From: a virus
Direction: 5' to 3' (one strand)
Length of the DNA: 27,092 nucleotides
Virus record (IMG/VR): IMGVR_UViG_3300010933_000065
Span: 1-27,092 of that record
Notes under the pieces: generated by a model
The model's input: the letters and a program-made list of their open reading frames with translations, nothing else
The model's database searches: none
What the model was told of the DNA's origin: nothing
Program-made: the position numbers and the translations under genes
Shown here: positions 1 through 27,092 of the stretch, piece by piece
How positions within the stretch are numbered: position 1 is the first letter of the stretch
Layout: every line of letters begins with the position of its first letter

Positions 1-279
1 CATCCTGAAACAGAATCTTTTATTCATTTTACAAAGGATGGAGTCATAAAAATTAAGGCTGATAAACTTGATCTGATTGGCAATACTAAAATGTCTGGAT
101 CAAGTTTTCAGTTCGTATTTGCTGGAAACGACTTCAATTTTATTGGCGCTACAGTTCAAATTCTGGGATTAGTTTCTATTAAACTTATTGGGACTACAAC
201 GATTGAGGGAAGACTATTTCTAGACCATACACATTCAGGCGTAGAACCTGGAGCTGGGAACACAGGTGGTGTTAACTAA
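1..279 (+). CDS. Baseplate spike / assembly protein V (Mu gp45-like), C-terminal part
   Basis: The reading frame is open from the first base of the window, so only the last 92 residues are present. It ends with a repeated beta-strand pattern (KIKADKLDLIGNTKMSG, then IGATVQILGLVSIKL) followed by the tip motif FLDHTHSGVEPGAGNTGG. The HTHSG.(Q/E)PG..NTGG ending is the hallmark of the central baseplate spike (Mu gp45, P2 gpV), in which histidines bind a metal ion at the membrane-piercing apex. The stop codon overlaps the next start (TAATG), so it is translationally coupled to gp46. The upstream OB-fold part lies outside the window. Confidence 0.85.
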   Translation, partial: HPETESFIHFTKDGVIKIKADKLDLIGNTKMSGSSFQFVFAGNDFNFIGATVQILGLVSIKLIGTTTIEGRLFLDHTHSGVEPGAGNTGGVN

Positions 280-1430
280 TGACTGTTGGTATCGACGCTT
301 GCTTAAAGCAAATAGCTGGTGATTTATATGACGTTGATATCGGCGTTAATGGCGATATTTTATCTGTAGATTTTTTTGATACCGCAATTATAGTCAGTTT
401 GTTTGCTGAGCGTAGAGCTGATGAATCTGAAGTAGTAGAATCTAGATTGCGTCGTGGCTGGATAGGTAATGAAGGCACTCCTAATTTTGAAATCGGTTCT
501 AAGATTTGGCTTTATGAGCAATCCAGGCTGACTAGAACTGTACTTAACGGGATAACTATAGCTGCGAGACAAGCGCTACAGACGCTTGTAGATGAAGGCT
601 TTGCTACTCAAATTAAAAGCGTTGATGCTGTTATAACCACTACTGGTATTAGCCTTAACGTTATAATTAATCGACCAAATTCTAAAGTTGATAAGAGATA
701 CTTTACTCTGTGGGACAATACAGCATTGCCTTGTCCTGATATACCGAATAATATTATTTTTAATCTTACCAATGAAGATGGCGGAATGAATTTATTTGAA
801 AAATTGGGTTATCCAAGTAATCCGGTTGATATTGTAGTAAATTTTCCAAGTGTTTTTATTGCTGTACCAGTGGCACAAGCTTCTTTTTCAACTGGTGGAC
901 CTTGGCATCCAGATACTACAATATTGTTGTTTATCCCGAATGGTGGAGTATTGGTAGGTGGTGGTGGTAAAGGTGGAAATGGCGGTGGAGATCTTGTTGA
1001 TGGTAGTATAGGTGGAGGTGGAGGTGGCGGCCCATCTTGGGGGCTTGGTGGAAAATCTGATGATGGTGCTCACGACGGTGGTGATGCTGGTTTATTTGTA
1101 AGTTCTGGTGGTTCAGTTGGAGCTATTTCTGGTGCTACGTCAACTCATCCTGCTACTGATGGAGACAGAGGATTCCCAAGTATTGAAATGTTACATGCTA
1201 TATCATTAATAAATCATGGCATACTTTTTAGCGGAAGTGGTGGCGGAGGTGGTGGTAGTGAAGATGTAGGATCTGGTGGCAATGGTGGATCTTTATTTGG
1301 TGATGGGCTTGGTTTTGATGGAACTGGAACTTCTCCTGGACTTGGCGGAACAAGAGGCCCAGCTATCAAAACAAATGGTAACGATATATTTCTTATAGTT
1401 GCTGGCGCAATTAATGGAGGCATAGAATAA
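279..1430 (+). CDS. gp46-like baseplate wedge protein fused to a glycine-rich adhesin-like domain
   Basis: Residues 1-145 match Mu gp46 (GP46 family): ..GDLYDVDIGVNGDILSVD.. and SRLRRGWIGNE.., ending with the LTVNFTRP-like strand ISLNVIINRPNSK. Family members usually stop near 130-150 residues. This one continues to 383. Residues 185-225 form beta strands (VDIVVNFPSVFIAVPV, TTILLFIPNGGVLVG) that lead into a region (225-362) rich in GGGG, GGNGG and GGGGGGG runs. It closes with GPAIKTNGNDIFLIVAGAINGGIE. That strand-turn-polyglycine-strand layout resembles the glycine-rich receptor-binding tips of phage fibres (T-even gp38 type, polyglycine-II sandwich). It sits between spike and baseplate J genes with 1-nt overlaps on both sides. 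The gp46 part is secure; adhesin function for the tail is inference. Confidence 0.82.
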   Translation: MTVGIDACLKQIAGDLYDVDIGVNGDILSVDFFDTAIIVSLFAERRADESEVVESRLRRGWIGNEGTPNFEIGSKIWLYEQSRLTRTVLNGITIAARQALQTLVDEGFATQIKSVDAVITTTGISLNVIINRPNSKVDKRYFTLWDNTALPCPDIPNNIIFNLTNEDGGMNLFEKLGYPSNPVDIVVNFPSVFIAVPVAQASFSTGGPWHPDTTILLFIPNGGVLVGGGGKGGNGGGDLVDGSIGGGGGGGPSWGLGGKSDDGAHDGGDAGLFVSSGGSVGAISGATSTHPATDGDRGFPSIEMLHAISLINHGILFSGSGGGGGGSEDVGSGGNGGSLFGDGLGFDGTGTSPGLGGTRGPAIKTNGNDIFLIVAGAINGGIE

Positions 1431-2749
1431 TGGCACTTGATGTACCCAAGACAGCAACTGAAGTAGATCAACGTATGAAAGTTGATATTAGTAGGGAAGT
1501 CACAAATTCCAATCCATTCTTGAAGAACAGTTGGATTGGAGCACTCGCTACTGCTTTATCCAATAGAGTATTTGATTTTTACTTTGCTCTCAGAAGAGCA
1601 GAGCTTGAAGCAATTCCTGATACTGCGGTTCTAACTTTGGAGCAGTGGGCTGCTATTTGGAAAGTTCTACGCAAGGCAGCTTCTCCAGCTAGTGGAAGGT
1701 TAGCTGTGATTGGAACTGCTGGCGGAGTTATTATAACTGGGGCTGACGCTACATCCTGGGTTGCTAGTGGTGGAGAAGTGTACAAGGCAACTGCCGGTGG
1801 TAGCATAGCTTTACAATCACTTAGTGTAGCATCAATTACTAGAGTTGGATCAGTGGCAACTCTCACCACAGATAATGATCATCTTATAGCTTCAAACGTT
1901 TTGATTACAGTTACTGGAGCTGGTAAAATCCAATACAATGTAACTAACTTAATTTGTACAGTAACAGGCCCAAAAACTCTAACGTATGCTGTAACTGGTT
2001 CACCAGCTACTCCTGCTACTGGGACTATACTTCTTGGATTTACTTCTGTATCAATTCCAGTTCAATCTGATGATTTTGGACTAAATCAAAATCAGCTTCT
2101 TGATACTGTGCTTACTCTGCAAAGCCCTATCACAGATGTAAATAACAAAGCTAGCGTGGATACTGGAACGCTTGGAAGTGGAGCTGATCAAGAAACTCTT
2201 GACGCTTTGAATGATAGATTTACTAACAAAATTCAGAATCCTATCGCTAATTTTAACGTAAGTGATATATCAGAAGCTGCTAAGGCCATAGCCGGTGTAA
2301 CAAGAGTATTCATCCAAGAAATAACTCCGGTAGTTGGTGCTGTTACAATTCATTTCATGAGAGATAATGATCCTTCTCCAATACCGGATGCATCAGAAGT
2401 TTTGGTTGTTAAAACAGCTATAGACGCTATAAAACCTGCTACTTCTGATACGCTTAGCGTTATTGTTTCTGCTCCAACTCCAATATCTACTGCGTTTACA
2501 TTTAGCGCGATATCTCCAAGTTCATCAACTATGAAAACCGCTATTGAAGATAGCTTGAAACAATTTTTCGCATCAGATCCGCTAGTCGGCGGGAACATAG
2601 TTGAAGAAGCATATAACGCAGCTATCTTTAACACAGTTGATTTGGTTACTGGTAAAAAGTTGGTGAGTTTTACTCTTACGGCTCCTGTGGGGGATATTGT
2701 AATAGCCGCCGGTGAAATAGGTACGTTAGGAAACGTTACGTTCACATGA
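1430..2749 (+). CDS. Baseplate J-like protein (Mu gp47 / P2 gpJ)
   Basis: The 439-residue length and N-terminal pattern (VDQRMKVDISREV near 12-24, NSWIGALATALSNRVFDFYF near 34-53, LEQWAAIWKV near 70-79) fit the baseplate J family. A variable beta-rich insert follows (about 90-240). The conserved late part reads ADQETLDALNDRFTNKIQNP and GVTRVFIQEITPVVGAVTIHFMRD, then VLVVKTAIDAIKPA. These proteins form the wedge that joins spike, tube and sheath and change shape when the tail contracts. It starts with TAATG overlap to the gp46-like gene and ends with an ATGA overlap to the next gene, so the block is one operon. Confidence 0.88.
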   Translation: MALDVPKTATEVDQRMKVDISREVTNSNPFLKNSWIGALATALSNRVFDFYFALRRAELEAIPDTAVLTLEQWAAIWKVLRKAASPASGRLAVIGTAGGVIITGADATSWVASGGEVYKATAGGSIALQSLSVASITRVGSVATLTTDNDHLIASNVLITVTGAGKIQYNVTNLICTVTGPKTLTYAVTGSPATPATGTILLGFTSVSIPVQSDDFGLNQNQLLDTVLTLQSPITDVNNKASVDTGTLGSGADQETLDALNDRFTNKIQNPIANFNVSDISEAAKAIAGVTRVFIQEITPVVGAVTIHFMRDNDPSPIPDASEVLVVKTAIDAIKPATSDTLSVIVSAPTPISTAFTFSAISPSSSTMKTAIEDSLKQFFASDPLVGGNIVEEAYNAAIFNTVDLVTGKKLVSFTLTAPVGDIVIAAGEIGTLGNVTFT

Positions 2750-3354
2750 TAAAAATTCCCATCGTACTATCGAAGCAGCAACAAGCGCAGGTAATCGCTA
2801 ATTACATGCCTGGAGGTAAAGCATTTGCAGCTAAAAATATTCTTGGAACGAATATCCGTAAGTGGCTGCTTGGATTCGCTAGAGAATTCTTGAGAGTTGA
2901 CGCTTTGATAGCTTTGTTCCGTGTTGATACAGTGCCTGATAAGACACAATATTACATAAGCGAATGGGAAAGTGCTGTAGGCATACCAGATGATTGTTTC
3001 AAGGGAACTGGAGATGATACTGAGCGTAGACTTCACATAATAATGAAACTAGCAAAATCAGGTTTGCAAACTGGACAAGATTTTGTAGATTTTGCTGCTA
3101 AGCTAGGCATTCCTATAGAAGTTGAAAGTGGAGCTATACATGGAGCGTTCCCATTCATATTCCCGATTAAATTTTATCCGTCCGGTGAAGCGGCGCATCA
3201 TACTATAATAGTCAGGGCTACTGAAACTATTGGCGCAACTTTTCCATATATATTTCCAATTGTGTTTGGAACAAATGATTTTGCTCTTTTGGAGTGCTTG
3301 TTTAAGAAACTGAAACCAGCGAATGTAGATGTAGTTTTTGAAAATCCATTTTAG
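2746..3354 (+). CDS. Tail protein gp48-like (DUF2313 / YmfQ family)
   Basis: The 202-residue product has the family features: an N-terminal MPGGKAF..KN segment, the helical stretch EFLRVDALIALFRVDTVPDKTQ, EWESAVGIPDDCFKG, and RRLHIIMKLAKSGLQTGQDFVDFAAKLG. Mu gp48 and P2 gpI are baseplate wedge components at the base of the tail fibres. Its place directly after the J-like gene (ATGA overlap) and before the fibre gene is the expected order. A local duplication is visible: IHGAFPFIFPIKF (about 132-144) and IGATFPYIFPIVF (about 163-175) are near copies, each about a beta hairpin. The stop is TAG, which shows amber is used as a normal stop in this phage. Confidence 0.82.
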   Translation: MIKIPIVLSKQQQAQVIANYMPGGKAFAAKNILGTNIRKWLLGFAREFLRVDALIALFRVDTVPDKTQYYISEWESAVGIPDDCFKGTGDDTERRLHIIMKLAKSGLQTGQDFVDFAAKLGIPIEVESGAIHGAFPFIFPIKFYPSGEAAHHTIIVRATETIGATFPYIFPIVFGTNDFALLECLFKKLKPANVDVVFENPF

Positions 3355-3364
3355 GAGATAGCAA

Positions 3365-4609
3365 ATGCAGGATCTCAACGACAAGGTTACGTCTGGCTCA
3401 CTAACCGCTGCCGAGTGGAATGAAGTACCGTCAGAGCTACAAAATATTATAACAGCGTGGGGTCAAGCTCTTTCTTCAGGTGATCTAGATCAACTTGCTA
3501 AGGGCGTTGCTGCTTACGCCGCTGCTAGCATGTTTTACACAGGTAGTGGACCGGCAAATGCTTATGTTGCTACTCCAATAACTGGAATTCAATCGCCTCC
3601 TAGTTATTTTGATGGAATGATAGTTAGGTTTAGAGTGCCTGCTGCTAATACTGGTGCGTCTACTGTAAATGTTAATGGTCTTGGTGTTAAGAGCATTTTT
3701 AGAGAGAATGGCGAAGCTCTTGCACCGAATGATCTAGTGCCCACTCGTGATACTTATCTTAGATACCATTCAGGACCAAATACATTTAGAGTTTCTAGAT
3801 GGTCTTCAGATGAATTTGTTGCTCTCCAGGGCAATCCTGCCAATCTAAAAATTGGACAACTAACTAGAACTAATATTGCAACTATTACGTTGAGCGCTGG
3901 CACTAATGACAATATCGTTATGACTATCAACGGTAAAATTCTTACTAGAGCTGCTGATCTAACTTTCAGTTTCACCGAGCTTGACACTGGAAGTGAACTC
4001 GCATCGACACCTTATTATATGTACATTAAGGATGTAGTTGGAGTCATGGTGGCAGTAGTTTCTGCTAGTGCGCCTATACTTCCTGGAGAAGCTGGAAGGG
4101 TTGGATACCATCCTACCCGCACAAATGAACTTTCTATCGGTGGATTCTGGAATGACGTCGGCTTTGACATTGTTCCTACAATTTGGACACCAGATGGTCA
4201 GGTTCTTTTCCTGAGGCATGATGCTGATCACGTACACGGTTTGACCGGAACAGCATTGACATCTTGGAGAACACAAGCTATCAATATCCCAGCTACAGCA
4301 ATTAGTACTATCATTAGTATGTCAGGTATTACTAGCGCAACTGGGAATGGAATGTTGATGGCCGCTCCAGATGGCGCTACTGGTGTTCTTGGAGCTGGCG
4401 TTGTAGATCCTGGCGCTGTTGGATTTGAACACACGCTACTTCACTCTGTTCATACTGGTTCAAATGACGGTAGTGGTGGCGACGTTCACGGTGAAATTCC
4501 AATTGTTACACCAGCAACTCCAGTTATTTCATACGGAACAACCAAGACTTATGCAAGCCTTAACATGATTGTACGTGGCTATCGTGATATTTTCTCCCCT
4601 AGGATCTGA
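3365..4609 (+). CDS. Tail fibre protein
   Basis: 414 residues, started at the ATG preceded by AGGAGATAGCAA. The N-terminal 110 residues carry a pattern common in phage and prophage fibres: MQDLNDKVTSGSLTAAEWNEV, then GSGPANAYVATP and NTGASTVNVNGLGVKSI. This part normally attaches the fibre to the baseplate. The rest is rich in short beta strands and small residues (IATITLSAGTNDNIVMTING, and IISMSGITSATGNGMLMAAP), typical of trimeric fibre shafts and tips. No separate chaperone gene follows; lysis genes start 6 nt downstream. The receptor cannot be predicted. Confidence 0.78.
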   Translation: MQDLNDKVTSGSLTAAEWNEVPSELQNIITAWGQALSSGDLDQLAKGVAAYAAASMFYTGSGPANAYVATPITGIQSPPSYFDGMIVRFRVPAANTGASTVNVNGLGVKSIFRENGEALAPNDLVPTRDTYLRYHSGPNTFRVSRWSSDEFVALQGNPANLKIGQLTRTNIATITLSAGTNDNIVMTINGKILTRAADLTFSFTELDTGSELASTPYYMYIKDVVGVMVAVVSASAPILPGEAGRVGYHPTRTNELSIGGFWNDVGFDIVPTIWTPDGQVLFLRHDADHVHGLTGTALTSWRTQAINIPATAISTIISMSGITSATGNGMLMAAPDGATGVLGAGVVDPGAVGFEHTLLHSVHTGSNDGSGGDVHGEIPIVTPATPVISYGTTKTYASLNMIVRGYRDIFSPRI

Positions 4610-4614
4610 GGATT

Positions 4615-4836
4615 ATGTACCAACAACTATTGGAACTTGTACCTGTTGTTGTACTTATCTCTGTTGCTTCTATGGCATGGAGGGGATCAAGAAAATTCAC
4701 AATCATTGAAGTAAAATTGGATCAAGCCGTAGAAAATACTGAAAAATGTGATGTGACTATAGACAAACTTGGACAACGTGTCGCATCAGTAGAAGGGCAA
4801 TTAGTAATAATGAATAAAAATGGGAGATCTCGATGA
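4615..4836 (+). CDS. Small membrane protein with coiled coil, lysis cassette
   Basis: 73 residues: one N-terminal membrane segment (about 4-22, LLELVPVVVLISVASMAW) followed by basic residues and a heptad-like helix (IEVKLDQAVENTEKCDVTIDKL). It starts 6 nt after the fibre stop behind GAGGATT and overlaps the endolysin start by 4 nt (ATGA type). The topology would place the helix in the cytoplasm or periplasm depending on insertion. It could be a holin accessory, an antiholin-like or XhlA-like protein, or unrelated. No family assignment is secure. Confidence 0.6.
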   Translation: MYQQLLELVPVVVLISVASMAWRGSRKFTIIEVKLDQAVENTEKCDVTIDKLGQRVASVEGQLVIMNKNGRSR

Positions 4837-5273
4837 GCAAATCATTCGATGATCTTGATCCTGCTACAGCGATGAGAGCCAGAGCTGTAGAAGCTGCTAT
4901 GGCAGCTTATGGGTATCCATTGAAAAGGATCAGAACATACGACAAGCTTAGTCGTCAGATGAAACTCTACAACCAGGGACGCACTACTCCTGGTAGAATC
5001 GTTACCAAAGTTAAGCGCGGTTGGCATAACCTCAGAAAAAACGGTAAGCCTAAGGCGAGAGCAATCGACTGGGCATTCAAGAAACAGAAACGTTTCCTTG
5101 GTCGCGACAACTGGAGTATGGATTGGCCTTGGGAGAGGCTAAGAAAAATTTGTGAAGCTTGCGATCTCAAGAAAACTTTGAAGTGGGATTATGGCCATTT
5201 TGTTGACACCAAAGGTGAAGAGAGCAAAGGCGAATCGTTCGCCGTTGCTTGGAGCAAGTCTGATAAAAACTAA
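4833..5273 (+). CDS. Endolysin, M15 family D,D/L,D-peptidase-like
   Basis: 146 residues with the zinc-peptidase pattern of family M15 (VanY / L-alanyl-D-glutamate peptidase endolysins). R41-QMKLYNQG is the usual substrate-side helix. H65 in GWHN and D79 in ARAIDW are the first two zinc ligands. D119 in KWDYGHF would be the general base and H122 the third ligand. The normal SxHxxGxAxD spacing is stretched here (H65 to D79), with a lysine/arginine-rich loop GKPKARAI between. The enzyme would cut peptide cross-links of the murein. There is no signal peptide, so a holin must release it. It overlaps the preceding membrane-protein gene by 4 nt, and a holin-like gene follows. Confidence 0.75.
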   Translation: MSKSFDDLDPATAMRARAVEAAMAAYGYPLKRIRTYDKLSRQMKLYNQGRTTPGRIVTKVKRGWHNLRKNGKPKARAIDWAFKKQKRFLGRDNWSMDWPWERLRKICEACDLKKTLKWDYGHFVDTKGEESKGESFAVAWSKSDKN

Positions 5274-5283
5274 GGAGCGCAAA

Positions 5284-5505
5284 ATGCTGGATCAAATATT
5301 CGGTGGAAAGCCGTGGTTCAAGAGCATGACAGGATGGGGAGCGTTGGTGCTCACGATGGCATGGACTTTGGTCCCCGGTCTTGCGGAGATGGGCGTTATC
5401 AGCCCTGAGACAACCGCAACTCTAACTGGAATGATGACCAAGGCTGGCTCTGTGCTTGGAATGCTCGGTATCCGTAAGGCAGCTACTACAGCGAACGTTA
5501 CGTAA
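5284..5505 (+). CDS. Holin candidate, small membrane protein
   Basis: The start at 5284 is chosen because AAGGAG lies 5 nt upstream; an upstream in-frame TTG would read inside the endolysin gene. The 73-residue product begins MLDQIFGGKPWFKSMTGWG, has one clear membrane segment (about 18-38, GALVLTMAWTLVPGLAEMGVI), a polar turn (SPETT), and a second, weaker glycine-rich helix (about 47-63). The layout 'KPWF.S...W..L', helix, turn, helix is frequent in small phage proteins placed next to endolysins and spanins. A pinholin or class II holin is the likeliest role, from position and topology only. Confidence 0.55.
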   Translation: MLDQIFGGKPWFKSMTGWGALVLTMAWTLVPGLAEMGVISPETTATLTGMMTKAGSVLGMLGIRKAATTANVT

Positions 5506-5726
5506 TGGGCGGAGGTGTAGCACTCGCCGCTCTCTTCAAGCTTGTTCTACCTATGTTCATGGGTATTATAATCTTGTGGAGAATTGTGAAAGCTGGATCC
5601 AACAAAGCAAAGAGAAAAATTGCCGAAACTGAGCTGGATGACAAGAGGGAGTTTGCCGAACGTGGTGAAGAATGGGATGGGCGTGGTGGCCTTGGCGGTA
5701 TTGTTCGCCGTAGGCTGCGCAAGTAG
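5505..5726 (+). CDS. i-spanin (Rz-like inner-membrane subunit)
   Basis: 73 residues: an N-terminal membrane anchor (about 5-26, VALAALFKLVLPMFMGIIIL) and then a highly charged helix (KRKIAETELDDKREFAERGEEW) that would extend across the periplasm. It ends in a short basic segment. The start overlaps the holin-candidate stop by 1 nt (TAATG). The call rests mainly on the overlapping lipoprotein gene in another frame, the genetic signature of i-/o-spanin pairs (lambda Rz/Rz1). It is shorter than most i-spanins. The stop is TAG. Confidence 0.65.
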   Translation: MGGGVALAALFKLVLPMFMGIIILWRIVKAGSNKAKRKIAETELDDKREFAERGEEWDGRGGLGGIVRRRLRK

Positions 5727-5907
5727 CAGCGGAAGCTGTGAGCGAGCAGCTTTCTGGGATAAGGAATGGAAACCTAAGGCTGAGTACGCTCAGGCTTTAT
5801 ACGATGCTTTTCATTACGCTGATAATGGGAAGCCACAGACGAATCCATATGTAGCTGAACGGCTAAACGATCTTGAGAAATTTTGCTATCAATTGAGGAT
5901 GAAGTAA
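5638..5907 (+). CDS. o-spanin lipoprotein (Rz1-like), overlapping the i-spanin gene
   Basis: It starts inside the i-spanin gene in the +1 frame and runs 181 nt past its stop. The product has a lipoprotein signal (GMGVVALAVLFAVGC, lipidated Cys at residue 27 of the 89-residue form) followed by SSSGSC. The lipobox has Ala rather than Leu at -3, which is a mild departure. The ATG at 5638 is preferred because it supplies Arg and Lys in the n-region. The ATG at 5677 has a better upstream GAAG but leaves only 13 uncharged residues before the Cys. The mature part is helical and charged (KEWKPKAEYAQALYDAF). Outer-membrane partner of the i-spanin, completing host envelope disruption. Confidence 0.68.
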   Translation: MTRGSLPNVVKNGMGVVALAVLFAVGCASSSGSCERAAFWDKEWKPKAEYAQALYDAFHYADNGKPQTNPYVAERLNDLEKFCYQLRMK

Positions 5908-6194
5908 TGGGAATCGCACTACATATTATCGCAGCAATGCTAATCGTGTTGGGCATTTCATTCAATGCTTTTATAGCAATCCCGCTGTTCGTTGTGCTTG
6001 GATTCTTCTGGGAGAAAACTCAGCATCGCTACGTATGGTCAATTCAAGATGGAAAACTTCATCGTGAAAAGACAGGTTTCTTTGGTTGGATTACAAAGCA
6101 CAGACTTCTTGAAGCTTCCGGCTGGCCTATTGGAGCAATCATCGCATCGGTTGCGTGGCTATTCATTCGGATGGCCTTAATTAACATCCTTTGA
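5907..6194 (+). CDS. Small membrane protein, last gene of the late operon
   Basis: 95 residues started at the ATG that overlaps the o-spanin stop by 1 nt (TAATG). The first 36 residues are almost entirely hydrophobic (ALHIIAAMLIVLGISFNAFI and on), long enough for one long or two short membrane helices. A soluble middle (HRYVWSIQDGKLHREKTG) follows, then a last membrane segment near 73-91. No family was recognised. It could be a second holin, an antiholin or a superinfection-exclusion protein; position alone does not decide. It ends in front of a hairpin-rich island where + and - transcription meet. Confidence 0.6.
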   Translation: MGIALHIIAAMLIVLGISFNAFIAIPLFVVLGFFWEKTQHRYVWSIQDGKLHREKTGFFGWITKHRLLEASGWPIGAIIASVAWLFIRMALINIL

Positions 6195-6350
6195 TGGCGC
6201 GCAGGTGCGAGCGCGTCAGCCAGTCCGGTCATGGATTGCGGCGGGTGGTTCATGGCCGGGCTCGGTCCGCTAGCGGGGATCCCGGATAGCTGGTCGGCCG
6301 TCGCTTCGCTACGCTTTAGCGGTTCGCCCCTATCGGATCTTATTAGAGTC
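6195..6350 (+). other. GC-rich, hairpin-dense island after the late genes
   Basis: No coding frame is seen. The first 110 bp are much richer in G+C than any neighbour. Hairpins seen by eye: GGCGCGC / GCGCGTC (about 6195-6217), CCGGTCATG / CATGGCCGG with a 17-nt loop (about 6226-6260), and the perfect palindrome CCGCTAGCGG (6267-6276). The imperfect pairs in the first two are G-U when read as + strand RNA and A-C when read as - strand RNA. This favours a structured + strand 3' end or small RNA over a - strand one. Confidence 0.45.
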
Positions 6351-6369
6351 TAGGTATCCGAAGTACCTA
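6351..6369. terminator. Possible weak terminator between convergent operons
   Basis: Perfect inverted repeat TAGGTA-TCCGAAG-TACCTA followed on the + strand by TTT. It lies between the last + strand gene and the stop of the polymerase gene on the - strand, where a terminator is expected. The stem is short and the U-tract poor, so the call is tentative. Confidence 0.3.
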
Positions 6370-6377
6370 TTTCCGAT

Positions 6378-9230
6378 CTAAGTCGGCCACATGCGATTGC
6401 TAGGCTTAGTGGAATTTGGACCCATTCCGTTCAACTTTCCCCATTGATTCAAGTTAAGAATCTGATCAATTTCTATTCTTCTCCATTTATCACGTATCCT
6501 ACCCTTTATCAAGTACCAATCCTCACCAACTTTTCCAGTTTCAGCGACCTCTCTACCGATAGATTCATATGAATAACGATTAACTGTAGCCACGATTGAG
6601 TCTGTATCATCTTCCATGATAAGATTCAGGAAAAGAGTGTGCTCTGTAATGTATCTTCCACCTCTACGCGCGACCGATTGAGTTTCATTGAGATCGCGAA
6701 TATTTCTATCCAACATTTTGCCTACAAACAGATAGCTTCCCGGCCCAGATATTGTTTCGATTGTGACCGGAGGTTCTTCCAATCCAAATTCTTTTGGATT
6801 ATTGAAAAATCCACCCCACCAATGTTCGCAAGGGAATAGAATTTCAAATGGACTATCTGGATTCATAAGAGTACGTACCATTGAAGGCTTGTAATCTTCT
6901 AGCCCTTCACGGCACTTCAATATTGCTTTCGCTTTCTTTGGGCCGATACCCTTCAGACTCAAGAGCCCGCCAAGTAATTTCCCATCTTGGATAGACCATA
7001 TTTCCACAGATGTATCTGGATCAAACGCCGTGTATTCTATCCCATCATTTTTGACTAGATCCCGGAGTATTTTGATTGTATGGTCTTCGCGTTTCGCGTT
7101 GTTAAGGTTAGCCAGTGCAAATTCCAAAGGATGATGAGCCTTCGCCCATGCAGTCCAATAAGAGATGCGACCATATCCATACGCGTGACTCTTGTTGAAG
7201 CCCCAAGAGCCAAAGGTAACCATTGATTGCCATACTTTGTCTGCTTCTTGCTCGTCAGCTCCATTTTCAATCGCTCCCGCAATAAATTTATCTTTATATT
7301 GGTTAAAAAATTCTTCACCCTTGCTCTTACTCATCGCTTTTCTTAAAGCTGCGACGTCAGACCAGCTGAGTTTACCGTATTCTCTACCGATACTCATTAG
7401 CTGCTCTTGGTAAATAATGACTCCATACGTTGCTTCGGTATGTTTAATAACACTAGGATGTTGAGAAATGTATTCAACGGGATCATCACCGGTCCTGCGA
7501 CTAATGAAAGTATTAGTCCCCCCACTATGAATAGGCCCCGGTCGCGCGAGGGCAGTAATCGCACATATATCGTCAAAATTCTGTACCCCCATTTGCCTAG
7601 TCACATATTGGAGCGCGTTACCTTGGAACTGAAATATTCCTGATAGCCTCAAGCTATTGAAGATATCAAACGTAGCCTTATCATCTAAAGGCAAATCATA
7701 ATAGTCGCTGTACGTCATACCGATCTGATCAGCTACTGATTCCAGAACTGATAGCGTTTTCAATCCGAGGCAGTCTATCTTGAGCAAATTTAGCTTTTCA
7801 GCATCACGATAATCCATCATCAAGACGCCATCTCTGGAATTGACTCCGCCATACTTAGTCAACTTATCATTACAGACGATAATCCCAGCCGCATGTAATC
7901 CTGAATGTCTAGCATGACCCTCAATCTTATACACGATGTCCATTTCTGGATACTTCTTGATAAATGCTTGACCTATCTCTGTGGTATCGAATGTATCCTG
8001 GACTCGCATCGTAGCACGAGCGTCACCACCACTTCTTTCAATGATGGCTAGCTTTACAGCTTCAGTTTCATACGCAGGTATTCCCAGCTCCTGAGCAAAT
8101 TCTCCGATCGAAGATTTTGGCTTCATAGTTGACACAGTTGCTATGTGGCTAACGTGATCCTCGCCATAAATATTCGTGAGACTCTTTATAACTATAGCGC
8201 GCTTCTTGTCAGGGAAATCAATATCAATGTCAGGCAAATCTTTCCTATTTACATCGACAAATCTCTCGAACAGTAGATCAAATCTGATAGGATCAACTTC
8301 TGCTATCTCAGTTAGGAAACATACTAACGATCCCGCAGATGATCCGCGCGATGGACCGACCAACATCTTACGCTTTGCTGTCCGTGTCATCTGAGCGACT
8401 ATCAGAAAATAGTCTGCAAAATTTTTGTCATTAATTAGCTTTAACTCACGATCCAATCGCTCACCGTATCTTGGATCGCTAAGATTAATTTTTCGTTTCC
8501 TAGCACCTGAGACGCAAAGTTCTCTCAACGTAATTTTACCTTTGTACTTAACCATATCAGCTACTGGTAAATCGTAGCGTTCGCATTGTTCCGCTATTCG
8601 ATGTGTATTTTTGACGGCTTCAGCATCTCCACGTAGCCTAATCCATTCTTCTTCAGACATAATATGCTGTGGAAACGTTTGTGCTTCCATCTTTCTGCGT
8701 CCGGCGTGTAGCTGGTATACTTCCCTGTCATCTGGGCTCGGATACCAATTTTTACAGATGGCTACTTTCGGTATCCCAGGCCATTTTGCTATCACGTCTG
8801 GTGTAGTTTGGTCTATCCCGATGTAATCAATCCTATCTGTCATGTTGAACGTTGGAGCTATGACTATTATGTTATCACTGATCTGTCTGAGATTCGATTG
8901 AAACAATCTAGGATGATAATAGAACTGATCGTGCGCAACTTTGACTACTTGATACAATTCGCTTAGCCCATCTTGGTTTTTCGCTATGAATATGTAGACT
9001 GGACCAAACAACTTAGTTTTTTCGATAGGCTTATCAATAACCATAAGCCTGACGCCGAGAATTGCCTTCACACCCTCATCTTTACACTCTTTGTGGTGGC
9101 GCAAATGAGCGAACGTGTTGCTATCATCCGCTACACCTATCGTAAAGCCATTGCTATGGTGTACGATATCCTTAGTGAAGCCGTAGCACTTCTTAAAGCT
9201 GAATTCAGTTCTGAGGGCGAGGTGAATCAC
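6378..9230 (-). CDS. dnaE: DNA polymerase III alpha subunit (C-family, DnaE-like)
   Basis: 950 residues. The polymerase core is intact: VGPSRGSSAGSLV (about 291-303), catalytic PDIDIDF (333-339, Asp334 and Asp336), the third Asp486 in LLKIDCLGL, IYQEQLM (606-612), and GFNKSHAYGYGRISYWTAW (677-695). A helix-hairpin-helix reads LSLKGIGPKKAKAIL (758-772) and a C-terminal OB-like domain spans about 825-930. It is about 200 residues shorter than E. coli DnaE and lacks an obvious tau-binding tail. The N-terminal PHP domain has lost its metal ligands: the usual HxHS is LALRTEFS and TDH is ADD, so it should not proofread by itself. A DnaQ-type exonuclease is encoded just upstream. Start is GTG with GGAGG 5 nt before it. 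It is the last gene of the operon. Confidence 0.93.
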   Translation of the reverse strand: MIHLALRTEFSFKKCYGFTKDIVHHSNGFTIGVADDSNTFAHLRHHKECKDEGVKAILGVRLMVIDKPIEKTKLFGPVYIFIAKNQDGLSELYQVVKVAHDQFYYHPRLFQSNLRQISDNIIVIAPTFNMTDRIDYIGIDQTTPDVIAKWPGIPKVAICKNWYPSPDDREVYQLHAGRRKMEAQTFPQHIMSEEEWIRLRGDAEAVKNTHRIAEQCERYDLPVADMVKYKGKITLRELCVSGARKRKINLSDPRYGERLDRELKLINDKNFADYFLIVAQMTRTAKRKMLVGPSRGSSAGSLVCFLTEIAEVDPIRFDLLFERFVDVNRKDLPDIDIDFPDKKRAIVIKSLTNIYGEDHVSHIATVSTMKPKSSIGEFAQELGIPAYETEAVKLAIIERSGGDARATMRVQDTFDTTEIGQAFIKKYPEMDIVYKIEGHARHSGLHAAGIIVCNDKLTKYGGVNSRDGVLMMDYRDAEKLNLLKIDCLGLKTLSVLESVADQIGMTYSDYYDLPLDDKATFDIFNSLRLSGIFQFQGNALQYVTRQMGVQNFDDICAITALARPGPIHSGGTNTFISRRTGDDPVEYISQHPSVIKHTEATYGVIIYQEQLMSIGREYGKLSWSDVAALRKAMSKSKGEEFFNQYKDKFIAGAIENGADEQEADKVWQSMVTFGSWGFNKSHAYGYGRISYWTAWAKAHHPLEFALANLNNAKREDHTIKILRDLVKNDGIEYTAFDPDTSVEIWSIQDGKLLGGLLSLKGIGPKKAKAILKCREGLEDYKPSMVRTLMNPDSPFEILFPCEHWWGGFFNNPKEFGLEEPPVTIETISGPGSYLFVGKMLDRNIRDLNETQSVARRGGRYITEHTLFLNLIMEDDTDSIVATVNRYSYESIGREVAETGKVGEDWYLIKGRIRDKWRRIEIDQILNLNQWGKLNGMGPNSTKPSNRMWPT

Positions 9231-9321
9231 TCGGCCTCCATCTACACAGAGTGCAAAATGCGGCTAAATACCACAAGATTTGACCGCATCCATGACATCT
9301 TACCCAGCGAGTCTCTTTCAT
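9205..9321 (-). CDS. Tiny zinc-ribbon protein between dnaQ and dnaE
   Basis: A 38-residue frame that fits exactly between the exonuclease and the polymerase. Its ATG overlaps the exonuclease stop (ATGA) and its end overlaps the polymerase start by 26 nt. It reads MKETRWVRCHGCGQILWY.., with C9-x2-C12 and C23-x2-C26, a zinc-ribbon knuckle pair. The coupled start and the four regularly spaced cysteines argue that it is real. Partner unknown; polymerase or exonuclease binding is a guess from position. Confidence 0.6.
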   Translation of the reverse strand: MKETRWVRCHGCGQILWYLAAFCTLCRWRPSDSPRPQN

Positions 9322-9875
9322 ATCAAGCCTTTTGTCTCCAGCCATTGATAGCAACTGATCGTAGCTAGAACATCAGACTTTGCTCTGTGAGCATTGTCAT
9401 GATGATGCCCAGTAGCTAGCATGTGTAAATCCTTCAACGATAACCTTCTGTGTTGTATGGACATTGATTTTTCAATTGTACACGTCCAAGTTGGCGACCA
9501 AGGAAAGTGAAACTCCAGTCTGTGCCTAGCCAACTCTGCCCAGAGAATCCCAAGGTCAAATGATACGTTATGTCCCACAGTAACTCGCTCACCAATGAAC
9601 AGATTCACTAGGTCATCGTATACTTCGATGAACTTGGGGGCGTCAGCTACCATCTCATTAGTGATACCAATGATCTTGATAACCTCATCTGGTATCGGAA
9701 CAGGCGGCTTAACAAGCGTGTTGACATCATCTATGAATCCAAGCTTGTCGGTTAGCTTGACCGCGTAAATTTCTGTAATGAATGGTTGTAGATTGAGAGA
9801 TGCCGCATCAGGCTTCAGCAATCCTGTAGTTTCAGTATCTATAAAGATCAATTCATACTCCAGTTTTTGCTTCAA
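9318..9875 (-). CDS. dnaQ: DnaQ-like 3'-5' exonuclease (DEDDh, epsilon-like)
   Basis: 185 residues with all five catalytic positions: D13 and E15 in FIDTETTG, D107 in GHNVSFDLGIL, H163 and D168 in AHRAKSDVLAT. The HxAxxDVxAT ending defines the DEDDh class of proofreading exonucleases. The gene is translationally linked to the tiny zinc ribbon and the DnaE-type polymerase, whose own PHP domain looks inactive, so this protein most likely supplies proofreading in trans. A recognisable clamp-binding motif was not seen. It overlaps the DUF6378-like gene by 23 nt. Confidence 0.9.
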   Translation of the reverse strand: MKQKLEYELIFIDTETTGLLKPDAASLNLQPFITEIYAVKLTDKLGFIDDVNTLVKPPVPIPDEVIKIIGITNEMVADAPKFIEVYDDLVNLFIGERVTVGHNVSFDLGILWAELARHRLEFHFPWSPTWTCTIEKSMSIQHRRLSLKDLHMLATGHHHDNAHRAKSDVLATISCYQWLETKGLI

Positions 9876-10149
9876 GGATTGCTGCGTAGACTTCCAAATC
9901 TCTCACTGAATCTAGGTGTCCACCCTTCTCAAAATTGACACAGTATCTCTCAATCTTTATCACACAGAGTTGCACGCTAGCGTACCTGCTAAAATCTTCA
10001 GCAGTTTCCAACTTAACACCGTTTGGGAACAGAGATTTCATTGTGTTACCGATATTTTTCCATATATCTCCATACACAGAGTTCCGTTCAGTGAAAAGTT
10101 CGGACGCTTTAACTAAAAGATCAGCAGGATGTTTCACTATATCTCCCAA
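9853..10149 (-). CDS. DUF6378-like phage protein (MazG-like helical fold suspected)
   Basis: 98 residues with the pattern ASELFTERNSVYGDIWKNIG (about 12-31), then a hydrophobic helix with LCVIKIERYC and the closing GGHLDSVRDLEVYAAILEAK. A 'YGD..xN...' start and 'KI.R....GH.DS..D...Y' end are seen in small phage proteins annotated DUF6378, which share helices and acidic residues with MazG-type nucleotide pyrophosphohydrolases. Enzymatic activity is not established. It overlaps the VOC gene by 13 nt and the exonuclease by 23 nt. Confidence 0.6.
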   Translation of the reverse strand: MGDIVKHPADLLVKASELFTERNSVYGDIWKNIGNTMKSLFPNGVKLETAEDFSRYASVQLCVIKIERYCVNFEKGGHLDSVRDLEVYAAILEAKTGV

Positions 10150-10643
10150 GGTCCGTGATAAAGTCGCTGAATGAACTTGATATTGTATCCGAATAGGTGA
10201 CGTGTATCAATAATAGCTTCACGGAATCTTTTTACGCCAGCCAACGCTACATTTGTATGATTGAAAGTATCAAATTGGTGTATGATGTTAAAGCCAAAAG
10301 TTTCGCTATAATGCTCAGCCATTTCATCAGCATTATTTACGTGAGCACCCATGTGAGATATCACTGGGACAATTATATCGGACAAATTAACATCTTCATA
10401 GTAGCGATGACTTTCTGAATTGTACGTGAGTATTTCCAACTCCAATCCATTGCCCAGGAAATCATAGCAAAAACTCATTTCTGATTCTATTCTGTTATCA
10501 TCCTTGTCAACTAGCAAAGGCGTATCATGTAACCAATTTGTGTATCCAAGCATTACAAGGGATTGTACAGCCTTCTTGTGATCTGGACAATACATCGCTA
10601 CTTGATGAAACTCAGGGAATTTCAAATGTGTACTTTTTGTCAT
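10137..10643 (-). CDS. VOC superfamily protein (glyoxalase/dioxygenase fold)
   Basis: 168 residues with two beta-alpha-beta-beta-beta-like halves. The first half starts FHQVAMYCPDHKKAVQSLVMLGY (about 11-33) and ends GNGLELEILTY. The second starts SHMGAHVNNADEMAEHYSETFGF. The repeat of 'H-hydrophobic-x(7-10)-helix-LG(Y/F)' is the VOC signature. His12, Glu74 and His101 sit where metal ligands are usual, but the final strand reads YNIKFIQ without the expected Glu, so the metal site may be incomplete. The family covers glyoxalases, epimerases, dioxygenases and antibiotic-binding proteins; substrate cannot be told. Rare in a phage nucleotide operon. Confidence 0.65.
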   Translation of the reverse strand: MTKSTHLKFPEFHQVAMYCPDHKKAVQSLVMLGYTNWLHDTPLLVDKDDNRIESEMSFCYDFLGNGLELEILTYNSESHRYYEDVNLSDIIVPVISHMGAHVNNADEMAEHYSETFGFNIIHQFDTFNHTNVALAGVKRFREAIIDTRHLFGYNIKFIQRLYHGPWEI

Positions 10644-11311
10644 AGCCTACCTCCAGCAAAATCAATCACTGATCCTGTTAGGTATGGACTCATTTCCATG
10701 ACATGACATATGAACTTAGCAACTTCAAATTGAGTTGTTCTACGATTCATAGGAATAAGTTTCAGCTCATATTCCATAGCTTCTTCTTTAGTCAATCCGC
10801 ACATAGCTTGAATCGCTTCATCGCAATCTTCAGTCATAGGAGTCCCATCAACTATGTGAGGTGAAACTCCAACCACTGACCAATCAGGAGCTAATTCTCT
10901 AGCGCAGCATTTCACTGCCATTTTTAGAGCAGCTTTGCTTGAGCAATAACCTATTGAATGTCTCATTGGAATGTCAGCCGCAGTGCTAACTACACAAACC
11001 ATCTTACCACCATTTTGATTTTGAGTCAGTACAGTCATAGTATTGATAAAGCCAATGACATTAACGTTAAACTCAGAAGCTAAATCCATTTGAGATAAAG
11101 ATGGTATATTGGCGAGACGTTTGATACCAGCACAGTAAATTACAATATCAAATGGTGCATTTGTAATAATAAATTCTCCCAATTTTGGTTTACTACATAC
11201 ATCAACTTCTTCGCCAGTTGTCACAACTTGGTAATAACCATTATGTATTATGAAATCTGATAATGCTTTGCCAATGCCAGTCAAGCCACCTATAACCCAT
11301 ACGTTAGGCAT
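10640..11311 (-). CDS. Short-chain dehydrogenase/reductase (SDR)
   Basis: 223 residues with the classical SDR layout: nucleotide-binding GGLTGIG (8-14), YCAGI (59-63, in place of NNAG), Asn84 in NVNVIG, Ser109 in VVSTAA, and the catalytic Y122-x3-K126 (GYCSSKAAL). The C-terminal TGSVIDFAGGR is also typical. All catalytic residues are present, so an NAD(P)H-dependent carbonyl or hydroxyl redox activity is likely. The substrate is unknown. SDRs make modified sugars or pterins, among others. It overlaps the VOC gene by 4 nt and the HAD gene by 8 nt, which ties it to the nucleotide genes. Confidence 0.82.
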   Translation of the reverse strand: MPNVWVIGGLTGIGKALSDFIIHNGYYQVVTTGEEVDVCSKPKLGEFIITNAPFDIVIYCAGIKRLANIPSLSQMDLASEFNVNVIGFINTMTVLTQNQNGGKMVCVVSTAADIPMRHSIGYCSSKAALKMAVKCCARELAPDWSVVGVSPHIVDGTPMTEDCDEAIQAMCGLTKEEAMEYELKLIPMNRRTTQFEVAKFICHVMEMSPYLTGSVIDFAGGRL

Positions 11312-11723
11312 TTCTTGCTCCCCTTCTTAATACTACCATTTTGAAATGCTCATCGACTCTTCTCGTCAAAAGTGGGCCCATTTCAGCCCAATTAACATAC
11401 GACCTGATGCGCTCACTTCTGTGAATTAGTGGCGTTCCAAGAGCAGCGTCATCTACATAGCAATGAGCGTGAGCCTTGCTAGATGATGACCAAGAATGTT
11501 GATCTGGATTCTTGTTTACGCCCCAAAAATGCAGCCCCTTATCGCTACAAAATTTTACAGCATTTTCCAGTGGCTTGTAGGTACGCACCGTCCACAAGAT
11601 ATATCTCAATCCAGGATACTTTTCTTGTAGCGGTATGACCCATTCAAATGCGCCGATATCTTCACCAAGATCAGGCCACATATGAGTTGTTAGAGTACCA
11701 TCGAAGTCCAGTGCGACTATCAT
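11304..11723 (-). CDS. HAD-family phosphatase
   Basis: 139 residues. Motif I is D6-F-D8-G-T-L-T at the extreme N-terminus, motif II T45 in ILWTVR, motif III/IV K83 followed by D91-D92 in HCYVDDAALG. This compact, uncapped type of HAD hydrolase is common in phages and bacteria and usually removes phosphate from small phosphorylated metabolites or nucleotides. Its neighbours (deoxyribosyltransferase-like, SDR, VOC) suggest a phosphorylated nucleoside or sugar substrate, but that is inference. Confidence 0.75.
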   Translation of the reverse strand: MIVALDFDGTLTTHMWPDLGEDIGAFEWVIPLQEKYPGLRYILWTVRTYKPLENAVKFCSDKGLHFWGVNKNPDQHSWSSSSKAHAHCYVDDAALGTPLIHRSERIRSYVNWAEMGPLLTRRVDEHFKMVVLRRGARNA

Positions 11724-12205
11724 TCTATATCACCCTCGTCTAGATGCTTAGGTAAACTTGTGCCTTCCTTAATTGCTTTGAACGTGCTGTTGAAATCATA
11801 CTCGTGAGAAATATGCGTGTCTACACACTCACGTAACATTACATTTAAACCTTTACCTTCAAAACTCATCGAGACTATAGTGTACTCAGCTTTAAAATTT
11901 TCGTATGGTAAGGTTATATACGTCTTATGTGCTGCCGCATATCCGAGTTCAAATATAGTTCCAGTATCTTTCTCATCAAGAACAGCTAAAAGAACAGTGC
12001 AACCTCTAATATTATCTACGTTTGAGTTGTAGATTTTCTTAGAAGCTTCACGCTTTTCTTCTATCGTCATACTTTGTAGCGTTCCGAATGATCTAGGTGA
12101 GAAAAAATCTATGCCGAGATCACCAAGCATCTTTTCAATCCATTCAACTTTCGCTAATTGAATTGGAGTGAAAAATGGGCTTGCTATGTAGACTTTCGTG
12201 TACAC
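11720..12205 (-). CDS. Nucleoside 2-deoxyribosyltransferase-like protein
   Basis: 161 residues. The N-terminal VYIASPFF (5-12), the N63/I66 helix (SNVDNIRGCTVLLAVLD), and D80-TGTIFELGYAAAH with the candidate nucleophile Glu86 match the deoxyribosyltransferase / DUF4406-like fold. Such enzymes swap or hydrolyse the base of (deoxy)nucleosides or nucleotides, with a glutamate as nucleophile. The protein could exchange a normal base for an altered one or break down host nucleotides. It overlaps the HAD gene by 4 nt and directly follows the ThyX-like gene. Confidence 0.72.
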   Translation of the reverse strand: MYTKVYIASPFFTPIQLAKVEWIEKMLGDLGIDFFSPRSFGTLQSMTIEEKREASKKIYNSNVDNIRGCTVLLAVLDEKDTGTIFELGYAAAHKTYITLPYENFKAEYTIVSMSFEGKGLNVMLRECVDTHISHEYDFNSTFKAIKEGTSLPKHLDEGDIE

Positions 12206-13303
12206 TTATTTAGTCTCCAATTTTTCAATTTTGTGGATCCATTCATGAATTCTATTCTCATCTATTATGGTTTTTGACATCTCACCGATTTGCAAAATAG
12301 TTGGATTTGTATGAGTCAAAGCAAAATATTCAGGACAAGGCGATCCAGGATCAACGTCCGTTAATCTCAGCTTAGCATCTGCTTCATAAGGACAGCTACC
12401 ATTTGAACATGGTAGTGTTACTGGAGAGTTCAACTCTGATGATACCATTTTAACTAGCGGTGCCCAAAGACCTTGATGTGCCATCCAACAACTTCGCTTA
12501 GATAGTACATGATCCCAGTCTACGTCTGTACCAGAGACTTCTATGTTAATTTTATCACGCAAAGCTAGAATAGCCAAGTCTTTATCCAAGCAAAACTTAC
12601 GAAGCTCATCTAGTATGTTCAAATTCCTGTGTCTAACTATGTGAGTCCGTAGTGAAAATGGAACACGCGCCTGATAAGAGATGATTGAGTTTGCCCTGCG
12701 TACAGTACCGTCAATAAAGTTTGACGGAGTAGGCAGCAAGTCATCTTCTTTGCAGTTGTCATGCACAACGCCCATCTTATCTAGAATATCAAACGTAACT
12801 CCAGCAGCTTCTGCGAACATTATTGCAATATTGAAATCATTGCAAGCCATATGCAATCTTTCAAATTCATGATGAAGTTTATGTAGAGATCGCATGCTGA
12901 ACCTTGCCATGTAGTGAGTCTCATGGACTAGAGGTAGCATGAGGCGGAATTTATCCTGTGAAATTCCAGCCTGCTTAGACATACGCATTTTAGATTGTAT
13001 ATCTAGATAGTAATGATTATATTTTCGGAAAAATCTAGGCACAGTGAATTTAGTCACGTCATCAACACGAGAAGTTCTTGCCCAAATGACATGATCTCGC
13101 ATCGTAGTGATTATTTCACGTTCAATAGCTGTAGATTTTACTTGGACAACGACGCTAGGTATCTCATTTATAGAAGCGTCAAGTTGTAGTAAGTTTTTGT
13201 GGGCCAGAAGATCATCAGGCCTAGAATATTCCCAAGCAATATTGGAAAGATGGTTACCAGATAGCTCGCCAGTCCAACTTTTCGCAATAACATACATGTC
13301 CAT
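12206..13303 (-). CDS. Divergent ThyX-like protein (flavin-dependent thymidylate synthase superfamily)
   Basis: 365 residues, longer than typical ThyX (about 220-300). Residues 110-150 (YLDIQSKMRMSKQAGISQDKF, RLMLPLVHETHYMARFSMRSLHKL) match the ThyX stretch 'Y..L...G...e.aR.vLP....T......n.RsL..f..'. The segment before it (about 49-92, VVVQVKSTAIEREIITTMRDHVIWAR) sits where the RHRxxSxNxxSxR motif should be but has lost it. A second, later copy (about 215-245, ARVPFSLRTHIVRHRNLNI) keeps RHR but not the Ser/Asn that follow. So the protein looks like two ThyX-like halves, both altered. The C-terminal part has Cys residues (CSNGSCPY, GSPCPEY) that may bind metal. Thymidylate synthesis is doubtful; a different pyrimidine-modifying or structural role is possible. 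Confidence 0.55.
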   Translation of the reverse strand: MDMYVIAKSWTGELSGNHLSNIAWEYSRPDDLLAHKNLLQLDASINEIPSVVVQVKSTAIEREIITTMRDHVIWARTSRVDDVTKFTVPRFFRKYNHYYLDIQSKMRMSKQAGISQDKFRLMLPLVHETHYMARFSMRSLHKLHHEFERLHMACNDFNIAIMFAEAAGVTFDILDKMGVVHDNCKEDDLLPTPSNFIDGTVRRANSIISYQARVPFSLRTHIVRHRNLNILDELRKFCLDKDLAILALRDKINIEVSGTDVDWDHVLSKRSCWMAHQGLWAPLVKMVSSELNSPVTLPCSNGSCPYEADAKLRLTDVDPGSPCPEYFALTHTNPTILQIGEMSKTIIDENRIHEWIHKIEKLETK

Positions 13304-13908
13304 TATTGTTTTGCCTCTATTTCAACAAGCAATGCGTTGAGATCCTGACGCATTCTTAGAAGTTCATTTTTCCCTTCATCTGTGTGGAGAACTTTGTATA
13401 GAGAGTCAACTCTTTCAAACGTAATTTTGCGTGTAGGCCCAACATGAGCAGCGATACTATCATTACTGAACTCTACAGACTCTTGCCAAACTTTATTAAC
13501 AACGGCGATGATATCAGCTAAAGCAACAACAGCACCTTCCCTTCCAGTTTTTGCCCATTCCCAATGCTTAAGCATCTTTGGCAAGCCTAAATCTGTGGAT
13601 ATGCTAGTCATAGCATCATGAGATAGTTTTTTCAACGATTTTGTTATTTCACTGCTATAATATTTAGTTGGCATAGGTATGTCGCCGGTGATAATTTCAT
13701 CAACATCGTGAACCATAGCCTTCATTACAGCCAGCCCGGTATCTAACTCTTCACCTAGCTGATTCAATCTTTCACAGATAACATAGCAAATAAGCCCATT
13801 AAATCCAGTGTGCTCCATAACCGATTCTGGATTCAATAGGCGTGTTTGTGAGTATCGCTGAACCGCGCTAAGCGTCCTTGCTACTTTTAACGTTTTGATC
13901 ATTTCCAC
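13303..13908 (-). CDS. HD-domain phosphohydrolase (YfbR-like 5'-deoxynucleotidase)
   Basis: 201 residues. H33 in ESVMEHTGFNG, H67-D68 in MKAMVHDVDEIITGDIPMPTKY, and D132 in VALADIIAVVNK give the H..HD..D metal set of the YfbR/YGK1 branch; the 'DE.(I/L)TGD(I/L)P.P.KY' string is diagnostic for it. These enzymes remove phosphate from dNMPs, and a phage relative (DatZ) clears dATP in phages with 2-aminoadenine DNA. No PurZ gene is in the window, so that pathway is not indicated. Start is GTG at 13908, or ATG at 13902 two codons later. The stop shares one base with the ThyX-like start. Confidence 0.75.
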   Translation of the reverse strand: MEMIKTLKVARTLSAVQRYSQTRLLNPESVMEHTGFNGLICYVICERLNQLGEELDTGLAVMKAMVHDVDEIITGDIPMPTKYYSSEITKSLKKLSHDAMTSISTDLGLPKMLKHWEWAKTGREGAVVALADIIAVVNKVWQESVEFSNDSIAAHVGPTRKITFERVDSLYKVLHTDEGKNELLRMRQDLNALLVEIEAKQ

Positions 13909-13911
13909 TCA

Positions 13912-15000
13912 TCATTCTTCACTCTTATTGCGCCACATAGTAGCTATTGGATGAAATGGTTTGCCTGCTTCGGTCAGATTTGCATACTTCACGTTCACAA
14001 ATTTACCGATATATTTCGCTTTATTTTCAAGAGCATCAAATTTTTCTTCAAAATCTCCAGGAGCTGTAACCTTGAACCTAATTCCACTGTGCATAACGCA
14101 TACTAAAACGCCATACCCATCCTTAGATTCAAGTACATCTACAACTTTGAATTCATGGTCCTCCCACCTCTTGATCTTGACAAGTCCCTTGGATCTCTTG
14201 CCATCTTCATACGCAAAACCATCTCTACGCAATATCAAACCTTCATATCCATCTTCGATTGATCTGTGTAGCATGCGCGAAATATTTTTTTCATCAAAAT
14301 TCAAATCGGTGGGGGCATAATATACAGGATGTCTTAAACATAGTCCAGATATTATCGCCAACCTAGCAGTGTAGTACAATTTTTCCTCTGTGATAACATC
14401 ATATACGATGTAGAGCAGTTTTTTGGTATTCTCTTGTCTACGTTTGACCCATGACGTTATCATTTGAAGCGGAACTCCATGACTATACAGCTCTCCATCT
14501 AGAGTGTCGCCTGGCTGAAGTTCAGAGCATTTAACTTCATACATTATCTCTGGAATTGTATCTATGATTTTACCATTGCGAGAATACGCAGTATAGGAAT
14601 CGCCATCATAATGAATTAGACAGCGGTGGCCATCGTATTTACACTGCATCATAGAGTTTTTGTAGTCGATGCCCTTGACTTTTTTGAACGGAGTCGCAAG
14701 CATTGGCTTGAGCAAACCTAGTTTGTTCACAGGCTTGCTACTCATAGCGCGCAATCTATCTGTGATGTATCCTTGGTCGAGCTTTTTGTTAATACGCGAC
14801 TGGACTCTGGATATTATCTGATCATCGAGCGACCTGCCAGCTAGGCCATCTTCAATCAGCTCTTCTTGAGATTGCTGGAGCCCGCCATAATCGCCCCAGG
14901 AAATAAATATTGTATCACCCTCGTGGTATATGCTCCAAACTTGGAGTTTGCAAGAAGCATCCTGACGGTACAGGAAAGTTACGTCAATTTTTACTTCCAT
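13912..15000 (-). CDS. ATP-dependent DNA ligase with N-terminal WGR-like domain
   Basis: 362 residues. The adenylation domain has motif I K121-YDGHR, motif Ia YSRNG (139-143), motif III DGELYS (168-173), motif IV EGLILRR (253-259) and motif V LVKIKRW (273-279), followed by an OB domain. Residues about 18-78 (KLQVWSIYHEGDTIFISWGDYGG, ending KKLDQGY) read like a WGR domain, known for binding DNA ends and nucleic acid breaks in PARPs and some ligases. The protein seals nicks during phage replication and recombination. It shares one base with the zinc-ribbon gene before it. Confidence 0.88.
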   Translation of the reverse strand: MEVKIDVTFLYRQDASCKLQVWSIYHEGDTIFISWGDYGGLQQSQEELIEDGLAGRSLDDQIISRVQSRINKKLDQGYITDRLRAMSSKPVNKLGLLKPMLATPFKKVKGIDYKNSMMQCKYDGHRCLIHYDGDSYTAYSRNGKIIDTIPEIMYEVKCSELQPGDTLDGELYSHGVPLQMITSWVKRRQENTKKLLYIVYDVITEEKLYYTARLAIISGLCLRHPVYYAPTDLNFDEKNISRMLHRSIEDGYEGLILRRDGFAYEDGKRSKGLVKIKRWEDHEFKVVDVLESKDGYGVLVCVMHSGIRFKVTAPGDFEEKFDALENKAKYIGKFVNVKYANLTEAGKPFHPIATMWRNKSEE

Positions 15001-15212
15001 TATCTGATTCGCAAGCCGGAGCCGATTCCACAGAACATGAAATCTAAAGGCAGCTCAGCATCATCGTCAGGAATATTATGCGAGCGCAAGTGAGGGGATA
15101 TGCCATCATCTTCACCGTCGATTGATACCATTGGCTGATCGCAGGAATAGCAAGACTCATTGTTAGTTACGGTTTGCATTTCACGACGACAAAATACACA
15201 CCTAACTATCAT
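15000..15212 (-). CDS. Small zinc-ribbon protein upstream of ligase
   Basis: 70 residues: MIVRCVFCRREMQTV.., with C5-x2-C8 and C21-x2-C24, a zinc ribbon, then an acidic, low-complexity tail (DGEDDG, DDDAELPLDF). Preceded by the repeated ribosome-binding block (AAAGGGGTTAAT, 15215-15226) and the first protein gene after the long structured leader. Function unknown; a DNA- or protein-binding adapter is plausible. Confidence 0.7.
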   Translation of the reverse strand: MIVRCVFCRREMQTVTNNESCYSCDQPMVSIDGEDDGISPHLRSHNIPDDDAELPLDFMFCGIGSGLRIR

Positions 15213-15235
15213 TATTAACCCCTTTCATTTGAAGC

Positions 15236-15360
15236 ATAAAAAAGCGGGAATGGCGACATATTAATGTGTCGCGATTCTCCTCACAAGAGCGCTGGCTTTG
15301 TCCATGTAGCTTTGTGAGAGCCCATTAGTTTGTCCAGCCTTCATTAAATCACTCCCGCTT
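15236..15360 (-). promoter_or_regulatory. Structured leader with attenuator-like stem upstream of the ligase operon
   Basis: Read as - strand RNA, AAGCGGGA (15360-15353) pairs with TCCCGCTT (15249-15242), which runs straight into six U (15243-15238). This is an intrinsic-terminator layout. Inside lie TTGTGAG/CTCACAA-type arms (15280-15286 with 15312-15318) and GCTGG/CCAGC arms (15291-15295 with 15334-15338) that cross each other, as in a pseudoknot, plus a near-perfect palindrome at 15253-15272 (GCGACATATTAATGTGTCGC on +). The 5' arm contains the ribosome-binding site of the 27-residue peptide, so its translation would compete with the stem. Confidence 0.45.
15261..15344 (-). CDS. 27-residue leader peptide or small basic protein
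   Basis: ATG preceded by GGGAG at 9 nt; the product starts MKAGQTNGLSQSYMDKASAL and ends RRIATH. It is the only frame in the leader with a good ribosome-binding site, and it lies wholly within the attenuator-like structure, whose 3' palindrome overlaps its stop codon. It could be a regulatory leader peptide rather than a working protein. There is no run of one amino acid as in amino-acid operon leaders. Confidence 0.4.
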   Translation of the reverse strand: MKAGQTNGLSQSYMDKASALVRRIATH

Positions 15361-15604
15361 CCTATGGTGGCTACTCCCCGTAGGTTTCGCCTCCACTATC
15401 CAACCCGTCAGACTTTGCGCAAAAGTCTAGTTACCGGGCTTGTACAATACACATGATTATATGAACAGAAAGAGAAAGATTTGAGTTTGATATTAGCGCA
15501 TAGGCAACCCCCTTTAGCTATTACTGATCTTTCTTGCAATCGCTTCGCGATACTATAGCGTACTTTTTTGTTGATAGCTAGACCTACGCTAAAAAGCGTA
15601 TTTA
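15361..15604 (-). promoter_or_regulatory. Gene-free leader/promoter region of the ligase operon
   Basis: No protein gene is visible. On the - strand a perfect TATAAT (15461-15456) could be a -10 box; no good -35 box is present, so the promoter is unproven. A palindrome TTGTACAA (15440-15447) lies near the expected start. Downstream, a hairpin with 7-bp stem AGACTTT/AAAGTCT (15410-15428) and a further hairpin CCTATGG/CCGTAGG (15361-15384) would head the transcript. Upstream, TAGCGTA/TACGCTA arms occur three times (15556-15562, 15585-15591, 15595-15600) and AAAGGGGG precedes a start-stop mini-frame ATG CGC TAA (15501-15493). Confidence 0.35.
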
Positions 15605-15640
15605 CAAACAAAAAAGGCGACCAGGTTTCCCGAGTCGCCT
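15605..15640 (-). terminator. Rho-independent terminator of the accessory operon
   Basis: On the - strand AGGCGAC (15640-15634), 12-nt loop, GTCGCCT (15621-15615) followed by a run of T. It lies 7 nt beyond the stop of the last small gene. Clear stem plus U-tract. Confidence 0.85.
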
Positions 15641-15646
15641 CATTTG

Positions 15647-15742
15647 TTACAGAGGACGTTCCAACCAAGCGCTAGCGAAAATTACAAAGGCCAAAAGAGC
15701 GATCGCAAATCCAGTCGAGTGTCTATCAATCCATTCAAACAT
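15647..15742 (-). CDS. 31-residue membrane peptide
   Basis: Starts at ATG behind AAAAGGGGAAAGTTG and overlaps the preceding gene's end by 8 nt. The product MFEWIDRHSTGFAIALLAFV.. is one membrane segment (about 11-26) with a charged N-terminus and a short tail ending ERPL. A longer frame upstream exists, but the ribosome-binding site supports this start. No family; micro-membrane proteins are frequent in phage accessory zones. It is the last gene before the terminator. Confidence 0.55.
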   Translation of the reverse strand: MFEWIDRHSTGFAIALLAFVIFASAWLERPL

Positions 15743-15962
15743 CAACTTTCCCCTTTTGCGGTACGTTTTTGTAGGCTTTAGCCAAACTATCAAGGGCAAA
15801 CCTTGATCCTTCTGGATCTTTGTACCTTGCCGCAACCGCAGCTCTTTTAGCTACGATAAGACCACCCCAAACAACGTGAGTCCAATGGTCATCCCAGTCA
15901 GCGTCATCGTCAAAGGCAGCCATCGTAACATCCAGCAACGCTTCGATTCTTCTCGGCTTCAT
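15735..15962 (-). CDS. Hypothetical protein, 75 residues
   Basis: Starts at an ATG that overlaps the upstream zinc-ribbon stop by 1 nt (TAATG). MKPRRIEALLDVTMAAFDDD.. continues with an aromatic stretch (ADWDDHWTHVVWGG) and a helix with KRAAVAARYKDPEGSRFALD. The pattern suggests a small helical protein. No family recognised. Translational coupling on both sides makes it a genuine gene. Confidence 0.65.
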   Translation of the reverse strand: MKPRRIEALLDVTMAAFDDDADWDDHWTHVVWGGLIVAKRAAVAARYKDPEGSRFALDSLAKAYKNVPQKGKVDV

Positions 15963-16099
15963 TAGTTCCCACCTCGCTCGCCCTTCTTTGTCGGCCTAAT
16001 ATAGAGACTCCCACAATGGCCGCAAATTCTTGGAGGTGAGATGGATACGTAGCTTCTCACCTGAAAGCATCGCAAGCATTTATAGAACTGAATGCTCAT
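15962..16099 (-). CDS. 45-residue zinc-ribbon protein
   Basis: Starts with an ATGA overlap to the upstream gene and ends in a TAATG overlap to the next. It reads MSIQFYKCLRCFQVRSYV.., with C8-x2-C11 and C26-x2-C29 (CGHC), then a basic tail (RPTKKGERGG). A treble-clef or ribbon zinc site of nucleic-acid-binding type. It is the third four-cysteine mini-protein in the window. Confidence 0.68.
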   Translation of the reverse strand: MSIQFYKCLRCFQVRSYVSISPPRICGHCGSLYIRPTKKGERGGN

Positions 16100-16272
16100 G
16101 ACGGGCGGTCGATCACGTGATACCCATAATCGCTATCCATCTCTTTTGCACGTTGATTGCGAGCCTCTGCGTCCTTGGATGCCTCATCCTTATCGGTGAA
16201 AGCAGCGATGAAACTTTTGGCCGAGGAGACAACCCAAAATGGCCTGTCGTAAATCCTACTATGATCATTCAT
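16096..16272 (-). CDS. Hypothetical 58-residue protein
   Basis: Preceded by AAAGGGGTTAAGC and structured element 1. MNDHSRIYDRPFWVVSSAKS.. continues FIAAFTDKDEASKDAEARNQ, a beta strand followed by an acidic helix, and ends YGYHVIDRPS. The strand-helix-strand order could be a small alpha/beta fold. No family recognised. Its stop overlaps the zinc-ribbon start. Confidence 0.6.
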   Translation of the reverse strand: MNDHSRIYDRPFWVVSSAKSFIAAFTDKDEASKDAEARNQRAKEMDSDYGYHVIDRPS

Positions 16273-16350
16273 GCTTAACCCCTTTATTTAGAAATCTCAG
16301 CATTAAGATTCCCATATCCACGACACGCCTGTGCCGGGGATAAAGCAGAC
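16273..16350 (-). repeat. Structured intergenic element, copy 1
   Basis: Between the interrupted gene (stop TAA) and the 58-residue gene. Outer pair TTAAG (overlapping the stop) with CTTAA (16307-16303). Inner stem TATCC/GGATA with GGCAC/GTGTC. Proximal hairpin AATCT/AGATT uses the same strand as the outer pair. Ends in AAAGGGGTTAAG. It has the same layout as copies 2-7 but its sequence is almost entirely different, which is strong support for a structural signal. Confidence 0.6.
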
Positions 16351-16665
16351 TTAATACTCTTGGATAAGCAGTAGAAGTTCACGCATATAATCAGCGGACA
16401 CTTCTATAGTACGCTCGTCATTCTTGGGATTGCTCAAAACGTTCACAGCTGCAGTTCTCAGTCTCACAGTATAATCTGCGGGCTTCCCAACTTCTTCGAT
16501 CTTGTCATCGATCAAGTTGAGGCTGGTATGGATAGTCCTGACTAGATTTCTCCACTACGGCAAATTTTCTTCGACAATTTCATGCTCTTCAAGCAATTCG
16601 TTTAGCATTACGTCGATTTCTTCTGCCCATCTATATCCAGAAAACTTGTTATCATTATCGCTCAT
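16351..16665 (-). pseudogene. Hypothetical gene interrupted by an in-frame amber codon
   Basis: Starts at ATG behind AAAGGGGTTAAG: MSDNDNKFSGYRWAEEIDVM.. to EENLP, then TAG (16557-16555), and continues in the same frame for 67 more codons: WRNLVRTIHTSLNLIDDKIE.. up to a TAA at 16351. The second half is as protein-like as the first and has no start site of its own. TAG is an ordinary stop elsewhere (fibre-side gp48 gene, i-spanin, dnaE), so whole-genome reassignment is excluded. CAG to TAG mutation, sequencing error, or suppressed or read-through stop remain possible. Family not recognised; mostly helical and acidic. Confidence 0.7.
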
Positions 16666-16739
16666 CTTAACCCCTTTCAGATCTGAATTGATACTTCATT
16701 CCAGTTACTCTAGTTAGAGTAACCGGAATAAGCTATCAA
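16666..16739 (-). repeat. Structured intergenic element, copy 2
   Basis: Directly after a TAG stop. Outer pair TTGATA (16739-16734) with TATCAA (16693-16688), 2x2 internal loop, inner stem ATTCCGGTTACTCTA / TAGAGTAACTGGAAT with one - sense G-U pair. The proximal hairpin is weak here (ATC/GAT) and is replaced by the palindrome TTCAGATCTGAA. Ends in AAAGGGGTTAAG. Confidence 0.7.
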
Positions 16740-17036
16740 CTAAGCGCCCATCCTTGGAATCCTCATCTCTCTAGCTTTGTCAAGCCACCCTTTGATTTGC
16801 TCTAGATTACCTTGGGAGATATTCTTCGCATATAGCGTCAAGTGGAGGCTAGATCCTGCGAATCCTGTATTGATGAACCAGGGATAAAATTCGTCAGGTG
16901 TAACGTTCGGGATACTAACTTCAAAACGCCCTTCTCTGAGTCCAAATGGACCAGACTCATCTGTGAAGGTCGCTTCTGGAAATTTTTCCTTGATTACTTT
17001 CTGAGCCTCTGGCTCATAGATCAGATCTTGAAACAT
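16740..17036 (-). CDS. Hypothetical 98-residue protein
   Basis: Starts at ATG after element 3 and its AAAGGGGTTAAG block. MFQDLIYEPEAQKVIKEKFP.. and GRFEVSIPNVTPDEFYPWF.., then SSLHLTLYAKNISQGNLEQIK, end in a helix rich in Arg/Lys. The order helix-strands-strand-helix suggests a small ferredoxin-like alpha/beta fold. No family recognised. The stop TAG abuts element 2. Confidence 0.62.
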   Translation of the reverse strand: MFQDLIYEPEAQKVIKEKFPEATFTDESGPFGLREGRFEVSIPNVTPDEFYPWFINTGFAGSSLHLTLYAKNISQGNLEQIKGWLDKAREMRIPRMGA

Positions 17037-17108
17037 ACTTAACCCCTTTATGCGTACCGAATTGGTACTTTACTAGAATCACGTTAATGACCCTAGTAAG
17101 CTACCAAC
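17037..17108 (-). repeat. Structured intergenic element, copy 3
   Basis: Outer pair TTGGTA (17107-17102) with TACCAA (17067-17062). Inner stem ACTAGGGTCA / TGATTCTAGT (two - sense G-U pairs, loop TTAACG). Proximal hairpin GTACC-AATTC-GGTAC (17068-17054), competing for the same TACC strand. Ends in AAAGGGGTTAAG. Confidence 0.72.
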
Positions 17109-17963
17109 TTATCTCTGAAGAAATTCGTACGCTTCTGTTTGCTCTTCTCTGCAAAACTGCTGCATTTCATAATCTTGTCCCCATTCACGTTCACAGTAAA
17201 TGGCTATGCCTCTATGATCTGCAGCAACTTTCTTTTTAGCTCTTTTAGCATCAGCAGTGGCAATTAACTTTCTCAGATCTTCATCATTACGTCGATTTAT
17301 TTCAGCAACTGCTGGGATTGCCTTTTCAAACTTAACGAGGCAATCATGTGCATCGCTCCAGTGAACCTCTTGGTCTTCAATCAATCCATCCTCCGCGCCA
17401 ATGCCACCGTTTGTTATAAGGCAAGTCCTGTAATTATGAATAGGAAGATCGTATGGTGGATGTTTTTTTCCACGATGTGTAAAGCTAGCTGATGAGAGAA
17501 ATACTTTGCGCATAAGCGTTCTGTTGTTATAGCACCATTCTGAATTTTCTCTGCCGGTCTCAGGATGTATGAATCCCACACACTTAGTTTTAAACCAATC
17601 CTCCATCCAAGGTGATTCATCATGATGTGTTACAATGTATAGCTCTGGATCGCTCTTAGCTTTGCGGGCCGAGCGGTATACAACCAACATCGCTAATCGT
17701 TCACCAAAAGTTTTTTCATTTGGCTCAGAGTCTTTTGCTACCGCAATTATTTTTGAATATATTGAAGAGCTACATCCTTGAACCATCCAGAGTAAACGAT
17801 CTGCTTCCTCCACAGTGAATTCAGCTGATTGGACATATTCTTCAAAAATATCCATCTTAGCTCGGCACTCTTTTTGATCAGAATCCATAAACTGAAGACG
17901 GATTACAATTGAGATCAGAACAATCGGCGCACTAATTAAAGCAATTTTTATTTTCTTACTCAT
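17109..17963 (-). CDS. Membrane-anchored or exported protein with Cys/Trp C-terminal motif, unknown
   Basis: The start is set at 17963, behind AAAGGGGTTAAGAAT; an earlier in-frame start would read through structured element 4. 284 residues. A basic N-terminus and one hydrophobic segment (about 6-22, IKIALISAPIVLISIVI) act as signal anchor; the rest would be periplasmic or outside, with about ten cysteines. The C-terminus has YCEREWGQDYEMQQFCREEQ, a 'C..EW..DY.MQ.(F/Y)C...Q' motif that recurs in uncharacterised bacterial proteins. A moron-type host-modifying role is possible. No enzyme motif seen. Confidence 0.6.
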   Translation of the reverse strand: MSKKIKIALISAPIVLISIVIRLQFMDSDQKECRAKMDIFEEYVQSAEFTVEEADRLLWMVQGCSSSIYSKIIAVAKDSEPNEKTFGERLAMLVVYRSARKAKSDPELYIVTHHDESPWMEDWFKTKCVGFIHPETGRENSEWCYNNRTLMRKVFLSSASFTHRGKKHPPYDLPIHNYRTCLITNGGIGAEDGLIEDQEVHWSDAHDCLVKFEKAIPAVAEINRRNDEDLRKLIATADAKRAKKKVAADHRGIAIYCEREWGQDYEMQQFCREEQTEAYEFLQR

Positions 17964-18040
17964 ATTCTTAACCCCTTTCATCGTGCCGCAATTGGCACTC
18001 GTTTCCCTGTAGCTTCTAACTACAGGGAACCGGCTGCCAA
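17964..18040 (-). repeat. Structured intergenic element, copy 4
   Basis: Directly after the SprT-like stop TAG. Outer pair TTGGCA (18040-18035) with TGCCAA (17997-17992). Inner stem TTCCCTGTAG / CTACAGGGAA, loop TTAGAAG. Proximal hairpin GTGCC-AATTGC-GGCAC. Outer and proximal stems have both changed T-A to C-G relative to copy 3, keeping pairing. Ends in AAAGGGGTTAAG. Confidence 0.72.
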
Positions 18041-18523
18041 CTACAGATACTCGATTCCACCACCACACAAGTGACAAGTATATTTCCAGGTGCGATTCAA
18101 GCGTCTACGCCCGGTATACTCGTGGGTGCAATCTATGCATACGGCTACTACGAATGCCTTTTTACGCTTAAGGTGCTCGTAAGGATGGTATATATCTGGC
18201 TTGATCCCAAATATCTTACACCATCGTGCCCACTCCCAACCATGGGCGCGGACATCTTGAGCGAAACAATGCGCCAGCTCGTGAAGGAACGTATTATAGA
18301 TCGCATCCCAAGCGTTCCCTGGAGTTAGCCAAAGCCTACTAGCCAATCTAATGATATGCGTTCCATCGTTATACCTTGTAGCAGTACCTGCCTTACGCTT
18401 GTACTTAGCCTTGACCACTTCAGTTATTCCAAGTTCAGGCCTTTTTGAAATTGCTACGAGCGCACCATCCATGTCGTAGCCTCGCCGTCGCAGCTCGGAT
18501 ATCATTTCATTGACTGTCATCAA
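18041..18523 (-). CDS. SprT-like zinc metalloprotease-fold protein
   Basis: 160 residues. H81-ELAH85 is the zinc HExxH motif and H94 in AHGWEWARWC is in place for the third ligand (usual H-G-x-x-F/W spacing). A C-terminal zinc ribbon has C129-x2-C132 and C150-x2-C153 (CHLCGG). This is the SprT / Spartan layout; Spartan cuts DNA-protein cross-links, while bacterial SprT roles are unclear. In a phage it may remove host proteins from DNA or act on host factors; inference. Starts MMTV; the second ATG is equally possible, and no strong ribosome-binding site precedes either. Confidence 0.78.
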   Translation of the reverse strand: MMTVNEMISELRRRGYDMDGALVAISKRPELGITEVVKAKYKRKAGTATRYNDGTHIIRLASRLWLTPGNAWDAIYNTFLHELAHCFAQDVRAHGWEWARWCKIFGIKPDIYHPYEHLKRKKAFVVAVCIDCTHEYTGRRRLNRTWKYTCHLCGGGIEYL

Positions 18524-18562
18524 CTTATGAGTCCCAAATCTTTGCTTCTCTCGATATGGCTA

Positions 18563-18673
18563 TTAACTTTCTCTGCGAATCTCGTCGAGAAGATCCTTCA
18601 GCATTTCGGCATCTTCGCCAGCTTCTGCGATCTTGCGATCGGCTTCAGATTCTTCTTTACGTGTCACTATCAT
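18563..18673 (-). CDS. 36-residue acidic helical protein
   Basis: Starts at ATG behind AAAGGGGTTGAGA and element 5. MIVTRKEESEADRKIAEAGE.. to DEIRRES; strongly charged, one long amphipathic helix, possibly a coiled coil. No family recognised. It ends 39 nt before the SprT-like gene, with no structured element between these two, unlike its upstream side. Confidence 0.55.
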   Translation of the reverse strand: MIVTRKEESEADRKIAEAGEDAEMLKDLLDEIRRES

Positions 18674-18751
18674 TCTCAACCCCTTTCATCGTACTTCAAT
18701 TAGTACGTCATTCCCATTACTCTAATTAGAGTAACAGGAATAAGCTACTAA
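18674..18751 (-). repeat. Structured intergenic element, copy 5
   Basis: Directly after TAG. Outer pair TTAGTA (18751-18746) with TACTAA (18705-18700). Inner stem ATTCC / GGAAT around the perfect palindrome TTACTCTAATTAGAGTAA. Proximal hairpin CGTAC-TAATTGAA-GTACG. Ends in AAAGGGGTTGAG. Confidence 0.72.
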
Positions 18752-19117
18752 CTAAGCAGCCAGCTTGACTGCTAGTCGCGCGATGTCGGTTCGATTGAAC
18801 GCAACGTTACTGATAACCTTGCGCCCGGTGTCACGAGTCACATAGCCCATCGACGCCATGATGCGCGCCGCGCGGGAGCGAGCCTTGTCACAGTTGTCCT
18901 GGTCGATAACGCGAATCGCTACGTGATCGTCCATACCTCTGTGGGCTTCACCGATCATGTCGATTCGGATATGGTAGCCTTCCGTCTCGACTGTGATCCT
19001 ACCGTCCAGCTTGGAGCGAAGAGAATCATACGCCGAAACCTTGATCCCAGTGGACTCCGCGTCCAGGTTACGTCGCAGATCATCGGCCCATTTGTTTACA
19101 CGAATATTTCTTGCCAT
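18752..19117 (-). CDS. Hypothetical 121-residue protein
   Basis: Starts at ATG behind AAAGGGGTTAAGCT. MARNIRVNKWADDLRRNLDA.., a beta-rich middle (GRITVETEGYHIRIDMIGEA), and a basic second half (CDKARSRAARIMASMGYVTR). Base composition is clearly richer in G+C than the ligase operon, suggesting a separate origin. No family recognised. Confidence 0.62.
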   Translation of the reverse strand: MARNIRVNKWADDLRRNLDAESTGIKVSAYDSLRSKLDGRITVETEGYHIRIDMIGEAHRGMDDHVAIRVIDQDNCDKARSRAARIMASMGYVTRDTGRKVISNVAFNRTDIARLAVKLAA

Positions 19118-19197
19118 AGCTTAACCCCTTTATTTCGTATCGAAATTGATACGTCATACCGCCAACGCTTTTAAGCGTTGACGGTATAAGCTACCAA
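19118..19197 (-). repeat. Structured intergenic element, copy 6
   Basis: Outer pair TTGGTA (19197-19192) with TATCAA (19151-19146), one - sense G-U. Inner stem ATACCG / CGGTAT and CAACGCTT / AAGCGTTG. Proximal hairpin CGTATC-AATTTC-GATACG. It follows a TAA but no clear gene: 19198-19278 is non-coding with its own hairpin (CTTGG..CCAAG around GGTAGTC/GACTATCC). Confidence 0.7.
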
Positions 19198-19278
19198 TTA
19201 GGCTGGTTGATCGGCAACCATTTAACTTGGAACACTCGGATAGTCTTATGACTACCTACCAAGCACCTAAACCAGAAG

Positions 19279-19926
19279 CTAGCCAGCTTGGACGCTACGT
19301 ACCACGCCCAGGATGCGCTTGTAGAAGCGCGCCTGACTCGCCTTCTTGCCTTGCTCCTTGACCCAGGCATCGAACTCAGCATCCGTGGATCCAGGATTGG
19401 CCGTCACCCATGCCAGGAACTTGGTACGGAAGCCAGTGCGAGCACCTCCACCACCGCCGGTTCCCTTGGGCTTTGTCGGCAGCTCGATCTTCTGCTCTGC
19501 GGCGAACTTCTTCAGAGTCGCCAGAGCCTGCTTCTCGTCGGTGGCATCCAGCTCCTGAGCCAGATACTCGCAGATCTTTGTGACTTCGTTCCAATCCTTC
19601 GGAGCGAAGTCAACCTTGAGAAGCAGCTCGCTCGCCTGTTCGAGACGATCTTTGGAACTCATGCGAATTCCCAGATCTTCCAGAACTCTACGAAGCAGCC
19701 GTCCAGCTTTCTTGAACGGAAAGCCTCCCTGCTGAATCAGCGTGATTGCCATTTCATCCTCGCTCTTGCCAGCCTTGGCAAGCGGCTCGATGATCTCACG
19801 CGCCTTGGCCATTTCGAGCTGAAGCTGACTCGGCTCCGCTGCCACAGCAGGCTCCGCTTCCTGATTGCCAATAGTGACAATCATTCCAGCTGCCTTGGAA
19901 TACTTGCGGGTTTTTCTTGTGGACAT
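19279..19926 (-). CDS. Hypothetical protein, 215 residues, basic C-terminal domain
   Basis: Starts at ATG behind CAAGGGGTTAAGACAAA. The N-terminus is basic (MSTRKTRKYSK). A central helical domain (about 38-145) contains DEMAITLIQQGGFPFKKAGR and LLRRVLEDLGIRMSSKDRLE. A glycine-rich hinge (TGGGGGAR) leads to a C-terminal helical domain (FRTKFLAWVTANPGSTDAEF). Basic, helix-rich and two-domain: DNA binding is plausible but no motif proves it. G+C-rich like its neighbour. The stop is TAG. Confidence 0.65.
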   Translation of the reverse strand: MSTRKTRKYSKAAGMIVTIGNQEAEPAVAAEPSQLQLEMAKAREIIEPLAKAGKSEDEMAITLIQQGGFPFKKAGRLLRRVLEDLGIRMSSKDRLEQASELLLKVDFAPKDWNEVTKICEYLAQELDATDEKQALATLKKFAAEQKIELPTKPKGTGGGGGARTGFRTKFLAWVTANPGSTDAEFDAWVKEQGKKASQARFYKRILGVVRSVQAG

Positions 19927-20011
19927 TTTGTCTTAACCCCTTGTCATATCGTACCGAAATTGGCACGTCATTCGGTGTACTCTTTTAAGAGTATACCGAA
20001 TAAGCTGCCAA
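19927..20011 (-). repeat. Structured intergenic element, copy 7
   Basis: Directly after TAG. Outer pair TTGGCA (20011-20006) with TGCCAA (19965-19960). Inner stem ATTCGGT / ACCGAAT and TACTCTT / AAGAGTA with one A-C mismatch in - sense. Proximal hairpin CGTGCC-AATTTC-GGTACG (one G-U). Ends in CAAGGGGTTAAG. Confidence 0.72.
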
Positions 20012-20306
20012 CTAATTTGTTTCGTTCGATGCTTCCAAAGCGCGTTCGAGACCAGCGATCAGGATATCGCATGCGTTGGGAGAATCTTCTCCCCAGATCC
20101 AATCCTTGAATTGCTCGTCGTCTAGCCAGTCGTATCCGCATTCTTTAGCGACGCCCACAAGCCTTGTCACCACGCTCTTCTGCCAAGAGCGCCCAATTAA
20201 TGGAGCTGTTAGGCAAAAAATCCTCGTTGTAAGCAGCATTAATAGCATCGGTAAAAGCGTTAACCAAAGCAATCCGCTCCGCAGTGGTACATTCCGGTTC
20301 GCTCAT
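20012..20306 (-). pseudogene. Small hypothetical gene with apparent frameshift in a T6 run
   Basis: ATG at 20306 behind AAAGGGGTTAAGAA opens MSEPECTTAERIALVNAFTD.. NAAYNEDF. The frame then reaches a stop after 53 residues. The -strand run TTTTTT (20220-20215) is the probable break: with one T fewer, translation passes into the frame that encodes GRSWQKSVVTRLVGVAKECG, then YDWLDDEQFKDWIWGEDSPN and ends at TAG next to element 7, giving about 97 residues. Alternatives are two short genes (second start GTG near 20172) or a +1 recoding event. A -1 slip would terminate at once. Family unknown. Confidence 0.55.
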
Positions 20307-20388
20307 TTCTTAACCCCTTTCATTTGTATCCAAAATGGATACTCGCAAAAGCGTAACAATACGCTTTTTAGAGTAACCAAATTGGGGT
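20307..20388 (-). repeat. Structured intergenic element, divergent copy 8
   Basis: First element of the zone, with no gene just before it. TGG-T-TACTC pairs with GAGTA-T-CCA, inner AAAAGCGTA / TACGCTTTT, proximal hairpin GTATCC-ATTTT-GGATAC. The 2x2 loop of copies 2-7 is missing. Ends in AAAGGGGTTAAG. Immediately upstream is a GC-rich hairpin GGCGC-TTGC-GCGCC (about 20382-20396). Confidence 0.55.
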
Positions 20389-20839
20389 CAGGCGCGCAAG
20401 CGCCAAACCCCCTAATTAGTTATTTCAGGGTTAAGGGGTTTTTCTTCTATAATCTGAATCGGGCGACGACACACAAACGGCAGAGCCCCAGTACGTCTGG
20501 GCGGGTTTTACTCTCGGTACAGGTGCTCGATCCTTACTCAACAGAGGGGCCTCTCGGCTCTACCGCTATTCAGTTTTTCAGTACCCTTATAGCTTCTAGG
20601 TATGAGGGAAGTATCGGCTACTCGGCAATGAAAGTAAAGGGGAAATCGGAATAAATACGAAATATCTGAAAAAGCCCTAAAAGACCGAAAAAGAGGCTGT
20701 AAGTACCCGGAATCATTAGAGTTTTTTAACGGTCGCTTGCAACCTCTCTAAATAGCCTACCCCCCTACCTAGAACTACCTACTCGGCTAGATCGGCCCTT
20801 ACACGCGATCCTGAGAAGCCCTATTTCGGCCTGAAAGGC
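20389..20839. other. 450-bp gene-free region, possible control region
   Basis: No convincing gene on either strand. It holds hairpins (CCCAG-ACGTA-CTGGG near 20487-20501; AAACCCC..GGGGGTTT around 20399-20430), four CTCGG motifs on + (20513, 20553, 20621, 20782), two of them in the longer repeat CTACTCGGC, and on the - strand CCCCTTAACCC (about 20436-20426), which is complementary to the GGGTTAAG core of the repeated ribosome-binding block. AGCCT..GGGCTTTTT on - (about 20695-20665) is a weak terminator candidate for the nuclease operon. Promoter, operator or origin roles are all open. Confidence 0.4.
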
Positions 20840-21325
20840 TTAAAGCGGCCAATCGGTATGAGTCGCTCTAGGCGTACCAGAATACGTTTTGAGATTAGGT
20901 TCATATTCTATTTCGCCACTACGCTTTACTTTAGCAACATGATCAAAATGTACGCAAATTTTATATTTTTTTCCTGTATATTGGACAAATGATTCGACTG
21001 ACTTTACTTCTATTCGTAACGGCACTTTATTATCACTATATTCTAACGCAATAAGATCAACGCTACCAACTGGAGCTAAATTACGAAATGCCATATATCC
21101 TTTAGCTAGCAAATCTGCACAAACAATTAATTCGCTAAGTGCACCTCTACTATTGCGATTAGGTATGTTATCATATTTGCCAAGCATCAGATGCTTGTTA
21201 TCTTGTGTTTTACGTTTTTCGTTACAGCATCTAGTTGAACAATATTTATTATTTGGCCCCTTCTCAAGAAAATCATTATTACAGCTATCATTTGCACATC
21301 TTCGTATTTCTGCACATCTTCGCAT
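20840..21325 (-). CDS. PD-(D/E)XK endonuclease with N-terminal zinc finger, homing-type
   Basis: Start set at ATG 21325, which has AGGTGA upstream and lies 5 nt after the helicase stop; an earlier frame overlaps the helicase. 161 residues. Zinc finger C10-x4-C15 and C29-x3-C33 (YCSTRC). Nuclease core: E65 in RGALSELIV, D90 in VGSVDLIA, E106-V-K108 in LRIEVKS. Markedly A+T-rich compared with the helicase. The design fits small restriction-like nucleases that invade phage genomes as free-standing homing enzymes; a resolvase-type role is the alternative. Confidence 0.72.
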   Translation of the reverse strand: MRRCAEIRRCANDSCNNDFLEKGPNNKYCSTRCCNEKRKTQDNKHLMLGKYDNIPNRNSRGALSELIVCADLLAKGYMAFRNLAPVGSVDLIALEYSDNKVPLRIEVKSVESFVQYTGKKYKICVHFDHVAKVKRSGEIEYEPNLKTYSGTPRATHTDWPL

Positions 21326-21329
21326 AATA

Positions 21330-22937
21330 TCACCTATGTATGATATCTCGCCTTTGGATCGAATCCTGGGGATCGAATAGGACGTCACGGATTTTAGGAA
21401 ACTTCTCGCTAAAATTGACCAAAACTTTTTTAGGTTGTTTCATCCAAGGTGCATATTCGTGAAGTTGGTATACATTTTTCGGAAACGGCATACCGTTAGG
21501 CGATCTGAACCATACCCAGTTATCAGCTTTATGCTTAGCATATCCATCATGATCAAAACAGATCCATTCGCTGAAAGTCGATAGTCCAACCCTATACGTT
21601 ACCTTCAAAGTATCAGGTCTACCTGCCTTCTTATGAATTGCGTAACTCACCTGATCTATCTTATACCATTCGGCTATACTAGTTCTAACTACTTCAGTTT
21701 CATCAGCGGTCTTTGAGATGTTAGCCTTGAATTTGAACTCATGTCCGCAGACATCACAGACTTTCGCTGTGGGGTGAAGCAGCGCTTGGCACTTAGGGCA
21801 TTCCTTCACAGGAGCAACGCCCTTGCCATCACCCTTTTTCTTTTGCTTAACTATGACGTCATTGATTGGGCCAAGACGCATAGTATTTCCAGCGAAGTCT
21901 AGGATAAGGCAATGGGTTTTGTTTGGGTGTGGCCGTAACCCTCTACCAAAAGTTTGGACGTGTATGACTGGTGACTCTGTTGGACGTAACGTCGCTATCA
22001 AATCAATATCTGGAACGTCTAGACCAGTTGTGAGGATGTCAACATTAACCGCCGCTCTATACACACCTTTTTTGAAATCACTGACTGCCTTATCTCTGTC
22101 CGCGTCCATTTTTGAATGAACAACGCAAGCGTTTATGCCGCGCATGAATAAAGCATTAGTTATATGTTCCGCATGTTCTATGTCAATAGCGAAAATCAAC
22201 CACTTCTTATAATTGTATCCAAACTCAATGATTTCTTCGACGGCTACATTAGTTATAGAATCACGATCGAAGCGCTCACTCAATTCATCGAGCGAATAAT
22301 CCTTAGCTCGCATTTTTATGCCAGAAACATCCATTTTCATTACAGTCGCTTTTGTAATTAGTCGAGTCAGATATCCTTCAGCTACAAGTCTGTTAAAAAT
22401 TTCTGGCGTTGACATGTCATACGCTATATGGTTGAACAACCGACCTTCACCTTGATGAATATAGCCATGACCAAGCCTGAAGTGAGTCGCTGTAAATCCG
22501 ATATATTGTGCATCTAGTTTTGATAACAATTTCCGATACATCCCATCTTGCTTAATAGTAACAAGATGACACTCATCGACGATGATCACGGAAACATTTT
22601 TGAATAACTCTGGTCGCCTCCATACCGATTGGATACCTGCGACTGTAATTTTCTTGACGGTGCGTGATTTCATTCCTGAACTATACAAACCAATATCAAT
22701 GAACCGCTCAAAGTATTCTTCAAGCGCATCATAATCTTGTCTAAGGATCTCTTTGACATGGGATAGAACAAGAACGTTGTCAGCTGGATTTTTTGTTAAA
22801 TATTGATCAATAAAATCGCAAATCATCAAAGATTTGCCTGATCCTGTCGGGGCAACAACTATTGGATGGCAATCCTTATCTTCCAAACTCTTCATAAGAG
22901 CTTTAGTTGCAGTAATTTGGTACCAACGGCTCTCCAT
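21330..22937 (-). CDS. SF2 DNA helicase with zinc ribbon
   Basis: 535 residues. Motif I APTGSGKS (29-36), motif II DECH (121-124), motif III TAT (149-151), and motif VI QTFGRGLRP (328-336); TTGLDVPDIDLI (303-314) is motif V. A zinc ribbon has C380-x2-C383 and C394-x2-C397. The extra C-terminal region (about 415-535) is unlike common helicases. Related phage helicases (restriction-subunit-like SF2, UvsW-like) unwind or remodel forks and recombination intermediates. TAATG overlap with the HNH gene before it; the homing-type nuclease follows 5 nt after its stop. Confidence 0.9.
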   Translation of the reverse strand: MESRWYQITATKALMKSLEDKDCHPIVVAPTGSGKSLMICDFIDQYLTKNPADNVLVLSHVKEILRQDYDALEEYFERFIDIGLYSSGMKSRTVKKITVAGIQSVWRRPELFKNVSVIIVDECHLVTIKQDGMYRKLLSKLDAQYIGFTATHFRLGHGYIHQGEGRLFNHIAYDMSTPEIFNRLVAEGYLTRLITKATVMKMDVSGIKMRAKDYSLDELSERFDRDSITNVAVEEIIEFGYNYKKWLIFAIDIEHAEHITNALFMRGINACVVHSKMDADRDKAVSDFKKGVYRAAVNVDILTTGLDVPDIDLIATLRPTESPVIHVQTFGRGLRPHPNKTHCLILDFAGNTMRLGPINDVIVKQKKKGDGKGVAPVKECPKCQALLHPTAKVCDVCGHEFKFKANISKTADETEVVRTSIAEWYKIDQVSYAIHKKAGRPDTLKVTYRVGLSTFSEWICFDHDGYAKHKADNWVWFRSPNGMPFPKNVYQLHEYAPWMKQPKKVLVNFSEKFPKIRDVLFDPQDSIQRRDIIHR

Positions 22938-23374
22938 TATTCATCCAACGCTGGTTTTGGTGAATATCCACTTTGTATTTGTGAAACATAACATTGTGAT
23001 ATCCCAAAATCGTCTGCTATTTCACTCTGTGTTCTCCAATCTTGTTTTATTGAATCTAGATCACTAGCACTTAATTTGCTTCTTTGTGATACATGTCTGC
23101 CTCTAATAACCTTATCTCTAATGTTATCAGAGTGAGTTCCAACTTTTAAATGTTTCGGATTCACACATGGTGGAGTATCGCAACTATGCATAACTTCTAA
23201 ACCAATTGGTATTCCACCTATGAATAATTCATATGAAAAACGATGGGCATAATAGCGAATGCCATTATATTTGAATCCTCCATAATTTGGTCCAAGTGGA
23301 GCACCAATCCAAATCCAACATTCACCTATTACAGTAAATCTTTTATTGAATTTATAAAGAAGCTCAATATCCAT
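22937..23374 (-). CDS. HNH homing endonuclease with C-terminal helix-turn-helix
   Basis: 145 residues. N-terminal CWIWIGAPLGPNYGGFKYNG (19-38) and AHRFSYELF (43-51) are typical of HNH_3 phage nucleases. Catalytic and zinc-site residues: H63, C65, C70, N72, H75 in VMHSCDTPPCVNPKHLKVGT, then N84. A helix-turn-helix follows (about 115-136, TQSEIADDFGISQCYVSQIQ). Free-standing; no intron or intein was detected in its neighbours. It is fitted tightly by 1-nt overlaps on both sides, as if long established in the operon. Confidence 0.9.
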   Translation of the reverse strand: MDIELLYKFNKRFTVIGECWIWIGAPLGPNYGGFKYNGIRYYAHRFSYELFIGGIPIGLEVMHSCDTPPCVNPKHLKVGTHSDNIRDKVIRGRHVSQRSKLSASDLDSIKQDWRTQSEIADDFGISQCYVSQIQSGYSPKPALDE

Positions 23375-23628
23375 TACTTATCCAATAGGCTACGCAGGAT
23401 GAAATATTCGTTTCGTGTATCAAGGCTGCTATTTTTACCAAGAGAGATATAGCACACTACTGATTCAGGCCAAACTTTACCGTCACTGAAATCATTATAT
23501 GAACCTATCGGTGGATCGAATATAGCACAGACGTCATATACAAGATCATGATAGAAACTATGTTTGTATCCATCTACAAATTCTCTAAATACTTCTCTTG
23601 TTACAAGAGCCCATTTTTTGTTATCCAT
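23374..23628 (-). CDS. Hypothetical 84-residue protein
   Basis: Start overlaps the nuclease stop (TAATG). MDNKKWALVTREVFREFVDG.. and GKVWPESVVCYISLGKNSSL.., with many aromatic residues (YKHSFYHDLVYD). No family recognised. Its stop overlaps the HNH start by 1 nt. Confidence 0.6.
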   Translation of the reverse strand: MDNKKWALVTREVFREFVDGYKHSFYHDLVYDVCAIFDPPIGSYNDFSDGKVWPESVVCYISLGKNSSLDTRNEYFILRSLLDK

Positions 23629-24455
23629 TATTCAATTCCAATCGGCATATATGAATCACAACCAACTTTCTGTATTTCAATAGGTATGTCAATAGGATTA
23701 TTCATACTTGGATGCGCGCATACCCATTTTCCCTCAGGTGCTAGGTCACTATGCTCGCATGTACGACAATTTTTTGCTGCTGATTTCAAGTCGTGACAAT
23801 TTTCACTGTATTGACAGAATTTACACCCGTACCACGATCTTTCAAATATTTTCTTAGGTGGCGTCGATGACATTATGATGTCTTGCTCTTTACGTACCAA
23901 ATCATCAGCGAATCCAGCGTCATATCGTATGCGCTCTATGTAATATTCGCTTGTATTTTTATTATAGCCAACATACAAGCAACGCTTTAGACCTGTGCCT
24001 TTCATGTATCGCTGACATTGCGCGTAATGGTTTGGGAAACACTTTCTTACACCTTCCTTAACTAGCTTTGTGAAATTTCGATCGTTATGAGTTTTGATTT
24101 CCAGCAAGTGAGTAGTTTTGGGAGCGTCTGGAACATTTTCGCACGCTCCATCTGTGAAACCGTGGGCATGATCCATGAATCCCCACAGTTCTTCTTGCCT
24201 ATTCTTGACAAGGATTCCAATACGCTCCAAATCCTTGATAATAAAATCTTCAGCACGAGTTCCTGTGTTAAACAGGTTCCTAACCCTAACAGTTATCTTC
24301 TCAGGCTCCCCAACCCAGTGCAAATTGAACCATAGCTTGCGAGCACACTCATCGCCTATGGTACTCATGGCAATTGTATTGCCTCTACGCTGAGGGAATT
24401 CAAGTCTATCCAATAATGTTTTCGTAGCGTTCACAGGTGTAGGCAGTTGTACCAT
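23628..24455 (-). CDS. Cas4/RecB-like PD-(D/E)XK exonuclease with Fe-S cysteines
   Basis: 275 residues. Nuclease core: E69 in GTRAEDF, D102 in GFTDGA, E119-I-K121 in LLEIKTHN, and Q146-x3-Y150 (QCQRY), the RecB-family motif. C37 together with C211-x2-C214-x5-C220 gives the four-cysteine iron-sulphur staple of Cas4, AddB and AdnB nucleases. A second cysteine set (C230-x2-C233, C246, C267) may bind zinc. With the DUF669 protein and the Sak4-like ATPase it forms a recombination module: end resection, ssDNA cover, annealing or pairing. Preceded by two strong hairpins. Confidence 0.82.
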   Translation of the reverse strand: MVQLPTPVNATKTLLDRLEFPQRRGNTIAMSTIGDECARKLWFNLHWVGEPEKITVRVRNLFNTGTRAEDFIIKDLERIGILVKNRQEELWGFMDHAHGFTDGACENVPDAPKTTHLLEIKTHNDRNFTKLVKEGVRKCFPNHYAQCQRYMKGTGLKRCLYVGYNKNTSEYYIERIRYDAGFADDLVRKEQDIIMSSTPPKKIFERSWYGCKFCQYSENCHDLKSAAKNCRTCEHSDLAPEGKWVCAHPSMNNPIDIPIEIQKVGCDSYMPIGIE

Positions 24456-24600
24456 TTCACCACCGAATTATCAGCCCGCAGCCCGGCAACACAACACGGT
24501 GACCTGCGGACTGATATTGAAAATAGTGCGGGACCAGATCTAGCAAACCGTACCCCCAATTACGTATTTCGCAATTGGAACTCTGGCCCCGCACCTTAAC
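24456..24600 (-). promoter_or_regulatory. Two long hairpins upstream of the Cas4-like gene
   Basis: First: a 13-bp stem GTGCGGGGCCAGA (24594-24582) / TCTGGTCCCGCAC (24538-24526), enclosing a 9-bp hairpin CCAATTGCG-AAATA-CGTAATTGG (24578-24556). Second: a 12-bp stem ATCAGTCCGCAG (24515-24504) / CTGCGGGCTGAT (24481-24470). Each of the three stems has exactly one imperfect pair, and each is G-U only if read as - strand RNA. RNase III processing, attenuation or translation control are possible; the first stem is followed by only a weak U-tract (TATTTTC). Confidence 0.6.
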
Positions 24601-25440
24601 TCATCGCAACCAGGGCGGCTTCTCATCAGGGACAGTCGGGCCAGCACCTGGCTCAGCGTCAGGAGCAACTGGAGCAGCTTCAGGGATATGTGGAGCCGCC
24701 GCTGCAGCCTCAGCCGCAGCGATCGCAGCCGGATCTGGTGTTACTGGAACCGGAAGCGGTACTCCCGGAGCCCCAAGATCAGCGGCGGGAACCGGATGCG
24801 GTTGAGCTGCCGTAGGTACAGCCGCAACAGGCGGCACGACTGGTACTGCGGGAGCCGGAACTGCTGGAGCGGGCGCGGGAACCGCAGGGAGAACACCAGG
24901 AGCAGGGCCACCTGCTTCTGGAACTGCGGCAGGGGGTGCTCCCCATGCTGGCGCAGCAACTGCTGCAGATGCTGAAACTGCAGGAGTTATCGCTGCGGCG
25001 GCAGGGAGAGTTGCCGCACCCGCTCCAGGACTACCGTATGGTGCGTAATTTTTTATTTCATTTCCTTCAGGATATTGCGATGTAGCTGGAGTGACTGTCA
25101 CTCTGATGATACAAGCTCGAGCATGTAGTACATCAGAATTGCTAACGGGTCCAGGGATGCCAACTGCATCGCAAATACTCTTGAGATGCTTGTTTGCGAT
25201 CTTGACGGTCGCTGTGGAATTATTGATCAGATTTAATCTTGACCAAATTTTGCGACCTGCGTTGTCTCCAATCAATATTTGCCAAATCAGCTCAAGATAT
25301 TGTCCATCCTTCGCTTTTGTTTCAACCATTTTTGATGAGACAATATGAGCGACGTACTCTCCTGCATCAATCGCCTTGAAATCAGTGATTCCTTCTTGAC
25401 CAGGTGCTCCGGGATTAAATGCTGCGGGTAGTTGGACCAT
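24601..25440 (-). CDS. DUF669-family single-strand-DNA-binding protein with long Pro/Ala tail
   Basis: 279 residues. The first 130 match DUF669: MVQLPAAFNPGAPGQEGITD.., YVAHIVSSKMVETKAKDGQY, ..GRKIWSRLNLINNSTATVKI, then a helix with AGI-like VGIPGP. Family members are phage SSB-like proteins usually found with recombination ATPases. Residues about 140-265 are almost only Ala, Pro, Val and Gly, encoded in very G+C-rich DNA. The tail closes with GPTVPDEKPPWLR, an acidic-then-aromatic tip like that of SSB, though ended by Arg. The ATPase stop overlaps its start by 1 nt. Confidence 0.82.
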   Translation of the reverse strand: MVQLPAAFNPGAPGQEGITDFKAIDAGEYVAHIVSSKMVETKAKDGQYLELIWQILIGDNAGRKIWSRLNLINNSTATVKIANKHLKSICDAVGIPGPVSNSDVLHARACIIRVTVTPATSQYPEGNEIKNYAPYGSPGAGAATLPAAAAITPAVSASAAVAAPAWGAPPAAVPEAGGPAPGVLPAVPAPAPAVPAPAVPVVPPVAAVPTAAQPHPVPAADLGAPGVPLPVPVTPDPAAIAAAEAAAAAPHIPEAAPVAPDAEPGAGPTVPDEKPPWLR

Positions 25441-26201
25441 TATACTTCTCCTGTGCTTGGTGAAATTTCAGTAGGTGCTACTTCAGGGGCTGCCGCTGGT
25501 ATTGCTATTGGCAACCCTTGGATTTTACGCGCGATGTTAGCAATGTTAGGCGCCTCGAACATTTCAAGCATCCCAGATCTATCTTTACAATCATACGCAA
25601 CGTCTCTACCAGTTTGCAGTACTCTCACAAATTGACCTGGGTTCTGAGGATCAGGCTCAACCCTCAACGCGAATATCTCATCAAACATATACGCTAGTTG
25701 GTTTGTGAGAATCTTACCTGGTAGCATTGGAACATAACTCGTGATACCAGTAGCATCATCTTTGATGCGAGTTTGTTTCGCAGTCATCAAGATGTTATAG
25801 TTAGGCAGATCTCGCAACTTCCGAATTAGATCCATCATATCATCTGCCATGTCACCATAAGCAGCGCGTCCATCTTTTGAACTGCCCTTCTTTTGAGTGA
25901 GCAAGACTTCTGCAATCTCAGAAATTGAATCAATGGTTACCCAATCTGACATCTTACCTGATAGAAGCCAATTGTAGGCTTCTCCCATAGCGGCTAACGT
26001 TCTGATTTGAATAACGCGAAGATTGGCCTTGACTTCAGGCGGTGCGTTTTTCAATGAGAGCAGACCCGCCTCAGCGCTGAGTATAATGTTTGTGGTTCCT
26101 GTAGTTCCACTCAACACAGTTTTGCCTGCGCCAGCAAATCCAAATACACACAGCTTTATGCCTGTGAATTCGATTGCCTCGTCCACTGTTTCAAGTTTCA
26201 A
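25440..26201 (-). CDS. Sak4-like RecA-fold recombination ATPase (AAA_24)
   Basis: Start chosen at TTG 26201, 10 nt after GGAG; a GTG at 26186 is also possible, and the ATG at 26267 would lie inside the preceding gene. About 253 residues. Walker A GFAGAGKT near residues 21-28, Walker B WVTIDSISEIAEV, the switch-like motif ILMTAKQTR, and a final PTEISPSTGEV. Sak4 proteins are short RecA-like recombinases of phages that pair with an SSB, here the DUF669 gene next to it. They promote annealing of homologous single strands. Confidence 0.8.
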   Translation of the reverse strand: MKLETVDEAIEFTGIKLCVFGFAGAGKTVLSGTTGTTNIILSAEAGLLSLKNAPPEVKANLRVIQIRTLAAMGEAYNWLLSGKMSDWVTIDSISEIAEVLLTQKKGSSKDGRAAYGDMADDMMDLIRKLRDLPNYNILMTAKQTRIKDDATGITSYVPMLPGKILTNQLAYMFDEIFALRVEPDPQNPGQFVRVLQTGRDVAYDCKDRSGMLEMFEAPNIANIARKIQGLPIAIPAAAPEVAPTEISPSTGEV

Positions 26202-26583
26202 TTTTCTTAATCTCCAATTTTGGCATACCAGGCTTTTCAATAATAGCACGCCAGACTGGTGAATCACTGGGCCTTTCTTTGAGTTTTGAATTTACGATTG
26301 AGAGTTTGCTCACGAAACAATCACTATCTTCAGTTGAAAGAAATCCTTCCGTTGCCATTTGCCCCAAAAGCAATTCATCGACGGAATAGCTTGTTACACT
26401 AGTCGCCTTAGCGTTGATGGTTACACCATCACCCTCAAATTGCTGATTCTCTGTGAACTTACCAGTCCTGCCAGCGAATATATCTTCACAGATTTCCCTG
26501 CGTAGATTTGCTTCAAGCGATTTCCAATGCTTGAGATTGGCTGATGCTATTCCCCATTCTTTGACTTTTTCATAGTCTGTCAT
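26191..26583 (-). CDS. Conserved-type phage protein beside the recombination ATPase
   Basis: 130 residues. MTDYEKVKEWGIASANLKHW.., then LRREICEDIFAGRTGKFTEN and INAKATSVTSYSVDELLLGQ. The 'LR.EI...F...G' and '(Y/S)x(V/I)D' spacing recalls small phage proteins (DUF7173-like) that lie next to Sak4-type ATPases, though I cannot confirm the family. It overlaps the ATPase TTG start by 11 nt, so they are coupled. Confidence 0.6.
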   Translation of the reverse strand: MTDYEKVKEWGIASANLKHWKSLEANLRREICEDIFAGRTGKFTENQQFEGDGVTINAKATSVTSYSVDELLLGQMATEGFLSTEDSDCFVSKLSIVNSKLKERPSDSPVWRAIIEKPGMPKLEIKKIET

Positions 26584-26588
26584 GCGGG

Positions 26589-26966
26589 CTACCCTCTCTC
26601 AAACATTTCAAAATGATCCATCTCTCCATCGCCTCCAAATGTACAGGCGAATCTATGTGACGACATATTGCCCATCGCATCAAATAGTTTTGCTGTTCCA
26701 TTGATAAGTGATCTTGGAGATGATTTGGTAGCACCCTTATATTCATCCCACAGAGCAATATCATTACCAAAATAACTGAACTTAGCTTTCTGCTCAACCC
26801 TCATCCAGTATTTTTCTTGATCAGCTGCTTTTCTATTGGCAAATGTTATCTCTTCAGGAGTAGGATCATCTCCAGAAACGATAGCAAGACATGTAGAAAT
26901 GAATAAGCAACATGCTAGAATAATTATGGTTTTTCCAGATTTTTCATAATCTTTAAATTTTTTCAT
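26589..26966 (-). CDS. Secreted or membrane-anchored hypothetical protein
   Basis: 125 residues. A basic start (MKKFKDYEKSGK) and a hydrophobic segment (about 13-30, TIIILACCLFISTCLAIV) form a signal or anchor; cysteine positions do not make a clear lipobox. The exported part contains AKFSYFGNDIALWDEYKG and ends HRFACTFGGDGEMDHFEMFE, which resembles an uncharacterised bacterial group with 'YFGD..K..NGFG...Y.C.FD'. The start overlaps the stop of the upstream gene (ATGA). Confidence 0.6.
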   Translation of the reverse strand: MKKFKDYEKSGKTIIILACCLFISTCLAIVSGDDPTPEEITFANRKAADQEKYWMRVEQKAKFSYFGNDIALWDEYKGATKSSPRSLINGTAKLFDAMGNMSSHRFACTFGGDGEMDHFEMFERG

Positions 26967-27092
26967 ATCCGTTCTCCCATTGTCTCAATTCCGTTGTCGA
27001 TTGCTTCTCGAATAGACGGCTTCCAATCTTCAACTTCAAGATAGAAGCTCCAAGCACCAGCTAGCGGCTCATCGACTACAAGAGGTTGGTGT
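26963..27092 (-). CDS. C-terminal end of an unknown gene running out of the window
   Basis: An open frame enters from the window edge and ends in TGA overlapping the next ATG. The visible 42 residues include VVDEPLAGAWSFYLEVEDW and end NGIETMGERI. Too short to assign. Confidence 0.6.
   Translation of the reverse strand, partial: HQPLVVDEPLAGAWSFYLEVEDWKPSIREAIDNGIETMGERI

What the first reader, a model, noticed from the sequence alone, without database searches (positions are those of the whole stretch)
9853..13908. Unusual metabolic cluster: candidate nucleotide-remodelling or DNA-base-modification pathway
HD deoxynucleotidase, ThyX-like, deoxyribosyltransferase-like, HAD phosphatase, SDR, VOC and DUF6378-like genes are fused into one overlapping run between DNA ligase and polymerase/exonuclease. 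Phage pathways for altered bases (e.g. Z-genome DatZ/MazZ, hydroxymethyl- and deazapurine systems) combine a pool-cleaning phosphohydrolase with base-altering enzymes. Here the base-altering candidates (ThyX-like, SDR, VOC) do not match any pathway I know, so a new modified nucleotide is possible.
Basis: inference. Interest (0 to 1): 0.75.

Follow-up and report, generated by a model that had tools for sequence, protein, structure and literature searches.

The report
Phage operon for side-chain-modified thymine
This virus of bacteria carries a conserved set of enzymes that also occurs in the few phages known to replace thymine in their DNA with a uracil bearing a long, sugar-decorated side chain, and the genes suggest that the five-carbon side chain is cut from a deoxyribose sugar and joined to the base by a remodelled thymidylate synthase, a pathway unsolved for about 50 years.

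Summary
The run of genes is real: ligase, HD nucleotidase, ThyX-like, nucleoside deoxyribosyltransferase (NDT), HAD phosphatase, SDR, VOC, MazG-like (DUF6378), exonuclease, Pol III alpha. The ThyX-like protein is not an ordinary thymidylate synthase. It belongs to a separate phage family (here ThyXL: ThyX fold in residues 1-189, a second ThyX-like half, RHR signature and R174 lost). The family includes gp130 of Bacillus phage SP-15, whose DNA contains 5-(4',5'-dihydroxypentyl)uracil, and a protein of Yersinia phage YerA41, whose thymidine carries a ~1-kDa modification. In nine isolated phages with ThyXL, NDT is present in 9/9 and the HD enzyme in 8/9. Four thymine-hypermodified phages of the hydroxymethyl route have neither ThyXL nor NDT. 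The order HD-ThyXL-NDT-(HAD)-MazG-exonuclease-Pol III holds in environmental phages down to 24% identity. Best explanation: NDT releases 2-deoxyribose (or its 5-phosphate), and ThyXL couples that C5 aldehyde to C5 of dUMP by flavin-dependent reductive alkylation; the other enzymes clean pools and trim the side chain. The Z-genome reading is not supported. The class of product is known; the proposed genes and route are new within the library searched. No chemistry was tested, and the window is a fragment.

The parts
13303..13908 (-). HD-domain nucleotidase, YfbR/DatZ-like (201 aa): pool cleaning, presumably dephosphorylates dTMP/dNMP or dNTP
   Evidence: PF12917 E 3.6e-19; phrog_7076 E 7e-21; R18, H33, H67-D68, E71, D76, K82, D132 invariant in 10/10 relatives; E. 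coli YfbR structure 2paq E 5.5e-9
12206..13303 (-). ThyXL: divergent two-part ThyX homologue (365 aa), proposed dUMP C5-alkylating enzyme
   Evidence: Profile matches only ThyX above chance in PDB; AF2 residues 1-189 align to ThyX at Z 10.8, residues 192-365 to ThyX at Z 6.6; orthologues in SP-15, YerA41 and others; separate clade with support 98/97
11720..12205 (-). NDT: nucleoside 2'-deoxyribosyltransferase family (161 aa), proposed source of 2-deoxyribose(-5-phosphate)
   Evidence: PF05014 E 1.6e-17; D80, G82, E86, N121, M123 invariant in 11/11 phage relatives; solved NDTs 6evs, 6qai
11304..11723 (-). HAD phosphatase (139 aa), proposed to remove a side-chain or nucleotide phosphate
   Evidence: NF046079 BT0820 family E 1.4e-21, below its cut-off; 2obb E 4e-13; a HAD gene follows NDT in 13 of the 15 contigs long enough to show it, window included
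10640..11311 (-). SDR oxidoreductase (223 aa), proposed side-chain reduction/tailoring
   Evidence: PF00106 E 1.6e-21; phrog_3142; SDR homologue SP15_129 lies between NDT and ThyXL in SP-15
10137..10643 (-). VOC/glyoxalase-fold protein (168 aa), accessory, role unknown
   Evidence: PF13669 E 6e-4; relatives in 50 phage records, mainly Wifcevirus and Serratia/Xanthomonas/Pantoea phages
9853..10149 (-). DUF6378, MazG-like NTP pyrophosphohydrolase (98 aa): pool cleaning
   Evidence: PF19905 E 0.005; phrog_4889 E 1e-13; homologue in the same position in all 15 contigs that reach it, window included
13912..15000 (-). ATP-dependent DNA ligase (upstream neighbour)
   Evidence: PF01068 E 5e-22; phrog_114 E 2e-63
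9318..9875 (-). DEDDh 3'-5' exonuclease, Pol III epsilon-like
   Evidence: PF00929 E 3e-22; phrog_192 E 2e-37; conserved in position
6378..9230 (-). DNA polymerase III alpha-like replicase, presumed to incorporate the modified dNTP
   Evidence: phrog_405 E 6e-227; conserved in position

Best explanation
The operon makes a 5-substituted deoxyuridine nucleotide that replaces part of the thymine in the phage DNA (an SP-15/YerA41-type thymine hypermodification). Proposed mechanism. (1) The MazG-like protein and the HD nucleotidase break down competing dNTP/dNMP (dTTP/dTMP likely) to nucleosides. (2) NDT splits the glycosidic bond and yields 2-deoxyribose or its 5-phosphate, a C5 aldehyde in its open form. 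(3) ThyXL binds dUMP and reduced flavin; the aldehyde carbon, not methylene-folate, forms the flavin N5 adduct, is attacked by C5 of dUMP and is reduced, giving 5-(polyhydroxypentyl)-dUMP. (4) HAD removes a phosphate; SDR/VOC (an O-methyltransferase in the sister phage) trim the side chain; in SP-15 the 3'-oxygen is lost, leaving 4',5'-dihydroxypentyl. (5) The nucleotide is phosphorylated, incorporated by the phage polymerase and decorated further. Shown here: gene content, homology, conserved linkage, co-occurrence with NDT, changed ThyX active site, kinship with phages of known T modification. Inferred: every chemical step and all substrate choices. My confidence is about 0.75 that this phage modifies thymine, about 0.5 for the pentose-derived side chain, and about 0.45 for NDT and ThyXL as the enzymes that make it.
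For: ThyXL relatives lie in SP-15 (gp130) and YerA41; the window sits in a supported clade with YerA41 (96/94) and SP-15 is in the other main clade of the family, so both known T-hypermodified phages bracket it. SP-15 carries NDT (gene 127), SDR (129) and ThyXL (130) together, and HD (090). NDT is in 9/9 and HD in 8/9 isolated phages with ThyXL; by tblastn the association among 50,697 phage records has Fisher p 7e-30 (NDT) and 7e-34 (HD), and 3e-23 / 3e-25 after removing near-copies. Controls: phiW-14, SPO1, M6, Vi01 all carry the ThyA-type enzyme and no PF05014; none matched the ThyXL profile, although the same profile rings in the nine phages. SP-15 also has an ordinary ThyX (gp9), and LIS04 and Carin-5 a ThyA, so ThyXL is not needed for dTMP there. 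Residues matching dUMP-binding S88, R90 and R147 are kept (T/S77, R79, R/K120), while R174 and Y91 equivalents are lost and W74 is invariant (mapping by motif). ThyX can use free formaldehyde through a flavin carbinolamine (PMC8316439). [quoted passage not shown] title only). dUMP-supplying genes (dUTPase, dCTP deaminase) occur in the ThyXL phages Va2, YerA41, Carin-5.
Against: No biochemistry or base analysis exists for this phage, which is a 27-kb fragment. No glycosyltransferase was found in the window. YerA41's modification has not been solved; its 346 m/z fragment equals the neutral mass of trihydroxypentyl-dU (346.14) but was measured in positive mode, where [M+H]+ would be 347.14. The NDT keeps residues typical of nucleoside transferases, so it may shuffle bases rather than feed ThyXL. 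HAD-MazG-SDR-VOC occurs with an ordinary ThyX and no NDT in Wifcevirus, so those genes may serve another purpose. Va2 has NDT and ThyXL but no YfbR-type HD. The 1978 labelling paper could not be read.
Confidence: 0.5

Rival explanations
1. ThyXL is a 5-hydroxymethyl-dUMP synthase (the 2018 proposal for SP-15 gp130); the longer side chain is built later on DNA or nucleotide, and NDT/HD only control pools.
For: Proposed for gp130 in PMC5977210; other T-hypermodified phages start from 5-hydroxymethyl-dU; HD and MazG fit dTTP removal as described for phiW-14.
Against: All four hmdU-route controls use a ThyA-type enzyme and lack NDT. NDT is present in 9/9 ThyXL phages, which this model does not explain. 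DHPU has a five-carbon chain joined directly by carbon, with ribose label reported (title only).
Confidence: 0.22
2. Ordinary nucleotide salvage: ThyXL makes dTMP, and HD, NDT, MazG and HAD recycle host nucleotides to raise phage DNA yield; the DNA is canonical.
For: Each family has salvage members; large phages often carry such genes; the window is a fragment in which no decorating enzyme was found.
Against: ThyX signature and R174 lost in all members; a second, ordinary thymidylate synthase exists in SP-15, LIS04 and Carin-5; tight linkage to NDT; SP-15 and YerA41 DNA are hypermodified at T.
Confidence: 0.2
3. A purine-replacement pathway such as Z-DNA: HD acts as DatZ, MazG-like as MazZ, NDT as the Z-phage enzyme DmtZ.
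For: phrog_7076 (dATP triphosphohydrolase) is the best HD hit; an NDT-family enzyme (DmtZ) works in Z phages (PMC12884076).
Against: No PurZ/adenylosuccinate synthetase in any of nine ThyXL phages; YerA41 DNA shows normal dA and the known change in SP-15 and YerA41 is at thymine.
Confidence: 0.04

Closest known systems
Bacillus phage SP-15 5-(4',5'-dihydroxypentyl)uracil (DHPU) system
   Same: ThyXL (gp130), NDT (gp127), SDR (gp129) and HD (gp90) homologues; thymine is the altered base; nucleotide made before DNA synthesis (PMC5977210).
   Different: NDT is a double-length protein; HD is not adjacent; NAD ligase and Pol A instead of ATP ligase and Pol III alpha; glucuronate/glucose genes known in SP-15 are not seen in the window fragment; the window adds VOC.
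Yersinia phage YerA41 thymidine modification (~1 kDa, structure unsolved)
   Same: Nearest ThyXL relative with known DNA chemistry (27-30% identity); NDT nearby, HD elsewhere in the genome, two SDR genes, dUTPase.
   Different: Genes scattered; many glycosyltransferase-type genes; different replication module.
Canonical flavin-dependent thymidylate synthase ThyX
   Same: Fold of residues 1-189; probable dUMP-binding S/T, R and R/K positions kept.
   Different: No RHRxxSxNExSxRY signature, R174 and Y91 equivalents lost, invariant W74, extra C-terminal ThyX-like half, 365 aa, separate clade.
5-hydroxymethyl-dU routes (SPO1, phiW-14, M6, Vi01)
   Same: Thymine hypermodification with pool-cleaning enzymes.
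   Different: ThyA-type hydroxymethylase present and NDT absent in all four; no match to the ThyXL profile.
DmtZ/Z-DNA nucleotide enzymes
   Same: NDT-family enzyme in a phage base-replacement pathway; HD and MazG-type pool cleaners.
   Different: No PurZ in relatives; thymine, not adenine, is altered in relatives.

Membership tests
Canonical ThyX | Thy1 fold | tested here: met
   Residues 1-189 align to ThyX chains at Z up to 10.8 (6j61; 3.9 A over 148 residues); the 47 best entries are all ThyX/PolB, next unrelated 6.2
Canonical ThyX | RHRxxSxNExSxRY signature | tested here: not met
   Position replaced by R-x6-R-x4-WAx[ST]xR in ThyXL sequences
Canonical ThyX | R174 that activates dUMP (and Y91) | tested here: not met
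   R174 equivalent is F/L/Y/I/C/A, Y91 equivalent V/N/T; mapping by motif alignment to T. maritima ThyX
Canonical ThyX | Methylation of dUMP with FAD and CH2-H4folate | not testable with these tools
   Needs purified enzyme
SP-15-type pentyl-uracil module (defined here) | ThyXL of the gp130 clade | tested here: met
SP-15-type pentyl-uracil module (defined here) | NDT-family gene | tested here: met
   Window 11720-12205; 9/9 isolated ThyXL phages
SP-15-type pentyl-uracil module (defined here) | YfbR-type HD gene | tested here: met
   Window 13303-13908; 8/9 phages
SP-15-type pentyl-uracil module (defined here) | Polyhydroxypentyl side chain on uracil in virion DNA | not testable with these tools
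   Needs nucleoside LC-MS/NMR
SP-15-type pentyl-uracil module (defined here) | Glycosyl/decorating enzymes | tested here: inconclusive
   None found among window genes scanned, but the window is a fragment; sister phage L001 has a TylF O-methyltransferase in the operon
5-hydroxymethyl-dU route | ThyA-type (PF00303) dUMP hydroxymethylase | tested here: not met
   Absent in 7/9 ThyXL phages, present in 4/4 controls; no such gene among the window proteins scanned
Z-DNA pathway | PurZ | tested here: not met
   0/9 relatives while the control rings in 14/14 genomes; the window's own full genome is not available
NDT family (PF05014) | Profile match and catalytic Asp/Glu | tested here: met
   E 1.6e-17; D80 and E86 invariant in 11/11
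NDT family (PF05014) | Substrate class (nucleoside transferase vs dNMP hydrolase) | tested here: inconclusive
   N121-x-M123 kept in 11/11 and shared with solved transferase 6qai; leans to nucleosides, not proof
YfbR/DatZ HD nucleotidases | HD metal site and profile match | tested here: met

The most novel reading that the evidence does not exclude
A new enzyme chemistry: a folate-independent ThyX descendant that forms a carbon-carbon bond between a pentose aldehyde supplied by a nucleoside-cleaving enzyme and C5 of dUMP, so that phages build an unusual base partly out of recycled deoxyribose; the window phage and its environmental relatives would carry polyhydroxypentyl-uracil DNA, possibly with a side chain not yet described.
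Probability: 0.4. Interest if true: 0.88.

Novelty: new variant of a known kind. Interest (0 to 1): 0.72.

Why it matters
The structure of SP-15's dihydroxypentyl-uracil has been known since 1972-73 (structure papers cited in PMC5977210), but its biosynthetic genes were never established; the published guess found here calls gp130 a hydroxymethyl-dUMP synthase and does not mention the deoxyribosyltransferase. The co-occurrence found here gives a concrete, testable set (ThyXL + NDT + HD, then HAD/SDR) and extends it to Vibrio, Xanthomonas, Cobetia, Streptococcus and many environmental phages whose DNA can be predicted to be thymine-modified. If right, it adds a new C-C bond-forming reaction to flavin enzymes, helps explain why such DNA resists sequencing and restriction, and gives a sequence marker for hidden hypermodified phages.

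Tried and rejected
Near-identity search of the window among isolated phages: no match. Z-DNA reading: rejected on missing PurZ in all nine relatives. Internal tandem duplication of ThyXL: sequence profiles of the two halves do not match (E 0.15), although the C-terminal half alone aligns best to ThyX structures (Z 6.6, 3.4 A over 107 residues), so duplication is likely but unproven. SDR and VOC as core base-altering enzymes: SDR is found in 3 of 16 environmental contigs and 4 of 9 isolates, VOC only in the window among ThyXL contigs. ThyXL relatives in bacterial genomes: none with the two patterns used. YerA41 346 m/z fragment as proof of a trihydroxypentyl chain: arithmetic fits the neutral mass only, so kept as a hint. 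The 1978 SP-15 biosynthesis papers are not held. hhalign of ThyXL against a small set of phage ThyX gave only the RSL region (P 3e-4). Papers linking ThyX or NDT to thymine hypermodification: none found in the held library beyond the gp130 guess.
Full report
WHAT IS THERE. The window is a 27-kb virus record of a contractile-tailed phage: baseplate genes on the plus strand, replication genes on the minus strand. From ligase to exonuclease the genes overlap by up to 23 bases or lie at most 3 bases apart. VOC and DUF6378 score below the Pfam cut-offs on their own but have clear relatives.

THE THYX-LIKE PROTEIN IS A SEPARATE FAMILY (ThyXL). It scores only E 0.004 with Pfam Thy1. A tblastn of 50,697 phage records found five relatives, among them Yersinia phages YerA41 and GN1 and Xanthomonas phage phiXF1. 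With the Vibrio member as query, SP-15 gp130, Streptococcus phage GXN1 and Cobetia phage Carin-5 join, and gp130 as query finds the same set. A profile of ten members hits ThyX structures (best E 2.5e-5) and nothing else of note in the PDB. An AlphaFold2 model of the window protein (pLDDT 62, pTM 0.60; modest, five sequences) has residues 1-189 in the ThyX fold: the 47 best structure matches are all ThyX or its relative PolB (Z up to 10.8), and the next unrelated chain has Z 6.2. Among viral models the second-best match is SP-15 gp130 (E 9e-10). The C-terminal half folded alone also aligns best to ThyX (Z 6.6), suggesting a two-domain pseudo-dimer; direct profile comparison of the halves does not show it. 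Across 19 members W24, S27, R28, P29, R62, W74, R79, R138, R270, W280 and R313 are invariant. By motif alignment the dUMP-binding S88, R90 and R147 of ThyX are kept as T/S77, R79 and R/K120, but the RHR signature, Y91 and the dUMP-activating R174 are not. In a maximum-likelihood tree 18 ThyXL members form one supported side (98/97) apart from five ordinary phage ThyX; LIS04_124 has a long branch and an uncertain place.

COMPANY IT KEEPS. Whole-record searches of nine isolated ThyXL phages: NDT (PF05014) 9/9, YfbR-type HD 8/9, SDR 4/9, PurZ 0/9, ThyA 2/9, an additional ordinary ThyX in SP-15 (gp9). The ThyXL and NDT genes are adjacent or within about 3.5 kb in all but Carin-5. In SP-15 the order is NDT (127), SDR (129), ThyXL (130). 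Fifteen further environmental contigs, some near-copies, down to 24% identity in ThyXL, keep HD > ThyXL > NDT > [HAD] > [SDR] > MazG-like > exonuclease > Pol III alpha as far as each contig reaches; HAD is missing in L001 and L014, SDR is present only in the window, L001 and L013, and L001 has a TylF-type O-methyltransferase instead of VOC. Among all phage records, tblastn hits to the window's NDT number ten, eight of them in ThyXL phages; for HD 24 and ten; Fisher p 7e-30 and 7e-34, or 3e-23 and 3e-25 after removing near-copies. Four classic T-hypermodified phages of the hydroxymethyl route (phiW-14, SPO1, M6, Vi01) have a ThyA-type enzyme but no NDT, and none matched the ThyXL profile.

KNOWN CHEMISTRY OF RELATIVES. 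SP-15 DNA has over half of its thymine replaced by 5-(4',5'-dihydroxypentyl)uracil carrying glucose and phosphoglucuronate; the DHPU nucleotide is made before DNA synthesis (PMC5977210). That paper guesses that gp130 is a hydroxymethyluridylate synthase and does not mention the deoxyribosyltransferase. [quoted passage not shown] I could not read that paper. YerA41 DNA carries a ~1 kDa substitution on thymidine with a common 346 m/z fragment read by its authors as thymidine plus a 104-Da spacer (PMC9023294). The neutral mass of 5-(3',4',5'-trihydroxypentyl)-dU, the direct product of reductive coupling of dU with 2-deoxyribose, is 346.14; in positive mode it should appear at 347.14, whereas an amino analogue would give 346.16. 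This is a hint, not evidence.

MECHANISM PROPOSED. ThyX moves a one-carbon unit as a flavin N5 adduct and can take it directly from the aldehyde formaldehyde (PMC8316439). 2-Deoxyribose is a five-carbon aldehyde in its open form; NDT-family enzymes release or transfer deoxyribose, and a phage NDT (DmtZ) that hydrolyses dAMP is known (PMC12884076). The simplest pathway that uses all conserved genes is: MazG-like and HD enzymes clear thymidine nucleotides; NDT supplies deoxyribose or its 5-phosphate; ThyXL joins its C1 to C5 of dUMP and reduces it; HAD removes a phosphate; SDR and others tailor the chain. SP-15's loss of the 3'-oxygen would need a dehydration and a reduction, for which its adjacent SDR is a candidate. 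All of these steps are inference.

LIMITS. The window is a fragment; whether this phage has decorating enzymes, an ordinary thymidylate synthase or RNR cannot be said. Residue mapping to ThyX rests on motif alignment and a modest model. SDR, VOC, HAD and MazG also form a Pol III-linked block with an ordinary ThyX in Wifcevirus phages without NDT or HD in the stretch examined, so their roles may be independent of the proposed pathway.

VERDICT. Observation confirmed. Interpretation partly supported: very probably a thymine-modification operon of the SP-15/YerA41 kind, not a Z-like pathway and not without precedent; the proposed genes and chemistry for the side chain are new as far as the held library shows and directly testable.

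Noticed in passing
L041 (Escherichia phage Mansfield, Wifcevirus) 3342-10049: Same tail of the operon with an ordinary ThyX: ThyX, HAD(PNKP-type)-MazG fusion, SDR, VOC, Pol III epsilon, Pol III alpha, after a UDP-galactopyranose mutase; VOC and SDR relatives occur in many of the same phages. Cultured BASEL relatives (Bas98, Bas100) exist.
   Followed up: partly
L003 15380-15916 (YerA41_086): Annotated as mannosyltransferase but matches nucleoside deoxyribosyltransferase PF05014 (E 5e-15); probably misannotated.
   Followed up: yes
L010 19505-20620 (Listeria phage LIS04_124): Annotated ThyX; shares most ThyXL invariant residues (W24, S27-R28-P29, R62, W74, R79, R138, R270, W280, R313) but lacks much of the middle; a divergent member or intermediate.
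   Followed up: partly
L023 863-1654 (phiXF1_55): Weak Thy1 match (E 8e-5) in a second, unannotated protein of phiXF1; not obviously an ordinary ThyX.
   Followed up: no
L043 and L042 (Mycobacterium phage Hawkeye, Gordonia phage GretelLyn): FabG-like SDR beside Pol III alpha with an NT5C-type nucleotidase and a ThyX-like gene further on; may be another variant of the SDR block.
   Followed up: partly
window 18041-18523 (-): SprT-like domain protein (PF10263 E 4e-8) among the replication-strand genes.
   Followed up: no
window 19288-20654 (+) against 19279-19926 (-): Locally GC-rich stretch (0.51) with long overlapping open frames on both strands; true coding strand unclear.
   Followed up: no
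L007 11486-11773 (Vibrio phage 1.031.O): An acyl-carrier-protein-like gene sits between NDT and MazG in the Vibrio version of the operon.
   Followed up: no
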